Shown here piece after piece: positions 1 through 64,000 of a DNA stretch of 64,000 nt. The notes under the pieces were generated by a model. That model was not told the DNA's origin. It was given only the letters and a program-made list of their open reading frames with translations, and made no database searches. Every line of letters starts with the position of its first letter. Positions within the stretch are counted from its first letter, which is position 1. The position numbers and the translations under genes were made by a program. The stretch is taken from assembly GCF_022369475.1 (NCBI RefSeq), contig NZ_CP059601.1:1-64000 (forward strand), in the 5' to 3' direction. The DNA comes from Campylobacter sp. RM12651 (lineage in GTDB: Bacteria > Campylobacterota > Campylobacteria > Campylobacterales > Campylobacteraceae).

Positions 1-2211
1 ATGATTTTATTATTCGATTTTGATATATTTATGGATTATAACAAGAAAATAGAATTCTTAAAAGAAATAGCTAAGATGGGATTATCTAGCTGTTTTGTAT
101 TAAGTGAAGAATTTGATAAAACAAACATAGAAATCATAACTCAAGACACATCTTTGGTTGTGTTAAGAAAAAGTATAGAAGATAAAAATGCTTTCATATA
201 TAAATTTTTAAACAAATATAAAAAAGAAACAATAATATTTTTTACTAATAATAAAAATTTTTTACTACAGTTGGAATATAATCAAAATTTATATATAAAA
301 AACTTTTTTTCAAAATATACATATAACTATGAAGATATAAACAAAAAGAATAAATTTGATATTATAAAAAAATATATAGATGAAATGCAGGAAAAATCTT
401 TTATAACACTAGAAGAATTTTTGCTTGATAAAACAGAAGAATTGGTCACTAATAATATTGAAATTAGCGTCATAATAAAGTATATTCAAAATCTATTTTT
501 TGAATATTTTGTTAAAATAAAAACAATTAAAGAGGTTGCCTGCACTCTAGAAAAAAAACTATATCTAAATACTGAAAAATATAAAAAAAATAATGATTTA
601 AATAAACTATTTCAACAAAAACAAAAAACATTTTATATAGATAGCAATAAAGAAAAAATTATCTATATATTAGATAATTTTGAATATTTTGAAATAGATA
701 AAGTCGATAATGAAGAAGTATTAAATTTTATAAAATTAAATAATTTTATTATTTTTGATAAAGAAAAAATATTTAAAATATTGGGTTTTATGCTTCCTAA
801 TTATCAAGATTTAAAATTATATTATTGGCTGATAGATAATACGAAAAAAAATATTAGCATAGAATTTATGCTTGAAAAACTATTAAATATAGATATAAAA
901 ATTGGGATAGATGAAAAAATGGAGATTAAAAAACTAATAGGTTTAAAGGTGTTGTTTGAACATATTAGAAAAATGAATTTTTTTAATTTAAGGTTCTTTC
1001 CATTAGAAAAGGAATTTGAGAAAATTTTAGATTTAATGAACATTAATAGTTATTTATTTGATAATATTGAATGGCAAAAAGATAATAATATAATAAAAAA
1101 AGATATTGACGAAACAATTAAAGAGCTAAAATCAAAAGGGTTATTTCTACAAAATACAGATTTTAATTCCTTTTTATGTGATGAAAATATAGTTTATTTT
1201 TTTAAAAAAATAAATATTAAATCAAAAACGAAAAATAATAAAATTGTTTTAAATAATGATGAATTATTAAGGTATCAAGACAATTTAAGTGCCAATTATC
1301 TAAATGACTTTTTAGCGTTTAAAAAGATTAGAGCTTTAAAATATTTTATACAAGCTGTAAAGGCAATAAAACCTATAGATGACCGAATAAAAACAACATT
1401 TTCAAGTACTAACACAAAAACTGGCAGACTAACTTCCAGTGAAGTTAATCTACAAAACATTTCAAGAGAGTGCGTAATAGAAAACTTTTTTGTCAGCAAA
1501 TATATTAAATCAAATAATAAAAGTGATTTTATAAAAATTGATTATTCTCAGATTGAGTTAAGAATGTTGGCTCATTTTAGTCAAGATAATTTTTTGATAA
1601 AATCTTTTCAAGATGGAGAGGATATTCACTTAAACACAGCAACAGAATTATTTAAGTTTGAAATAAACAAACAAAATGTAGAGCATTATAGAAAAATTGC
1701 CAAAGCAATTAATTTTGGTTTAATTTACGGTATGGGTGCAAGAGCTTTATCTCATACAATAAAACAACCAATAGAGATAGCTAAAAATTATATAGAAAGG
1801 CATCAAAATGTTTTAAATGGTGCTGTAAAATTTATAGAAAAATTGCAAAAAGAAGCTAGAAATAATAAATATATCCATAGTTTAAATGGTCGTAAAATTT
1901 ATTTTGAAAATGGAATTTTAATTAATAAATTAGACAGAGTTTCTATAAATAACTTATGTCAAGCATCTGCATCAGACGTAATTAAGTTAGCTATGTTGGT
2001 AATAAAAAGAGAGCTAGATATTGTACCATTGTTACAAATTCATGATGAACTTATTTTTGATTATAAAGCTATTAATAAAGTAGATACTATTATTGATATT
2101 ATGAAAAACATATATAGTAATCAGTACATATCTAAACATCAAGATTTATATTTTAATAAAGAGCTAAATATAAATCTTGATGTTAATATAAAAATTGATA
2201 AATCAATTTAA
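1..2211 (+). CDS. Family A DNA polymerase (PolA-like), 736 aa
   Basis: DNA-dependent DNA polymerase of the Pol I family. Three catalytic motifs are intact. Motif A is DYSQIELR with D514 and E519. Motif B has R564, K568, F572 and Y576 in the order RxxxKxxxFxxxY. Motif C is HDE with D682 and E683. The TGRLTSSEVNLQNIS segment before motif A is also typical. The N-terminal ~400 residues do not show a recognisable 5'-nuclease. Around residues 245-300 the sequence resembles a 3'-5' exonuclease fold without its acidic DxE motif, so proofreading is probably absent. At 736 residues it is shorter than most chromosomal PolA proteins. The ATG is the first base of the window, so a longer upstream start cannot be excluded. 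It converges on the T4SS operon, 5 bp from the next stop codon. F572 at the sugar-selecting position is the usual residue for bacterial PolA. Confidence 0.93.
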   Translation: MILLFDFDIFMDYNKKIEFLKEIAKMGLSSCFVLSEEFDKTNIEIITQDTSLVVLRKSIEDKNAFIYKFLNKYKKETIIFFTNNKNFLLQLEYNQNLYIKNFFSKYTYNYEDINKKNKFDIIKKYIDEMQEKSFITLEEFLLDKTEELVTNNIEISVIIKYIQNLFFEYFVKIKTIKEVACTLEKKLYLNTEKYKKNNDLNKLFQQKQKTFYIDSNKEKIIYILDNFEYFEIDKVDNEEVLNFIKLNNFIIFDKEKIFKILGFMLPNYQDLKLYYWLIDNTKKNISIEFMLEKLLNIDIKIGIDEKMEIKKLIGLKVLFEHIRKMNFFNLRFFPLEKEFEKILDLMNINSYLFDNIEWQKDNNIIKKDIDETIKELKSKGLFLQNTDFNSFLCDENIVYFFKKINIKSKTKNNKIVLNNDELLRYQDNLSANYLNDFLAFKKIRALKYFIQAVKAIKPIDDRIKTTFSSTNTKTGRLTSSEVNLQNISRECVIENFFVSKYIKSNNKSDFIKIDYSQIELRMLAHFSQDNFLIKSFQDGEDIHLNTATELFKFEINKQNVEHYRKIAKAINFGLIYGMGARALSHTIKQPIEIAKNYIERHQNVLNGAVKFIEKLQKEARNNKYIHSLNGRKIYFENGILINKLDRVSINNLCQASASDVIKLAMLVIKRELDIVPLLQIHDELIFDYKAINKVDTIIDIMKNIYSNQYISKHQDLYFNKELNINLDVNIKIDKSI

Positions 2212-2216
2212 TCTGT

Positions 2217-2519
2217 CTAATTTATTAATGAATGAATTTTTAGGGCTTTATCTATTTCAAAGTTTAACTGTTCTAAAGCTAAGCCTTTTTGTATTTCAGC
2301 TTCAATTAATTTTTTAATTTCTTTGTTTTGTTGTTCTATAGCTTTATTAACTTCTTTTATTGCAGGATAAAAATTATTTTGTATCTGTAACTGAGCTGAC
2401 ATTATAACTTTGTTTGTCATTTGTGGTAATGTAATTCCAAAAAAACTAATATAAATAGGCCCACAATAACAAGCAATAGCTTGTAAAGAAAACAATAATA
2501 AAATTAATACTTTTTTCAT
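2217..2519 (-). CDS. Small exported coiled-coil protein, 100 aa
   Basis: Last gene of the minus-strand secretion locus. It has a signal peptide (MKKVLILLLFSLQAIACYCG) followed by a short region and a helical, charged C-terminal half (about 48-96) with heptad-like spacing. Its start overlaps the end of the upstream 109-residue gene by 4 bp, indicating translational coupling. It resembles four other small exported proteins of this operon (at 5641, 5994, 6335 and 9566) in size, signal peptide and leucine-rich helical tail, but it is the most divergent of them. Function unknown. A periplasmic or pilus-associated accessory role (in the position of VirB5/TrbJ-type minor subunits) is inference only. 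Confidence 0.75.
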   Translation of the reverse strand: MKKVLILLLFSLQAIACYCGPIYISFFGITLPQMTNKVIMSAQLQIQNNFYPAIKEVNKAIEQQNKEIKKLIEAEIQKGLALEQLNFEIDKALKIHSLIN

Positions 2520-2845
2520 CTACCATTCCTCTCTTTTAATAATTGCAAAACTAAACAATTAAATTTATGGAAAAAAAGTGCCAATTTAGTTTTATTTTCT
2601 TCCCCTCTTCTTTCGCTATAGCTATAAAGATAATATGTATAGTTAGCACCAAATATAACTGCTATTATACCTATTAATCCCCAATCTAAAATTTTGTATG
2701 CAAATAGAGCTGACAATACTGATACCCACAAACAAGATAAAGTCTGAAAGTAAAATCTCAAAGGAAGTTTTATATTATAGTATTTAGAATATATAACTTC
2801 CTTAGCTAAAATTATTTGTTCATTAGAATTTAAATCTTTATTCAT
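2516..2845 (-). CDS. Small inner-membrane protein, 109 aa
   Basis: Hypothetical protein with two adjacent hydrophobic segments (about 30-50 and 54-72), a short hydrophilic N-terminus and a basic C-terminal tail. It is predicted to be an inner-membrane hairpin with both ends in the cytoplasm. It lies between the DotA/TraG-like channel protein gene, whose start codon end it follows by about 20 bp, and the last small exported protein, with which it overlaps by 4 bp. It is probably a small accessory of the secretion channel. No family recognised. Confidence 0.7.
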   Translation of the reverse strand: MNKDLNSNEQIILAKEVIYSKYYNIKLPLRFYFQTLSCLWVSVLSALFAYKILDWGLIGIIAVIFGANYTYYLYSYSERRGEENKTKLALFFHKFNCLVLQLLKERNGR

Positions 2846-2864
2846 ACTACACCTTTATTAAACA

Positions 2865-5651
2865 TTATTGAAACCCTGACATTTGACCACTTTTAGTTTT
2901 CATAACTTCACTTAATACATTTTCATTATCATAAACATCTTGTAGCCCCAATAATTTAAATACCAAATTAGGAAAGCCCGTAATTGTTTTATATAATATA
3001 ATTATAGCACCAAAAGTTGTAATTATTTTTATCAATATAGACATAAAAAATAAAGAACTAAGGGCAATAAAACCTTTTGTTAAACTATATTGAGATGCAA
3101 AAAATGATTCTTCTATAATTTTACCTATATCTTGAAAAATATAAAAGGTATAAATAGCAATATACATAGACAAAACAATAAGAGTAGGTTTTAAAACTAG
3201 TATTACACCTGTTGTTAGAAAACGTTGAATTTTTGATGTTTGACCTCCCGTAGTCATAGCAAAGAGAACGACAAAAGGAGATATAAAAGTATAAATAATC
3301 AATTCATAAAAATAAAAAGCAACGGCAAACATCCCTATAACAGTCCCGATTAACAAAGGAACTTTTTCTAAAAACAGATGTGCTACCCAAATAGCCACTA
3401 AAGCTCCGAGTAAAGTCCCAGCTATACTTAACCCTACACTTACTAAAGCTCCTCCAATTGCACCTACTACTCCAAGAGAACCAGAAATCCTTCCTACAAC
3501 TTTATCGTCAAAAGTATCAAAAATACTCTTAACAAAATCAAAAATAGACGATACTCCTGGAACTAATAAATAAGCTGTTCCACCTATAATCTCTGCATAA
3601 CTATATTCCAAACTTTGAACTGCACTACCTACATAACCGCCAATTTTATCTATACCCTTTGTAACAATATTGCCTTGATTTGGTAAAGCTCCTTTATCAA
3701 CTTCTTTTATTAATTCCTTTGAAATTGCTTTTACATCTGTCTTAGCTTTTATTGAAGCATCTGCACTAACTTCAGGTATTAAATTGATGCTAATAATAGA
3801 AGCATAACTTGGCATAATAGCAGAACTTATCCAGCCTAATTGCTTTGTAATATCAGCCATTAAAAGCGAAGTTGCTTTTAATCTGAAAAACATATTACCC
3901 CCAAACATTAAATTACCTGTTGTTGCACCCTCTATATCTCTATAAAAAGATTCTATAAAATAATATGAATTAATAAGTTTTTCTATTTGTGGTGCTAATT
4001 CTATTTGCATGTGTGCTAAAGTTTGTTCCATTTCTCTACAAGCTCTAAAAGAAATAATATCATTAGAAGTGTTGTTTTTTAAAACTGTAGATTTTTTTTC
4101 TATATTTTTTATTTCTAATTCATTATATACTTGATAATTTTCAGCTACATCATATGGTTTTCCTTCATAACAATTTTTTAAAATCTGTTCTTTTAAAACT
4201 AAAGTATTTAACAATGTTAAATTTATATTATCAAAGGTTTGAGCTAAATTTTTTACATTGGGAGATTCTATTGAACCAAAAGAATTATTCACTATTGCTC
4301 TAAAGCCTAACTGATTAGTTTTATCTGCTATTAACATAGACATATTAACTGCTTTTTTCCATGTATTCTGATAGATAGTCGTAGTTATTTGATTTTCTTG
4401 GTTAATAGGAATAAAAAAAAGAACTCCTGTTACAATAATAAGAGCAAGTTTGCTTTTTACATCTACTTGACTTTGTTGTTTTTCAATAAACTTACTAAAG
4501 CCTTTTTTAACCATATATAAACCACCAAAATAAGTTCCTATTAAAACAAGTAAAAATTTAGTCAAAAAGTTGTATACTATCTGAATACTTTGAAATAATA
4601 TTACATAATAATTTAAATTATCTAACGATAGCATAGTTGAAAAATCTAAATAATCTTTACTACCAGCAGTCTTTGCTAATATAGAAGTCCCATCTGCACC
4701 TGCACCTTTATAAAGCTTTAAACTAGGATTTAAAAAACTATTTACGCCATTAACAAAATCCCCATCAAGACCCTGTGAATTATTTTTTTTAAGAGAGAAA
4801 AAAGCTGAAGGTGCAATATCTGTTATACCACTTCCGCTATTATTTTTAAAATTTAAAATATCAGGATTTAAAACTGACATTCCTGCTAATAACTGTGAAA
4901 TGGTTATGTAATTAGGGATATTATAATAAAATCCAGAGTTTAATTCATTAAATGTCTCAGCTAAAACATTATTAACTGCGGCTTCCACATAAGCTTCATC
5001 CCTTTTACCAGGTTTAATTGCATCCTCAAGATAAGTTAATGCTTTTACTAAGCCTTGAAATATTGTAGCTTTACCTAATGCTTCATTTAAAATCTTTTGT
5101 CTTTCTTCCCTTGTCGTGTTTGGATTTTTAGAAACACCAAAAGGTGTAATTAAATATAAACTAGAAAGATTTGAAGATATATGATTAAAAGCTTCAGTAA
5201 AAAGTTGTATCTTTAAATTAAGATTAAGCTTGTCTATATCATATGCTTTTGATAATTCTGTGTTAAAACGTGCTGAAAAATTATTAGCGTAATTATTAAA
5301 AATATTATATGCTTTATATTTTTCTAATATAGGTAAAATTTGTATAGAAGCTTTTTCGCTATTTAAAACTTCCTCTAGTGGTTTCAATTTATCAGCTGAA
5401 GTTTCTTCTTCTCCTTCAATGTCATCAGTGTTTGTTATTCCACAAAAAATATGTAGAGTAGTAGGGTCAAATCCAGTAATTCTTGTAGCATATTGCCCTT
5501 TTGAAATAGTGGGGGTACAAAAGAGATTTTTTTTTGATTTTATAAGAGACAACACGGCTTTATCATCTGAAAAGGTAACATTAGTACTATTGGAATTAGC
5601 ATAGCAAAAAACTGATAAAAATATGTATATAATTATTTTTTTAATATTCAT
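2865..5651 (-). CDS. Polytopic T4SS channel protein with large periplasmic domains (DotA/TraG/VirB6-like), 928 aa
   Basis: Large inner-membrane protein of the secretion channel. It has a signal peptide (about 1-18). A periplasmic region of roughly 320 residues is followed by two membrane segments near 350-375 and 393-413. A second periplasmic region (about 415-690) follows, then a glycine- and alanine-rich hydrophobic block with several membrane spans (about 730-890), and a short cytoplasmic tail. This topology, with an exported N-terminal domain and a multi-span C-terminal block, is that of DotA/TraY (I-type systems) and extended VirB6 or TraG proteins. The exact family cannot be told by eye. 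The gene overlaps the start region of the small exported 118-residue protein by 11 bp and belongs to the same transcript. Confidence 0.6.
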   Translation of the reverse strand: MNIKKIIIYIFLSVFCYANSNSTNVTFSDDKAVLSLIKSKKNLFCTPTISKGQYATRITGFDPTTLHIFCGITNTDDIEGEEETSADKLKPLEEVLNSEKASIQILPILEKYKAYNIFNNYANNFSARFNTELSKAYDIDKLNLNLKIQLFTEAFNHISSNLSSLYLITPFGVSKNPNTTREERQKILNEALGKATIFQGLVKALTYLEDAIKPGKRDEAYVEAAVNNVLAETFNELNSGFYYNIPNYITISQLLAGMSVLNPDILNFKNNSGSGITDIAPSAFFSLKKNNSQGLDGDFVNGVNSFLNPSLKLYKGAGADGTSILAKTAGSKDYLDFSTMLSLDNLNYYVILFQSIQIVYNFLTKFLLVLIGTYFGGLYMVKKGFSKFIEKQQSQVDVKSKLALIIVTGVLFFIPINQENQITTTIYQNTWKKAVNMSMLIADKTNQLGFRAIVNNSFGSIESPNVKNLAQTFDNINLTLLNTLVLKEQILKNCYEGKPYDVAENYQVYNELEIKNIEKKSTVLKNNTSNDIISFRACREMEQTLAHMQIELAPQIEKLINSYYFIESFYRDIEGATTGNLMFGGNMFFRLKATSLLMADITKQLGWISSAIMPSYASIISINLIPEVSADASIKAKTDVKAISKELIKEVDKGALPNQGNIVTKGIDKIGGYVGSAVQSLEYSYAEIIGGTAYLLVPGVSSIFDFVKSIFDTFDDKVVGRISGSLGVVGAIGGALVSVGLSIAGTLLGALVAIWVAHLFLEKVPLLIGTVIGMFAVAFYFYELIIYTFISPFVVLFAMTTGGQTSKIQRFLTTGVILVLKPTLIVLSMYIAIYTFYIFQDIGKIIEESFFASQYSLTKGFIALSSLFFMSILIKIITTFGAIIILYKTITGFPNLVFKLLGLQDVYDNENVLSEVMKTKSGQMSGFQ

Positions 5652-5997
5652 TGTTTATCTTACTTTCTTTTTTGAGTAATTTAATTTCTATTTCTAGATT
5701 CTCTAAATTTTTAATTTTCTCTAATAAAAAACTAGTTTTATTTTCATTTACAGCAGAGATGTTATCTAACTCTAAAATTTTCTTTTCATACTGTAATTTT
5801 TCCTGGTATGCTTGACGAAAATCCCTTATACTAGTATTTAATGTTTCTCTTATTTTTACTTTAATCTTATTTGCTTCTTTTTCTAATGTAGTGCTGTAAG
5901 ACGAAAGTGCATTAAGTGCTTCATCAACACTCCCATCTAAATAACAATAAGCAAAAAGATTACTAGAAAATAATAATACACACAAATATTTTCTCAT
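5641..5997 (-). CDS. Small exported coiled-coil protein, 118 aa
   Basis: It has a signal peptide (MRKYLCVLLFSSNLFAYC), then a long helical region of coiled-coil character. The C-terminal block (LLEKIKNLENLEIEIKLLKK) closely resembles the tails of its neighbours at 5994 and 6335. It overlaps the upstream gene by 4 bp (ATGA) and the downstream channel gene by 11 bp. I see it as one of five paralogous small periplasmic proteins in this operon. No known family recognised. A role as a minor pilus or periplasmic channel component is a guess from position and size. Confidence 0.75.
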   Translation of the reverse strand: MRKYLCVLLFSSNLFAYCYLDGSVDEALNALSSYSTTLEKEANKIKVKIRETLNTSIRDFRQAYQEKLQYEKKILELDNISAVNENKTSFLLEKIKNLENLEIEIKLLKKESKINNEY

Positions 5998-6335
5998 TCA
6001 AGTTCCTTTGTAGTTATACCTTCTTTGCTTTGATTCAATAATTCTAAATCAATATTTAAACTTTCTAAATTTATTATTTTTTGCCACAACCAAACTTCCT
6101 TGTTAGATAAGTTGGTTTGGTTGATACTTGTCTCTCTTAAAACACGCCTTAATTCCTTATCTCTATCTAGAAATAAAGTTTTAATTGTAAAAAGCTTTTG
6201 ACTTAATGAGCTAATTGCTAAATATTGTTGTTGCGATTCTTTATTATTTATTTTAGGTAAATCTTTTTTCACAAACTGTGCGGGAAAAGCAAATAATTCT
6301 AAACAAATAAAAAATAATAAAGGTATCCTCTTCAT
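5994..6335 (-). CDS. Small exported coiled-coil protein, 113 aa
   Basis: It has a signal peptide (MKRIPLLFFICLELFAFPA), then a helical body and a C-terminal block (LWQKIINLESLNIDLELLNQ) matching the pattern L-x-x-KI-x-NLExLxIDxELL shared with the 118- and 104-residue neighbours. Its start overlaps the stop codon of the 104-residue gene by one base. Presumably periplasmic. Function unknown. Confidence 0.75.
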   Translation of the reverse strand: MKRIPLLFFICLELFAFPAQFVKKDLPKINNKESQQQYLAISSLSQKLFTIKTLFLDRDKELRRVLRETSINQTNLSNKEVWLWQKIINLESLNIDLELLNQSKEGITTKELE

Positions 6336-6649
6336 TATAGTCCTTCAGAGTCTACTTTTAAAGACTTTAGATTTAGTATTTTTAGCAAAACACTATTATT
6401 GTAATTTCTTTTTATAAGAGATAGAAAATTACTTTTACCATTTTTTTCTAATGTTTTAATATTTTCAGACCCCTCATTATTAAACAAGTCAATTAATTCT
6501 TGTGTGATTTTATCAAATTCACTAGCAACACTTTTATCCATATTATCAAGAGCTTTTTGAAACTTCTTAGTAACATTTTGTATATTACCATCACAACCAG
6601 CATTAACCTGAACAAAGCCACAAATTAAAAGAACGTATACAATTTTCAT
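6335..6649 (-). CDS. Small exported coiled-coil protein, 104 aa
   Basis: It has a signal peptide (MKIVYVLLICGFVQVNAGC) and a helical body, and ends in LLKILNLKSLKVDSEGL. This is the same C-terminal signature as the 113-, 118- and 126-residue small exported proteins. It starts 1 bp after the stop of the 972-residue gene and is clearly cotranscribed and translationally coupled. Function unknown. The repeated occurrence of this gene type in one locus suggests several subunits of one extracytoplasmic assembly. Confidence 0.75.
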   Translation of the reverse strand: MKIVYVLLICGFVQVNAGCDGNIQNVTKKFQKALDNMDKSVASEFDKITQELIDLFNNEGSENIKTLEKNGKSNFLSLIKRNYNNSVLLKILNLKSLKVDSEGL

Positions 6650-6650
6650 C

Positions 6651-9569
6651 CTATCTTACCTGCTCTATTCTCTCTTTTAATGCTTTATAGCTTGCTTCTT
6701 CATCAAATTCCTCTTTTAATATAAGAGCTTTGTTTGCTAGTATTTTGACTGTTTCTTTCTTTATTCTTGCTTCTTCATCAACTCGAGCTTCAATCAATGC
6801 TTCTCTCATTTGTTGCTTTTGTATTTGTCTTAAAATCGCCATTTGAGATTTAGGGACAAATTTTTCAATATAATCTTTTGTTGGCACAGCTATATCTTTA
6901 CTAGTAGTAGCGTAATCTTTTAATAAACCTTTTTTTATATTAGCAGTTGCCTCTATATTTTTATTTAAAATATCAACTTTTTCACTAACCTCTTTTCCTA
7001 CTTGTTTAACAGAATTAGCGTCAGTTGATTTATAAGATTTTGTGGGAATAGAAGAAATAATCTTATTAGCAGATGAACCACTAGAGATTGAATCCATTTG
7101 AATTGCTTGAGATATATCTTTCACCCCTTTTTTATATTCATTGAAAGTTTTAGGAGCTTTAGCTTCAATAATATCAGCTTGATTTATATCAAATAAACTT
7201 ACGCCTTCAGCAATACTATTTTTATTATTTAATTCTTGGTTTTTTACAGCATATTCTCTTGCTTTATCTCTAAAACGATTTTCATCTTCATAAAATTTAC
7301 TTAAAAAATTATAAGCTGAATATACGCCATCGCCACTTTTATCTATATTATAATTAAATTTTTTAATTTCTGTATCTATTTGATAATTAATATCAGTTAA
7401 TCTTTGTAATATATTACTTAATTCAGACGTTCTAGTCTCTAAATCTTGGATATTATAATCAATCTTTGTTAGTAAAGACTCGTAGTTTAGAATATCTTTT
7501 TTTAGTGTTTGACATGTTCCGTTAGTAGCCCCTTTTGTTGGAGGATTATCACATATATAACAGCCTTCTGAAACTATTGTATGATTAACATTAGGATTTT
7601 GTTTTGAAATGTAGCACTGTTCATCTGTTCTCACTAAACGACAAGACATAGAACAATCTCTAATTAATTGTTTTTCTAATGATTCTAAATTAGTTTTTAT
7701 ATAATTTTTTTTAGATAAAAATATACCTAATGAATTATTAATACTTGTTTTTAAATCACTTATTTTATATCTATATTCTGTAATATAAGTTTTCACATAA
7801 TTTATTTTTTCAGCAGTTGAAGTAATACTTTTTAATTCTTGTAGATTTTTATCTACGTTTGCTGTAGGTTCATAGCTTGCTTTATCCTCACTCCCGTTAT
7901 CAAATATCCCTAAAGCTTCATAGTAAGCTTTTCCGATTGAAGTCATTTCATAATAATCGCTACTCAATATAGTAGGGTTATTATTTTTAACAACACTACT
8001 GTTATTTTGATTTGGAGTTTTATTTGTATAAATATTATTGTTCGTATATCCCTTATTATTAGTTGTTATAGTGGTGTCAGAGTGATTAGAGCCACTCTCA
8101 CTCTTAATAATATTTGTTTCAGTTGGTTTTAATTTATCTAACTTAATGATATTTGTTTCAGTTGGTTTTAATTTATCTAACTTAATGATATTTGTTTCAG
8201 TTGGTTTTAATTTATCTAACTTAATGATATTTGTTTCAGTTGGTTTTAATTTATCTAACTTAATGATATTTGTTTCAGTTGGTTTTAATTTATCTAACTT
8301 AATGATATTTTCTTTTTCAAGATTAACTGAGTTGGTATTTTTGTAAGAATTATTTTTTTCGTCAAAATACCCATTCGGAACTTCCAATCCTGCAATTCTT
8401 TCATAGCTTTTTGATAAAGGAACTAATTTTAAATTTTTAAATATGTTATAAAGTTCGTCGGCACTACTTATTGTTGTAGAACATCCTTTAAAATTAAAAC
8501 CTTCAAACAAAGGGTTTAAGCAAGAATTTTTTAGATGTTTTATTAAAGCATCATTAATATTTATCATGTTATCAATATAACCATTTATTCTTGTGTTTGT
8601 CTCTGATGATATATTTTTTTGTTCTTCTGTTTTTGCACTTTTAACTTTTAGAGAAAGTCTATTAGTAACTACTCCAACGGGTTGACCTCCTATATGAGTA
8701 ATTTCTCCTTTATCATTTAAAGTATATTCAATATTTGCTGGAAAGCTTAACTTGGTTAAGTTTCTAAGCTCAGCTGAGTCTAATTTAGCTGATTGTTTTT
8801 TATCTAGTTCATATTTTCCATTATTTTTTTTAGCATTAGCAATATCTTTCTGTAAGGCTTCTATATTTGCTGTTTCTGAAAAATAATCTAAATACATTTT
8901 TGCAAGAAATTGAGTATCCATGTTTGATAAAACAGATAAAAGTGGGGATTTTGAATTTTTTTCTGAAGCCATCTTAAATATACTATCTTCACCTTTAGAG
9001 TCTAGCCCAGCTCTTTTTATTTCTTCTTTGTTCTTGCCTGAAAAAATTTCATCTAATTTATCTTGAGCTGTTTTTTCTACTTCTTTTAGATTATCCCTTG
9101 TATCATTATAAGGTTTGCTATTTTCTTCTTTAGCCCATTTAGCTATTGAACGAGCTGAGTTGTTTACAGAGTCTTTTATATCTCCACTTGTGTTATTTAA
9201 AGCAGATTCATAATTTTTACAAAATTCTTTAATTTCTGCGTCTATAGTCAGTTGTTGATTTTTACCACCACAAGTTAAATTCCCTCCATTTGCAAGACTA
9301 TTGTTTATTAACGCACAAAAATTTGCAGACCCGATTCTATTAGTTATTTCTTTTGCTACTTCATTTGTTACACTATCAATCAAATCATTTTGACAAGTTT
9401 CAAAAAAATCCAAAGGACTACCAGCGGTTTTAAAAATATTACTTAATGAGCTACTTGATAAATCTTTTAAATTTCCTAATAAATTATCACCAGCACCACT
9501 TAAAACTCCACTAATATTAAACGCATTTGCAGATAAAACTAAACAAATACTTAAAAATATTTTTTTCAT
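6651..9569 (-). CDS. Large exported T4SS-associated protein with 13-residue repeats and a cysteine cluster, 972 aa
   Basis: It has a signal peptide (about 1-17), then a mostly helical, lysine- and asparagine-rich periplasmic protein. Residues about 425-489 are five tandem copies of a 13-residue unit (IIKLDKLKPTETN). Downstream (about 630-690) is a cluster of cysteines (CSMSCRL..., EQCY, EGCYICDNPP, GTCQ) likely to form disulfides. The C-terminal third is strongly coiled-coil. It begins within the end of the 126-residue gene (4-bp overlap). Size, signal peptide, cysteines and position resemble the large exported TraN/TraH-type stabilisation or assembly proteins of F-like systems, but I recognise no specific family. 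The repeat number may vary between strains. Confidence 0.6.
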   Translation of the reverse strand: MKKIFLSICLVLSANAFNISGVLSGAGDNLLGNLKDLSSSSLSNIFKTAGSPLDFFETCQNDLIDSVTNEVAKEITNRIGSANFCALINNSLANGGNLTCGGKNQQLTIDAEIKEFCKNYESALNNTSGDIKDSVNNSARSIAKWAKEENSKPYNDTRDNLKEVEKTAQDKLDEIFSGKNKEEIKRAGLDSKGEDSIFKMASEKNSKSPLLSVLSNMDTQFLAKMYLDYFSETANIEALQKDIANAKKNNGKYELDKKQSAKLDSAELRNLTKLSFPANIEYTLNDKGEITHIGGQPVGVVTNRLSLKVKSAKTEEQKNISSETNTRINGYIDNMININDALIKHLKNSCLNPLFEGFNFKGCSTTISSADELYNIFKNLKLVPLSKSYERIAGLEVPNGYFDEKNNSYKNTNSVNLEKENIIKLDKLKPTETNIIKLDKLKPTETNIIKLDKLKPTETNIIKLDKLKPTETNIIKLDKLKPTETNIIKSESGSNHSDTTITTNNKGYTNNNIYTNKTPNQNNSSVVKNNNPTILSSDYYEMTSIGKAYYEALGIFDNGSEDKASYEPTANVDKNLQELKSITSTAEKINYVKTYITEYRYKISDLKTSINNSLGIFLSKKNYIKTNLESLEKQLIRDCSMSCRLVRTDEQCYISKQNPNVNHTIVSEGCYICDNPPTKGATNGTCQTLKKDILNYESLLTKIDYNIQDLETRTSELSNILQRLTDINYQIDTEIKKFNYNIDKSGDGVYSAYNFLSKFYEDENRFRDKAREYAVKNQELNNKNSIAEGVSLFDINQADIIEAKAPKTFNEYKKGVKDISQAIQMDSISSGSSANKIISSIPTKSYKSTDANSVKQVGKEVSEKVDILNKNIEATANIKKGLLKDYATTSKDIAVPTKDYIEKFVPKSQMAILRQIQKQQMREALIEARVDEEARIKKETVKILANKALILKEEFDEEASYKALKERIEQVR
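8103..8297. repeat. 39-bp tandem repeat, five copies
   Basis: Five head-to-tail 39-bp units (8103-8141, 8142-8180, 8181-8219, 8220-8258, 8259-8297) plus a partial sixth. They are identical except for one base in the first unit. On the minus strand each encodes 13 residues (IIKLDKLKPTETN) in frame in the 972-residue exported protein. The near-zero divergence indicates recent expansion. Confidence 0.97.
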
Positions 9570-9946
9570 TTATTTTCCTTAAAATCTGTTTTTAAATTAT
9601 CAATAACTTTTAAAGATTCACTATCTATCTTTAAATTTTTGATTTCAATTAATTTTTGTAAGTTGTGGTTAATTTTGTTTGTTAAATGCGTATTATGTAA
9701 TTTTATTTCCATTAGTTTTTTTAATAATTCATTTTGAATTTTTTGATTATCGTATGTTGTGGCAAATGCTTCTAATCCTTTTGAATTAGTAGTAGCTCTA
9801 TAATAAGATTCAAAAGACGTTGTTATAGAAGTTTTTGACAAAGAATTATAATACAATTCTGGATATGGACTACAAGGCCCACAGACACCCCATAATTGTT
9901 GTGTAAAATAAAACATTAAAAAAATTAACAAAAATATCTTTTTCAT
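9566..9946 (-). CDS. Small exported coiled-coil protein, 126 aa
   Basis: It has a signal peptide (about 1-20), then CGPCSPYPELYY and a long helical C-terminal half ending LIEIKNLKIDSESLKVIDNL. That ending is the signature shared with the 104-, 113- and 118-residue proteins further down the operon. It is the first gene after the pilin-like gene and is separated from it by a strong hairpin (9958-9986). Its ribosome-binding site (GAGG) lies just after that hairpin, so translation may depend on whether transcripts pass it. Function unknown; probably periplasmic. Confidence 0.75.
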   Translation of the reverse strand: MKKIFLLIFLMFYFTQQLWGVCGPCSPYPELYYNSLSKTSITTSFESYYRATTNSKGLEAFATTYDNQKIQNELLKKLMEIKLHNTHLTNKINHNLQKLIEIKNLKIDSESLKVIDNLKTDFKENK

Positions 9947-9957
9947 GAAAAAACCTC

Positions 9958-9986
9958 AATATAGCAACTTTTAAAGTTGCTATATT
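9958..9986 (-). terminator. Hairpin after the pilin-like gene (attenuator or 3'-end stabiliser)
   Basis: Perfect 13-bp inverted repeat with a 3-nt loop (AATATAGCAACTT / AAGTTGCTATATT). It lies immediately downstream of the pilin-like gene's stop codon on the minus strand. In the transcript it is followed by GAGG and then a run of six U. It could act as a partial terminator or protect the 3' end of a short pilin mRNA, so that pilin is made in excess over the rest of the operon. Confidence 0.7.
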
Positions 9987-10409
9987 TTATATTCCTAAAG
10001 ACTGTTTCCACCATACATAAACTCTTCCTGGAATAGCATCACCCTCTCCTGTAAGCATATATGAAATAGCTACTGTTACTACTACTGAAAAGAAAAAGCC
10101 TATTAAAGCACCAGCAGTACCATAACCCATTTGCTTACCAAAGTTTTCTTCTTGTCCATTTGATTGTTTTTTTAGAAATTTCAAACCACCCAAAACGCCA
10201 ATTATAATTAATGCTAAAGGTAAAAGAGAGAAAAAAACTTGAGCAAAAGTCCCAATTGAATGCTGAGCTGTTGAAGCAGATTCATCAACAATAGATGTAA
10301 AATTTTTAAACTGCTCTCCTGTAACATTGCCACCTGCACCAGCACAAAAAGCTTGAGTTGTCATTAATATGGCTGATAGTTTATAAAAAGATGTGCTAAT
10401 CTTTTTCAT
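9987..10409 (-). CDS. Pilin-like VirB2-type protein, about 140 aa
   Basis: It has a signal peptide ending near AFCAG, a short hydrophilic stretch, then two hydrophobic helices (about 45-73 and 95-120) separated by a basic loop (KFLKKQSNGQEENFGKQ). This is the topology of VirB2/TrbC-type pilins and of the small TraQ/DotE-like membrane proteins. I chose the second ATG (10409) because the AAAGG ribosome-binding site touches the upstream ATG at 10415 but is well spaced from this one. A promoter-like sequence lies just upstream and a strong hairpin just downstream, which fits a highly expressed subunit. The ~30-residue C-terminal tail after the second helix is longer than in most VirB2 pilins. Confidence 0.6.
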   Translation of the reverse strand: MKKISTSFYKLSAILMTTQAFCAGAGGNVTGEQFKNFTSIVDESASTAQHSIGTFAQVFFSLLPLALIIIGVLGGLKFLKKQSNGQEENFGKQMGYGTAGALIGFFFSVVVTVAISYMLTGEGDAIPGRVYVWWKQSLGI

Positions 10410-10431
10410 ATTCATCCTTTCAAATTGTTAA

Positions 10432-10467
10432 TTAAAGTAAGAAAATGTTACTCTTACAAACTTAAAA
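10432..10467 (-). promoter_or_regulatory. Candidate promoter of the pilin-like gene
   Basis: On the minus strand it reads TTTAAGTTTG (10458-10467), 11 nt, T-rich TTTTCTTAC (10438-10446), then TTTAAT (10432-10437). This matches the known Campylobacter jejuni sigma-70 pattern (TTTAAGTNTT, T-rich -16 element, TATAAT) with few mismatches. It lies in the only sizeable gap (about 75 bp) in this part of the operon. Confidence 0.5.
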
Positions 10468-10490
10468 TTCACTTAAAGTTATATGTTTTA

Positions 10491-11231
10491 TTAGTTTTTA
10501 ACTGTGGCATATGTAGTCCAAAAATGATGTATGAAGTTTTCCTTAATACTTACACCTGAAATATTCATATAAGTGGCAAGTTCTGTAGTATTTTCCCAAG
10601 CTATATAAATAAGATAACCTAAAAGACAACCTATAAAAGTAGATATGCCTATACTCGCTATTGAAGCATCTGCTTTTACTTTTGCTGAGCGATAACTATA
10701 TAGACCTGCAAAAGCTACACAAGCTATCCAAAATATGTTATAAAATAAATATGCTATCATAAAAAATACATATGCTAAAGTATCAGAAGCTCCGTTTGCA
10801 CCTGCTGAATAAGGCTGTTGAGACCAAAACATTATAAGCATTTCTTTAATGCTTTTTATTTGAATAAAACCATCAGAGCCAACGGTAAAATGAAGTGCTT
10901 CTATAAAAAACATTGTTACTATACAAGCTAAAAAATGCCAAGCTATACTTCTAACCATAACCCCTACCATTGAGAAATCTTGGTTATGGTGAGTTCTTTC
11001 CTTATATATACCATGAAAAAATGACAGTATAAATGGAATTATAGTAGTACAAGCTGTAAAAGCTCCTAAAATTCCAGCCCACATCCATTCGTTAGATTCT
11101 TCTAAGCTATTTAAATTACCAAATGGATTGCCAGTTGTTCCGCCAATAACTGGCAATATACCACTTCCACCAGTACCCGCAGAAAACAATAATGCTTGTA
11201 AAAATAATAATAGTAGTAACTTACTTTTCAT
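10491..11231 (-). CDS. Polytopic membrane protein of the secretion locus, about 246 aa
   Basis: It has a signal peptide (MKSKLLLLLFLQALLFSAG), a glycine-rich exported stretch and four predicted membrane helices (roughly 48-75, 88-115, 150-180 and 190-215 in this numbering). An ATG at 11270 is available, but the one at 11231 begins a clean signal peptide and reduces the overlap with the VirB4-like gene to about 11 bp, so I prefer it. It lies between the VirB4-like ATPase and the pilin-like gene. Genes in this position often encode small channel or pilus-membrane proteins such as VirB3, TraL or DotP, but the four spans and the signal peptide do not match VirB3. Family unrecognised. Confidence 0.65.
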   Translation of the reverse strand: MKSKLLLLLFLQALLFSAGTGGSGILPVIGGTTGNPFGNLNSLEESNEWMWAGILGAFTACTTIIPFILSFFHGIYKERTHHNQDFSMVGVMVRSIAWHFLACIVTMFFIEALHFTVGSDGFIQIKSIKEMLIMFWSQQPYSAGANGASDTLAYVFFMIAYLFYNIFWIACVAFAGLYSYRSAKVKADASIASIGISTFIGCLLGYLIYIAWENTTELATYMNISGVSIKENFIHHFWTTYATVKN

Positions 11232-13704
11232 TTTTTGATTCGCTCTCTTCTTTTTTAGGTTTGTTTTCATTAGGGTCTGATGAAAACAGTGCCGCTTCTT
11301 CAGATGTATATTCTAATTTTAAATTAAAAACACCTTTAGAATACTGAATTATCATAATATACTGTTCGCACACTTCAACAGCTCTTATAAATTCATTTGT
11401 CGGGTTAAGTGTATTTTTTATTTTAAACAATAAATCCTGTTTCTTTGCAGGTGTTGTTAAAAAAATTCTTGTAGGCAAATTGTTCATAATTGCTGGTGGG
11501 ACATCCTCTAAATTTTGTAGGATAAACATTAAATGAACATTGTATTTTCGTGTTTCTAAAGCTAATTTTTCAAACATGGTGATAAAACTATCAAATCTAA
11601 AATAATTACTTGCTTCTTCAATAGCATAAATTAATTTAGGAGATGCTTTACCTTGTTTTTTAAATTCAATACTACGTTTTCTATCTTTAATAAATATCTT
11701 CCAAAAAATTGAAAAGAACAAAGGTACAAATAACCTATTCTCTTTTATAGTATTAAAATCAGCATAAATATAAGCGATTTCCCCCACTGAAAAATTATCA
11801 AATTTATTAAATACAGATTCCTTAAGGCCTGATAATTTACCTTCAAGAGAAAAATATGCTTCCCTTTCTGCGGTTTCAATTTGATTATTTTTAGCTAAAA
11901 TTGAAGCATGTTTTTGAAAGTCAAGTAATTTTGGCTTTTTTAAAAAATTAAACTCATCTTCTTTTATATCGGCTAAAAGTGTAGCTTCGGCATAGCCTAA
12001 AGATTCCTTTAACTTTATATAGGTTTCTTTATTGTAAAGTCTTAAATTACTAACACGATAGTTTTCTATTTCTAAATCACCAGCATAAATACGGAAAGCA
12101 ATATCCTTAAATGCTTTAGTTTCATTTGCAGTTAAGGGTTTAACACCTGTGGCTTCTAAATACATCGAAATTAAATCTACAGCAAAGCCTATATCTTCTT
12201 CATACGGTTTTTTAGTTTCAGGGTTAATGTCAAAATTAACTATATTGAAAGCAAAATTCTCAAAATCTTCAGAAATACGTCTAGCATTATTCTTAGGGTT
12301 GCTTTCTATAAGTTTGAATGTTTTAAAGTCTGAGCCACCGATATCTAAATTTCTTATTGCATACTGATGGCTATTTAGTCCTAGTTTCTCACAATAACCA
12401 GTTTTTATATCTAAATCTAACATTTGTGCTAACATCTTTTGTTTTGCAAAAGATTTTCCAGAGCCTGTTTCTGCTAAAATAACAGAATGTGGGGCATTGT
12501 TTTCATTAGCAAATGAAAAATTAATAAAAGCACCTTTTAAATCTACTCCGTAGATGTCTGCTTTTAAAGTTTGTTCTTTGTGTGTTAAAGCAATTCTGTA
12601 ATTTAAGAAATCCGATGTTATCGGCAATACAAAGTGTGTATCTACTTTTTGTAAGGGCATTACACAAATAGGGTTTAACCGAGAATGTTGAAAATTAGAG
12701 TATGAATATCCTAGTATTTCACCAATTTGAATAATATCACTACCATCAGAATCGATTAATAATGCAGTAGAACTTGTTAAAATAGGATTTGAAGGATTTC
12801 TATCAAAAATATCCTTAAAATTTTCAAACCCCGCTTTTTGTCCCCACATTTTTCTAGCATCGTGGAAAGTTTGTGCAAAACCATTTCTACGAGTTTTATA
12901 AAAATCAAAGTTACACCAAATCACTCCCTTAAAAGGGATTTTGAAAAGTTTAACATAGTCTATAGGTCTCATAGAGGTATCTTTGACGGCATATGCTCTA
13001 TATACCTGAGCTTTTTTTACATTGTCTGCAACTGAAATTTTTAATATAGAATTTATTACTGCTTCTTTAGGATTATTGTCTATTGCTTTTGCGTGGTCTA
13101 TATTAATTATTTTGTTTAATTTTCTATCAGCAATAAAATAATCATTATTCAAATTCACATCCACCAATGCGTCAGCAAGTGCTGTGCCTTTTAGTAATCG
13201 TATATTTAAAATATCAGCAATCAACTTTACAACTTCTCTGTAGTATGAAAATATATACATTTTTTGATACTTATCATTTTTAACTATAACTTGATATATC
13301 AAACCTTTTTTTTCATTAGTTGCAGAATCATAGATGCTTCGTATATTTTCATTATTGATATATTTTTCAACAGAACTTGTACCTGTAAGTTCTACCCCAA
13401 AAAGCTCTTTATTCATGGTATTTAGTATTATACTGTCTTCTTTTATTTCTAAAATTTTTACCCTATCTTTCAATTTGTGATTAAAAACTAAAAAAGAGAA
13501 AGAAACTACAAAGTACTTGTAAAACATTTTAGTAAAAGTTGGGAATTTTTTATACTTAAGCCAAATATAAAAAAATAATATATAGCATAATGAAAAAAAT
13601 ACCCATACAAATCTAGTATTATTAATCAACATTAAAAATAAAAATTGAATAATAACTAGATTTAAAAAAAATAAAAAAATAGTTACTTTTGTTTTATTAT
13701 CCAT
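11221..13704 (-). CDS. VirB4/TraC-type T4SS ATPase, 827 aa
   Basis: Energiser of the secretion channel. Two N-terminal hydrophobic segments (about 5-50) are followed by a VirB4-type N-domain. The P-loop (AETGSGKS, K417) and a Walker B segment (KLIYAIEEASNYF, about 691-703) are intact. Downstream come the conserved features FEKLALETRKYN, FILQNLED and ILNNLPTRIFL-like segments found in VirB4/TraC proteins. Length fits the family (about 800 residues). It overlaps the 293-residue gene upstream by 8 bp and the membrane-protein gene downstream by about 11 bp. The hydrophobic N-terminus suggests its own membrane anchoring, which in many systems is supplied by a VirB3 fusion or partner. Confidence 0.88.
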   Translation of the reverse strand: MDNKTKVTIFLFFLNLVIIQFLFLMLINNTRFVWVFFSLCYILFFYIWLKYKKFPTFTKMFYKYFVVSFSFLVFNHKLKDRVKILEIKEDSIILNTMNKELFGVELTGTSSVEKYINNENIRSIYDSATNEKKGLIYQVIVKNDKYQKMYIFSYYREVVKLIADILNIRLLKGTALADALVDVNLNNDYFIADRKLNKIINIDHAKAIDNNPKEAVINSILKISVADNVKKAQVYRAYAVKDTSMRPIDYVKLFKIPFKGVIWCNFDFYKTRRNGFAQTFHDARKMWGQKAGFENFKDIFDRNPSNPILTSSTALLIDSDGSDIIQIGEILGYSYSNFQHSRLNPICVMPLQKVDTHFVLPITSDFLNYRIALTHKEQTLKADIYGVDLKGAFINFSFANENNAPHSVILAETGSGKSFAKQKMLAQMLDLDIKTGYCEKLGLNSHQYAIRNLDIGGSDFKTFKLIESNPKNNARRISEDFENFAFNIVNFDINPETKKPYEEDIGFAVDLISMYLEATGVKPLTANETKAFKDIAFRIYAGDLEIENYRVSNLRLYNKETYIKLKESLGYAEATLLADIKEDEFNFLKKPKLLDFQKHASILAKNNQIETAEREAYFSLEGKLSGLKESVFNKFDNFSVGEIAYIYADFNTIKENRLFVPLFFSIFWKIFIKDRKRSIEFKKQGKASPKLIYAIEEASNYFRFDSFITMFEKLALETRKYNVHLMFILQNLEDVPPAIMNNLPTRIFLTTPAKKQDLLFKIKNTLNPTNEFIRAVEVCEQYIMIIQYSKGVFNLKLEYTSEEAALFSSDPNENKPKKEESESKNEK

Positions 13705-14578
13705 CTGTTCTTCCTCTTAGAAATAATCTTTTTGTTAAAACAAGAAGATTCTCAGAACCTCTTGATTTTAATGGTGTTGTAGTTAGAATATTCTCTATAC
13801 CGTCTTTTTTTTCTAACAATGAATAATAATAATTATTTTGTATACAAAAAAAGTCATCAAAATCTAATTTGTTTTCAGCAACTAATATACAGTTCAGACT
13901 AGCATATTTATTTTTTTCTATTTTCGGAAAATATTTAGTAATTCTATTATCATAAAAATCAACTGTCTGCCATAAAGTTGCATTTCTTATACTCACTTTG
14001 TGTTTATCAGTATAAAATTTAGGCGGGATTATTTTATATGCGTAATAAACATATTTTTTTAGCAAACTTCTTTTTTGTCTAAAGATTTGGGTACTTAAAA
14101 AAATATTATTCATATAGTTTGTAGAAGTAAAAACACTTCTTTTTACTAGATTAAGAATTTCTAACCCTGATAATATTTTAGATTTTTTATTATCATGTAA
14201 AGTTTTGATAATCTCTTGATTTGGTGATAATATGTATATTGTTTTATTTCCCTTTGAGTTAAAATTTTCAATATAGAAAAAAAAGCCTAAATTACTATTA
14301 AACTTTTCTTTAAAACTAACTATATCTTTATTTTCAAGAGTATTTTTTAATACTAAGCCATAAAGGGAAGGATAACAAGTATTGAACTTTACACTATTTT
14401 TATTAAAACTATCAAAATCTAGCATATAAGGACTTTTAAACTTATAAAAAATTAAAGAAAACTTATTTATAACATAATCTAAAAGGTCTCTTTCATTTTC
14501 AACGCCTAACATATGATTGTTTTTGGCACTTTTTATTATAATAAAAATTAAGAAAATATTAAGGCAAAGATAAAACAT
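13697..14578 (-). CDS. Membrane-anchored protein resembling a VirB4 N-terminal domain, 293 aa
   Basis: It has one N-terminal hydrophobic segment (about 2-16), then a soluble region without any P-loop. Blocks around 118-200 (ILSPNQEIIKTL, KILSGLEILNLV, KKYVYYAYKI) line up by eye in order and spacing with the N-terminal domain of the adjacent VirB4-like ATPase (YYREVVKLI, RLLKGTALADALV, KKAQVYRAYAV). It may be a duplicated, ATPase-less VirB4 N-domain acting as a partner. This is inference from a weak resemblance; otherwise it is a hypothetical inner-membrane protein. It abuts the transglycosylase gene (next base) and overlaps the ATPase start. Confidence 0.55.
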   Translation of the reverse strand: MFYLCLNIFLIFIIIKSAKNNHMLGVENERDLLDYVINKFSLIFYKFKSPYMLDFDSFNKNSVKFNTCYPSLYGLVLKNTLENKDIVSFKEKFNSNLGFFFYIENFNSKGNKTIYILSPNQEIIKTLHDNKKSKILSGLEILNLVKRSVFTSTNYMNNIFLSTQIFRQKRSLLKKYVYYAYKIIPPKFYTDKHKVSIRNATLWQTVDFYDNRITKYFPKIEKNKYASLNCILVAENKLDFDDFFCIQNNYYYSLLEKKDGIENILTTTPLKSRGSENLLVLTKRLFLRGRTDG

Positions 14579-15160
14579 TTAAACTCCGAAATCTTTTATA
14601 AAACTCTTTTTAAACCTTGCAAAATAAATATTTTTCTTACGTGGTTTTAGACCGTAATTGTAGCATTCTATAGCGTTTTCAATATCTTTTTTTGCAACGA
14701 TACAAGATTTAAGAATTTGAGTTGCTTTTCTCAAATTCCCCTCCAAACTAACAACTTGCTCAACTTCAGAAATAGAAAAATTATATGAATTAATTTGAGC
14801 TAGTCCAACATCAAAAGAAAAGTTATTCTCTTTTAATATTTGTGTTAGGATAACTAAATCATCTTTATTATAAGCAAGTATATTGACTATTTTTTTATTA
14901 GAGTTTAAAGCATAATCATAAAAAGATACTTTAAATTTATTCTTGCGGTTTAAAGTAATGATTTTGTTTACTTCATCTTTTTCCAATAACATTGAAATTA
15001 TTTTTGGATTAAAATTACTCTCTATTTTTACAATTGTATATAAAATCTTAGGATTAATATTTTCTTCAAATGCAACCTTCTTTATTGCTTCTGCTATTTC
15101 CAAATCAGTGAATGCAAACATTTTTATGTATATAAGAAAAATAAATCCTATTTTTATCAT
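14579..15160 (-). CDS. VirB1-like lytic transglycosylase, 193 aa
   Basis: Periplasmic peptidoglycan lyase that opens the wall for the secretion channel. It has a short signal peptide (about 1-17). The SLT-type core begins ILYTIVKIESNFNP with E47 as the predicted catalytic glutamate, followed by the GLAQIN motif (about 121-126) and AIECYNYG near the end. An insertion of roughly 50 residues between the catalytic motif and GLAQIN is longer than usual. It sits between the VirB8-like and VirB4-like genes, the normal company of VirB1 proteins. Confidence 0.82.
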   Translation of the reverse strand: MIKIGFIFLIYIKMFAFTDLEIAEAIKKVAFEENINPKILYTIVKIESNFNPKIISMLLEKDEVNKIITLNRKNKFKVSFYDYALNSNKKIVNILAYNKDDLVILTQILKENNFSFDVGLAQINSYNFSISEVEQVVSLEGNLRKATQILKSCIVAKKDIENAIECYNYGLKPRKKNIYFARFKKSFIKDFGV

Positions 15161-15182
15161 TATTTATTACCCTATTTGTTTT

Positions 15183-16073
15183 TTATGTTGTAGGTTTTTT
15201 TGGAATTTCTACGGCAAAACGTCTAATTAATAAACCATATGGGTTGTTTTCAGAACTATCTTCTAAGCTTAAAATACCTTCTGCCTGGATTTTAATTTTA
15301 CTTTTTCCAAAAACATTTTTATTTTGAGCGGAAAGCCTGTTATATGTAGATAATTCCACTTCTACTTCTATTGAAAAATGGTTATTTTTAAAACTAAATG
15401 AAGAAGTTCTATATTTTACAATATTCATAAATTCAGGTAAAGTATCGGCGGCCAATGCTTGCTGTAAAGCAAACAGGTACGTTCTTAAATTATCTACTGC
15501 TTTAGATTCTTTTGGATTTTCATCTAAAACATATTGTAATAGACTGCTTAATTTATAACTATTTTTCATAATCACTGCAACATCTGAGAAATCAGTAGTT
15601 TTAAAATTATCCGTCAATTCTGCTCTTGTAACAATTAAACCATCAATTAAAGTTCTTGCTAACCAACGCTCTATATAGTCTGAGCTTAGTTCAGTTTTTT
15701 GAACTTTTACACTACGCCCATCAACGGTTGTTAAAACTACATACAAATTTGCCTTTTCCATCATCTCTTGCATGCGATTGACCTTGTCTGTAACTGATTT
15801 TTGTGTATAAAGAGAATAAAAAATAGTAACTAATGTAATTGTAAAAATAAAAATCCAATTCTTAGCAAAAAATCTTTCAGCTTTAAAAGCATAACCTTCA
15901 TCTAAAGTTATGTCTTTTTGTTTCTTTGGCTTTTGTGATTTTATATTTTCTTTATTTTCTGAATTAGATTTTGTATCCTCTATTGTAGTATCTAATTTTT
16001 CACTTTTTAATTCAGCTTCGTTAGAGTTAATGTTTTTTTCTGCATTATTTTTCTTTATTATTTTATTGAACAT
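15183..16073 (-). CDS. VirB8-like bitopic T4SS protein, 296 aa
   Basis: It has a cytoplasmic, highly charged N-terminus of about 75 residues rich in K, E and N. One membrane span (about 73-92) is followed by a periplasmic domain of ~200 residues, with LTTVDGRSVKV, WLARTLIDGLI and RYRTSSFSF-like segments and a final strand region ending in RRFAVEIPKKP. Topology and size fit VirB8/TraE/DotI-type assembly proteins that nucleate the inner-membrane complex. The extended charged N-terminus is longer than in VirB8 (about 40 residues). Family assignment is by topology and neighbours. Confidence 0.55.
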   Translation of the reverse strand: MFNKIIKKNNAEKNINSNEAELKSEKLDTTIEDTKSNSENKENIKSQKPKKQKDITLDEGYAFKAERFFAKNWIFIFTITLVTIFYSLYTQKSVTDKVNRMQEMMEKANLYVVLTTVDGRSVKVQKTELSSDYIERWLARTLIDGLIVTRAELTDNFKTTDFSDVAVIMKNSYKLSSLLQYVLDENPKESKAVDNLRTYLFALQQALAADTLPEFMNIVKYRTSSFSFKNNHFSIEVEVELSTYNRLSAQNKNVFGKSKIKIQAEGILSLEDSSENNPYGLLIRRFAVEIPKKPTT

Positions 16074-16085
16074 ACTAACCCCTTT

Positions 16086-16703
16086 TTAGTTACAAACCTT
16101 AAAGCTTTCACAAAATTCTTTTCTTTCTTCTTTAGTGAAGAAAATAACTTCAAAATTGTTTTTAGTCTCAACGAAACTTACGTTCGCACTCTGTAATATT
16201 TCTTTTGTCTTAGAATTTTTTTTAAGTGTAAGTTTGTTTGTTGAAGTTTTTTCACTTGGCTTAGATAAAATACCTTTATTGTTATACAAATCCTTTTCTT
16301 GTAAGACAATGCTATTTAAAATATTAGTATTAGTATTTGTTTCAGAAGGTTGCTCTAATTCAGGAACTGAACCAAATTCATTAAAAATAGCTTCTATATC
16401 TAACTCTTTTTCTATTTTTGAAGGTAATACTATTATTTCAAATTTATTACCATTAATTTTTTGATAAATTTGGGGTGCAGTTAAATTTTTATTTGCTATT
16501 AAATATTTTCCAATCTCATAACTTTTAATTCTAGCCTTATAACGCTCTATAATTTTTTTTGCACTCTCTAATGCTATTTCTTGTCCTTTTAAAAGCCCTT
16601 GTTGAAATCCATTTTCATAACCCTCATTATAGTAATAATCCTGAATTTGATTTGCGTGTAAGCATAAAGCGGATAAAATACTCATAAATATTATTTTATT
16701 CAT
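16086..16703 (-). CDS. Exported protein of the envelope complex, 205 aa
   Basis: It has a signal peptide (about 1-17), then a helical region (QDYYYNEGYENGFQQGLLKG...) followed by a KIIERYKARI helix, a short alpha/beta stretch (KFEIIVLPSKIEKEL) and a flexible asparagine- and threonine-rich C-terminal half. Its start overlaps the end of the VirB10-like gene by 4 bp. No family recognised. Probably a periplasmic accessory of the core complex. Confidence 0.65.
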   Translation of the reverse strand: MNKIIFMSILSALCLHANQIQDYYYNEGYENGFQQGLLKGQEIALESAKKIIERYKARIKSYEIGKYLIANKNLTAPQIYQKINGNKFEIIVLPSKIEKELDIEAIFNEFGSVPELEQPSETNTNTNILNSIVLQEKDLYNNKGILSKPSEKTSTNKLTLKKNSKTKEILQSANVSFVETKNNFEVIFFTKEERKEFCESFKVCN

Positions 16704-17887
16704 CTAATTTCCTTTTGTAAAAAATCACCTTGTTTTATTAATGTTTCTTGTATTTGTTCTTCTTTTTTTAAATCCAATAAATTTTGATTTTTAGTATTTA
16801 TTGAACCATCAGTTGTTGGTTTATTATCAAATTCGTTATCTAAAGTAGTATCACTTTCCATAGGCGTTGTTTTTACCCAAATGTCAATATAAAACTGAGT
16901 ATCTTTTACAACTTTATAAGCAAACGGAAGTTCTTCTTTGAGAGCTTGCGTTATTTCTTTAGCAACAGTAGTTACTACGTCAACCCCGCCTTTAATAATG
17001 TATTCAGTTAAATTAGGTTTTTCGTAATTTGTTATTGTAGGCTCTTGACTTATAGCACCACTAGAACTAACAGTTGTTGCTCCGCCAGTTTCTTTTTTTC
17101 TGCTTTGTTCTAATTGTTTCATATAATCATTAGCACCTGCTTTAACAACATCAGCAGTATTTGCCCCAGCTTGTAACCAAGCTTTTTCTATTTTATTTGA
17201 ATTCACATAAGTAGCTATATTATAACTATTTTTATCCTTGTTTAAAATTTTGCCTGAAACAATTGGATATTTAAAATCTCCTTTTTCAACAAAAAGACCA
17301 GTTATAAAAAGGGTATATAATTCATTGTTAGGGACATAATTTCCAAAGAACGTCATTGTTCCATAATTTGTATTGCATTTTAAGCTAGCACCCATAGGCT
17401 GAAATCCAACATTAACATCTGTCTCTGTAAAACAGTAACCTTTAATATTCGCAAGTTTTTCTTTTGGCTTAGAAGATTCTGTTTTAGGTGTTATTGCTTC
17501 AATATCTTTAATTTCAAGAGTTTTGTCACCCTTAATGCTATTAAATTTAGCATTATTAGCTCTTGAAACAATAAAGTTAAACATTACTTCTCTCTTATAA
17601 TCTGTTATTATAGCTTTGTTGTAGTCTACGTTATTAGAAATTTTATTTTGCTGAGATTGCAATTGTCTCATTTCATTAGAATTTTGTTTTTTATTATCTT
17701 CTTCATTAAATAAATTTAAAGGCTCTTGTTCAACATTAACAACATTTGTTTTACCAAAATTAGAAACATCTTGTCTTAAAAAATCTGCGTTATTAGGAAT
17801 GTTTTGATTTAACATTGGGGTTTGATTTGCTTGTAAAAAAGCAGAGCATAAAACAATAGGCAGAATTTTAGTATTTTTTCTTATCAT
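16700..17887 (-). CDS. VirB10/TraB-like exported core-complex protein, about 395 aa
   Basis: It has a signal peptide (MIRKNTKILPIVLCSAFLQA), a flexible N/Q-rich region, then a beta-rich domain (about 145-245: GYCFTETDVNVGFQPMG, SLKCNTNYGTMTFFGNYVP, KYPIVSGKILNKDKN). A helical antenna-like segment follows (AGANTADVVKAGANDYMKQL), and then a strand (QFYIDIWVKTTPM) resembling the last strand of VirB10/TraB barrels. VirB10 normally has an N-terminal inner-membrane anchor; here a cleavable signal peptide seems likelier, so the assignment is tentative. The ATG at 17887 is chosen over 17893 because the AGGAT ribosome-binding site touches the upstream ATG. It overlaps the lipoprotein gene by about 20 bp. 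Confidence 0.45.
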   Translation of the reverse strand: MIRKNTKILPIVLCSAFLQANQTPMLNQNIPNNADFLRQDVSNFGKTNVVNVEQEPLNLFNEEDNKKQNSNEMRQLQSQQNKISNNVDYNKAIITDYKREVMFNFIVSRANNAKFNSIKGDKTLEIKDIEAITPKTESSKPKEKLANIKGYCFTETDVNVGFQPMGASLKCNTNYGTMTFFGNYVPNNELYTLFITGLFVEKGDFKYPIVSGKILNKDKNSYNIATYVNSNKIEKAWLQAGANTADVVKAGANDYMKQLEQSRKKETGGATTVSSSGAISQEPTITNYEKPNLTEYIIKGGVDVVTTVAKEITQALKEELPFAYKVVKDTQFYIDIWVKTTPMESDTTLDNEFDNKPTTDGSINTKNQNLLDLKKEEQIQETLIKQGDFLQKEIR

Positions 17888-18218
17888 ATTCATATCCTAC
17901 CGCCCATAGTTTGTCTAAATATCTACTTTCTAAATATTCCGTGCTTGGTTTTACAATTTTTCTATTCAAGCATGTAGAATCTAAACATACTGTATCATAA
18001 TCATTATCTAATTCTTCAAAAGTTTCAAATTCTTTTATTACAAATTTTTCAAATTCCTTTTTTTTATCTAAATTTAAATAATAATATTTTGTTTTATTAC
18101 CATTGTGGACTACAACCTTTTCCAAAGTTTCAGTAGGTAAATCATTTGTTTGCTGAATTGAAGAACAAGCTGTAATTACTAATGGTGTTAAAACTAAAAA
18201 TAATTTTCTTATAATCAT
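17868..18218 (-). CDS. Lipoprotein of the T4SS core (VirB7/TraV-like position), 116 aa
   Basis: Lipoprotein signal peptide with lipobox VITAC (lipidated Cys about residue 18), followed by a ~98-residue periplasmic domain containing two further cysteines (DTVCLDSTCLNRK). Outer-membrane anchored small lipoproteins next to VirB9- and VirB10-like genes typically act as VirB7/TraV/DotD components. The sequence itself does not identify the family. Its ATG overlaps the stop codon of the 269-residue gene by one base. Confidence 0.7.
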   Translation of the reverse strand: MIIRKLFLVLTPLVITACSSIQQTNDLPTETLEKVVVHNGNKTKYYYLNLDKKKEFEKFVIKEFETFEELDNDYDTVCLDSTCLNRKIVKPSTEYLESRYLDKLWAVGYEYDKKKY

Positions 18219-19027
18219 TATTCTTCTCCACCATCAATATCGTCAAGGAAGAAAAATAAATTTTTATTTAAAACTTTTTGCATCTTAATACCATCATTTC
18301 TTAAATATACACCGCCTAAAGTATATTCAGTTCCTTCTTTTACTTCACCTATAGAGTGAAAATTATATGCTAAATAGCAGTTACCTTTTTTATAAGCACC
18401 ATTACAATTTAATTTCTTATCGGCTTTAAGATTATATTCATATGCTACAGCGTTATTTTTTAGCTTAAATTTTTTATTTTTATTTGCTTTATATCTTGTT
18501 TTATCCATAGGAATATCATTTAAAGTAATTTCACCTTTAGCTAATTTTAATTGTAAAGGCGTAATATATACTTTCCTTTGTCTTTGTAAAAAATTATCCG
18601 TAAGCTCTTTTGTCTTGCTTGCAAATAATACAGGATATGTCTCCAATGTACCTGTTTCTAATTCTTTAACTTTTAAAGTAACTCCGTACATTTTATTGAT
18701 TTTTTTAACCAAAGCTTTTGCATCTGCTAACCTATCAAAAGTTGAAACAAGTAAAAAATCTTTCATTATATAACTCTCTATACCATCCCGATTTAAAAGA
18801 TGCTGTAGATATAGAATATCTCTTGTTTGAACTTTTTCTATTTCCCAAACAACCGCATATGGAGAAGTTGTTTCTATCTTTTTTGGTTCAAAACCTTCGT
18901 GGTTTAATTGATAATCAACAGCTTCAAGTCCTACTGTAAAACCTTTTTTAAAAACTTCTAATTCTTCATAAGAAGCTCCAAATAATTGTGAAGCTAATAT
19001 GATTGAGCAGAATGATATTTTTCTCAT
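18218..19027 (-). CDS. Exported SPOR-like protein, 269 aa
   Basis: It has a signal peptide (MRKISFCSIILASQLFGAS). Residues about 60-120 (VVWEIEKVQTRDILYLQHLL ... SYIMKDFLLVSTFDRLADAKALVKKIN) follow the beta-alpha-beta pattern and the 'F-x-V-S-T-F-D-R-x-x-D-A' style of SPOR-type peptidoglycan-binding repeats. The C-terminal part has a cysteine pair (NCNGAYKKGNCYLAYNF) likely disulfide bonded. Probably a periplasmic protein linking the channel to the wall. No exact family recognised. Confidence 0.6.
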   Translation of the reverse strand: MRKISFCSIILASQLFGASYEELEVFKKGFTVGLEAVDYQLNHEGFEPKKIETTSPYAVVWEIEKVQTRDILYLQHLLNRDGIESYIMKDFLLVSTFDRLADAKALVKKINKMYGVTLKVKELETGTLETYPVLFASKTKELTDNFLQRQRKVYITPLQLKLAKGEITLNDIPMDKTRYKANKNKKFKLKNNAVAYEYNLKADKKLNCNGAYKKGNCYLAYNFHSIGEVKEGTEYTLGGVYLRNDGIKMQKVLNKNLFFFLDDIDGGEE

Positions 19028-19962
19028 TGTATTTCCTTATCGTTTATTGTTAAATTTACATATACTGAATCTTTAAGAATTTTTATTCTAACTAGTTTCT
19101 TAGTTTTATCTATTTTTATTAAATCTGTACCATATCGTGTCTCGTTTAAACACCACTCTTTTTCGTTTACAATATTTATACAGTTTTCTTTTTCAGAAAA
19201 AGAAAATACTTTCTGTAGATTAAGATATTCTAATTGTTTGTAAGAGTTAACAATTAAACCATTGTAATCGAAAAGCATAGCTTCGCTTTCTTTAATATCT
19301 TTGGCTCTTTCTTCGCCAGTTTTATATTTTACCTTTTCCCCAACAACTTGACAATTTTGTTCTATTAAATTATTTTGTGGTTCTTGTTGTGGTTGTGGTT
19401 TAGGTTCTTGTTGTACTTCTTTTATTGGAAAGTCTAATGTATTAACATGATTTGAAAATTCTTGTTCATCAACATAATTTTGTAATTGTGGAGCAGGTAT
19501 TTCGTTAGTTGATTTATCAACTATTTCTTCTTGTGGTTTTGTTTTTAATGAATTATCTTCTAAAGATGAATAAAATTTCTCGTTGTTTGTATTATATGTA
19601 TTTTCTTGCTGTGGTTGTTCTGTTGTAATAGTATTGTTTAATATATTTTCAAAATTTTCAACCTTTTTATTTGTATCTTTGTCGTTTTTTGTATTGGTGA
19701 TAAATGGATTTTCGATTATGTCTGAAACACCTCCTTTATTAGACGTGTCATCCTCAATTTTAACAACTTCTTTATTTTCTTCAATTATTTGGCTCATCTC
19801 TTCTACTGTTGATTTTATTTCAGTAGGCGTAGAGGTTTCTAATTTATCAAATTGTGATTTATTTTCTTGCTTGGGACTCCTAAAAAATACGATTAGACAT
19901 AATATCACTACAGTAAAAACACCAAATGATAAGGCTTTATACTTTTTAATCAAATTAACCAT
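19024..19962 (-). CDS. Bitopic protein with proline/glutamine-rich periplasmic linker (VirB10-like topology), 312 aa
   Basis: It has a short cytoplasmic N-terminus, one membrane span (about 11-29), a long disordered E/N/Q/P-rich stretch (about 30-205, with QQEPKPQPQQEPQ) and a compact C-terminal domain of ~100 residues with cysteines at ENCI and EWCLNE. The topology of a small cytoplasmic end, a single span and a proline-rich spanning linker is that of the N-terminal half of VirB10/TraB/DotG proteins. The VirB10-type barrel appears to be in the separate exported protein encoded at 16700-17887. The two may divide the roles of one VirB10. This is inference. Confidence 0.5.
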   Translation of the reverse strand: MVNLIKKYKALSFGVFTVVILCLIVFFRSPKQENKSQFDKLETSTPTEIKSTVEEMSQIIEENKEVVKIEDDTSNKGGVSDIIENPFITNTKNDKDTNKKVENFENILNNTITTEQPQQENTYNTNNEKFYSSLEDNSLKTKPQEEIVDKSTNEIPAPQLQNYVDEQEFSNHVNTLDFPIKEVQQEPKPQPQQEPQNNLIEQNCQVVGEKVKYKTGEERAKDIKESEAMLFDYNGLIVNSYKQLEYLNLQKVFSFSEKENCINIVNEKEWCLNETRYGTDLIKIDKTKKLVRIKILKDSVYVNLTINDKEIQ

Positions 19963-19963
19963 T

Positions 19964-20734
19964 TTATTTTTCCTTTCTAGTAACTACAATTCTATATTTT
20001 TTATTTTTTACATATAAATTTCCATTAATTTCATCTTCTACTATCTGATAAACCATGTCATCTATGTATAAATAATTAAATTTTTTATCAGGACTTTTTT
20101 TGTATTGTTTATAGAAAGCTTCTAAAACTTCTTCATCTTTTAAAATTTTTTGGTCTAAATACGTATACACGGTATTTAACTCCTGATTCTGAATTTCATC
20201 AACGCTAAACCTGCGAACCAAAATGTTTAATATTCTGTTTTTATTGTTTTTATCTGTATATAAAATTATAAGATTACCTCTATCAAAATCATTATTTACA
20301 TCGAATAAAACAATATTTTCATTAAAACTTATCTTTTCAAGACTTTTGCCTTGTGCTAATGTAATTTTAGAACCTGCTGGCAAAAGTATTGTAAAAGTAA
20401 AATAAGGATGAACAGCTATTTCATCTTGAGATAAAATAGACTTTACTAAAGGATTTTGGCTAATCCTTACAGAGTCAAACTTATCTAAAAGATGTTTTAT
20501 TTCTTTATCCCTTTTTTGTAAGCCTTTGATTTCACCATTATCCATATCTAAGTAAAATTTGTTAATTTCAACATCACCTACATTAGGATTATTGTTTGGT
20601 TGTTGGTCTGCTGGTCTATTTGGATAATAGATTGTTTTTGTATCTTTAAAGTTTTCGGGTGCTAAAGGAATTCCTAAATGTTCTGCATTTAAGAAACCTG
20701 TTAATAAAATAGTATTAAAAATTATTTTTTTCAT
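19964..20734 (-). CDS. VirB9/TraK-like exported protein, 256 aa
   Basis: It has a signal peptide (about 1-17) and then a proline- and asparagine-rich stretch. The beta-rich domain from about residue 105 (HPYFTFTILLPAGSKITLAQG ... ENIVLFDVNNDFDRGNLIILYTD ... RILNILVRRFS) has the style of the N-terminal domain of VirB9/TraK/CagX outer-membrane core proteins. The C-terminal domain ends with YRIVVTRKEK. Its start overlaps the upstream membrane-protein gene by 4 bp. The fold assignment is by eye and moderately confident. Confidence 0.5.
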   Translation of the reverse strand: MKKIIFNTILLTGFLNAEHLGIPLAPENFKDTKTIYYPNRPADQQPNNNPNVGDVEINKFYLDMDNGEIKGLQKRDKEIKHLLDKFDSVRISQNPLVKSILSQDEIAVHPYFTFTILLPAGSKITLAQGKSLEKISFNENIVLFDVNNDFDRGNLIILYTDKNNKNRILNILVRRFSVDEIQNQELNTVYTYLDQKILKDEEVLEAFYKQYKKSPDKKFNYLYIDDMVYQIVEDEINGNLYVKNKKYRIVVTRKEK

Positions 20735-21288
20735 TTTATTCCTTTTTCATAATAACAATAAGTTATAATTTGTCCATTTTCTAACAATGCAAAAGTTTTT
20801 CTAAAAGCAGTGTCAAAAATAAATTCTATTGCTATACAAAACAATAAAACATACTTAAAAAATATTAAAATTAAGTCAAAATTAATAAAACTAAAGTAAA
20901 TTGAACCACCTAACAGAATGATTGTAAATTTAGTTACAATATCAATATTTTTGAAAAGCATAAAAAAGATAGATGCTAATACTACAACAATAATAGAAAT
21001 ATCTAGCTTTAAAAAATCTACTCCTATTGTAAAAAATAAAAGTATTATAGGAAAGAAATATTTTACTATAAAAAATTTTATAGTAGTTTTTCTATCTCCT
21101 AAAATATCGTATTCCCTGTCAGTTTCATTGCGGTTATAAATAATATGGAAGCTATCTTCATTGATTTTTGTTAATTCAGCATTTGCTCCATATGATGTTG
21201 TAAATGGTAGGAATGGAAACTGATAAAAATAAATAAATTTTTGCACTATAGAACCTTTATACCCCATATTAGTAAGCAATATAATCAT
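20731..21288 (-). CDS. Inner-membrane protein, 185 aa
   Basis: Hypothetical protein with a soluble N-terminal ~65 residues and then four closely spaced hydrophobic helices (about 72-160), ending in a short hydrophilic tail. The style (short basic loops, membrane-embedded hairpins, N-terminal cytoplasmic beta-rich stretch) resembles PH-domain-like or TrbL-like small membrane proteins, but I do not recognise it. The ribosome-binding site is poor (TTATTTAAATA before ATG), and a second ATG at codon 8 is possible. A promoter-like sequence lies just upstream. Confidence 0.65.
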   Translation of the reverse strand: MIILLTNMGYKGSIVQKFIYFYQFPFLPFTTSYGANAELTKINEDSFHIIYNRNETDREYDILGDRKTTIKFFIVKYFFPIILLFFTIGVDFLKLDISIIVVVLASIFFMLFKNIDIVTKFTIILLGGSIYFSFINFDLILIFFKYVLLFCIAIEFIFDTAFRKTFALLENGQIITYCYYEKGIK

Positions 21289-21316
21289 TATTTAAATAAT
21301 AAGACTTATATTGCTA

Positions 21317-21350
21317 ATAGTACAATAATAATATATCTTTATGCTTAAAA
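21317..21350 (-). promoter_or_regulatory. Candidate internal promoter of the envelope/T4SS genes
   Basis: On the minus strand it reads TTTTAAGCAT (21341-21350), 11 nt, T-rich TTATTG, then TACTAT (21317-21322). This is the same three-part arrangement as the pilin promoter. It sits in the 67-bp gap between the AAA+ ATPase gene and the 185-residue membrane-protein gene, and would separate the mobilisation genes from the channel genes. Confidence 0.35.
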
Positions 21351-21355
21351 TGTCC

Positions 21356-22516
21356 TTAAAGTTGCTTAAATAGTTCCGCTTGTGCTAACATTTTTTTTGC
21401 AGATTCTTGAGCTGTTTTTGTAATAGGAATAACATCTCTTATTACACCCACAAGCACTTCTTCTGTTAATTTAATATCAGCTTTTATTTTTCTAGATAAT
21501 AATTTACAAAATGTTTCGATTTCGGCTGGCGTATATACAAAACGTCCAACTGCTGGGTTATCCTCTTGTGTGTGTACATCATAGATTTTTAAAACTAGTT
21601 CAAATGTATTTGAAAAAATAGGGTTTTCTCCAAAAAGATGTTCTTTAAGATTATATTTTTTTATATATAAATCGAACATATCTACTGCTTCTATTTCAGT
21701 AGGTAAATTTACAAAAAATAATTCATCGAATCGACCCCTACGAACAAATTCAGGGTTTTCTGCCAAAATTGTACTTAAGTTATTTGCAGTAGCTAAATAT
21801 ACAACATCTAAATCCTTATATTTTGAAACAGGACTATCTATTTCATTTATTAATGTAAGCATTGCTCCAAGCATCTGCTTTTCATTTGGGCTACCATTTC
21901 CAATCATTTTTTCAATTTCATCTATTAGAATCAAAAATTTTGTATTTTGAAATAAGTTAAGATAATCATGAATTTTATATAATTCCACTATAGGTTCAGG
22001 TTTAGCCATAACGACGCTAAGATTTAAAAATATTAATGTTCTGTCAGTAGAACCAGCAAAAGCTTTAGCAAAAAAAGTTTTACCTGTACCAGCCAATCCA
22101 GTTAAAAAAAAGGCTTTTGAACGATAACCATTTTTCTCTGCTCTTAAAAATTCTTCTGTAAATTTTTTTAACTCAAACGCCCCGCCTACAGTATCCAAAG
22201 ACACATTAGGTTTAACAATTTCAATTCCTAGTCGTAACGCCAAAGCGGTGTCCTCTTTTACATCTAGGAGTCGTTCTTGAGATGTTAAAGGGCTGTCGTT
22301 ATAGAATTCATATTTTTGAGGTATAAAAAATCTAAATTCTTGAAAAACTGGATAAGGTGCTAAGTATAATGTAATATTTCTTTGTCTTGCATCAATTTTA
22401 GTAATATCTTCTCTTGTTGGAAACAAGATAACATTATCTTTACCATACTTTTCACAAAGCATCTTTATATTTTCTTCTAAGTACAAATTCATGTCTTCTG
22501 CATAAATCCAAATCAT
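21356..22516 (-). CDS. AAA+ ATPase, 386 aa
   Basis: Classical AAA+ module. Walker A is LTGLAGTGKT with K146. Walker B is FLILIDEIEKM with D199 and E200. Sensor-1-type VVYLATANNL follows, and the arginine-finger segment is FVRRGRFDELFF. This sequence set is that of the FtsH/p97/proteasomal branch of AAA proteins rather than of VirB11. The N-terminal ~110 residues are a unique domain. It follows the T4CP gene by 10 bp in the same operon, so it is expected to serve conjugation, for example remodelling substrates or complexes, although no such gene is standard in VirB or F-type loci. It could instead have been recruited for plasmid maintenance. Confidence 0.82.
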   Translation of the reverse strand: MIWIYAEDMNLYLEENIKMLCEKYGKDNVILFPTREDITKIDARQRNITLYLAPYPVFQEFRFFIPQKYEFYNDSPLTSQERLLDVKEDTALALRLGIEIVKPNVSLDTVGGAFELKKFTEEFLRAEKNGYRSKAFFLTGLAGTGKTFFAKAFAGSTDRTLIFLNLSVVMAKPEPIVELYKIHDYLNLFQNTKFLILIDEIEKMIGNGSPNEKQMLGAMLTLINEIDSPVSKYKDLDVVYLATANNLSTILAENPEFVRRGRFDELFFVNLPTEIEAVDMFDLYIKKYNLKEHLFGENPIFSNTFELVLKIYDVHTQEDNPAVGRFVYTPAEIETFCKLLSRKIKADIKLTEEVLVGVIRDVIPITKTAQESAKKMLAQAELFKQL

Positions 22517-22526
22517 AAATTATCCT

Positions 22527-24584
22527 TTATGCTACTTCTTTTTCATATCTTGATTCATAATCAAAATCTGTAGACTTATTTTTGAGTTCTCTTAACTTTT
22601 TATTGATTTTATTGTCAAAATCTATTTCTTTATAATTATTTAGTTCTTTTTCTTGTTCTTTAGTTAAAGCTCCAAAGCATTTAAAAGAATTTTTTTCTTG
22701 GTGTTCTTTAGAAATACCAATAGAATCACTAAAAGGACTGGCATCATCAAAAAGGTGTGTAAAATATACACCTTTTTTCAAATTAGATTTTGGTTGTTTT
22801 GGTTGTGTTTTAGCATTAGATAAAACAGGTAATTCATACCATAAAATTTCGGAAGAGATACTTTTCATTTTTACACGGTATTTTTCTAAAAATTCCTTAT
22901 TTGCAAAAATATTATTTCTGCGTGACCAAACTTGCTTTATAAAGTTATCGAAATTTAAATATTGTGTTATTGGTAATTTTGTATGAATATCATTACCGCC
23001 ATAAGTAGTAACTTTGCCTTTATGTAGTAATGATTTTTCAGCACAAGCTACTGCTTTATAAAACTCACCATCAGTAACAACTATCATTTCACCATTGTTC
23101 ATTTTTTCTAAATCGTGATGTTTAATTTTATCCTCTAGTTGTGTTTGGAAACTATCTTCTACATGTGAATTACCTTCAACACCTAAGCGTCTTTCTTGGT
23201 AGCTTCTATCTATAAATCTGTTTTGTCCTAGCTTTTCGTTTATCATTTTACTAACATCTGTTGAAGTTGTTTTCATTATGCAAAGCGTTCCAGTCATACC
23301 TAGCATTTCTTTAGTTTCTAATCCTTTGCCATCATCAACTTCATCAATTTGAGACAAAGATTGAAAAATAGGAATAATCGAGAATCCTAAAGCCCTACAT
23401 TTAGACATTAATCTTCCAAAACCTTTTACACAATAAGAACCAATCTCATCAAACATACACAAAAAAGGTATTTTGGGGTTGTAAGATTCTTTAGCTTTCT
23501 TTTGTGCTACACCTTTTAAAATACCAAGTAAAAGCATTCCTAGTTCTTTCGGTGTTTGGTCTGAATCCATTGATGGCAATGTTACAAATAACATTTTATT
23601 GTGTTGAACTACTTCCCATAAATCTGTTGTAGGATGTTGAGTATTAAAAACACTCCTATAATCAGAACCTAGCTTGGTAATAACACTACGCCAAGCACCA
23701 ATACTAACACCAAAATCATAGATACCTTGTTCTTTATTAGCTTTAATTTTTTCTAAAATATCAGCATAGAATGTATCAGGATTACCATCCTTTAAAATTG
23801 TTTCGATTGATTTTACACGTCCATCGCTATAAACAATATTAAAATCATGTTCTACAAAGTCTTCATAATTAACATTTAAACAAGATGTAATATATTTTAC
23901 ATAATCAGCAATAGGAGACACTTCTTTAGATTTTTTTCTGTAAATTATAGCGGCTCTTAAAAGTGAAGGTATATCCATATAATTAGATAATGAGCCGAAA
24001 TTCAAAGGAATAAATTCCTTATCTCTCATATAGACCAATAATTTTAAAAGGTTATTCATAAACTCTCTTTGTTTTTGTTTCCACTGGTCTTCTTCACCTA
24101 TCAATAAAGAGTTCATAATCTCATAAAGGTTGCTAGATGACCCGTTCTGCAATGGGTTAATACTAGCTGTATTATCCATATCTAAAAAATTGATATGGAT
24201 AAAATCATCTCTTCTACCATATCTACAAGCTAGAGCAAACATTTCTTGGGCGAACTCTGCTGTTCCTTTTCCGTCAATAATAAAACAACCACCGCCAAGT
24301 TGTAATTGTTGTTCTGCAATACCTTTCATAAGAACAGTTTTACCACCACCAACAGTAGCGATTATAGCTAAGTGTCTTTTAAACTTTTCAGCATCTAAAA
24401 GAATAGGCCCCTTGTAGTTTGTAAGAAATGAACTTTTTCTAGCATCTCCATAAAACTCCTTAATATGAGTACCTATTTGGATTAAATATTTATCTTTTTC
24501 TGTGTTTTTTGATAAATACCCCAATTTTTCACTGGCTTCTTTTTTCCTTTCTAAATGTCCAAAAAAAACAGCAATGCCCATCAC
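22527..24584 (-). CDS. VirD4/TraD/DotL-type coupling ATPase (T4CP), main open frame, 685 aa
   Basis: Coupling protein that brings DNA or protein substrates to the channel. The P-loop is ATVGGGKT (K82). Walker B is FLCMFDEIGSY at about 375-385. Other typical segments are FIIDGKGTAEFAQEM, TLPSMDSDQTPKELG and the IPIFQSLSQIDEV helicase-like motif. The frame opens with a GTG at 24584 inside the upstream 101-residue frame. By itself it lacks the usual two-helix N-terminal anchor, keeping only half of a helix (VMGIAVFFGHLE). The missing anchor is encoded just upstream in another frame (24529-24834), joined through a homopolymer of eight A on the plus strand (24608-24615). The full gene is therefore probably 22527-24834 (about 769 residues), broken or slipping at that run. 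Confidence 0.85.
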   Translation of the reverse strand: MMGIAVFFGHLERKKEASEKLGYLSKNTEKDKYLIQIGTHIKEFYGDARKSSFLTNYKGPILLDAEKFKRHLAIIATVGGGKTVLMKGIAEQQLQLGGGCFIIDGKGTAEFAQEMFALACRYGRRDDFIHINFLDMDNTASINPLQNGSSSNLYEIMNSLLIGEEDQWKQKQREFMNNLLKLLVYMRDKEFIPLNFGSLSNYMDIPSLLRAAIIYRKKSKEVSPIADYVKYITSCLNVNYEDFVEHDFNIVYSDGRVKSIETILKDGNPDTFYADILEKIKANKEQGIYDFGVSIGAWRSVITKLGSDYRSVFNTQHPTTDLWEVVQHNKMLFVTLPSMDSDQTPKELGMLLLGILKGVAQKKAKESYNPKIPFLCMFDEIGSYCVKGFGRLMSKCRALGFSIIPIFQSLSQIDEVDDGKGLETKEMLGMTGTLCIMKTTSTDVSKMINEKLGQNRFIDRSYQERRLGVEGNSHVEDSFQTQLEDKIKHHDLEKMNNGEMIVVTDGEFYKAVACAEKSLLHKGKVTTYGGNDIHTKLPITQYLNFDNFIKQVWSRRNNIFANKEFLEKYRVKMKSISSEILWYELPVLSNAKTQPKQPKSNLKKGVYFTHLFDDASPFSDSIGISKEHQEKNSFKCFGALTKEQEKELNNYKEIDFDNKINKKLRELKNKSTDFDYESRYEKEVA

Positions 24585-24834
24585 GAAAGAATGGAAAGTG
24601 CCATAATAAAAAAAATATAAGCACTTCCTTACTAAAAATATATTGCTGTTTAAATATTATCATAAAAACCAAGTAAATACCTACTCCTATTCCCATAAAA
24701 TTAAGTGAAGTAGTTATAAAATTAATACTTTCTTGAGTGGTGAATGCGTCGTAAAAGTTATCTCTTTTAGGACGCATTACCCTTTCTTGTATATCGTCAT
24801 AGACAACATTTTTTCCATCACTTCTTACAGCCAT
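24529..24834 (-). CDS. N-terminal membrane anchor of the coupling protein, out of frame
   Basis: The reading frame has a soluble start of ~40 residues and then hydrophobic helices (about 42-66 and 70-83). The last ~30 residues (after KEVLIFF) are an unlikely cysteine- and tryptophan-rich tail that overlaps the T4CP frame. Removing one base from the eight-base homopolymer at 24608-24615 makes the frame continue as KEVLIFFYYGTFHSFVMGIAVFFGHLE straight into the T4CP. That gives the normal two-helix anchor followed by the ATPase domain. I read this as the 5' part of the T4CP gene. The split may be a sequencing error, a phase-variable tract or ribosomal/transcriptional slippage. It might instead be an independent small membrane protein. 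Confidence 0.6.
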   Translation of the reverse strand: MAVRSDGKNVVYDDIQERVMRPKRDNFYDAFTTQESINFITTSLNFMGIGVGIYLVFMIIFKQQYIFSKEVLIFFLLWHFPFFRDGHCCFFWTFRKEKRSQ

Positions 24835-24843
24835 ATTTTTCCT

Positions 24844-25731
24844 TTATTTATTATTTAGTAAATGGTCAAGAGCTTCACCAGCTGTTGTGCTGAATACTCT
24901 ATCTGTTTCATCTTTAAAATAGGCAGATTTTATGCCATTAATGTAACATTCATATTCGCTTCTTAAATAAGACCCTCTTAGTTTTACTGATTTTCTTGTT
25001 AATAAATCAAGAGCATTTATAAACTCTTGGAGAAATATATTGTCAGTTACTAATGCTTCTAATTGCCCTATTGCCAAATTAAATTCAGGAACTACTCTGT
25101 CCCAGAGTGCCATTAAAAAGAAGTCAGCTCTGTAATTACAAAACCTTAAAATTTCATTATAATTTATATTTTGTTCTTTATCCTTTATCAACTCTTTTAG
25201 TTTTTTAAAAATCATTCTATGAATATTTAATTCTGCTAAAGAATTATCTTCTAAAACAGAGACGTTAGTTATTAATGGGATTGGGTAATAACAACTCATA
25301 TAAGTGTAGTATTCAATTGTTGAAGGTGTTAATACCTCTTTATCGTTTAAAACAGTAAAAAAGGTGTTCCCAAACGGAACTTTAACTTCAACTCTATTAG
25401 AACGTACATCTTCTAAATGTTTAAAGGCTCTATCTACTTTGTTAGAGTCAATACCCCAGTAGGTTTGCTGTTTTGCTTTGATTATAATTGGTTTTATAGA
25501 AACAGTTCCTCTTAAATAAAAAAATGCAACAATCGAACAAAACGTATAAAGTATAATAAGATAGGAGTTTACTGCTATATTTGCTTTAGATATAAACATT
25601 AAAGTTGCCCAATAACCTATTGCTACAATAACGCAATATGCCAATAAGACATGGCGTAATTCTTTCATATATCTATTAAGCCAATAAAGACAAGCGGCTA
25701 CAATAGTAATTACTATACCAATTCCATTCAT
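24844..25731 (-). CDS. Membrane protein preceding the coupling protein, 295 aa
   Basis: It has three hydrophobic helices in the first ~75 residues, followed by a ~220-residue cytoplasmic, helical domain (KHLEDVRSNRVEV, FFLMALWDRVVPEFN). An inner-membrane protein with N-terminal spans and a cytoplasmic domain directly upstream of the T4CP recalls DotM/TrbA, the T4CP partner of I-type systems, but I see no diagnostic motif. Treated as a hypothetical T4CP partner. It lies 9 bp from the anchor frame and 10 bp from the 518-residue gene. Confidence 0.6.
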   Translation of the reverse strand: MNGIGIVITIVAACLYWLNRYMKELRHVLLAYCVIVAIGYWATLMFISKANIAVNSYLIILYTFCSIVAFFYLRGTVSIKPIIIKAKQQTYWGIDSNKVDRAFKHLEDVRSNRVEVKVPFGNTFFTVLNDKEVLTPSTIEYYTYMSCYYPIPLITNVSVLEDNSLAELNIHRMIFKKLKELIKDKEQNINYNEILRFCNYRADFFLMALWDRVVPEFNLAIGQLEALVTDNIFLQEFINALDLLTRKSVKLRGSYLRSEYECYINGIKSAYFKDETDRVFSTTAGEALDHLLNNK

Positions 25732-25740
25732 TTAAGACAT

Positions 25741-27297
25741 TCACCTAATCGAATCTGACTCTACTATTTTTGATGAAGTTTCAGCTACGGTTTGTGAAAC
25801 TTCTTGTTTATTTTCAGTTAGGAAATTTTTTGCATGTTCTCTAACTTCTTGACTTGTTGTAGAATCAACAAGTTTATCCATACTTTCAAAAGCTTCTTTC
25901 ATTAATGGGGCTTTTTCTTTATCTACATATTCATATAAATTTTTATACATTTCTTCATTAAATAAACCTCTTGTCCCTTCACCAAAGATATTGTTTTCTA
26001 TATCTTTTGAAAATAATGAATTTTCCAAAATTATGTTATCATCAATCTCAGCGGCCTTTCCAACTTCATATTGTAATGATGTTATATATAAAATAGATTT
26101 GTCGCAAATTTCTTTGATTTCAGGTGACTTAGTTGCCTCATCTCTCAAACTTTCAGCTAACTTATAACAGTTTTCAGAAAAATGTGCAAATTGTATATTA
26201 TTTTCTTTTAAGCTATTAACTAAATCGGAGCTTAATTCTCCCTTTAAAGACAATATACCAGCTGTAATAGAATAATTATTTAAATCTAAAATTGAATTTT
26301 TAGCCTCACTTACGTTAAAATTTTCATTCTTTAAATTTTTCAAAGTATCCGAAGCCATATATCCTTTACTAATTTTACCTGTATTATAATCTTCCAATTT
26401 TGTTTGATTTTCTATTGATAAAAATTTCGTATCTAATGAATGTCCGCCAACATTTGTAACAGCGATAAGCTTATCTAAATTGCCATGTTGCTCCAGCAAA
26501 AGACAAGAGTCTTTTGCGGTAACATCTAAAGATTTTGAAGCTATTTGCGTTAACTCTTTTCCAGTGCTTGTATTTTTAATACCATCAACTAAACGATTTA
26601 AATTATTCAAATTTGGTTCTTTAGTAAAATTAGAAGCTAAGGACTCTAATTCAGATAAGTGTTTATTATCTTGTAATAGTTTTCTAACTGTAAGAAAACC
26701 CGCCATAGCAGTTCCTTTAATAACTGATTTACTTGACATTAATATGGCGAGTAAAATTATTATAGCTTGTGCCTCACCTGTAATATCTTTTTGCAAATCA
26801 GGGTTTTTAAGAGCTTTCATTGCTCTATCAGTTTCTTTTTTTATATCTTTATTAAGCCCATCCATCATAGAAGGGATACACCTTTTCATCAAATCTTTAT
26901 AAGCTTTACCATTATGTTGTAATTTTTTTAATTGTTCTCTTCCATCTTTAATAAGCTCAGCTGTTTTCTCATCATATGGATTATCTTTTAAATGTTTTTC
27001 CATAGAACGTAAGTTTTTTATACCCTCTCGTAGTCTATCTTTGTAGCTACCTTTGAAAGACATATTATCGTTTAAAAATTCATTTGCTGTATCCTGGAAG
27101 CGTTTGCTCATATCTTTAACATTTTCAAAATAAGATTTATTATAGTTGTATCCAAAAAAATTAGATTTTTCAAAAGCTTCAGAAAATCTATCTTTTTGCT
27201 GATTAAAAAAATCTTCAAAGTCCTCAAAGCTTGCCCCATCTTGGGTTTTATTTTTAAAATCCTCTAAATATTTTAATTCTTCATATAATATTTTCAT
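25741..27297 (-). CDS. Helical membrane-associated protein, 518 aa
   Basis: Mostly alpha-helical, charged protein with one hydrophobic stretch (about 178-205: AIIILLAILMSS ... IKGTAMAGFL) that could be one or two membrane passes. The N-terminal ~170 residues are lysine- and aspartate-rich with coiled-coil character, and the C-terminal ~300 are acidic. No recognised family. It is placed between the tail-anchored coiled-coil protein and the T4CP partner, so a role in substrate processing or coupling is plausible but not shown. Confidence 0.65.
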   Translation of the reverse strand: MKILYEELKYLEDFKNKTQDGASFEDFEDFFNQQKDRFSEAFEKSNFFGYNYNKSYFENVKDMSKRFQDTANEFLNDNMSFKGSYKDRLREGIKNLRSMEKHLKDNPYDEKTAELIKDGREQLKKLQHNGKAYKDLMKRCIPSMMDGLNKDIKKETDRAMKALKNPDLQKDITGEAQAIIILLAILMSSKSVIKGTAMAGFLTVRKLLQDNKHLSELESLASNFTKEPNLNNLNRLVDGIKNTSTGKELTQIASKSLDVTAKDSCLLLEQHGNLDKLIAVTNVGGHSLDTKFLSIENQTKLEDYNTGKISKGYMASDTLKNLKNENFNVSEAKNSILDLNNYSITAGILSLKGELSSDLVNSLKENNIQFAHFSENCYKLAESLRDEATKSPEIKEICDKSILYITSLQYEVGKAAEIDDNIILENSLFSKDIENNIFGEGTRGLFNEEMYKNLYEYVDKEKAPLMKEAFESMDKLVDSTTSQEVREHAKNFLTENKQEVSQTVAETSSKIVESDSIR

Positions 27298-27298
27298 T

Positions 27299-27916
27299 TT
27301 ACCTACCTTTTGTTAAATGATTAATAATTTTTTGCTGAGTTATATTTATCGTATTTATATTGTTTTTCAATGTTTGATAAGTGAAAAACAAACCACCTGA
27401 AAATAATAAAAAACAACAAATAATTAGTATTAAATTCGTCATAGAGCTTTTTGTAGCTTTACTTATAACTTTTTCTATTTGTTCTACCTTATTGTTGTTA
27501 TTAGATTTTAATTCAGCCCAATCTTTACCTACCATCCATTTATAAAAATTATTAAAAAAATCTTCAGATTCTCTAATTACTTCTGTAAAGTTTTCTTTAG
27601 TATTAATCTCATTTTTTACAAGTTTATGACAACTTTCAACAACATTTTTCTTTTCTTCATTATCTATGATTTTTATCATATTAATATCTTGTTCTACGCC
27701 TCTGATTTTAGAATCTATTACATATTCATCAATAATTCTTTTCTCTAAAGATTTAATCTTATCAGTGATATCATCTAATTCAGACCTTAAGTCCTCGATA
27801 CTTGTTTTTGTCATTCTCATATTTTGTTGAAGCTCTAATATTGAATCTTTTAATTCCTTAAAGTCTGAATTAATACGATTTTCATTAACTATAACTTCAT
27901 CATTTATTATTTCCAT
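27299..27916 (-). CDS. Tail-anchored coiled-coil protein, 205 aa
   Basis: The N-terminal two thirds is a long coiled coil (about 8-80, with LRSELDDITDKIKSLEKRI), then a helical segment. A single membrane span near the C-terminus (about 163-183: NLILIICCFLLFSGGLFF) leaves a short external tail. It starts one base after the stop of the 808-residue gene. This layout is seen in small mobilisation accessory proteins (MobE/TraJ-like membrane-anchored proteins), but the sequence does not identify it. Confidence 0.65.
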   Translation of the reverse strand: MEIINDEVIVNENRINSDFKELKDSILELQQNMRMTKTSIEDLRSELDDITDKIKSLEKRIIDEYVIDSKIRGVEQDINMIKIIDNEEKKNVVESCHKLVKNEINTKENFTEVIRESEDFFNNFYKWMVGKDWAELKSNNNNKVEQIEKVISKATKSSMTNLILIICCFLLFSGGLFFTYQTLKNNINTINITQQKIINHLTKGR

Positions 27917-30343
27917 TTAAGCTCCTTTTTTATAAAAATTATTCTTATAATAAAAGAAAAATCCTTCTCTTAAAGAATCGTAAAAGTTTTCCTTTTTGAC
28001 AATCTCAAATTCTATATTCCATCCTAGAAATCTAGCTGGGTGGAAAAAAAATGTAATTATTGTTATACCAAATGTTTTCCATTGATTGATAGGTTCTATT
28101 GACTCACGGATAAAACCTCTATCCCATTTTAAAAAATTGTTTGAAAAGTTTTTTTTATATTTACGATTATTTATGTCATTATAAAATAAATTATCTTTTA
28201 ATGAAAAATTGATATTTTGTAAGAAATGCCCTCTACAATTGAAATGAGTAAATACGCTATTTTCTTGTTTATCAAAGTAAGTAAGAAAATAATTATGAAT
28301 TCTTTTTTTACTATTTGCAATAAAAAATAAATGTTCTGTAAAAATAGGTAGTTCTGATTGACTTAAATAGTATTTATTTTCAGTAATTTTACAATCAAAA
28401 GCTTGAATTATTTGTGGATTTTCATAGCTAAAATTATATTTATTATAAAATAATTTTTTAAAACTATTAAATAGCGAAAACCCATTAATATTTTTATTAT
28501 AAGTTCTTGTTCTATGCTTGTCTGTAATTGTAGAATTGAAAGTATCATATTGTTCCTTAGTAGTTTCAGGGATAATTTCTTTACAATAAATTCTTTTTAT
28601 ATCTTTATGAAACATGTCATAGACGCTATCTTTACCTACTTCTTGAACCCCCCAAGAATAATGGTCGTTTGAAGATTTAGGTTTATGGATAGTCTCATAT
28701 GCTGGTCTTGAATACAAAAGCCCACCACCACCGTTAAGGAGCAATGTTCTTATCCTTTCAATCTCCGATGCTAATACGTCTTCATTAGTGCTAATAATGT
28801 TATCTATACCCTCATAAAGTATGGTTAGTTCCTTATCATTAATTAATAAGCAAAATAATTGTGTTTTTTTAATTCTGCTTATTTTTGCACTAGGAATTAT
28901 GTTTTCGCTACCAAAAGTTAAAAGAAATGTTTGGCAAATACCAAGTGCTTTTTCAAAATCTTTTATACCTCTAGATACGTAATAATTTAAAAACCTATAA
29001 GCTAAAGAAAACCAAGCTTTTGCTGTGATTTGTTCATGATAAAGAAAAAATGGTTCGTTAATATTAGTTGTGCTTTCAGAATAATCTCTTAGTTCTTTTG
29101 CGAGGTCTTTTAAATAAAACTCTTCAGATACGCTATCTAAGTTTGGGTTTAAAGATGCAAGAGCGATTAAAGAAGATAATTCCTCAGCTAAACTTTTAGA
29201 CATAGTTATTTGTTTTTCATTTTTAGATATAGGAAAATTATCTCTTTCAAGATATAAAATGTCTAAAATTTCAATTAATTTTTTACCATGTAATTTATCA
29301 CAAAAAGACATATCAAGTCTTTCCATGTTTTCATATAAATATTTAAACGCTCTTTTAGTGTGTAAAAAGCGTTTTTTATATTCTTCTTTATCAAAGAAAT
29401 TAATAAAGAAGTCTAAGTTTTCATTGTAGTCTGGGTTTAGTTCATTAATGAATGAAATTCTTTTATTATAAAAATCACAAAACAAATTACCGTCATTAAT
29501 ACTTGTGCGTTTTGCTACTACTACATGAGAAGCTTTAAATAAATTATCCAATATATTATCAAAAATAATTCTTAAGCCTATACCATCATTTAAAGATTGA
29601 GCTTGCTTTAATACTTTTGCAAATGTTAAAACTTCTTCTCTATAAGGAAGCTTGAACTCTAGTGGCTCTCCGTGTAACATAAGTCCTAGAGTTTTAACCT
29701 TTTTATTAAAGTCCTTTAATTGTTTTTCGTTCACCATTAATTCCGTAAATAGTTTTTCTTCTATTTCGGCTTTCATTGTTTCTAGTGTTTCTCTCCATTT
29801 TTTATGGCTAGGTAAAAGTGCATAATCTTTTAATTCATCAAATATTTCATCTAAGAAAAAATCCATATCTATAATACTAGCTAATAAACCACCTTCAAAT
29901 ACAGGTTTATTGCCATCTTCTTGTGAGATTCTATGATATTCTTCTAGGTCTTCTTCTTTAACTTTTGCACCATTTAAAGTAAGCTCTTTTCTTCTATCGT
30001 TATTATCGCTAATAGTATTACCGTCAAAAGGTACACAAAATTTTAATATAGTGTCTTTGCTTAGTGTAGAACCTGGAGTACATAAAACAAAGTCTTCATT
30101 AAAAAACTCTTTAGGTAAAATCGTGGCATCTACAAGCAAATCAGGTCTATCATTATAGATAGCATTTATATATTTTTTTTCCTTATCGTCTAATAAAGTA
30201 GTATCTAATCTTAAGATATTATCATAAGTTAATAATTTATGCTCAATAGGAGAGTGGCTTAGGATATTATTAATACTATTATAAAGTCTTGCACAGCCAA
30301 ACTTTGTGGGTCTAAAAATCTCAGGAATTAACTCTATTCTCAT
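27917..30343 (-). CDS. Large unrecognised protein of the mobilisation block, 808 aa
   Basis: A soluble, mostly helical 808-residue protein without signal peptide. A small hydrophobic patch near the C-terminus (about 760-780: TFGITIITFFFHPARF) may be buried or peripheral. It overlaps the start of the upstream 321-residue gene's stop by 4 bp. A short stretch, DKEEYKKRFL, is shared with that protein and encoded by nearly the same DNA. Its place next to a possible HUH protein and upstream of the T4CP suggests a DNA-processing or relaxosome role. I do not recognise any nuclease, helicase or primase motif, so no function is assigned. Confidence 0.6.
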   Translation of the reverse strand: MRIELIPEIFRPTKFGCARLYNSINNILSHSPIEHKLLTYDNILRLDTTLLDDKEKKYINAIYNDRPDLLVDATILPKEFFNEDFVLCTPGSTLSKDTILKFCVPFDGNTISDNNDRRKELTLNGAKVKEEDLEEYHRISQEDGNKPVFEGGLLASIIDMDFFLDEIFDELKDYALLPSHKKWRETLETMKAEIEEKLFTELMVNEKQLKDFNKKVKTLGLMLHGEPLEFKLPYREEVLTFAKVLKQAQSLNDGIGLRIIFDNILDNLFKASHVVVAKRTSINDGNLFCDFYNKRISFINELNPDYNENLDFFINFFDKEEYKKRFLHTKRAFKYLYENMERLDMSFCDKLHGKKLIEILDILYLERDNFPISKNEKQITMSKSLAEELSSLIALASLNPNLDSVSEEFYLKDLAKELRDYSESTTNINEPFFLYHEQITAKAWFSLAYRFLNYYVSRGIKDFEKALGICQTFLLTFGSENIIPSAKISRIKKTQLFCLLINDKELTILYEGIDNIISTNEDVLASEIERIRTLLLNGGGGLLYSRPAYETIHKPKSSNDHYSWGVQEVGKDSVYDMFHKDIKRIYCKEIIPETTKEQYDTFNSTITDKHRTRTYNKNINGFSLFNSFKKLFYNKYNFSYENPQIIQAFDCKITENKYYLSQSELPIFTEHLFFIANSKKRIHNYFLTYFDKQENSVFTHFNCRGHFLQNINFSLKDNLFYNDINNRKYKKNFSNNFLKWDRGFIRESIEPINQWKTFGITIITFFFHPARFLGWNIEFEIVKKENFYDSLREGFFFYYKNNFYKKGA

Positions 30344-31305
30344 ATCTTTAACGCTTCTTTTAACTCTTTTAATTTTTGATTTTTTAATTCTTCTAAGTTT
30401 TCAATATTGTTTTTATATGTTTTTTGACTTCTAATTTTTTCTAAAAATCGTTTTTTATATTCTTCTTTATCATAAGGTAAAGATATGTTATATGTAGTGC
30501 TATTTTTATTAGGAGTGTTTAAATCATTAAATACTTTTATTGTTAACGCTTTAAAATCTTGTTCAATATTGCTGTTTTTTAATAATTCAAATGCTCGTAA
30601 AAGTGCTACTCTTTTTTCTCTTTCTGAACCATTTAACAATAGCTCCTTTATTTGTTTTTGTCTAAAATTAAACAAAAACATTTTTTCCTTTACTTGTTTT
30701 TCCTCAGCTTCTTTTCTTTGATTTTCAGCAATTTCTATCATCCTTTCTGATGCTTTACGAAAAGAATCCATTAAAGCTTTTTTGCGTTTTTGTTCCTCAG
30801 CTTCTTTTCTTTGATTTTCAGCAATTTCATTAAAATTTAAAACATCTATACTTAAATCATATCTCTGTTCTTGCGGAATTTTTTCATTTGTATCCCAGTT
30901 TTCTATATTAAAATTATTATCTGTTAAATTATTTTTTTTACAAAATGTAAATAATTCTCTTTTTGCCAAATTAGCATTTGCACCCCAATAATGAAAGTGA
31001 TATTGACTAACAGTAGTGTCGCTAGCGTGTAGTTCTACAATACCTAAAAAACCTCTTTCTTTTAAATAATTTCTTACTTCAGATAAAATAGTTTTGCACT
31101 CTTCCACGCTTTTTCCTTCTAACAAAGAAGCTCCAACAACGCATCTTTCATAAGCATTGTTATTTAAAAGTATAGTTTTTATATTATTTTTTTTATATTC
31201 ACTTAAATCTAATTCATCTCCATTTTTATCTAAGATATTAATTGAAAGAGCAAAATTATTTTGTTCTCTTAAAAATGACTTTGAATAATTACCTATTGTT
31301 GCCAC
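30340..31305 (-). CDS. Possible HUH-type DNA-processing protein (relaxase candidate), 321 aa
   Basis: The N-terminal ~150 residues contain ELHASDTTVSQYHFHYWGAN, with H103-F104-H105 forming a His-hydrophobic-His signature and H93/D96 just before it. Two tyrosines (Y52, Y80) lie N-terminal to the HxH, the order found in relaxases. The C-terminal half is a charged coiled coil with a duplicated unit (EIAENQRKEAEE at about 160 and 192). If correct it would nick at oriT. No full relaxase motif set is visible, however, and HxH can occur by chance. It opens the block that leads to the T4CP. It overlaps the 155-residue membrane-protein gene by 17 bp. Confidence 0.4.
   Translation of the reverse strand: MATIGNYSKSFLREQNNFALSINILDKNGDELDLSEYKKNNIKTILLNNNAYERCVVGASLLEGKSVEECKTILSEVRNYLKERGFLGIVELHASDTTVSQYHFHYWGANANLAKRELFTFCKKNNLTDNNFNIENWDTNEKIPQEQRYDLSIDVLNFNEIAENQRKEAEEQKRKKALMDSFRKASERMIEIAENQRKEAEEKQVKEKMFLFNFRQKQIKELLLNGSEREKRVALLRAFELLKNSNIEQDFKALTIKVFNDLNTPNKNSTTYNISLPYDKEEYKKRFLEKIRSQKTYKNNIENLEELKNQKLKELKEALKI
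30701..30828. repeat. 35-bp direct repeat, 93 bp apart
   Basis: The same ~35-bp sequence occurs at 30701-30735 and 30794-30828. It encodes the duplicated AENQRKEAEE segment in the coiled-coil part of the 321-residue protein. This suggests a recent internal duplication of a 31-residue unit. Confidence 0.8.
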
Positions 31306-31756
31306 TGTCTAATCCTTCAAATGCTTTATAAAAATATTTATTAAAAAATATAGTATTTGGAATATATACTACTATCAATAATATTTTAATTTTTTCTAAT
31401 ACAGTTTCTTTCTTACCTCTAATTTTATTATATCTTCTTATAGCTTTTAGCTTTATATCATTAATATTTCTTCCAGTTTTAGTTAATTCAGGGATAAATA
31501 CAAATTTTTCAGATACTTTTTTTAATAAATATGTTGCAAATAATCCACCAAACCCTGAAATATAAAAGAACATATGTAAAACATTTTCAGCATCCTTAAA
31601 TTCTGCAGGAGTATCGTAGTCAATAAATAAAATCACATATGTAGGTATTAATAAGAAAAGTACACTTATTATAGCAAAAATTGCTAAAAATACGGTATTA
31701 ACAGTTTTTGCCACTTTTATGTAAATTTCTTTTTTTCTCTTATTGGATAAAACCAT
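31289..31756 (-). CDS. Small inner-membrane protein, 155 aa
   Basis: First gene of the minus-strand locus. It has a short basic N-terminus, two membrane helices (about 18-40 and 58-78) and a basic cytoplasmic region. A third hydrophobic stretch lies near 125-142 (IKILLIVVYIPNTIFF). No family recognised. It has a good ribosome-binding site (AGGGAAGA) and overlaps the 321-residue gene by 17 bp. Confidence 0.65.
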   Translation of the reverse strand: MVLSNKRKKEIYIKVAKTVNTVFLAIFAIISVLFLLIPTYVILFIDYDTPAEFKDAENVLHMFFYISGFGGLFATYLLKKVSEKFVFIPELTKTGRNINDIKLKAIRRYNKIRGKKETVLEKIKILLIVVYIPNTIFFNKYFYKAFEGLDSGNNR

Positions 31757-31793
31757 ATTCTTCCCTATTATTTATATCAAATTATTTTTTAAA

Positions 31794-31826
31794 ATCATAC
31801 TTTTTAAAACTTAGCTTTGGCTTAAA
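31794..31826 (-). promoter_or_regulatory. Candidate promoter of the mobilisation/T4SS operon
   Basis: On the minus strand it reads TTTAAGCC (31819-31826), a T-rich stretch and TATGAT (31794-31799) upstream of the 155-residue gene, in the 139-bp divergent intergenic region. A closer TATAAA (31771-31776) would leave the ribosome-binding site at the very transcript start, so it is less likely. Confidence 0.35.
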
Positions 31827-31845
31827 AATAAAAAAATTAAGCTAA
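31811..31845. repeat. Inverted repeat TTAGCTT-N21-AAGCTAA (possible operator)
   Basis: The arms 31811-31817 and 31839-31845 are perfect 7-bp complements in the divergent region between the operon start and the secreted-protein gene. They overlap the candidate -35 areas of both promoters, so they could be an operator or simply two mirrored promoter elements. Confidence 0.4.
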
Positions 31846-31862
31846 TTTTTATTTTTTAAAAA

Positions 31863-31868
31863 TATAAT
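31863..31868 (+). promoter_or_regulatory. -10 box (TATAAT) of the secreted-protein gene
   Basis: A perfect TATAAT preceded by TTTTTATTTTTTAAAAA and, further upstream, TTAAGCTAAT. This is consistent with a Campylobacter-type sigma-70 promoter. AAGGAG stands 8 nt before the ATG at 31896. Confidence 0.6.
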
Positions 31869-31895
31869 GTTTAAAACCATTTTAAGGAGATTTTA

Positions 31896-32654
31896 ATGAA
31901 AAAAATATTATTTTTGAGTGTGCTTTCTGCATTAGCTATTGCATCAACAACCACTAAAATAGATACTGATACACAAGTTTTAAATGTTAAAGGTGATTTT
32001 TATGGTTACCCTTTCATGTTAAAAAGCAACTATGAAGAAACTTTTAGTCCTGCAAATGCTATTATTTTTTCAAATGGGAAAATAGACCACCAAAAACTAA
32101 GAGATATGAAATTACGAAAAACAAAAATTGATAATTTCAAAATTAGTAGTAAAAGTACCCAAAACTATAATTTAGAAGAATCTAATAAAAACTATGATTT
32201 AATTTTAACAAAAGGTTATGTAGTAAGTTTATTATCTAATAACTTAGGTAATAGTGCTGAAATGATTGAAGAAGGAAAGTTAATTCCAAATTTTGAATAT
32301 ACAGCTTTTACACCAAAAGCTTTTAAAGTTTGGAATAATTTGGAAAAATATTATAAAAAACAAGTAGATAAATATTTTTATGATTACAAATTTAAATTTA
32401 TAGCACTATATAATCCTTTAAATTTAAGAAAAATTGGAACAACACTAATTCCAAATGGATTTGTGTGGATAGCACTAAATAGTCATAATGACTACAGAAC
32501 TACGGATTGTTACTATGTTCCTAACGAATTTAAATTACTAAATACAAACATAACTTCGTATCAATTAGATTGTAAAAATTTAGTAGACCAAACACATCCG
32601 TACATAATTAATGGACAGGTAAATTACAGATTTATAGGATTCAGCAACAAATAA
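31896..32654 (+). CDS. Secreted protein of unknown function, 252 aa
   Basis: It has a signal peptide (MKKILFLSVLSALAIAST), then a soluble, mixed alpha/beta protein of ~235 residues with tyrosine-rich strands and two cysteines near the end (TDCYYVP, LDCKN) that could form one disulfide. It is transcribed alone in the opposite direction to the T4SS operon, from a good promoter. It may be an entry-exclusion, immunity or adhesion-like cargo protein of the element, but nothing in the sequence says which. No family recognised. Confidence 0.75.
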   Translation: MKKILFLSVLSALAIASTTTKIDTDTQVLNVKGDFYGYPFMLKSNYEETFSPANAIIFSNGKIDHQKLRDMKLRKTKIDNFKISSKSTQNYNLEESNKNYDLILTKGYVVSLLSNNLGNSAEMIEEGKLIPNFEYTAFTPKAFKVWNNLEKYYKKQVDKYFYDYKFKFIALYNPLNLRKIGTTLIPNGFVWIALNSHNDYRTTDCYYVPNEFKLLNTNITSYQLDCKNLVDQTHPYIINGQVNYRFIGFSNK

Positions 32655-32659
32655 CCTTT

Positions 32660-32676
32660 GCCAACTTTTAGTTGGC
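32660..32676. terminator. Possible bidirectional terminator hairpin
   Basis: A 6-bp stem GCCAAC/GTTGGC with a 5-nt loop lies between the convergent secreted-protein gene and the 268-residue gene, overlapping the latter's stop codon. There is no strong T-run on either side, so it is a weak candidate. Confidence 0.35.
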
Positions 32677-33474
32677 TTCGGTTGACAAATCTATATCTTT
32701 TAAAAACTTACATTTTACAGGTACGTTAATTTCAAAAAATGTATTTTTGTTACCATCTTTTAAATAAGTTAAAAACTTATCAGGATGGGGCGAATTATAT
32801 AAGTATTTGTATGGGAACTTTATTTCCTTTATTATATTTATAGCTTCTTTATAGCTTAATATATAACTATAAACGTCAAACGTTTTATATACATTTCCTA
32901 TTTTATAGTATTTATTTATTTTTTTTGGATTTATTTTGCACTGAAGTAAAGCAAAAATATAAGACTTTATATGCTTTTCATTGTAAATTCTATATTCAAA
33001 ATCTGTAGTTTCTACAGATAATGAATTTTCAAAATTTTCAAGAATTTTTTTTCTAGTTTTGTGATTCAATACTCTTCTTGGTGCAAGAATGTAAAAACCA
33101 ATATTTGATAATTCTTCTTTTTTATGACATCTCACCCTATCATTTAATGTCATAAAAACACGCTCGTAAAACTCTATTATAAAGTCTTTATCAAAAAACA
33201 TATCTTCAGCTTTATAATTAGGAATTATATATTTTGTATAAATTTTTTCTTCTATACTATTTTGTGCATATTCTAATTTTATATTTTTTTTTATACAATT
33301 TATGTAATTTAGAGAAAGCATATCTTGTATTATTGCAAGGTATTGTTTTTTATTTATTTCAGTTTCATATCTAAAAAGAATTTTCCCATAATTTTCTTTA
33401 TAAGAGTCGTTTTTTATAATTTCAACTCCAATAAAAAATTTGCTTCTTTTTCTCTTTCTCGATATTATAGCCAA
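32668..33474 (-). CDS. Hypothetical protein, 268 aa
   Basis: A soluble, lysine- and tyrosine-rich protein without signal peptide or membrane spans. It starts with a basic stretch (ISRKRKRSKFFIGVEIIK). It has alternating strands and helices and contains REYERVFMTLNDRVRCHKK-like basic segments in the middle (about 108-130). The basic character allows nucleic-acid binding, but this is not diagnostic. It lies downstream of the giant gene's terminator and converges with the secreted-protein gene. No family recognised. Confidence 0.65.
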   Translation of the reverse strand: MAIISRKRKRSKFFIGVEIIKNDSYKENYGKILFRYETEINKKQYLAIIQDMLSLNYINCIKKNIKLEYAQNSIEEKIYTKYIIPNYKAEDMFFDKDFIIEFYERVFMTLNDRVRCHKKEELSNIGFYILAPRRVLNHKTRKKILENFENSLSVETTDFEYRIYNEKHIKSYIFALLQCKINPKKINKYYKIGNVYKTFDVYSYILSYKEAINIIKEIKFPYKYLYNSPHPDKFLTYLKDGNKNTFFEINVPVKCKFLKDIDLSTEAN

Positions 33475-33632
33475 AAAAAACCTTTCGTTAAATATATTAA
33501 TTTTTTTAAATATTATAATGAAATAAAAATTTTGTCAAATTTAACTAATAGATTTAATCCTAATCAATTTATCTGTATATCAAGACAATTATATAAATTA
33601 AATCATGCTAAATTGTAATTATTTTCATACAC
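33475..33632. other. Intergenic region, AT-rich, no gene seen
   Basis: About 160 bp between the 268-residue gene and the giant gene's terminator. It contains a TATAAT (33514-33519, plus strand) and other AT-rich promoter-like words. No convincing gene is seen. It is probably the promoter of the 268-residue gene on the minus strand. Confidence 0.4.
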
Positions 33633-33665
33633 AAAAAATAAGAATAGAAAATAAATTCTATTCTT
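33633..33665 (-). terminator. Rho-independent terminator of the giant gene
   Basis: A 10-bp stem (33640-33649 / 33656-33665, AAGAATAGAA/TTCTATTCTT) with a 6-nt loop. On the minus strand it is followed directly by ATTTTTT, 8 bp after the stop codon region of the giant gene. Confidence 0.82.
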
Positions 33666-33672
33666 GAAAGTT

Positions 33673-36600
33673 TTATAAACGCTGTTGGTAAATACTAGTA
33701 TCGTCATTTTTTAAAGGTTCTTGATTTTGAGTTGTAATATGTTTTATAGAGTCTCTAACTCTATAGTGAGATTTTAAATCGCTACTGACACTTTTTATCT
33801 TATTTGTAAAACTAATTGAATCTAATTGAGTTTCGTCAAGAGCTTCTAATTCTTTTATGATATCTTCAAAAGCTTCTTTTGTTAAATTTCGATTATCTAG
33901 CATGTTATTGAAAGTATTTTTGCCGTTTGGATTTAATTCGGTCAATTTAAGACTTAATAAAAAATTAATGTCTTTTATTATTTCATCATTATCCTGCAAT
34001 TTTTCTTTTGATAATCTATTATTTAAACTGTCTCTTAAATTTTCATAAAAAAGTATTTTTTCATCTTTTTTAATATTATTGCTTTCTAAATATTCAGTTT
34101 TCTCAAGCTTTTGATTTTTTAAATGCAATAATTCATCTTTTAAAACAGGTAATAAAACTGTTAAAGCTAAATCAATTTTTACTTTTTCTGCTTCTTTTTT
34201 ATCTAAATCAAAAGGAATATCTGACCTAAATCCTACTTCAAGGTATGATTTGGCTATTTTTGTGGTAGGGTCAAATGCTACAGCAATATCATTATTTGCT
34301 TTTAAAAAATTCGTTATATTTTTGCCATTATTACTAAATAAAGTTGGCATAATCTCTTTTCCAAAAATCTGTTCTATATTTTCTCCTAACCTTTCAAAGT
34401 TTATGGATAAAACTTGATTAAAACTTCCGTTTTTTAAATTAGAGTTCATGATTTTTAATATAGAATCAGTTTTAAAATCTATATTTAAAACCTTTTCTGC
34501 AAAGCTTAATAATAATTCTTTATCTTGTAATATTGAAAAATTATCTTTTCCTGCAAGCCCTCTTTCAAAAAGCATAGTTTTTATATTGTTTGTTTCTAAT
34601 TTAGGCAATGCTTGAATATCATCAATTTTTATAAAATCAAGTATGTTTTTGTAATTATTTTTTTCTTCTTGTATATTACTCCCTTTCAATATGTCAAACA
34701 TTTTTATACCTAAAAAATTATTAGTTTCTAACTCCTTTTGTGGCGTATTAGTTTTTGCTTCTTGTTCCACTTCATATTTTTGTATTTTTAATAGCGTTTG
34801 AATATTAGAATAATTTAATTCTTTTCCATCATTTATTAAACCATTCAAATTAACTAATTTTTGAGCTTCAATGCCTTTATAAGATTTAAAAGCATCTTTA
34901 ATTAACGAAGTTGCTTCTTCATTAACCAGTTTTTTTCCTTTTTGTATTTCAAAATCAGATTTAAACCAACATCCATCTAAATCGTTAGCTAGTAATCTTT
35001 CTTTAACAGGTGTCGCTAAACCTGAAGCAATATTTGGATTTTCTATAAGTGATTTTTTTGATAAAGGATTTTCTAATGCTTCTTGTATTTTTTCTACATT
35101 AGATAAGTCAAGTTGTTTATCTTTTACAAGACTATCTAATGACAAAATAATTTCATCATGAACTTGTGCTAAAGTAGAAATATTGTTTTTTTCTAGATTT
35201 GCTAAACCAATTTCAATAATATCTGCAACAGAACCTTGTAAAAGACTATTTAACGCTTTAGTCGAAGCCATTTTTGGATTAAACGCTTCAGTTTCGAAAC
35301 CAAATAGTGTTTTTACACTTGTTTTTGAAACATCGTTTATTGTTTCAATCTTAACTAAATTACTAATTAGGTCAGCTATATAAAGAACATCTTTATTTTT
35401 TGAAATATTATAGTAGAATTCATCATAGCTTCTAACAAAACCAGAGAAATTCTTTAAATAATCCAATTCTCCAGCAATATTTTTTCTATTATAAGCTCTA
35501 GTTTTATCAACAATACTATCTTCAGGTTTTATACCTATAAGGCAATCAAAAAATTCTTTGGAAATTTGTTTTTTATCTGAATTGACAAATATTTTAATTT
35601 CTCTTTGGTATTCATTCCCAGTATTTTTATTAACCTCATCAATACCACGAGAGCAAACGGTAATAGCATCTTTAAGTAAGTGTAAATTTGGATATGTTTT
35701 TTTATGTAAATTTATTTTTTCTTGTATATTTTCTAGTGCTTCATTTACACCCTTTGTCATTTTTGTAAGTTTAAATAAATCATCTAATTTTTGCCTAAAA
35801 TTTTCATCAATTAATCCTACTGCTTCTGTAATTCTCTCTACTCCAGCACCATAAAGCATTTGGAAATTTATCTGCTTCGCTTCGCTTCTTGATACTTTTT
35901 TGTCTTTTTCAGTTAATACACTATTCATATTATCAGCAGTTTCAGCGTGCAAATCTTTACCACCTGAAAGGTCACCAATTAATCTTTTGTCCTGAGATAA
36001 CACTGCAACAGCTCTGATTTCTGCTTGTGCTAAGTCAATAGAAACAAAATCATCTGCTTTATCACCTTTTAAAATCATATTAGAAGAAAAATCTTTTATT
36101 TTATCCTTTATAACCTCAGTTTTTTTATAATCAACGAAGCCAAAATTATTTAATGAATCTAACGTTAAAAATTTCTCTGTCTTTCCACTGAAGGACTGAA
36201 TTGAAACCCCAATTCTATCACCCTTAACATTTTCACCCCTTGACGAAGAACGACCTGTTTTTAAGAGTTCATATCTTGAACCTATTTTTACATTTTTATT
36301 TTCACTAGGTAAAACAACACCTTCACCTAAATTGTTTAAAATCTTGTTTTTATATAAATCTTTTTGAGCCGAAACTTGTACATTTAAGCCATTAATAAGT
36401 GTTTGAATATCAGCTATTAAATTAACTAATACTGTTCTTTGCATCAAATCTTTATTGTTTTGAACTGTATTTGTTATCATAGCATAATTTAATTCTTCAT
36501 CGGTATTATAAAGCGAATGAAAACTACTGTTAATAGCTATTCTCTCAGGTGCTTTTAAATCAATAATAGCTTTTTCAATACTACTAACTTTTTCTAATCT

Positions 36601-39600
36601 CTCAGCCAATGTTTTAATCAAAGATTTTTTGCCACCTGTCGTAGAATTTAAGTTGTTCTTAATGTAATCCCTTACACTTTCATTTTTTACTAAACTAGAA
36701 TAAGCTATTTCTACAGCCCTAGTAGAGTTTTTATCATTGAACAAAGAATCATATACCTTACTTGCAAAAGCATCCACAAAATAATTCATTTTATTAACGT
36801 CTTTAGGATTACCTAAATAAGAAATAAAACCATTTAAAAGTTCTGTATTTTTCACATCCCCTACATTACGATTTTTATAGTCTATTTGTAATTCCTTGAT
36901 TGTATTATTAATCTCTTCAATAACAGGATTTCTAATTTCATATATATTAGGAAATTTTTCATCAACTCTAGCTTTATAAGCTTTTATATCTTCTCCAAAC
37001 TTTCTTGGAATTGCAGGAGACATATTAGCACCATTTAACAATGTGTATTTAAATGGCCAATCTGTATTTATGCCTAAACTTTTAGCATCTATATTTAAAT
37101 TATCAAATGTAAAATCTCCATTAGGGTCAATTAATGTTAGTTTTTTTAAATCACTCTCTCTTGTTACCGTGTTTAATTTATTAAGATTAAAATCATAGAT
37201 ATTAAACAGTTTAGTTAATTTGTTTTTTGTATCGTCTCTTTGCAACTCAGTCGCTATTTGTTGCAAAGATTTTTTTAAGTATAAATATGGGTTTTGGTCA
37301 CTAGCTAAACCTCTTTCACCGTAAAAACTCTTAATAATATTTATAGGTAATTCATGCAAAGGGTGGGTGTTATCTGATAATGCTTTTCTAAGAGTGTTTA
37401 AAATCTCACCAAAATATTCAGTATTTACAACCGTAGCAATATTGCTTAAACCTGTAAAATCAGCAACTAAACTTTTATCTCCTATATTATCTAATAATCT
37501 TTGTCTTTGTTCTCTAATCTCTTGTTGAGTTCTTGGAGCAGGAATATTAGATAAATCAATAGTTTCAATATTGATATTGCTTGCTTGTTGTAAATTTTTA
37601 TTAACAGGCTCTATATTATTAACTACTTGTCTTTGATTTTGATGAGAATTGATTAATTCATTTAAAGCCATATCATTTTGTTTAACAAACTCTTTATATA
37701 TAGTTTCAAAAGCATTGCCTTGAAATGCTAATTGTCTTTGAGTGTTAGGATTTGCTTTGTTATATGCTAATAATTTAGATTCTTCTAGTTCATTTTTTTC
37801 TTTTGAAAATGACCTACAATAAACTACGTAAAACTTTTTAAATACTTGCGTTGAACCAGGATGTCTAATAATACGATTTGTGCTTCTATCTTTATATTTA
37901 GATATATCTTCTAAATAGTTGTTAAACTCTTTACGTTTTTGAACATCGTTTGCATAATAATCATTGTTAATTTTATCTAATATTCTATCAATATTAATAC
38001 TTCTTGCTTTAAATAAAGATGGGTCAGCATTATCTTTAAAAATATTATGCTCCGATTTACCATCAGAATAAACAACCACCCTATTTGCTAAAATCATATT
38101 AGCAAAATTAACGGCTTCATTGTGTGTTAAAAATGAGGTTATATGTAATCTTATTCTACTTAATGATGTAGGTATATTTTTCTCATTAAAATTTCCTTCT
38201 ATAGGAAACTCTATATCTTGTGTATCAGCATTATAAAAACAATATTTCACATTGCTTGTTAGAATTTTTTCCATAGCATCTGAGAGTATCTGTCTTTCTT
38301 CATTATTTGCCTGACCTAATATAATAGGTTTTTCGGTATAGAATTGATTGTTTAAAGTGCTATTTTTATACATTAATAATGAAAGATTTATTACTTTATT
38401 ATCAATTTCACTAATGCTTGCAAAATTGATATTTTGTAAATTGATAGCTTCTTTAAAATCTATTGGATATTTTGTATTTTCAGTTTCTTGTTTATACTCT
38501 TGTTTAGGTTCAATTTGTAAAGGTTCTTCTTTATTCACTGGTTCTTCTTGAGGTAGTTGTTGAGTTCGTTCAAATTCTGCTATATTTTTCTGTATCAATT
38601 CATTTTCAGCTAGAATATCTGTATCTTGTGTATATTCTAAATAGTTATCTGAATAATCACCTAAATAAGCATCTAAAGGATAATCATCGTTGTAGCTACT
38701 ACTCATAGAATAGTCATATTCACTAAAATCATTATCTTGTAAAATGGTTTCTTCTTGTTTAGGTTCAATTTGTAAAGGTTCTTCTTTATTCACTGGTTCT
38801 TCTTGAGGTAGTTGTTGAATTTCTTTTTGCTCTTCTTCTATTATTTGCTTATTTTCTGATTGTGGTAAAGAAGCTTCTTTAATCGCTACCTCATCTATAT
38901 TATTCAATATTTCGTTTTTTATTGTTTCATCTTCTTGAGATACTTTTTTCTCTTGTGAAACATCTGATTGAGTAGGGATATTTTCAGATATTGTTGAAAT
39001 ATTATTGCTTTGTGCTAAAAGTTTATCAAGCATAGCTTTATCATTTTTAAAATCATTATTAAACCATTTAACAAAAATATTGCTCTCTTGCTGTGGGACA
39101 TATTTTACTATTTCACTTATTTGTTTATCAAAGCTTTCAAGTAATTGAGTTGTTAATTCCTTATTTTTTACACTAGTAGATATATCTTTATAAATTTTTT
39201 CAAGTTCTTTACTTGATAAATTAACCATTTCGCTTTTTAGATTTCTTATTGAATTAATCATAGTCTGCTCTAATTGGTTTAATGAGCTTGTTTTATTTAT
39301 ATCAATATTATCATTTTCAGCTAGTTTTTTGATTTTTTCTAATAAAGCATAGGTTTTTTGTAAACTTTCAAGAATGTTTTCGTCTTCTTGGATATTACTA
39401 TTTTTATTTTTTTCTTGCAAAATTGTTGAATAATGTTCTACGTTTTTTAATTCACTTAAAAGCTCTTCATTTGGGTTTACTTCTTTTATAGGTTGAATGG
39501 GTTGTTGCATTATTTCTTTAATGCTTTTATTGTTTTCAAGCCATTCAGATATTTCTTGCAAAGAAGCTTTATCTATTATTTTAGACTCTGTATTTGCTTC

Positions 39601-42600
39601 TTTGTATCTTTGTATTACTTCATACCAACTATCAAATCTATCTTGAATGTTTTCAGAAGTTAAAGCATTTTTACCCTTAAAGTTTTTAAACTCTCGTATA
39701 GCATTAATTACTTCAATTGCTAAATTATTTTCGTTTTGTGATTTAGGTTCTTGACTTATATCCGCAGGCTCTTGCTTAATTGATTGATAATTTTCTTCTT
39801 GTTTAGTATCTTCTGTTTGCAAAGGTTGTGCTTGATTATCTTCATTATTTTCGTTTTCTGCTAGTTTTTTTTCTATACTTTCGTTTTCTGCTAAAATATC
39901 ATCATCTAAAATATCATCACTATAATCTTCTATAAAATCAATATCTTCTTGTAATATTTTTGTATCTTCTTGCTCTTTTTTTGCTTGTTGTTCTTTTAAA
40001 ATTTCTTGCTCTTTTTCAGCTTGTAATTTTTCAAGTTCTTCTTTTGCTCTTTCTTCTTCTTGCTTTCTTTTTTCTTGTTCTTGTTTTAATGCTTCAGCCT
40101 CTTGTTGGTTTAAAAGGCTTGTAAATACACTTTCAGCAGTTTCTCTAAACGCAACTATAGTCTTTTGCGTATCTGAAATTTTATCTTGTGTAAGAGCTAG
40201 AATGCCACTAAATTGTTTATTTAAAGTATTTGTAAAATCTTTATTATTAGGATTTATAGCATCATAAAATAAGGCAATTTTACCTGATTCAAGAAGCACT
40301 GCTTTTAAAGGTTCTAAATTTGTATTTCTATAAAATATACTATTTTGATTATTAAGCATATTTGTTAAAGAATTTAAATAGTTATGTGTATCTATAATAC
40401 CTTTTTGGCTATTATAGATTTGTGGTTCTTGCGTAGTCTTACTTACAAATGTATCAAGATTAATTACAACACTTGCAATTTCACCATTTAACCCTTTTTG
40501 TTTTAAATCTTCTGGATAGTAATCTGTTAAAGCCATTAATTTTTCAATTTGCTGTTGAGTAGGAGTTGCTGTGATATTTTTCACGCTTGACAGTAATACA
40601 TTTACCTCATCGTTTAAAATATTATTATCCTTTCTTTTTAAATTATCCATATTACTAGCATCAAAATAAGTAGTTTCATCTTGTAAAATGACAGTATGCT
40701 CGTTGCCTTTAAAATCTTTAATTTTATATAAGAATTGATTTCTTGTATCTATTTCTTTTTCTATAGGTTCTGTATTTATTTCTTCTTTAATTTCAGTCGT
40801 ATTTTCTTCTTGTTTTTTATCTTCTTGTTGGTTAGGCTGTTTTACTTCTTCTTTTTTAGGTTCTTCTTGTGGGTTATCTTGTTTTGTTTTAGCAGTAGGT
40901 TCTTCTTGCTCTTTTTGATTATCTTGTTTAATATCTTCTTGCGTTGTAGTTTGTTTGGTGTTTTGTTGTTTTGAAGATATTTCTAATTCATAGTTTAACA
41001 TGTCATCTTGATATTTTGAGTGACTTGTTTTTGTAGAATAAGTATAATCAGCAAAACTACTTATAGAATTTCTAATTTTATCTGCAACAGCACTTCTTAC
41101 TAATACATCTTCGGCATTATTGAATACTTCTTGGAATAAATTAATTGTATATGTTCCATCAATATTTTTTTGATATACAACCTCTTTTGCACCTTTTAAA
41201 CCGCTTTGTGAGTTTATAATTGAATTATTGTCAATAAGTGCTTTTGTAAGAACTTTTAAATATTCATCTTGACTTATATTTTTTATTTTATTGTTTATTA
41301 AATTTTCATCAAGCTTTAAAGTCATAGATACCATTACGACGTGATTATCTTTAGCCTTTTCTTGCATTGCCTTACTTAAACCTAAACCATCCCATATTTT
41401 TGGGTTTGAAGCTTTAATTCCGTATGGTTTAGCTTTAAAAGTATTCATTAAAATAAGTTCGTCTCTAAGTTGAGTATCACTTTTTTTGTCCCCGTTTGAT
41501 AAATATTGACTACCTTCACCATTGTATTTGATAGTTTTTTCGTTTTCACAACAAAATAATTCATCAAGCTCTTTTTGTCTTAAAGCATCAGACTTATCTC
41601 TTTCTTTATAAGTGGCTGTTTCGTTACTTTTTGCAAAATATTCATTTGTAGCTTTTACTCTTGATTCTATACTTTCATCTAAGGCAAAACGGCGTAGATT
41701 ATTCATAGCCACTAATATTTTTCTATGGGCTTTTTCTGATTCAGTATCTTCTACTGCTATAAAGATTTTGTTATCTTTATAAAAAGCTTTTAACGATGAA
41801 GGAAAATTTACATCCTGCTTTATAAAGCTTGTTGGGTCGTTAAAGGCTCTCGCAAGTGCTTGAGCATAAGCATCGGGTCTTACTCTACCATAAAAACTAT
41901 TGGTTAAATTATCAGGAATTGTTATTTCAAAATATACATTTTTTCTTTTTAATATATCAGATGTTCCTTGTAAGGATAAATCAGAACCGTAAAAACCTTG
42001 TGGAGCAGTCGTGCCAGCATCTTTAATTAAAGAAACCAAATCTCCTTCAATAACTGTTTTTGCATAAAGTTTTTCATATCTTTCTTGAATATAAGATTTT
42101 GGAGAGCCGTCATTGTTAAATTCTGATAATTCATTAGCCCAATTAAAAGGGTATTTCTTTTCTTTTGTTTCGGGATGAGTTGTCTCGTAAAATTGTTTCC
42201 AATTTTTTACAGCTTCTTTTCTAGCCTGAATTGTTGTTTCTGTTTCTTTAACTTCAGCTTCTTTATTTGTGTTAAAAATATCATCTTGGTTAGTTTCAGT
42301 GTTATTAGTTTGGTTATTTTCACCAGTTTGTTTTTGTCTATTAGCTTGAGTTTGCCTTGCGTATTTTACTTTTTCTTCATAATCTTTAATTAAAACAGAG
42401 AAATTGCTTTCGCCTGTTTTAGGATTAATTCTAGCGTTTTGAGTAATTGCACTTAGTGCTAATTCTAAATCTCTTAGAGTTTCGTTTAGATTTTTTACCT
42501 CATCTTTGTCAAAAAATAAAATTAGTCCATCTTTGCCTGTAAAAGTGTCATCCATTATTTTATACGGAGCTTTTGCGTATGATTCTTCATATAAAATACT

Positions 42601-44976
42601 GTTTTGGTTTAATAGATATTCTTTTAAAAAACCTTTGTAATATCTTCTAAATGCTTCAGGGTCATTTTTTAACTCTTTTAACATTGGATGATTTGGAGGT
42701 AAAATCTTATCAAGTATTTGATTATTTAACTCTCCTACGTTTAAATGTACTGCATGTAAAGAATTATCTTTTAGTTTTTTTAGTAAAATCTCATCTTTAT
42801 CTATAAATGCTTTTACTTCCATATCAGCTAATGGTTTTTCATATCTAGTAAATCTCTCTTCACCATCTTTTAAATCGCTTGTAGTTCTAAAGAATATGTT
42901 TTCTTTTATGTATTGTTCTTCACTCTTTAAATTATTGTCTTTATCATATTTTGAAGCTTCACCATTCCAAGAAAATATTCTTGTCTTATAGGCAAATTTT
43001 ACATTTGATAGGTCTACTTTTGGTATAGCTCCATCTAGTTTAATTTCAGCTTTTGATGATTGGTATTTAGGATATTCATCATTAAGCATTTCCTGCGTTC
43101 TGCTCCAAAAATCTTTCGTGTCATTAGAGAATTCGTTTTGTAGTTTATTTAGTTTTTCCAAATCTTTGCGTATGCTATTATCTAATTCTCTTATTAGTTT
43201 ATCAAATCCAACATCTTCGCCCCTTGCACGACGTGCTATATCAACTTGTTGGCTTTCTGCAAGTCCAGCACATATATTAAGTAGTGCATGATTCATCCAA
43301 ACGTCAAACTCAGATTTTTGTAATGTATGTTCTAAGAGTTTTGCTACTTCTTCTCTACACTCATTTATATCTCTTTGTGGAGGAATTATTTCTCCATTTG
43401 GCCCAGTTGATGGTAAGAATTCTCTTGGTAATATGTGTTCGTATTTAGCTAATTCTTCAGGATTAATTATAGCACCCATAGAAAGTTTTGCGGCCAATGC
43501 CCTAGCCTCATCTCTTTTTATTGTTTCATTCATTACAATATCTTTATATTGTTCATATGAACCTACTCCAAAAAAACCTATATAACTACCTACTAAACTT
43601 TGCCCTATTTTTTTAGTTGCTTCAAGAGAAGACAAGGCTAACATTTTAATACCACATTTAAGTCCAAGCCAAGCGGCCTTGCCTGATTTATCTGCTGAAG
43701 CTTTGCAATAGTTTGCTATATTTTGAGCCAAAGAGCTATCATAGTCGAAAAATCTTTTTCTATTGTATGTGTAATTATGCTTTATTTCTTCTTGTGGCTT
43801 TTCTTTTGCTTCTTCTAATGTTGCTATAGTATTTTTTATTTCTTCTAAACCGTGTTGGATTAAATCATATTTGGCTATTGGCGATGAATTACTTATATTA
43901 GCAATAAATTCGTGTGCTTTTTCTTCTTCTTGTTGTGTTGGCAATTCAATCATTGCTGTTATAGGAATGATTTGTGTTTGTGTAGTTCTTGTTTGTGTTT
44001 GTATAAAATCATTTAATGCTTTTTCTTTTTGTGCTATATCAGCAATTATTTTTTCTCTTAGTTTTTGATTTAATTGGTTATGGGTACTTAAAACAATAGT
44101 TGCTTCATAACTTCCATCTTCATTTGTTTTTACTCCCCAATTAATGTCTTTTAAATAAGTAGCCCAGTTATCTTTTAAGTTGTTGTCTTGTCCGAATAAA
44201 ACTTCTATCTTTTTATTAATAGCATTATAGACATACGCCTGAATATCAGCATCAGGGTTATTTTTTAAAGCTTGTGTAATTTCATTATCTAAAAGCTTTC
44301 CTGTAATTTTAAAAGATAAAGCTTTGCTCTCGTCTAAAAGATTTTTTATTTCCTCATTTTGGTTTTCGCTAAATCTCTCATCGTTTTTACCTATTCTTAA
44401 AGGATATTCAAGATTTAATATATCTTCACTATTAACTACTGAAAGTGTGCTATCTATATCATTAATTATTTCATATCTAGCAAAATCGTATATGCTTAAT
44501 TCTTTGAAAGCAAAAGAAGTATTCTTATTGTATAAAAGCTCATTTTCCATGAAAGCATTGTATTTATCTTTATCAGCTCCAAATATATCTTCTAAGCCCT
44601 TGATATTTTCGTGAGCTGGGATATTAATTTTGTTTGGCTCTATATTTGTATTAGCAAAAGCATTTGAAATATTAATGTTAGTGTTTTTTGAATTTATTAT
44701 TATTTCTACATTACAATTTTTACAACCATTTAGCATGTTTTCTAAATTATTAGCTTTAGAAAAATCCCATTTAGTTAAACCAATATCTTCATAAAAGCTT
44801 TTAGGGAGATTAACATTTCCGTTTTCATCTTTTGCAAAATCAAATAGATTAGAAAAATCTGTTATTTCTGAAGTATTAATTTCAACTTCAATCATTCCAT
44901 TGTTATTAAAATCAGCAATTACTTCTTTTAAAATTTCTTGTAATTCTTGTTTGTTAGTTGGTGTATAAACTTTCAT
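33673..44976 (-). CDS. Giant polyvalent-type protein with a C-terminal family A DNA polymerase domain, 3,767 aa
   Basis: One uninterrupted frame with a strong ribosome-binding site (AAAGGAG). Residues ~35-135 carry BspA-like (DUF285-type) repeats (TDFSNLF, KWDFSKANNLENMLNGC, NISNAFANT). About 210-2290 holds apparently repeated ~110-190-residue modules (near 210-322, 655-845, 940-1100, 1145-1312, 1413-1596 and 2168-2290). These are separated by Q/E-rich coiled-coil linkers (about 1340-1400, 1605-1750, 2005-2165). Residues ~2830-3330 are a family A polymerase: TGRSSSR segment; motif A DLAQAEIR (D2981, E2986); motif B R3030, K3034, F3038, Y3042; motif C HDE (D3274, E3275). All catalytic residues are present. 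No 3'-5' or 5'-3' nuclease was recognised. A ~440-residue helical tail follows. Giant multidomain 'polyvalent' proteins are known from conjugative elements and phages and may enter the recipient with the DNA; this role is inferred. Confidence 0.85.
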   Translation of the reverse strand: MKVYTPTNKQELQEILKEVIADFNNNGMIEVEINTSEITDFSNLFDFAKDENGNVNLPKSFYEDIGLTKWDFSKANNLENMLNGCKNCNVEIIINSKNTNINISNAFANTNIEPNKINIPAHENIKGLEDIFGADKDKYNAFMENELLYNKNTSFAFKELSIYDFARYEIINDIDSTLSVVNSEDILNLEYPLRIGKNDERFSENQNEEIKNLLDESKALSFKITGKLLDNEITQALKNNPDADIQAYVYNAINKKIEVLFGQDNNLKDNWATYLKDINWGVKTNEDGSYEATIVLSTHNQLNQKLREKIIADIAQKEKALNDFIQTQTRTTQTQIIPITAMIELPTQQEEEKAHEFIANISNSSPIAKYDLIQHGLEEIKNTIATLEEAKEKPQEEIKHNYTYNRKRFFDYDSSLAQNIANYCKASADKSGKAAWLGLKCGIKMLALSSLEATKKIGQSLVGSYIGFFGVGSYEQYKDIVMNETIKRDEARALAAKLSMGAIINPEELAKYEHILPREFLPSTGPNGEIIPPQRDINECREEVAKLLEHTLQKSEFDVWMNHALLNICAGLAESQQVDIARRARGEDVGFDKLIRELDNSIRKDLEKLNKLQNEFSNDTKDFWSRTQEMLNDEYPKYQSSKAEIKLDGAIPKVDLSNVKFAYKTRIFSWNGEASKYDKDNNLKSEEQYIKENIFFRTTSDLKDGEERFTRYEKPLADMEVKAFIDKDEILLKKLKDNSLHAVHLNVGELNNQILDKILPPNHPMLKELKNDPEAFRRYYKGFLKEYLLNQNSILYEESYAKAPYKIMDDTFTGKDGLILFFDKDEVKNLNETLRDLELALSAITQNARINPKTGESNFSVLIKDYEEKVKYARQTQANRQKQTGENNQTNNTETNQDDIFNTNKEAEVKETETTIQARKEAVKNWKQFYETTHPETKEKKYPFNWANELSEFNNDGSPKSYIQERYEKLYAKTVIEGDLVSLIKDAGTTAPQGFYGSDLSLQGTSDILKRKNVYFEITIPDNLTNSFYGRVRPDAYAQALARAFNDPTSFIKQDVNFPSSLKAFYKDNKIFIAVEDTESEKAHRKILVAMNNLRRFALDESIESRVKATNEYFAKSNETATYKERDKSDALRQKELDELFCCENEKTIKYNGEGSQYLSNGDKKSDTQLRDELILMNTFKAKPYGIKASNPKIWDGLGLSKAMQEKAKDNHVVMVSMTLKLDENLINNKIKNISQDEYLKVLTKALIDNNSIINSQSGLKGAKEVVYQKNIDGTYTINLFQEVFNNAEDVLVRSAVADKIRNSISSFADYTYSTKTSHSKYQDDMLNYELEISSKQQNTKQTTTQEDIKQDNQKEQEEPTAKTKQDNPQEEPKKEEVKQPNQQEDKKQEENTTEIKEEINTEPIEKEIDTRNQFLYKIKDFKGNEHTVILQDETTYFDASNMDNLKRKDNNILNDEVNVLLSSVKNITATPTQQQIEKLMALTDYYPEDLKQKGLNGEIASVVINLDTFVSKTTQEPQIYNSQKGIIDTHNYLNSLTNMLNNQNSIFYRNTNLEPLKAVLLESGKIALFYDAINPNNKDFTNTLNKQFSGILALTQDKISDTQKTIVAFRETAESVFTSLLNQQEAEALKQEQEKRKQEEERAKEELEKLQAEKEQEILKEQQAKKEQEDTKILQEDIDFIEDYSDDILDDDILAENESIEKKLAENENNEDNQAQPLQTEDTKQEENYQSIKQEPADISQEPKSQNENNLAIEVINAIREFKNFKGKNALTSENIQDRFDSWYEVIQRYKEANTESKIIDKASLQEISEWLENNKSIKEIMQQPIQPIKEVNPNEELLSELKNVEHYSTILQEKNKNSNIQEDENILESLQKTYALLEKIKKLAENDNIDINKTSSLNQLEQTMINSIRNLKSEMVNLSSKELEKIYKDISTSVKNKELTTQLLESFDKQISEIVKYVPQQESNIFVKWFNNDFKNDKAMLDKLLAQSNNISTISENIPTQSDVSQEKKVSQEDETIKNEILNNIDEVAIKEASLPQSENKQIIEEEQKEIQQLPQEEPVNKEEPLQIEPKQEETILQDNDFSEYDYSMSSSYNDDYPLDAYLGDYSDNYLEYTQDTDILAENELIQKNIAEFERTQQLPQEEPVNKEEPLQIEPKQEYKQETENTKYPIDFKEAINLQNINFASISEIDNKVINLSLLMYKNSTLNNQFYTEKPIILGQANNEERQILSDAMEKILTSNVKYCFYNADTQDIEFPIEGNFNEKNIPTSLSRIRLHITSFLTHNEAVNFANMILANRVVVYSDGKSEHNIFKDNADPSLFKARSINIDRILDKINNDYYANDVQKRKEFNNYLEDISKYKDRSTNRIIRHPGSTQVFKKFYVVYCRSFSKEKNELEESKLLAYNKANPNTQRQLAFQGNAFETIYKEFVKQNDMALNELINSHQNQRQVVNNIEPVNKNLQQASNINIETIDLSNIPAPRTQQEIREQRQRLLDNIGDKSLVADFTGLSNIATVVNTEYFGEILNTLRKALSDNTHPLHELPINIIKSFYGERGLASDQNPYLYLKKSLQQIATELQRDDTKNKLTKLFNIYDFNLNKLNTVTRESDLKKLTLIDPNGDFTFDNLNIDAKSLGINTDWPFKYTLLNGANMSPAIPRKFGEDIKAYKARVDEKFPNIYEIRNPVIEEINNTIKELQIDYKNRNVGDVKNTELLNGFISYLGNPKDVNKMNYFVDAFASKVYDSLFNDKNSTRAVEIAYSSLVKNESVRDYIKNNLNSTTGGKKSLIKTLAERLEKVSSIEKAIIDLKAPERIAINSSFHSLYNTDEELNYAMITNTVQNNKDLMQRTVLVNLIADIQTLINGLNVQVSAQKDLYKNKILNNLGEGVVLPSENKNVKIGSRYELLKTGRSSSRGENVKGDRIGVSIQSFSGKTEKFLTLDSLNNFGFVDYKKTEVIKDKIKDFSSNMILKGDKADDFVSIDLAQAEIRAVAVLSQDKRLIGDLSGGKDLHAETADNMNSVLTEKDKKVSRSEAKQINFQMLYGAGVERITEAVGLIDENFRQKLDDLFKLTKMTKGVNEALENIQEKINLHKKTYPNLHLLKDAITVCSRGIDEVNKNTGNEYQREIKIFVNSDKKQISKEFFDCLIGIKPEDSIVDKTRAYNRKNIAGELDYLKNFSGFVRSYDEFYYNISKNKDVLYIADLISNLVKIETINDVSKTSVKTLFGFETEAFNPKMASTKALNSLLQGSVADIIEIGLANLEKNNISTLAQVHDEIILSLDSLVKDKQLDLSNVEKIQEALENPLSKKSLIENPNIASGLATPVKERLLANDLDGCWFKSDFEIQKGKKLVNEEATSLIKDAFKSYKGIEAQKLVNLNGLINDGKELNYSNIQTLLKIQKYEVEQEAKTNTPQKELETNNFLGIKMFDILKGSNIQEEKNNYKNILDFIKIDDIQALPKLETNNIKTMLFERGLAGKDNFSILQDKELLLSFAEKVLNIDFKTDSILKIMNSNLKNGSFNQVLSINFERLGENIEQIFGKEIMPTLFSNNGKNITNFLKANNDIAVAFDPTTKIAKSYLEVGFRSDIPFDLDKKEAEKVKIDLALTVLLPVLKDELLHLKNQKLEKTEYLESNNIKKDEKILFYENLRDSLNNRLSKEKLQDNDEIIKDINFLLSLKLTELNPNGKNTFNNMLDNRNLTKEAFEDIIKELEALDETQLDSISFTNKIKSVSSDLKSHYRVRDSIKHITTQNQEPLKNDDTSIYQQRL
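38498..38818. repeat. 66-bp direct repeat, 255 bp apart
   Basis: 38498-38563 and 38753-38818 are identical. On the minus strand they encode the linker QLPQEEPVNKEEPLQIEPKQE twice in frame in the giant protein. The spacing of exactly 255 bp (85 codons) keeps the frame if one copy is lost by recombination. Confidence 0.93.
38821..38960 (-). repeat. 140-bp inverted repeat, copy A (in the giant gene)
   Basis: Identical over 140 bp to the complement of 59253-59392. It encodes residues ~2006-2052 of the giant protein (KKVSQEDETIKNEILNNIDE and following). The second copy lies 20.3 kb away in the 1,023-residue gene, in opposite orientation and the same codon phase. Confidence 0.97.
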
Positions 44977-45033
44977 TTTATTTTACTCCTTTTGTTGCAT
45001 TTTATTTAATTAATTTTACTACAATATGCTCGT

Positions 45034-45050
45034 AGATACTAAAAGTATCT
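45034..45050. repeat. Small perfect hairpin upstream of the giant gene
   Basis: AGATACT-AAA-AGTATCT, a 7-bp stem with a 3-nt loop. It lies about 60 bp upstream of the giant gene's ATG, within its likely promoter/leader region. It may be an operator or a leader hairpin. Confidence 0.5.
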
Positions 45051-45125
45051 GCAAAATCACAACAAAAGAGTTTAAGTTTTCTCTTTATTCTCCTTCTAGA
45101 CGAGATATAAAAAAAGCTAACAATC

Positions 45126-45176
45126 AAAAATACTTTCTCTAACGAAACCCCCGACCCTGTTTTTGCTAGAGAAAGT
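45126..45176 (-). terminator. Hairpin with GC-rich loop after the 613-residue gene
   Basis: The arms 45132-45141 and 45167-45176 (ACTTTCTCTA/TAGAGAAAGT) are perfect 10-bp complements enclosing a 25-nt loop with GGGTCGGGGG on the minus strand. They are followed by ATTTTT in that direction. Best read as the terminator of the 613-residue gene and the upstream border of the giant gene. The GC-rich loop is unusual in this sequence. Confidence 0.6.
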
Positions 45177-45193
45177 TAATATTACAATCACTA

Positions 45194-47035
45194 TTATTTC
45201 ATTCTCATAGTATTAATGTTTTCCTGTCTATTTTCCACAATTTGTATGTGTTCTATGTTTTTGCTTGTATGATGTTCATAAACATAGTCAGTATAATTTT
45301 TAGTCATTTCACTATATTTATTGATTTCGTTAATTATCTCATCAATATTTTTATTATTTATACTAGTGGTAATTTCGCATATTTTAAATTGTGTATTATC
45401 CCAATTATTAGCGGTGCGTTCGCTTATATATAGGTCGTTTTGAATAGCAATATTTTTTAAAGCTTGAGACATTTTATTATAGTTATTGTCTTGAATAACT
45501 TTGTCACCATTAATATAAAAAGAATTAGTATTTATTGTTAAAGTTTCATTTTTTAAATCTACAACAAAAGTAGCTGTTTCTTTGTTATTTAATTTAGGGT
45601 GGTTATATTGTCTAAATATAATATCGCTGTAAGAATTATCTTCTGTAAAACTCTCAATGTTTTTATTGTCCTTTAACATGTTTAAAATTGTATTTTTGCT
45701 TTCTATATGAGGAACATATAATAAAGTGTCTTTTGCAATTAAAAGATTTTGATGTCTTTGATTTTTACTATCTATCTTTTCTACCAACCTATCCATTGCT
45801 AAAAAGAAATTATCTTTGTTTAAAACAAAAGGTTTACTTTCTCCTTTAAAAAGCTCTTTTTCTTCCGTTTGGTCGTTTAAAACATAATTAATAAATCCAT
45901 GTCTAGATAAAAAATGATTTTCGTCTATTTTTATGTCTTTTAGGCTTTCTCTAATTTTATCGTGTATGAGGTTTGTTTTTCCTACAGTAACTTGTAAATC
46001 AAATATATTATCTATCATATTTTTTAATAAGCCTGTGCTATTTAAAGCCTGTAAGTCTTTTGGGTCTGTTATTGCTATTAACTGCTGTGTAATAAATGCT
46101 TTATAATCTTGCCAATGTCTTTCTTTATCATTAAAATTGTATTCTTTTTCTAATAAGCTTTTATTCGGTAAGGTTTTAAATAATAAATAGTTTATTTCTT
46201 CATGAAATTTATATTTATTATCTTGATGATTTAAAGCTTGATTGGTCACAAATTCTTTTATTTCTTTATGTAAAAAATCAAAAGTATCATTTATTCTTTT
46301 TAAATCATCTAATGAATTATATTTAACATCTGTTTTATAAGTAATAGAGTTTTGCTCAAGATTCAAATTTATTGATGAGTATGGTTTTGCTATATTGTTA
46401 AAATCCTCTAGTCTGTGAAACATACTTTGGCAAAGCTTAACATCATGAGAACTTTTAAATATAATATTTATCTTATCATCTCTATTAATATTATTAGAAT
46501 GTTCAAAGCTAACCTCTTGAATAATAAAGTCTTTTTCTCTACCGTAAAAATTAAAATCTGTTTGTTTATAAAATCCACTATCTCTTAGAAAAATATCGGC
46601 ATTATCTTTATAATCGGTTTTTAATTTCTCGTTAATTATATCAGTAGTTATATCTGATAAGCGTATAGCACTAACTAGCTTTCCATATATGTTTTCAGGA
46701 TGGTTAAGTTCTAAAACATAATCTTTGTTTGCGTTTTGAATAAAATTAAGGCGATTTATATCTATAAATCGTTTATGTCTTTCATTATTATTCTCCAAAT
46801 ATTCACCCCAAGTTTCATCAGTTTTTAATGTTATCTTGGCATGAAAAGAATTTAATTCACTTATTATTAGTGTTTGTATTGGTTTATCCTGATGTTTTGA
46901 AACTATATCAACAATAAAACCATCATCTGTTTCTTGATATTTATAATTTCTTGCATCAAAAATAATTTTTAAACTTTCTTTCTCATAAAAATCTTGTATT
47001 TTTGAATCTATTAAGTTTAAATCTTTTAATTTCAT
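45194..47035 (-). CDS. Hypothetical protein upstream of the giant gene, 613 aa
   Basis: A soluble, mixed alpha/beta protein with no signal peptide or membrane spans and a strong ribosome-binding site (AAAGGAG). A segment near 120-190 (VSAIRLSDITTDIINEKL ... ADIFLRDSGF) is similar in style to the repeated modules of the giant protein (a strand with L, a helix, then a strand pair), which may mean a shared domain. It is the second of three large minus-strand genes and is followed by a hairpin terminator. Function unknown; possibly works with the giant protein. Confidence 0.65.
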   Translation of the reverse strand: MKLKDLNLIDSKIQDFYEKESLKIIFDARNYKYQETDDGFIVDIVSKHQDKPIQTLIISELNSFHAKITLKTDETWGEYLENNNERHKRFIDINRLNFIQNANKDYVLELNHPENIYGKLVSAIRLSDITTDIINEKLKTDYKDNADIFLRDSGFYKQTDFNFYGREKDFIIQEVSFEHSNNINRDDKINIIFKSSHDVKLCQSMFHRLEDFNNIAKPYSSINLNLEQNSITYKTDVKYNSLDDLKRINDTFDFLHKEIKEFVTNQALNHQDNKYKFHEEINYLLFKTLPNKSLLEKEYNFNDKERHWQDYKAFITQQLIAITDPKDLQALNSTGLLKNMIDNIFDLQVTVGKTNLIHDKIRESLKDIKIDENHFLSRHGFINYVLNDQTEEKELFKGESKPFVLNKDNFFLAMDRLVEKIDSKNQRHQNLLIAKDTLLYVPHIESKNTILNMLKDNKNIESFTEDNSYSDIIFRQYNHPKLNNKETATFVVDLKNETLTINTNSFYINGDKVIQDNNYNKMSQALKNIAIQNDLYISERTANNWDNTQFKICEITTSINNKNIDEIINEINKYSEMTKNYTDYVYEHHTSKNIEHIQIVENRQENINTMRMK

Positions 47036-47091
47036 ATTTAACTCCTTTTAGTTTATTTGATTTCTTTTGTTATTTAATTTATTATAATTTT

Positions 47092-47227
47092 TTATTTTTT
47101 TACCTCATTCTCTAGGTCTTTTATCTTTTTATCTTCAAACTTAATTATTTCTAAAAACTCAATAATTTTTTTATTTGTGTTTTCTATAAAGTTCTCAATT
47201 TTTGTTTTTTATAATAACTTTTGACAT
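47092..47227 (-). pseudogene. Frameshifted 44-residue coiled-coil gene
   Basis: An ATG at 47225-47227 follows a good ribosome-binding site (AGGAGA, which overlaps the stop of the 1,046-residue gene). The frame starts MSKVIIKNKN and stops at once. Removing one base from the five-base homopolymer at 47199-47203 lets it run on as a 44-residue charged coiled coil (ENFIENTNKKIIEFLEIIK, then KIKDLENEVKK) to a TAA at 47092-47094. The total length is 136 nt, one more than a multiple of three. It is either a broken gene, a slippage-controlled gene or a sequencing error. Confidence 0.55.
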
Positions 47228-47231
47228 TTAC

Positions 47232-50200
47232 TTATCTCCTGTTTATATTAGAAAATAAATTATCTTCTTCCGAGTCTTCTTCCGTTTTTTTATCATCAAG
47301 TTTTAATGATTTTAAGTATTCATTTTCTTCAGTTAGATTTTTAATTGTTTCAAGCATCTCCTTAAACTGCTTGTTAAATCTTTCTACTGTTGCACCTAAA
47401 GAGTGGTAATCTTGATTTTGTTCGTTATACTTTTCAAGTAAATCTTTATATTTTTGCTCTAAATTATCTTTTTCTACTGTCAAATCATTAATCTTAGCAT
47501 TAGCACTATTTAGATTTTCAGTAAGATGATTATTTGTGTTTTCTAAATCATTAATCTTAGCATTAGCACTATTTAGATTTTCAGTAAGATGATTATTTGT
47601 GTTTTCTAAATCATTAATCTTAGCATTAGCACTATTTAGATTTTCAGTAAGATGATTTATTATAGTAGTCTTATTGGTTATATTTTCTTCTAAGGTTTGT
47701 ATCGCTATTTTTTGGTCTTCTATTAAGCTTACTAAAGAATTATTTTGCTGTTGTAAATTATTTATATTGTCATTTAAAGAATTAATTTGAGCCAACTGTT
47801 CTAGTTTCATATTATTTACCGCACTAGTTATATCAGCAAATTCAAATATTTCTGTGCCTGTAATCTTTTGTAGATTATCCATTAATATTTTAATATTATC
47901 TTGAACTTCATTAATATGTTTTTCTAACTTACTATTAGTTAGTAGTTGCTCTTGCAATAATTCACTAGCAACAGTAAGTTCTATTCTAGTGTCTTCTAAT
48001 GCTAATATATTTTTATTTAAATTATCACTTAAATCTAAGACTTCGTTTTGAAGTTTTAGATTTTCTTCGTTTGTTTTGTTTAAATCTTCTAACAATGTTG
48101 AATTTTTTATTCTTTCGGCTTTTAATGCTTCTATATTATTAGCTAGATTTGTAGCATTCTCTAAGTGTTGAACTGCCAAAGAAGACATGAAGCCTTGCAC
48201 AATTTCGGTTATTGCTAACCTTGCTTGTTCATTTGTGGTTTTTATATTTTGTGGTAAAACTTTTAAAATAATATCTCTTACGATTGGCTCTAGTGTAAAC
48301 TCTTTATTTGGTGTTGTCTTCTTTAGCCCCTCGAGCATTATAGAAAACGCTTGTTCTTTTTGTGAATTGTTTGTTCTAAACGTATTTAACGCTCTTTCTG
48401 TTTCCATTTGAGTATTGATTACATTTTGGCCTAAATTGCCAAAAAGAAATACTTTATAGTCTTCTAAAACTCTGTTTTCTATAATCTCTAATTTTTCATT
48501 GATTGATTTATTTTCATAATCATCGCCGAAATAAGTTTTAGTTTCGGTATCATCTTCTAAAATATCGTCTAGCTCCAATTTAGGTTTTGGCATAGATTTA
48601 ATTAAATCTTCTATGCTATTACTATTGTCTTCATTTGTTATACTTGAAGAATTGAAATCTTTTTCTATTTGCTCAATTGACTTATTAGGCGACAAAGAGC
48701 CTGTTTGGTTAAATTCTCTAAGCTTAGAATTAGTCTCAACCCATTCATAAGCAAGTGTATCTTTTCCTACAATAAAGCCATTTAAAGCATCAAAAGAAAA
48801 AGGTGATTTTCTTGTAGCACCTGTAACAATCAACAGCTCATCTCTGAGTATTTTTTTTGTTTTAATATAAGCATTTCCAACTTCATTAAAAAATTGATGC
48901 TCTAACATATTCAGGTTGGCCGCTTGAACTTGCGAAATCTTATTATTTTTACCTTCATCTTCGGGCTTAGCACTATAAGAAATACAATGAATTAGCTCAC
49001 TTAAGTTAGAGTTTCTAGTTTGTAGCTCATTTGCAGTAATTCTTTCATTTTTATAAACATGACAAAGTGCTTGAAAATCTTCATCAGGATAATTATCTAC
49101 CCTATCGCTTTGCAATCTTCCTTTATCTTTAATATTTTTAAAAGTTAAATTATTGATATTTTGTGAGTCTTTAATAATAAGCATTTTTAAATCATCGAAA
49201 CTAGTGATTAAATTTGCTTGTGTGTTTTGCTCTAATAGTTTTTCAGCATTACTTAATTCTTCCTCAGTTTTTAAAATTTTTAATGGATTATCGCTTGTTA
49301 AATCTAATAACATTGGAGCTATTTTAATTTCGCTAGCTACTAAGTGATGGTTTTTTGTATAAATATGATGTATTTCTCTTTTTTCATCATCAAATGCTAT
49401 TTTTTCTCTTAAAGCATAACATTTGTGATTATTAATGATTTCTTTCTTAAAGTTAATCCACTCAATATCATCAAGCTGTGATAATCTAACTTTATTATAA
49501 ATTAACCCTGCAAGGGAAGCACCCTTGCTTCCAAACCCAGCAACTAATGTTGCACCTGCAACGCTAGAACCTGCCGATTGCAAACTTGCTACAAAGTTTG
49601 GTTTCCAAATTGGATTTTTGTTTTCAGATAAATAAGTTCCTTTCGCAAAATAATCTTTTCTTTCAGTTTCATGTCCTCTTTCTAGTTGTTTTCCAGTGCG
49701 TGGCTCTAAATTAATTGCAAAAAGCGAATTATATAAAATATTATATCTGCTACTATTTTTTAACCCATTTATTAAATTTTCTTTTTCTTCAAAAGAAATC
49801 TGTGAATATATTTTTTCATAAAATCTTTCAGCTTTTGTTAATAAATTAACACTACTAGTATCTACACCGTTAATATTGTTGAGATTAATATCTGCAGTTT
49901 TATCTCTTAATAAGAATGAGAGTTCATTATCCTTTTCTTTAATCTTTTCGATTATTGGGGCAAATAAGTTTTTATCAAATTCTGTATTATCAAGGCATTT
50001 TAACTCTGTTGATAAGTATTCAATTATTTGTTCTCTTGTAATATTTGATGTTTCATTAGTTGTTTCTTCTAATAAAATTTCTTTTTCTATCTGTTCTTGA
50101 TTTTTCATATCTTGAACTAAAATATCAAAAATTATTTTAGAATTGATTTCGTCTAGGATAATTTGAAACTTGTTAAACTCTGGACTTTCCTTATCATTGA

Positions 50201-50372
50201 GGTTTAAAAGTATTTCGTCTTTTAGATAGGTTTTTAATACATCATCCGCATTATATATATAGTGTTCCAAATTATTTTTAAAATTAAAATAATTATTTTT
50301 ATAATAACTAGATAATTCTAGAGCATTTTTAGCACTTGTTGTTATAGAAACATCAGATTCGATTATATACAT
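47232..50372 (-). CDS. Large coiled-coil protein, 1,046 aa
   Basis: The N-terminal ~260 residues are helical and hydrophilic. Around 275-305 is a glycine/alanine-rich stretch (AGSSVAGATLVAGFGSKGASLAGLIY) that could be a membrane hairpin or pore-like helix pair. It is followed by a mixed region with HHIYTKNHH. From about residue 740 to 1020 it is a long coiled coil containing three perfect 21-residue repeats (about 906-963, NNHLTENLNSANAKINDLENT). It has no signal peptide. Its gene is the first of the three large minus-strand genes and begins about 110 bp after the start of the intergenic gap. Function unknown. Long coiled coils next to DNA-processing giants occur in plasmid and phage loci, but nothing more specific can be said. 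Confidence 0.65.
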   Translation of the reverse strand: MYIIESDVSITTSAKNALELSSYYKNNYFNFKNNLEHYIYNADDVLKTYLKDEILLNLNDKESPEFNKFQIILDEINSKIIFDILVQDMKNQEQIEKEILLEETTNETSNITREQIIEYLSTELKCLDNTEFDKNLFAPIIEKIKEKDNELSFLLRDKTADINLNNINGVDTSSVNLLTKAERFYEKIYSQISFEEKENLINGLKNSSRYNILYNSLFAINLEPRTGKQLERGHETERKDYFAKGTYLSENKNPIWKPNFVASLQSAGSSVAGATLVAGFGSKGASLAGLIYNKVRLSQLDDIEWINFKKEIINNHKCYALREKIAFDDEKREIHHIYTKNHHLVASEIKIAPMLLDLTSDNPLKILKTEEELSNAEKLLEQNTQANLITSFDDLKMLIIKDSQNINNLTFKNIKDKGRLQSDRVDNYPDEDFQALCHVYKNERITANELQTRNSNLSELIHCISYSAKPEDEGKNNKISQVQAANLNMLEHQFFNEVGNAYIKTKKILRDELLIVTGATRKSPFSFDALNGFIVGKDTLAYEWVETNSKLREFNQTGSLSPNKSIEQIEKDFNSSSITNEDNSNSIEDLIKSMPKPKLELDDILEDDTETKTYFGDDYENKSINEKLEIIENRVLEDYKVFLFGNLGQNVINTQMETERALNTFRTNNSQKEQAFSIMLEGLKKTTPNKEFTLEPIVRDIILKVLPQNIKTTNEQARLAITEIVQGFMSSLAVQHLENATNLANNIEALKAERIKNSTLLEDLNKTNEENLKLQNEVLDLSDNLNKNILALEDTRIELTVASELLQEQLLTNSKLEKHINEVQDNIKILMDNLQKITGTEIFEFADITSAVNNMKLEQLAQINSLNDNINNLQQQNNSLVSLIEDQKIAIQTLEENITNKTTIINHLTENLNSANAKINDLENTNNHLTENLNSANAKINDLENTNNHLTENLNSANAKINDLTVEKDNLEQKYKDLLEKYNEQNQDYHSLGATVERFNKQFKEMLETIKNLTEENEYLKSLKLDDKKTEEDSEEDNLFSNINRR
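47485..47657. repeat. 63-bp tandem repeat in the coiled-coil gene, nearly three copies
   Basis: Units 47485-47547 and 47548-47610 are identical, and a third (47611 to about 47657) matches until it diverges. On the minus strand they encode in-frame 21-residue coiled-coil units (three heptads each), so copy-number change would lengthen or shorten the rod without a frameshift. Confidence 0.95.
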
Positions 50373-50482
50373 TTTAGCATCCCCTTTTTATTTTGACATA
50401 ATTATACCCTTTTATTATTGTAAGGTCAAGCATTTATTTATATAGTAGACTTTTTAAGTATATTTTTAATTTTAGGGTATGA
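50373..50482. other. Gap between two minus-strand operons
   Basis: About 110 bp, AT-rich. It holds the promoter region of the 1,046-residue gene (AAAAAGGGGATGCTAAAATG with a weak GGGG ribosome-binding site) and the end of the upstream operon. No further gene or clear terminator is seen. Confidence 0.4.
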
Positions 50483-50848
50483 TTAAATTAGGGGTATTAA
50501 AGGATTAATTTTTTCTATAATTTTATTTAGTTTTTCTTCTTTTCTTTTTACTTCTTTAATTTTTTTTGTTATTAATTTAATTTGAATTGGGTCTTGACTT
50601 TGTTTTAATACTAATTGGCAATATTTATCTAAAAGACATTTCTTTGTTTTTATCAGTTTTTCTATCTCTTGTATATCCTGTAAAAATAAAATGCTATTAT
50701 TTATATTTTCTTTGTTCATATGTGATAAATTTTTTGATATTTTTAAAGTTTTAATAATTGTCTTTTGCGGAATTTTTTTTAATAAGGAAACTTCTCGTAT
50801 TAAAGTTTTTAATTTTCTTAAGCTTGTTTCCATATTTTTATTCTTCAA
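50483..50848 (-). CDS. Small basic helical protein, 121 aa
   Basis: A lysine-rich, all-helical protein (RKLKTLIREVSLLKKIPQKTIIKTLK, then a second helical region with KKIKEVKRKEEKLNKII). The basic helices make nucleic-acid or membrane-surface binding plausible. Its start overlaps the nuclease-like gene by 11 bp; it is the last gene of this operon. No family recognised. Confidence 0.65.
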   Translation of the reverse strand: MKNKNMETSLRKLKTLIREVSLLKKIPQKTIIKTLKISKNLSHMNKENINNSILFLQDIQEIEKLIKTKKCLLDKYCQLVLKQSQDPIQIKLITKKIKEVKRKEEKLNKIIEKINPLIPLI

Positions 50849-51527
50849 TTACTAAATAATTAATAGGGTTATTATTTTCTTCTAAAAATCTTGCTACTCC
50901 ATAATCTTTAGTTTTACAGCTTGTAACAAAATCTTTATGAATAATTTTACCTTGCAGTTTGTTTAAATTTTTTTGAATATATAATTCACAATCACCCATA
51001 AAAATTCTCAATAGGTCTTGTCTTGGTGGGTATTTGTAGCATTTACACTGTATTAAATGCACTTCGTTATTTTTATATGCTATTAGGTCAATACCTCTAT
51101 CGTTAAAACCATGAATATAACCTTGCGGATAAACATTATATCCTATACTTTCATAAAAACATTTTACTTTATATTCATATCTATTACCTTTTTGCTTGTA
51201 ATATTTTTTCACTTCAACATCATCATTATAATTATTTTGTTTTTTATATGAATTATTATAAGTATTCTGCTGATTTATATTGTGATATGAATTTTGACTA
51301 TAAGAACTAGATTGGCTGTTATGATAACTATTCCATTTTTGCTGTTTTCTTATTTCTTCATTTCTTTTTTTATTTTCCATAAAATCTTTAGCTTGAGCAA
51401 TACTCTCTGCTTGTGATTTTTTAATCCGTTTACTCAATTTTTCTGCCCATTTAGTTAATCTCTCTACATCTGTCAAGAATTTATAAGCTATAAAAGCTAC
51501 TATAAGTATTATTAAAAAAACAGTCAT
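50838..51527 (-). CDS. Membrane-anchored Mrr-like nuclease, 229 aa
   Basis: Predicted DNA endonuclease of the restriction-endonuclease-like (Mrr_cat) fold. One membrane span (about 2-17) is followed by a charged helix and a Q/N/S/Y-rich linker (about 60-100). The nuclease domain (about 114-190) has the characteristic D-(x)12-Q-x-K motif: FNDRGIDLIA with D147 and LIQCK with Q160 and K162. A candidate conserved E118 lies in RYEYKVKCFYESIGY. Mrr-type nucleases cut modified or foreign DNA; membrane-tethered versions are rarer. It could act on incoming DNA or in plasmid processing. Neighbouring genes give no methylase partner. Confidence 0.75.
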   Translation of the reverse strand: MTVFLIILIVAFIAYKFLTDVERLTKWAEKLSKRIKKSQAESIAQAKDFMENKKRNEEIRKQQKWNSYHNSQSSSYSQNSYHNINQQNTYNNSYKKQNNYNDDVEVKKYYKQKGNRYEYKVKCFYESIGYNVYPQGYIHGFNDRGIDLIAYKNNEVHLIQCKCYKYPPRQDLLRIFMGDCELYIQKNLNKLQGKIIHKDFVTSCKTKDYGVARFLEENNNPINYLVIEE

Positions 51528-51736
51528 AATGTTTTCTCTACATCCATTAAAATTTCTAAAATTTGTTTTTCTTTTCTCTCTAATATAATCTCTCTATTTT
51601 GTAATAAATGAATCAATTGTGAAAAGTCCTTCGGATTTTCAATTTTATTTTGTAAGTCTAATATATCCTTCAATAATTGTTCTTTTATTTTCTTTAATTT
51701 TTGTCGAGTTATCATAAGCAATAGGATAACTAACAA
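51524..51736 (-). CDS. Small helical protein, 70 aa
   Basis: A short, all-helical, charged protein (LKKIKEQLLKDILDLQNKIE, then QNREIILERKEKQIL), probably a coiled-coil dimer, with a hydrophobic first ~8 residues. It overlaps the nuclease-like gene by 4 bp, so it is likely cotranslated. No family recognised; could be a regulatory or adaptor subunit of the nuclease. Confidence 0.6.
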   Translation of the reverse strand: MLVILLLMITRQKLKKIKEQLLKDILDLQNKIENPKDFSQLIHLLQNREIILERKEKQILEILMDVEKTL

Positions 51737-51766
51737 TAGTTTAGAGTTAACTTAAAAATAAAAAAA

Positions 51767-52432
51767 TTAATATTTTTTTAAGAAATCATTTTTAATAAAA
51801 TCTCTTATTGGATTGCTTTTTTTAGGTATTTCGAAACCTATACAATCATATAAGATACGTTCTTTATCGCTTAAAATAGTTAAAACTACTCCATCATCAT
51901 CAATGGTTATATGATTGTCTTTATTATTTTTATCAAAATGAAAAATATTATATGAACTAGGAAAAACAGCAAAAAGGTCTGCAATTATTATATTCTTTTC
52001 AAGCGGATTTGCCCGAATCCAGCTTTTGCTAAAAACATTTATAGTTTCTAATGCTTTATTTATATCTTTATCAAAATGTTTTAACACACAAAACCTTAAA
52101 ATATCTAATAAATTATTTAAGTTATTTTTTGGCAAGGATTCTTTTAAGCTATATAAAAACATATATAATAGCTCGTTTTCTTCCCAAAGGTTTTTTGATA
52201 TTTCATTTATTGTTATTTGTATTTGCTCTTCTTCCAATTTTTTAATTAGAGCCTGATTATTGTTATATTGAACTTTCATTAATTCGGTTAATATTTTAGA
52301 GCCTGTTTTATTCGGTAAATCTTGAATATTCTTATAGGCGTATTTTCTAATAAGTGCTTCAGAACACCCTACAAGAGTTGAAAGTTGATTATACGTTAGA
52401 CCTGTCTTATTAATTGTATCTTTTAAAATCAT
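51767..52432 (-). CDS. HTH DNA-binding protein, 221 aa
   Basis: Residues ~10-35 (GLTYNQLSTLVGCSEALIRKYAYKNI) have the pattern of a helix-turn-helix with a recognition helix, similar to Cro/C1 or MerR-like N-terminal regions. A coiled region and a helical effector-like domain follow. It overlaps the start of the small membrane-protein gene's stop by 1 bp. As the only HTH protein in this operon, it is the natural candidate for controlling the divergent promoter pair near 53670. Target sites were not identified. Confidence 0.6.
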   Translation of the reverse strand: MILKDTINKTGLTYNQLSTLVGCSEALIRKYAYKNIQDLPNKTGSKILTELMKVQYNNNQALIKKLEEEQIQITINEISKNLWEENELLYMFLYSLKESLPKNNLNNLLDILRFCVLKHFDKDINKALETINVFSKSWIRANPLEKNIIIADLFAVFPSSYNIFHFDKNNKDNHITIDDDGVVLTILSDKERILYDCIGFEIPKKSNPIRDFIKNDFLKKY

Positions 52433-52665
52433 TATTTTGTTCTCTTTTTATAATTATTGTAATGTTTGTAAAAAATAAAGTTACTTAATATACATATATA
52501 GAAAGATAAAATATGATACTTTATGCAAAAATCAATTATCGGTTTTAAAGCACTAGAATCAATATGCTCATTAATTGTATAAAAATAAACAATAAATGCG
52601 TCTGATACAAAAAATATACAAATTGATAAGATGAAAAACAACATTTTTAATCCAAAATCATACAT
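52432..52665 (-). CDS. Small inner-membrane protein, 77 aa
   Basis: It has two membrane helices (about 8-28 and 45-62 from the chosen start). An ATG at 52704 is also available, but the one at 52665 (MYDFGLK...) has a strong ribosome-binding site (AGGGGGC) and reduces the overlap with the 167-residue gene to 8 bp, so I prefer it. No family recognised. Confidence 0.6.
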   Translation of the reverse strand: MYDFGLKMLFFILSICIFFVSDAFIVYFYTINEHIDSSALKPIIDFCIKYHILSFYICILSNFIFYKHYNNYKKRTK

Positions 52666-53161
52666 TTTGCCCCCTAAAAAAACAAGGAAAAAATCTTTTA
52701 TCATATTCGATAGCTTCTTCTAGTGATTTTTCAAAACAAACATACTCAGAACAATGTAATATAGGAATTAATCCATAATCTATGTTTTCTTCGTAATCTT
52801 CAAACCTATCAATTTTTAAATGTTTTTTTAAAAATGGAATCATTTTATTATTAGGAAGATATTTGTTATAAGTTTGTATGAACTCGGCTAAAGTATATAC
52901 TTCTTCCCCTGAAGCCTTATATTCATACATTAATGCGTTAAACATTAAAATATATTCTTTAATAATATCAATATCTTTTATTATTATAAATGTAGGCTCT
53001 TCAATATTATCACTATCAAGCCAAATATAATCTAATTTTCCAAACCAAACAGCTAGCTTTGCAATATCTTTTATCTGCTCTACCCTATTTAGACGCTCTT
53101 TCTGAAAATCTGATAGAGCGTCTAAAATTATATTACCATTAACATCTACCAATTTTATCAT
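52658..53161 (-). CDS. Hypothetical protein, 167 aa
   Basis: A soluble, acidic protein of mixed alpha/beta character (LVDVNGNIILDALSDFQKER, FGKLDYIWLDSDNIEEP) without signal peptide. It overlaps the 152-residue gene by 4 bp and the small membrane-protein gene by 8 bp. No family recognised. Confidence 0.65.
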   Translation of the reverse strand: MIKLVDVNGNIILDALSDFQKERLNRVEQIKDIAKLAVWFGKLDYIWLDSDNIEEPTFIIIKDIDIIKEYILMFNALMYEYKASGEEVYTLAEFIQTYNKYLPNNKMIPFLKKHLKIDRFEDYEENIDYGLIPILHCSEYVCFEKSLEEAIEYDKRFFPCFFRGQNV

Positions 53162-53616
53162 TCTTGACTCTCAAGACCAAATAAAAAGCATATCTTCTTT
53201 CTAAAATTTCCTTTCATTAAAAGACCTGGTTTTGGTAAAGAACGCTGTTCTTCTATCGCTCTTATCGTATCTGTTATTTCAATAAATAATAATTCCTCTT
53301 GATAATTTTTTTCTTTTAGAGATTCTTCCCTGAACAATTTCTCTACTTTTTCATATAGAGTTTGACGTTTTTCTAAAAGCCTATCTATAAGCTTTTTCTT
53401 AAAGATTTGTAAAAGTATTATTTGTTCTTGACTCATTCTTGAATCTACTCTAAACCCGTTATTTAACAAAATATGTTCTTTTATGTCTAGTTTTTGAATA
53501 TCCTCAAGAGGAAAAGTTACTAAAGGCAATAAAGCTTTTTTATAATCCTCTTCTTTTAAAGATAAAAAACTATTTTTTACGAGTTCTTTTGCTAGTTTTT
53601 CTATTTCAATTAACAT
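53158..53616 (-). CDS. Hypothetical helical protein, 152 aa
   Basis: First gene of the seven-gene operon 50483-53616. It is all-helical and charged with a leucine/isoleucine heptad pattern, and has no signal peptide or membrane span. It has a clear ribosome-binding site (AAAGGAG) and a near-consensus promoter. No family recognised. Confidence 0.7.
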   Translation of the reverse strand: MLIEIEKLAKELVKNSFLSLKEEDYKKALLPLVTFPLEDIQKLDIKEHILLNNGFRVDSRMSQEQIILLQIFKKKLIDRLLEKRQTLYEKVEKLFREESLKEKNYQEELLFIEITDTIRAIEEQRSLPKPGLLMKGNFRKKICFLFGLESQE

Positions 53617-53645
53617 TTTTTCTCCTTTATAATTTTAAACATTTT

Positions 53646-53674
53646 ACTATAACATTTTTTTATACTTTTGTCAA
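53646..53674 (-). promoter_or_regulatory. Sigma-70 promoter of the 152-residue operon
   Basis: TTGACA (53669-53674), 17 nt, TATAGT (53646-53651) on the minus strand: consensus -35 and a one-mismatch -10 with ideal spacing. The transcript would start about 20 bp before the ribosome-binding site. Confidence 0.75.
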
Positions 53675-53696
53675 TATCTCATATAAAAATTATAAA
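53668..53696 (+). promoter_or_regulatory. Sigma-70 promoter of the 525-residue gene
   Basis: TTGTCA (53668-53673), 17 nt, TATAAA (53691-53696) on the plus strand. Its -35 box is the same seven bases (TTGTCAA) used, on the other strand, by the divergent promoter. A second TATAAT (53715-53720) is closer to the gene but would leave almost no leader. Confidence 0.65.
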
Positions 53697-53739
53697 ATAT
53701 TTATCTTTTTATTTTATAATAATATAAAAAGGAGCGAGA

Positions 53740-55317
53740 ATGGATTTTAAATATTTTAAAGATTTGATAAAAAAAGATAAAAATAAAGCTATCACTGAAT
53801 TAAAAAATATTAAAGATATTGATTTAGCAATTTCTTTAATTAAAGCTTTTGGAACTTTTATTTTTGATGGATTAAATAAGGATTTAAAAGAAGAAGAAAA
53901 AATCTTAGATTTTTTATTGAAAAATAATTTTAATTTTTTCTTAAATATCTATAAAAAAATGAATGATGAATTGCAAGATAAATATGTATTTAAAAATATT
54001 GAAAAACTTTACCAATATACAAAAGTTAAAAGTAAAAAACTAAAAGAAACGGTTATTTTTGAAAAAAAACTTATTTATCTCTTAAATGAAAACGAGTTAG
54101 AAGAAAACTTTAGAAATATTTCTTATGTAATTGCTAAAGATTTAGAGCTTTTACAATATTCTAAAATACACCAAGAAGATGATATGTTTATATGTTATTT
54201 GCTTATATATTATCCTGCATCAAAAATCTTACAATACTGCAAGAAAAATATATTTTTACATAAAACATATAAATGTGTTAATTTTGATGATGCTTTGTGT
54301 AGAAAAATTTTAATAGAAAAAGATATAGATACAATTTTTAATTGTGTAGCTAAAAACTATCATCTACTAGAGCAAACAATAATTTTAGAAAACATATTAA
54401 AAAATAGAGATTATGTTTTTCAATTGGTAGAAAAAGTGCCTACTTTAGATTTTCTTTGTAGATTTTTCGGACAAATTCAAGAAGTTGAGAAATGGAAAGA
54501 CATTAGTTTATTAAAACTTGATGAAATTCCATCAGTTCAAGAACTTTACAATCATAGACTTGTTACTTTAAAAAAAAATATGGATGAAAAATCAGCTTAT
54601 GAGATAAAAACAGAGTATTTAATTTCTTATTTAAGTATTAATTTTAGACATAAAATCGCAATCAATACACTTATTTTTATGAGTATATTGTTAAAATTAC
54701 CTATTTATCATAAAACAAGTTTTGAGCTTGAAGATTTTTATGATGTTTTTATTAGTGAATTAGAAAGCAATAATCCTTTTCCAATGACAAAAACATTAAA
54801 GACAACGTACAGTTCATTTGTTACTTGGTATCAAAAAAGTAAAATAAAAATAAAAGATTATAAAGAAGATTTTTTTGAATTTATTATAGGTGAAAAAAAA
54901 ATTGGGTCAGGTTTGTATTATGATAAACTTGCACAAATTTTGCAGTTAATATGTGAAAAAACAAACTTAATTGTATATGATGAATTTATAGATGAATATG
55001 CTTTCAATGAACAACTTATATATAAAGAATGCGAAGCGGACTTATATATGGAAATCTTAAATGTGATAGATTTATTATCACAAAATATCAATATTGATAA
55101 TTTTGATATTAACGAAGTAAAAGCTTCCCTTGATGCTATTGAAGAAGATGAAAATAATATTAAACAAATTATTTACGAAATTAGCATTTGTAAAAAATAC
55201 AGCCCTAAACACTTTGAAAATCTTTTAGAAGATTATTGCTATAGTTTCCTGCCAAAATTTTATAAAAACTTCTATGTAACTACAGAAAATCTTTCTCCTA
55301 TTTTTTCAAAGAAATGA
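53740..55317 (+). CDS. Large unrecognised cytoplasmic protein, 525 aa
   Basis: A soluble, helical and lysine-rich protein without signal peptide or membrane segment. It has a good ribosome-binding site (AAGGAG). It is transcribed alone and divergent to the nuclease/HTH operon, and ends in a GC-rich hairpin shared with the converging 733-residue gene. Long alternating helices (such as KDLELLQYSKI and KVKSKKLKETVIFEKKL) suggest a repeat-like helical solenoid, but I do not recognise the family. No catalytic motif is seen. Confidence 0.65.
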   Translation: MDFKYFKDLIKKDKNKAITELKNIKDIDLAISLIKAFGTFIFDGLNKDLKEEEKILDFLLKNNFNFFLNIYKKMNDELQDKYVFKNIEKLYQYTKVKSKKLKETVIFEKKLIYLLNENELEENFRNISYVIAKDLELLQYSKIHQEDDMFICYLLIYYPASKILQYCKKNIFLHKTYKCVNFDDALCRKILIEKDIDTIFNCVAKNYHLLEQTIILENILKNRDYVFQLVEKVPTLDFLCRFFGQIQEVEKWKDISLLKLDEIPSVQELYNHRLVTLKKNMDEKSAYEIKTEYLISYLSINFRHKIAINTLIFMSILLKLPIYHKTSFELEDFYDVFISELESNNPFPMTKTLKTTYSSFVTWYQKSKIKIKDYKEDFFEFIIGEKKIGSGLYYDKLAQILQLICEKTNLIVYDEFIDEYAFNEQLIYKECEADLYMEILNVIDLLSQNINIDNFDINEVKASLDAIEEDENNIKQIIYEISICKKYSPKHFENLLEDYCYSFLPKFYKNFYVTTENLSPIFSKK

Positions 55318-55322
55318 CATAT

Positions 55323-55343
55323 TCCCCACGCATAAATGGGGGA
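55323..55343. terminator. GC-rich hairpin between converging genes
   Basis: TCCCC/GGGGA stem with an 11-nt loop (TCCCCACGCATAAATGGGGGA) between the stops of the 525- and 733-residue genes. It probably ends both transcripts. It stands out because the surroundings are almost pure A/T. It has the look of a single type I-E-like CRISPR repeat, but no array is present. Confidence 0.5.
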
Positions 55344-55353
55344 TTAAATTATG

Positions 55354-57555
55354 TTATGACAATCTACCAACACGAGCAGAATCTAAAATCTTAAACAAGG
55401 CTTCGGCGTTTGCTTTACTTTCGTTAATTTTTGTCTCTTTTTCGCCATTATTTACAAATGCTATTCTTTTTTGGTGAAAAGAAATTAACATCTTTTTAGG
55501 TAAGATAAATGCTTTCGCATACTCTCTAAAACAAGCAATTCTATAAGCCCCCCATTTTTGCTGTAAGAGTGAAATTACATCATTATTTTTACTATCTAAA
55601 CCGTTATGAAAAAACTTAATCTCTTCAAAATTATGGTCTAACCCACAAACAGCCAAATCGTATAAAACATTAAATATTTGGTTATAATATTCAGGATATT
55701 CATCTAACACTTCAATGTATAAATAAAATATGCTTTCTATCATTTTTTTGAGGTCATTTTCAAAAGAAGTATTGAGATAAGTAATCTTAAAAAACGATTC
55801 TTCTTTTGAAGTTATAAAATTTGGTATTGTTAAACCAATTGCATCAAATCTTGAGTAAAAAGCTTGATAAGCAAGTGCTGGATTGCTTATCTTCGTTTTA
55901 TTGTGAAAATAAATACAATCTGTACTATTAGCATCAGTTGTAAATAATTTTTCTAAATCAGTTCTTAATGTGATTCTATTTTTTATATCTATACTATCAT
56001 ATTCACTAATAGCTTGAATTAAAAATGTTTCTCTTTCTCTTAAATAATTAGTATAATATTCTATAAACTTGGGATTAAATTGTTCATTGTCATTATTCAA
56101 ATTAATCCCTGCTTCACTTAAATTTGTGTAAAACCTTTGTTTTATTTCATATTCTCTTTTTATTAAAGAACTAGTTTCTTCATTAGTTTCGTAATCAAAA
56201 TACCACAAATTCTTCATAATTTGTGGATTGAATGCCAGATATTTTAAATTAGATTCTTTTATAATTGTTGCAAAATAAACACTCAACGTGTTTGGATTAT
56301 AAGATATTTCTTTACTAAAAATATCTTCTAGAACAATTTCTGCAGGTGTTAATCCTACAATCGATGAATCTACTAAAGTGATTAATCCCAAATAAACACT
56401 ATCACCTTTTATTTCTGCAATATATCTTTCAAATACTTCGTTACTTAAATCAAATAATTCTTTAATTTCTTGTTTTGTTTTATTGCCATACCCAATCTCA
56501 TAGCTTTGGGTAGTTTTTATTGTAGTATTATCAAAATAAGACTCAGCTTCTCTTAAATGGAAATCTTGCATACTCATATTTAAAAATCCATCTACAAACT
56601 CATAAGTATTATTGTCAATCAAACCTAAAAAGGTATTGTTTACTAAATAATTTTTTGTATCTTCATAACTATAGCTAAAGTTACTTTTCTCGTTACTTCC
56701 TACTATACAAAATTTGCCACTTTCTTTTAAAATACAATCAAAGCAATCTGAAAAAAATTCTTCTGAAAAATCTAGATTTGAAAACAGCTTTTCATCTTTA
56801 TTTGGTTCATTTGAAAATCTGTCGTTTTGAAAGCAATCTGTTAAAGGTAAAAAAATATTAGCATCGACTCTATCATTTTGTACTTCTTCTGCAATACAAT
56901 AGATTGAGTTTTTATTTTCTTCTGCAATAAACTTATTTTTATTATTTTCATCTTTAATTATGTAAAAATGTTTTTTAGGTTTAAATATTTCAAAAACATA
57001 TTTAGCATTTTTGTAACTATCAGGTATTTCTTGAAATATTTCTAACATATAATCTATTTTAGTTTTAGTAAAATCAATTTTTGCTACACAGATTTCTCTT
57101 TTAAATCTCTTGAGTCTTTCAACAACTCTTTCATAATTTTCATCTTCAGCGTAAGAATGTAAAATTTTCCCTAATTGAAAAAAAATATAATCACCATTCC
57201 TAAAAATTTCTTTTATTAAAAACGGAGAAAAGCTTTTGAAAAGAAACTTATAGTTATTTCCGTACTGCTCTAACTGCTCTTTATCGTAATTAGTAAAAAA
57301 TAAAACAAAAAGTTTAATAATATCCTTATAGACATATTTAATAAATATATTCTCTTTATTAGTAGCTTTATAAAAATATTTGAACTCAAAATTTTTTACA
57401 GGATAAATAATTTTTGCTTTTTCATTATTTGCGTCTATATATTTTTCTCTTGCAACTTGCTTTATGATTTCTTCTTTGGTATCTTTTTTATTTTTTGTAA
57501 ATAAGGTATTTTGAAATTTTAAATCTAATAAAATTTTTTTTACCATTTCGCTCAT
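55354..57555 (-). CDS. Large unrecognised cytoplasmic protein, 733 aa
   Basis: A soluble mixed alpha/beta protein without signal peptide or membrane spans. It contains a cysteine-containing region near 278-292 (SDCFDCILKESGKFCIVG). The C-terminal ~250 residues are more helical. It is transcribed divergently from the 1,023-residue gene across a 211-bp regulatory region. Function unknown; no recognised domain. It is the only gene on the minus strand between the two plus-strand segments of this block. Confidence 0.65.
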   Translation of the reverse strand: MSEMVKKILLDLKFQNTLFTKNKKDTKEEIIKQVAREKYIDANNEKAKIIYPVKNFEFKYFYKATNKENIFIKYVYKDIIKLFVLFFTNYDKEQLEQYGNNYKFLFKSFSPFLIKEIFRNGDYIFFQLGKILHSYAEDENYERVVERLKRFKREICVAKIDFTKTKIDYMLEIFQEIPDSYKNAKYVFEIFKPKKHFYIIKDENNKNKFIAEENKNSIYCIAEEVQNDRVDANIFLPLTDCFQNDRFSNEPNKDEKLFSNLDFSEEFFSDCFDCILKESGKFCIVGSNEKSNFSYSYEDTKNYLVNNTFLGLIDNNTYEFVDGFLNMSMQDFHLREAESYFDNTTIKTTQSYEIGYGNKTKQEIKELFDLSNEVFERYIAEIKGDSVYLGLITLVDSSIVGLTPAEIVLEDIFSKEISYNPNTLSVYFATIIKESNLKYLAFNPQIMKNLWYFDYETNEETSSLIKREYEIKQRFYTNLSEAGINLNNDNEQFNPKFIEYYTNYLRERETFLIQAISEYDSIDIKNRITLRTDLEKLFTTDANSTDCIYFHNKTKISNPALAYQAFYSRFDAIGLTIPNFITSKEESFFKITYLNTSFENDLKKMIESIFYLYIEVLDEYPEYYNQIFNVLYDLAVCGLDHNFEEIKFFHNGLDSKNNDVISLLQQKWGAYRIACFREYAKAFILPKKMLISFHQKRIAFVNNGEKETKINESKANAEALFKILDSARVGRLS

Positions 57556-57586
57556 TTTATCCTGCCTTTACGTTTAATTACAAGTG

Positions 57587-57684
57587 TTTTAAGTTTTAAA
57601 GTTTACTTTTATATGCTTGTTTTTTATGTAAAAAATTGTATAATCTAAAACTTAAAATTCAATAAAAGTGCGTTTTTAAGTTTT
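57587..57684. promoter_or_regulatory. Divergent regulatory region with three TTTTAAGTTTT boxes
   Basis: Three exact copies of the 11-mer: 57587-57597 and 57674-57684 (plus strand) and 57647-57657 (minus strand). On the minus strand the last is followed after 11 nt by TTTTTTAC (57628-57635) and an ATAAAA -10, a good Campylobacter-type promoter for the 733-residue gene. On the plus strand TTGTTT (57617-57622), 16 nt and TATAAT (57639-57644) form a sigma-70 promoter for the 1,023-residue gene. The boxes could be -35 elements, operators or both. Confidence 0.55.
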
Positions 57685-57766
57685 GTTAAAGATATTAATT
57701 AAAAACTCTAAATATTCGACTTTTTAGATTTAACTTTTTAATGTTTGTTTATTTAAAGGAGTAAAA

Positions 57767-60700
57767 ATGGATATTACTACTATAGAATTTCAAAAATTTA
57801 TTTTGTTTGAAATTACTAAAATTCCACAGGACGAAACACCAGAAAAAGGTAATTGTTTTTTAGAAGTCAAAATAGCAAAACTTAAAACAGATAATGATAA
57901 ACAATATAATGATAATAGCTTTAATGTAAGTGACATGGATTTTATTCCATTAAAAATAGCAAAAACACATTTTGATATTTTATTTGCTGATAAAACTAAA
58001 TGGGGTTATCCTTTAGACCAAAAAACAGTATTAACTTACATAGCTGAACTTTATAGTAAAGGTTTTTTACAAAAAACTAATCTATATATTAATGGATTAT
58101 TGAAAACTGAAAATGAAATAAGTATTGAATTAATTAACACCTTTTTAAACACGAAAGAAAATGAGGAAAAACCAGTAAGATTTAAGATTAACAAATATGC
58201 GATTGATTTTAAAGATTTAGAACCCTTAGAAGAGTATGTGAATCAACACCGAAATGCAATTTTAGAATCAATTATTACTAAATTAGAGTTTGAAAGACAT
58301 TACAAAGAAAGTAATATTGTTTTAGATAATATTGATTTAGAGCTTTTTTATAAAACATTATCTTTTAAGACGCCGATTGAATCAACCTCACAATTTTTAC
58401 AAGACAAAAACAACAAAGAAAGAGTTTTTATTATTGCTAATTTTGAGCTTTATGTAAATAAAGAGAAATTAAAAAATATTATGAAAAGTGATTTAAATCA
58501 ATTAAGCAATGACGAATTTAATAGTAGGTTTAACTCTACTTTTGAATTATTTAAAAAGTTCAATGAGGGAATTTTTAAATGGGTAATAACTTATTTTTTA
58601 CAAATGTATAGGTTTGAAAATAAACTTGATTTATCTAGTTTAGGTTTGCTTTGTGATATTGCTACACAAAAAAGTGATAATAAACTCTTCCAAATTGTAA
58701 GCGAATTATTTTTTGGCGGTAAAGATAAAATAAGTAAATATAACAACAAATTTATTTTTTTATGTGAGGCTAAAGTTTTAATATTTATGCCCTATATATT
58801 TAACAAGGCAATTAAAGAAGCTTTATCTGATTTTGCTAATAGTGAAAATTCGAAGAGTCAAAAGTTTTTAAAAGACTTTGTAGAACAAGAAAGACTAAAC
58901 CTACCTTTAAAATTAGATGAAAAAAAATACAATGAGGATTTATTCAATGACTTAGATGATATTAAATCAGTTATTGAAATTTTTTCTGAATCTAGTTTAA
59001 AAGAAGTATATAATGATATTATTGAAAAAGAAAAAATTAGATATAACAAATGCTATCCTCACGCCTTAAATGAATTACCGTGTAATGGTAATTATGATGA
59101 GCTATTAAATGTTTTTTGCTCACATAATATTAGAGATATAATAAAAAATGATTTGAAATATACCCTTGCTGAAGTGGAGAAAAAAGAGAATGATATGATT
59201 TTAGAAAATATTAAAGAAAAATACATTCAAAGTAATAAAAATAAATTAGATATTTCACAAGAGAAAAAAGTATCTCAAGAAGATGAAACAATAAAAAACG
59301 AAATATTGAATAATATAGATGAGGTAGCGATTAAAGAAGCTTCTTTACCACAATCAGAAAATAAGCAAATAATAGAAGAAGAGCAAAAAGAATTTAGGGA
59401 AGAAGAGCCTTTTGGAGATTTTGATGCAACTATAACAAAAGATTTTGATTATCCTGAAACTTATGAAGAACAAATTGGAGATTTTGATGCAACTATAACA
59501 AAAGATTTTGATTATCCTGAAACTTATGAAGAACAAATTGGAGATTTTGATGCAACTATAACAAAAGATTTTGATTATCCTGAAACTTATGAAGAACAAA
59601 TACCGCAAGAAGAAAAAACAAATGAATTAAAACAAGGAAATACATTTATTAACGAAACAAACTTGGATGAAGATAAGTATAAAGACGAATATAATAAACA
59701 AAATGCTTTAGAAAACTTGAATGAATTAGAAAATAAATTAATAGAAAAAGATAATATTATTGCAAAATTAAAGGTTCAACTTAAACTTTTAGAAACTGAT
59801 GAGCGTATTAAAAATATAGAAAATGAATATTTTAAGCTTGGTGAGAGTTTAAAAACGGAAATAAAAATTAAAAATGATGATATTAAAGAATTAAGGCATC
59901 AATTAGCAGAAAAAAATATAAGTTTAGAAAATATAAGACATGAGTTAGAAAGTATAAAAAATAAAAATGAAGAATTAAAAACCTCATCAAATACTAACGA
60001 GGAAAGTATAGAAATACATTTCGCTAACTTTTTAAAACTTTATATTAATATCCCACTAAACAAGGATGAATATAGTAAGAATATCTATTTATTAAGCTTA
60101 ATTTCTTGTGCTTCAAAGTCAGATGATGATATTTTAAATAATTATATTGATTTTATGCTGGAAAAAAATAAATTAGATATTAATAAATTTGTAGATGAAT
60201 ATTCTAGTTTTCTTAAGAAGTTAGATATTAAAGATAAGAGAGGTTTAGAAAGAGCCTTAAAAACAACCAAAAGTGATGCTAGAGCTGGTCTTTTATCTAT
60301 GCTGGATTTTTTTAAAGATTGCTTTGAGTATGATGAAATAGATATTAAAGAAGCTAAAATAAATAAAGTTTCCGATATCTCTACAAAAAAAGAAATAGAA
60401 AAAAGTGAGAGTACTCAAAATATCACCAAAAATAATATAGGGCTATTAGATAAAATTTTAAATAAGTTTGATTTTAAAAGCAAAAATAAAAAAATTAGTG
60501 AAGGCAAACATGTAAGTATGATTTTTGAAGTTCTGATAGATAAACCATATTATAATAAAAATATTATAAGTGCTATTACCAAAGAAGTTGTCGGCGTAGT
60601 AGCCGAAGTTTTGGAAAAAAATAAAACAAGTTTTCAAAACCTAGCAGTCAATACTCCTAATTTAAAAGAACAAAAAGAAGAATCTAAGAAAAAAGATTTT

Positions 60701-60838
60701 ATAGTTTTAAAATATGAATTATTGATAGTAGTTTATAAAGATATGCTTGTATATGAGAAATTTAATAATATTTTCCAAAAAGAGCTAAAAAAAATCAGAT
60801 TTGATGTAAGATTTATTGAAAGTGTATTTCACTCGTAG
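57767..60838 (+). CDS. Large unrecognised protein with repeats and coiled coil, 1,023 aa
   Basis: The N-terminal ~490 residues are a soluble, mixed alpha/beta region without known motif. Residues 496-542 are encoded by a 140-bp stretch identical to part of the giant gene. Residues 550-612 are three perfect 21-residue acidic repeats (GDFDATITKDFDYPETYEEQI). A coiled coil (about 640-750) follows, then a helical domain and a compact C-terminal alpha/beta domain (about 900-1023: HVSMIFEVLIDKPYYNKNII ... VVYKDMLVYEKFNNIFQKEL). It is followed after 8 bp by the 633-residue gene, with which it forms an operon. The shared segment shows a direct evolutionary link to the giant protein. Function unknown. 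Confidence 0.7.
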   Translation: MDITTIEFQKFILFEITKIPQDETPEKGNCFLEVKIAKLKTDNDKQYNDNSFNVSDMDFIPLKIAKTHFDILFADKTKWGYPLDQKTVLTYIAELYSKGFLQKTNLYINGLLKTENEISIELINTFLNTKENEEKPVRFKINKYAIDFKDLEPLEEYVNQHRNAILESIITKLEFERHYKESNIVLDNIDLELFYKTLSFKTPIESTSQFLQDKNNKERVFIIANFELYVNKEKLKNIMKSDLNQLSNDEFNSRFNSTFELFKKFNEGIFKWVITYFLQMYRFENKLDLSSLGLLCDIATQKSDNKLFQIVSELFFGGKDKISKYNNKFIFLCEAKVLIFMPYIFNKAIKEALSDFANSENSKSQKFLKDFVEQERLNLPLKLDEKKYNEDLFNDLDDIKSVIEIFSESSLKEVYNDIIEKEKIRYNKCYPHALNELPCNGNYDELLNVFCSHNIRDIIKNDLKYTLAEVEKKENDMILENIKEKYIQSNKNKLDISQEKKVSQEDETIKNEILNNIDEVAIKEASLPQSENKQIIEEEQKEFREEEPFGDFDATITKDFDYPETYEEQIGDFDATITKDFDYPETYEEQIGDFDATITKDFDYPETYEEQIPQEEKTNELKQGNTFINETNLDEDKYKDEYNKQNALENLNELENKLIEKDNIIAKLKVQLKLLETDERIKNIENEYFKLGESLKTEIKIKNDDIKELRHQLAEKNISLENIRHELESIKNKNEELKTSSNTNEESIEIHFANFLKLYINIPLNKDEYSKNIYLLSLISCASKSDDDILNNYIDFMLEKNKLDINKFVDEYSSFLKKLDIKDKRGLERALKTTKSDARAGLLSMLDFFKDCFEYDEIDIKEAKINKVSDISTKKEIEKSESTQNITKNNIGLLDKILNKFDFKSKNKKISEGKHVSMIFEVLIDKPYYNKNIISAITKEVVGVVAEVLEKNKTSFQNLAVNTPNLKEQKEESKKKDFIVLKYELLIVVYKDMLVYEKFNNIFQKELKKIRFDVRFIESVFHS
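59253..59392 (+). repeat. 140-bp inverted repeat, copy B (in the 1,023-residue gene)
   Basis: Identical over 140 bp to the complement of 38821-38960 in the giant gene. Both copies begin at the second base of a codon, so exchange between them keeps both reading frames. Confidence 0.97.
59414..59602. repeat. 63-bp tandem repeat, three copies
   Basis: Three head-to-tail 63-bp units (59414-59476, 59477-59539, 59540-59602) that are identical except for the last base. They encode three acidic 21-residue units in the 1,023-residue protein. This is a recent expansion and a likely site of length variation. Confidence 0.97.
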
Positions 60839-60846
60839 GATATATA

Positions 60847-62748
60847 ATGTTTGTAGGTTTAAAAGGAAACTCATTTTTTGATGAAGATTTTTTTAATGAA
60901 CTAGATTTTTTAAAAAAAGATTTTTTGTTTAATGGCGATTTGTTGTCTTTTACAGAAATACTAGATTTAGATTATTCTAATATTATTAAAATAATAATTA
61001 ATTTTATTAAAAATGATTTTTCAAATTATCAAGATAATAAAAATGAAAAATTAATATTTTTCAAGAACCATTTTTTTATTCCTGGAGCAAATTTTAATAA
61101 AAAAAATCTAGTTAATTTTCTTAACAATGAAGATTTAAAGGAATTGCTTAATTTTAATGAGTTTTCCCAAAAAAACGATATAATACTTTCTACGATTACT
61201 GATTTTAAAAGCTTTAAAGAAATTTGTAAAGATTTTAAAACTAGTCTTGGGGACGATTTAGTATTTAAAGAATTTGGAAAAAATTGTTTCTTTTATGTTG
61301 TGGCAATAAATAACTTAAAAAAACAGATAAAAGACTTTGCTGAAGAAAATAAAACTAAATACGATGATGAGGTTTATACATTTTACGATTATTATAAAAA
61401 CTTTATCCGAGTAAAAGGGTTAAGATTTTTATTTATTGTAGATGATGATTTAAGTGATATTTTCAAGTTAAATACATATTTTAAACGTGAAGAAACAAGT
61501 TTTAATATACTATATTCTCAAAATGTTTTAATTAAGGATTTTTTTAAAGATGAAGAAGACCTTAAAAATTCAATATCTAATTTAGGTTTTGATATAGAGA
61601 CCTATAATATTGAAATTGGAAAGTTTTTAGAACCTGATTGTTTTTGGACTTTTAATGATTTAATTGAATATCTAAAATATTTATATGATAGAAAAATTAG
61701 AATTATAAGCCACGATAATTTTAGTGATTTTTTTGATTTTTGCTATTTAAATAAAGATACTAATAATATTGATATACTATACAGAAGCTTTATTCAATCC
61801 AAAGAAGAAAATATATTGATTTTTACTAAGATTGATGAAAATGCTAAGCAAAAAAAAGAAATTTACTTAGACGATTTTAAAAATGAAATATTTTTTAAGA
61901 GCCTATTTAAACTGGGGGTAGCTTTATTAGCTAACTTTGATAAAGAAGAGTATCTAAAAAAAACAAAACCATTTGAAGCAATTATCCCTGCAGCTTTATT
62001 TTTAAACTTTAGGGAGCAATTCAATAACTTTTTAAGTGAGATTGATATAAATATAAGTATTTTAAATACCACAGTTCAAAAAAGTATTGAAGATATGTTT
62101 TTAAGTTTTAATTATTTAGTAGAAAAAGATATGGAAAAAGATGATTATCAAAAAATGACTTATGAAAATTTTAAAAATACATACTTAAGTAGTAAGTTAT
62201 TTGATACTAAAATAATATATTTTGTTTTTAATGAAACATTTTATTGGAAAGTTTTAACTCCTAAGAATTTTATATCTCTTTTAATTTTAAGTAGTGGTTT
62301 TAAATCAATTACAGAACTTAAAAATGAATATATAGATATTTTTCTTGTGAAATCAGATGAAACAAATTTTTCAGAAAATATAGTAAATAATAAAAATGCA
62401 AATAATTTTTTACAAAAAATATTATTATTTATAAAAAAAATATTTAATAAAAATAAAAAAATAATCAGAAAAAATAATACAATAAAAAATAATTCAGAAA
62501 AATTAAAATCTATAAAAATGATAGAGGTTGATACTTTTAAAAGTTTAGATTTTTATAACTCCAACGATACTAGAAAACTAAAAGGATATTATAAAAGAAA
62601 GTATCTACTTTCTTTACAAGAAGGTTTAGAAGATACTGACGAAACAGGGGGTCAAGGCGGAGTTGCAGGAGGGATTAATGTAACTAAAAGAATAGACAAA
62701 AATACATATAAACAGCAAAAACATGTCTTTAAATTACATCAGAAATAA
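60847..62748 (+). CDS. Large unrecognised protein with basic, glycine-rich C-terminus, 633 aa
   Basis: A soluble, phenylalanine- and lysine-rich protein. A short hydrophobic segment near 525-535 (FLQKILLFIKKIF) is followed by a very basic stretch (NKNKKIIRKNN). The last ~40 residues include a glycine-rich motif (TGGQGGVAGG) and a basic end. It has no signal peptide and no recognised catalytic motif. It starts 8 bp after the 1,023-residue gene in the same operon. A C-terminal positively charged tail is a common feature of T4SS-exported proteins, but this is only a hint. Confidence 0.65.
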   Translation: MFVGLKGNSFFDEDFFNELDFLKKDFLFNGDLLSFTEILDLDYSNIIKIIINFIKNDFSNYQDNKNEKLIFFKNHFFIPGANFNKKNLVNFLNNEDLKELLNFNEFSQKNDIILSTITDFKSFKEICKDFKTSLGDDLVFKEFGKNCFFYVVAINNLKKQIKDFAEENKTKYDDEVYTFYDYYKNFIRVKGLRFLFIVDDDLSDIFKLNTYFKREETSFNILYSQNVLIKDFFKDEEDLKNSISNLGFDIETYNIEIGKFLEPDCFWTFNDLIEYLKYLYDRKIRIISHDNFSDFFDFCYLNKDTNNIDILYRSFIQSKEENILIFTKIDENAKQKKEIYLDDFKNEIFFKSLFKLGVALLANFDKEEYLKKTKPFEAIIPAALFLNFREQFNNFLSEIDINISILNTTVQKSIEDMFLSFNYLVEKDMEKDDYQKMTYENFKNTYLSSKLFDTKIIYFVFNETFYWKVLTPKNFISLLILSSGFKSITELKNEYIDIFLVKSDETNFSENIVNNKNANNFLQKILLFIKKIFNKNKKIIRKNNTIKNNSEKLKSIKMIEVDTFKSLDFYNSNDTRKLKGYYKRKYLLSLQEGLEDTDETGGQGGVAGGINVTKRIDKNTYKQQKHVFKLHQK

Positions 62749-62765
62749 GTCTATATAATTATTTG

Positions 62766-63794
62766 CTAGATATACTTATTAACATCTATTTTTTGCAAAA
62801 CATGATATGTTTGTAATGGTTTTTTTGGGTCTTCTTTTGGTGTGATTCTTATAAATGATTGTGATAATATTTTTTCATAAATATATTTCAACGATTTTTT
62901 AGAACTAATATTAAAATTACCATCATCAAAAATATGCAGTCTTGACTGATAAATAATATATTTTTTTCCAAAAAATTGCTTTTTGTCATAGTTGTATAAT
63001 CTATAATATGTTTCATTATTTTCAGAATAAGTGTAAAAGTCTGGGTTTTTATATAAATTCAAAATTTTATTGATATATTTTTCATCATCAGATGATATTT
63101 TATAAACAGCTTCATTATCTTTATCTGCAATTGTAAAATTTATTTCAAAAAATTTTTCATCTTTTTCCTTACATCTATTTAATACAATAGCTTCAAAATA
63201 TAACCTATCTTTTTTAGCATCAATATATGTCGTATCTAATAATGTCTTTATAGCATTTCTAACTACTCTATAAGCATTATTATTAGCATAGTTATCTAAA
63301 GATAAATATGCTAAGAGTTCATCTATTTTTACTCTAAATGAATTGGTGTTTATTTTTTTTTGTTTTAGAATTAATTTAAATATTTTTTTTGCAAAACCAC
63401 TCTTTAATGCAAAATAAAATTTTAATTCCCTTTCGCTTATTTGTCCGTATTCGCACTTAAAATATTCCTTTACTAACCTAAAATTATCAATATTTATAAA
63501 AAACAATATTTCTTGTTCTTCGATATTTTTTACATCTTTGTTGATTTTTATTGAACTAAACAAAGACGCACAAATAAAATCCTTATTTTTATTGAATATG
63601 TATTTGATATTCAATAACATTTCCAATTCATTTAGTGATACAACAATGTTGGATTGTTTTGATAAATTCAATACATCTTTTAGCTTTATGTTTATGCAAT
63701 TAGTATTATCAAGATTGTTGTTTATAATATAAAAAATAAAATCAATAAAAAAAGCATTTTGCTCTATTTTAAACATATCTAAATTTAAGTTCAT
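62766..63794 (-). CDS. Rep_3-like replication initiator, 342 aa
   Basis: Residues ~120-200 (ISERELKFYFALKSGFAKKIFKLILKQ ... FRVKIDELLAYLSLDNYANNNAYRVVRNAIKTLLDTTYIDAKKDRLYFE) show the winged-helix style of RepB/Rep_3 initiators: the 'S-x-F-A-x-x-I-x-x-L-L' helix, a basic helix and the 'L-A-Y-L-x-L' element with R/K-rich turn. The N- and C-terminal domains are typical in length (342 residues). It has a strong ribosome-binding site (AAAGGAAA). It is the best marker of an autonomous replicon in the window. No iteron-like direct repeats were found beside it, so the origin probably lies outside or is not of the simple iteron type. Confidence 0.6.
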   Translation of the reverse strand: MNLNLDMFKIEQNAFFIDFIFYIINNNLDNTNCINIKLKDVLNLSKQSNIVVSLNELEMLLNIKYIFNKNKDFICASLFSSIKINKDVKNIEEQEILFFINIDNFRLVKEYFKCEYGQISERELKFYFALKSGFAKKIFKLILKQKKINTNSFRVKIDELLAYLSLDNYANNNAYRVVRNAIKTLLDTTYIDAKKDRLYFEAIVLNRCKEKDEKFFEINFTIADKDNEAVYKISSDDEKYINKILNLYKNPDFYTYSENNETYYRLYNYDKKQFFGKKYIIYQSRLHIFDDGNFNISSKKSLKYIYEKILSQSFIRITPKEDPKKPLQTYHVLQKIDVNKYI

Positions 63795-63808
63795 TCGTTT
63801 CCTTTAAA

Positions 63809-64000
63809 TCAATCAATATTTTCTATACCTGCAAAAAAACTAGTAATTAATCTAACTTTTTCTTTTTTTAATTTACTAGGTATGCTTAAAAAATCATTAA
63901 GCTGTTCCACTTGCGTGAGTGTATAGGCATTTTTAATTAAAAAGCTATACAAATCTTTATGGCTTTCAAAATCTTTTGAACTACCAATAGCGAAACTAAT
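63809..64000 (-). CDS. 3' end of a gene running out of the window, at least 63 aa
   Basis: Open frame on the minus strand entering from the right edge and ending with TGA at 63809-63811, 14 bp before the initiator gene's ATG. The 63 visible residues are hydrophilic and helical with several hydrophobic positions (DLYSFLIKNAYTLTQVEQL ... KEKVRLITSFFAGIENID). Being directly upstream of the initiator it may be a partition or copy-control gene, but the fragment does not say. Confidence 0.6.
   Translation of the reverse strand: MSFAIGSSKDFESHKDLYSFLIKNAYTLTQVEQLNDFLSIPSKLKKEKVRLITSFFAGIENID

Follow-up and report, generated by a model that had tools for sequence, protein, structure and literature searches.

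Introduction

A conjugating plasmid enters the recipient single-stranded, and its conversion to double-stranded DNA is considered to rely for the most part on polymerases of the host. Family A DNA polymerases elongate existing primers and, as a rule, do not synthesize primers themselves. Among the closest described systems to the protein reported here are the polyvalent proteins, such as TraC1 of RP4, SogL and ArdC, which are very large, multi-module proteins that carry DNA enzymes and are encoded by phages and conjugative elements. The founding survey of this class describes primases and the RNA polymerase of phage N4, and no family A DNA polymerase; the whole words 'DNA polymerase' occur in its text only inside one reference title (PMC5512222). 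Phage N4 has a virion RNA polymerase of about 3,500 aa, a giant protein with a T7-like RNA polymerase at its center that is injected together with the genome (PMC5512222). In Campylobacter, the Campylobacter helveticus plasmid pHELV-1 encodes a giant accessory protein of 2,631 aa, related to SNF2, in which no polymerase is annotated (gene at L136:924-8819).

Here we describe a gene for a 3,767-residue protein that, like the polyvalent proteins, is very large, is built of several modules, includes a DNA enzyme and is carried by a conjugative-type plasmid; it differs from them in having none of their known domains and in having a family A DNA polymerase in place of a primase. As in the N4 virion RNA polymerase, a nucleic-acid polymerase is housed within a giant protein, near the C-terminus in this case rather than centrally, and no sequence relation between the two was detected. 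The pHELV-1 protein accompanies the same transfer system and is not homologous to the polymerase giant, and this lack of homology rules out descent from the pHELV-1 gene.

A single long gene on a conjugative-type plasmid

The window, that is, the whole 64-kb stretch of DNA analyzed here, makes up half of a 123,334-bp contig (C2) in a 2.19-Mb genome of three contigs. Judged by its sequence, this 123-kb contig is a plasmid, since it carries a Rep3 initiator (C2:70945-72060) behind a 22-bp iteron array as well as a type IV secretion backbone. The giant protein is encoded by a single open frame at 33673-44976 on the minus strand, which starts with an ATG downstream of an AAGGAG site. At the local composition, the log10 P of so long a run without a stop is about -148, and the codon usage agrees with that of the plasmid's own transfer genes in 7 of 7 blocks of 500 codons, in this frame only. 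The frame is thus a real gene that is coding-like along its whole length; the run statistics and the codon usage of each block rule out a frame artefact, and the uninterrupted frame described in an earlier reading of the bare DNA (the sequence-only reading) stands in full.

That reading had related the gene to conjugative elements, and the surroundings, those of a conjugative-type plasmid, bear this out. A transfer cluster at 2.2-25.7 kb of the window encodes a type IV secretion backbone common to Campylobacter and Helicobacter plasmids, including a TraG/VirD4-like coupling protein (22527-24834, minus strand) and a VirB4-like ATPase (11221-13704, minus strand) that are 34-47% identical to Campylobacter and Helicobacter plasmid proteins, the ATPase being 34-38% identical to those of Campylobacterota plasmids. 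A transglycosylase with an SLT domain (14579-15160, minus strand) was recognized in the cluster. The gene for the coupling protein is divided between two frames, with the ATPase at 22527-24584 and the membrane N-terminus apparently in the ORF at 24529-24834, so current conjugation competence is uncertain. No known relaxase was recognized among the proteins scanned, and neither the giant protein nor its neighborhood yielded a primase, a peptidase or a relaxase. The gene for the giant lies outside the shared transfer backbone and points the same way.

A second, stand-alone PolA of 736 aa is encoded on the plasmid as well (1-2211, plus strand). Because the plasmid bears this enzyme in addition to the giant, selection appears to act on DNA synthesis carried out by the element. 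Of 72,556 plasmid records, just 116 contain a PolA-like match to the 736-aa protein.

A divergent family A polymerase core

Profiles, alignment and modeling place a family A DNA polymerase core at residues about 2880-3345 of the giant (34942-36339; this and all other features of the gene are on the minus strand). The Pfam family DNA_pol_A matches residues 2973-3089 with E=2.5e-20 and a score of 73.2 bits, against a curated cut-off of 34.3, and is the sole Pfam family found across the whole protein at E<=1. The PHROGs DNA polymerase family PHROG_17 matches residues 2976-3445 with E=2.5e-28, a search of PDB sequences returned Taq polymerase (E=2.6e-10), and an NCBIfam polymerase match was weak and below its cut-off. 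The eight catalytic residues named in the sequence-only reading (D2981, E2986, R3030, K3034, F3038, Y3042, D3274 and E3275) all lie exactly where it had put them. They provide the Asp of motif A (around D2981 and E2986; 36013-36045), the R/K/F/Y set of motif B (RSEAKQINFQMLYG, with R3030, K3034, F3038 and Y3042; 35848-35889) and the Asp-Glu of motif C (QVHDE, with D3274 and E3275; 35152-35166). An alignment with 21 other PolAs shows that the giant further retains the D and H that follow motif A, together with the QG helix and the HDE motif, features shared with PolA, Taq, Klenow, phage PolA and PHROG_17 members. In that alignment T2907-G2908-R2909 (36250-36258) corresponds to the TGR motif that precedes motif A, a placement that depends on the alignment, these residues being unaligned when 30 PolAs are used.

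Around this conserved center the core is highly divergent. Background identity to PolAs is about 16%, and all metal- and dNTP-binding residues are retained. From motif A onward, compared with 30 other PolAs, the giant keeps 15 of the 20 columns that are conserved at >=95%, against 28 of 176 variable columns. Conserved positions that have been lost include S2983A, an R to F change near 3180, and K3255E. In a PolA phylogeny the giant polymerase sits on a very long branch of about 5 changes per site, far from both the host PolA and the plasmid PolA and joining neither, and a recent copy of either is thereby ruled out. Retention of the active site on so divergent a frame points to selection on the active site and argues for an active enzyme.

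A model of residues 2690-3390 (AlphaFold2) has pLDDT values of 75-90 in the palm and fingers only and shows the palm and fingers fold of family A. All 50 of the 50 PDB fold matches listed for it are family A polymerases; the rows of the alignment behind the model are themselves PolAs, and these matches are thus partly circular and supporting rather than fully independent.

Two descriptions in the sequence-only reading hold in part. It had called the polymerase intact, which is true of the catalytic residues. The stretch before motif A, however, is very divergent, and no family match to a 3'-5' exonuclease (proofreading) domain, which is optional in family A, was found with Pfam or NCBIfam. The interval from R3030 to H3273 measures 243 residues in the giant and 123-143 in viral PolAs, which corresponds to an extra segment of about 100 residues between motifs B and C (35422-35754, boundaries approximate). 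The polymerase had also been put at the C-terminal end; it is near the end, but the core stops near residue 3345 and about 420 residues follow. This C-terminal region (residues 3346-3767; 33676-34941) has no Pfam match. Embedding of the core in 3,767 aa, the missing recognizable exonuclease and the insertion between motifs B and C are what set the giant apart from other family A polymerases.

Architecture of the remaining protein

The N-terminus of the giant consists of one unit of about 100 residues that resembles BspA/DUF285 proteins (residues 1-110; 44647-44976). Its matches range from 33 to 40% identity: a BspA protein of a C. jejuni plasmid is 33.7% identical to it over 89 aa (E=3e-7), and a further match reaches 40% over 94 aa (E=5e-10). 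The sequence-only reading had seen BspA-like repeats here, a description that has to be corrected: BspA/DUF285 proteins have tandem DUF285 repeats, whereas the giant has this single unit, and Pfam DUF285 has no match in it at E<=1. By contrast, the plasmid gene at C2:78333-79733 scores E=1e-136 for DUF285. No signal peptide was apparent at the giant N-terminus on inspection of the sequence, which has no hydrophobic signal. The protein is thus unlikely in the extreme to be a surface protein or adhesin of BspA type with an incidental polymerase domain, as its BspA-like first 100 residues might suggest, given the lack of a hydrophobic signal, the single unit without a DUF285 match, and the need of a polymerase for cytoplasmic dNTPs.

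Repeated modules had been proposed for the middle of the protein, and one pair of them is real. Residues 921-1109 (41650-42216) and 1139-1313 (41038-41562) are related with z=7.0, none of 200 shuffles scoring as high, and constitute a diverged duplication. Residues 646-850 (42427-43041) may be a further diverged copy, with weaker z values of 3.0-3.7, and the remaining proposed copies were not significant in the same shuffle test. A single-sequence structure prediction of residues 1-1200 gave a pLDDT of 35, too low to be informative.

The linkers of the giant are charged and contain young repeats, including a 66-bp exact direct repeat at 38753-38818 and 38498-38563. A further linker segment of 149 bp (38821-38969) is 98.7% identical to 59244-59392, a stretch within the ORF at 57767-60838 on the opposite strand to the giant. 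This near identity, in sequence that is coding in both genes, suggests that linkers were recently copied or exchanged between them. Near-perfect tandem repeats are also present in other large ORFs, at 8103-8310, 47482-47657 and 59412-59601, with unit lengths (39, 63 and 63 bp, respectively) that are all divisible by three.

No domain characteristic of polyvalent proteins (LPD, ArdC, MPTase, Toprim/Primpol, RadC and so on) was detected in the giant with Pfam at E<=1. It is a large multi-domain protein on a conjugative-type element, as polyvalent proteins are, but membership of the class, which the sequence-only reading had proposed, is not supported by any domain of this kind, and the survey that defined the class holds no family A DNA polymerase (PMC5512222). 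We therefore do not file the giant as a polyvalent protein, and suggest by analogy that it may work like one.

Search for relatives

A polymerase fused into a protein of this size had been thought rare, and the searches agree. A tblastn survey of 72,556 plasmids, the plasmid-database check that had been suggested, used segments from the polymerase, the N-terminus and the middle of the protein as queries and recovered no relative of the giant and nothing of the same architecture beyond generic PolA motifs. Two segments searched against 50,697 phages returned generic PolA motif matches alone, in 8 phages, and scans of viral contigs found no relative. Neither did scans of genome contigs in which the C-terminal part of the giant and the coupling protein served as queries. 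In collections with one genome per species, whole genomes from the family, the genus and 399 members of the order yielded ordinary PolAs and BspA-type N-termini only. Nearly all of 249 Campylobacterales genomes have a single PolA match, with frames of <=940 aa among the matches listed, and the four other genomes in which a second PolA match occurs lack a giant frame. These searches thus offer no relative in which conservation of the architecture can be compared, which counts against the explanation that we favor below.

Proposed function

Our best explanation, to which we give a probability of roughly 0.5, is that the giant is a plasmid-specific, multi-module protein of polyvalent-like character that elongates primers on DNA of the plasmid itself, carrying a DNA-extending enzyme where a polyvalent protein would carry a primase. 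The polymerase domain would be active, and the long N-terminal part, with its BspA-like cap, repeated modules and charged linkers, would bring it into position at plasmid DNA or at partner proteins. There it would extend primers on single-stranded or gapped plasmid DNA, whether to complete the second strand after transfer, to fill gaps or to replicate the plasmid, and would free the plasmid from host PolA. The primer would come from the host primase or from transcription, because family A polymerases need an existing primer to extend; for the same reason, priming is the less likely half of the earlier proposal that the protein primes or completes the second strand. With such a protein, the range of enzymes known from giant mobile-element proteins would extend to a DNA polymerase. 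As the searches turned up nothing related to the protein as a whole, it may represent a novel means by which a plasmid supplies its own enzyme for copying DNA. Together with the stand-alone PolA, it would suggest that some elements control the second-strand step themselves.

The strongest competitor, which we regard as possible yet doubtful, is a polymerase for vegetative replication or repair that is never exported, fills gaps for the Rep3/iteron replicon in the donor, and owes its size to tethering to plasmid proteins. The Rep3 initiator, the iteron array and the second PolA on the same contig all fit this account, and no transfer signal has been demonstrated. On the other hand, the 736-aa PolA is already available on the plasmid and, to our knowledge, iteron plasmids do not normally need a giant polymerase of their own.

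Returning to the polyvalent-like reading, we put the chance that, given this reading, the giant protein itself is transferred into the recipient at about one in four. It is unlikely overall that the plasmid exports its giant DNA polymerase alongside the transferred strand, or slightly before it, and so makes second-strand synthesis in the recipient independent of host PolA; if true, such a system would parallel, with a DNA polymerase, the translocated primases of plasmids and the virion RNA polymerase of N4.

We think it distinctly improbable that the polymerase has little or no catalytic activity and that the protein acts as a DNA-binding scaffold. Its extreme divergence, the roughly 100 extra residues between motifs B and C, the lost conserved positions and the lack of a recognized exonuclease would all be compatible with such a role; retention of every metal- and dNTP-binding residue at about 16% background identity argues against it. 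An enzyme directed against phages or rival plasmids by abortive infection or interference, which would make harmful or inhibitory DNA or sense single-stranded DNA, seems more far-fetched: the giant is an orphan isolated among accessory genes, and a 229-aa protein with an Mrr-type nuclease domain is encoded nearby, but no PADLOC model matches it at E<=0.01.

Other repeats and genes on the plasmid

Two related replication-initiator-like genes are present on the plasmid, at C2:63809-64984 and 70945-72060, each near short repeats. The 5.3-kb contig of the genome (C3) encodes an initiator with a similar N-terminus and a mobilization-type protein with internal repeats. A 2,221-aa ORF at C2:116467-123132 (L039:12467-19132) has no Pfam match, and the promoter-like sequence upstream of it resembles that of the window ORF at 47232-50372, whose 1,046-aa product has weak SMC-like coiled-coil similarity.

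Outside the window, 29 exact copies of AACGCTTAAAA are spread over C2:66921-114073 (loci L037, L038 and L039), all on the plus strand, with 0 copies in the window. The copies are mostly 41-72 bp upstream of an ATG with an AAGGAG site and are usually followed by a T-run and then TAT. A scan of the whole genome with a 23-bp form, allowing three mismatches, found 18 plasmid sites and one chromosomal site. By analogy, the set looks like a shared promoter or operator of an establishment-type regulon, and it resembles the regulatory sequences of establishment genes in the pLS20 plasmid family (PMC8708921).
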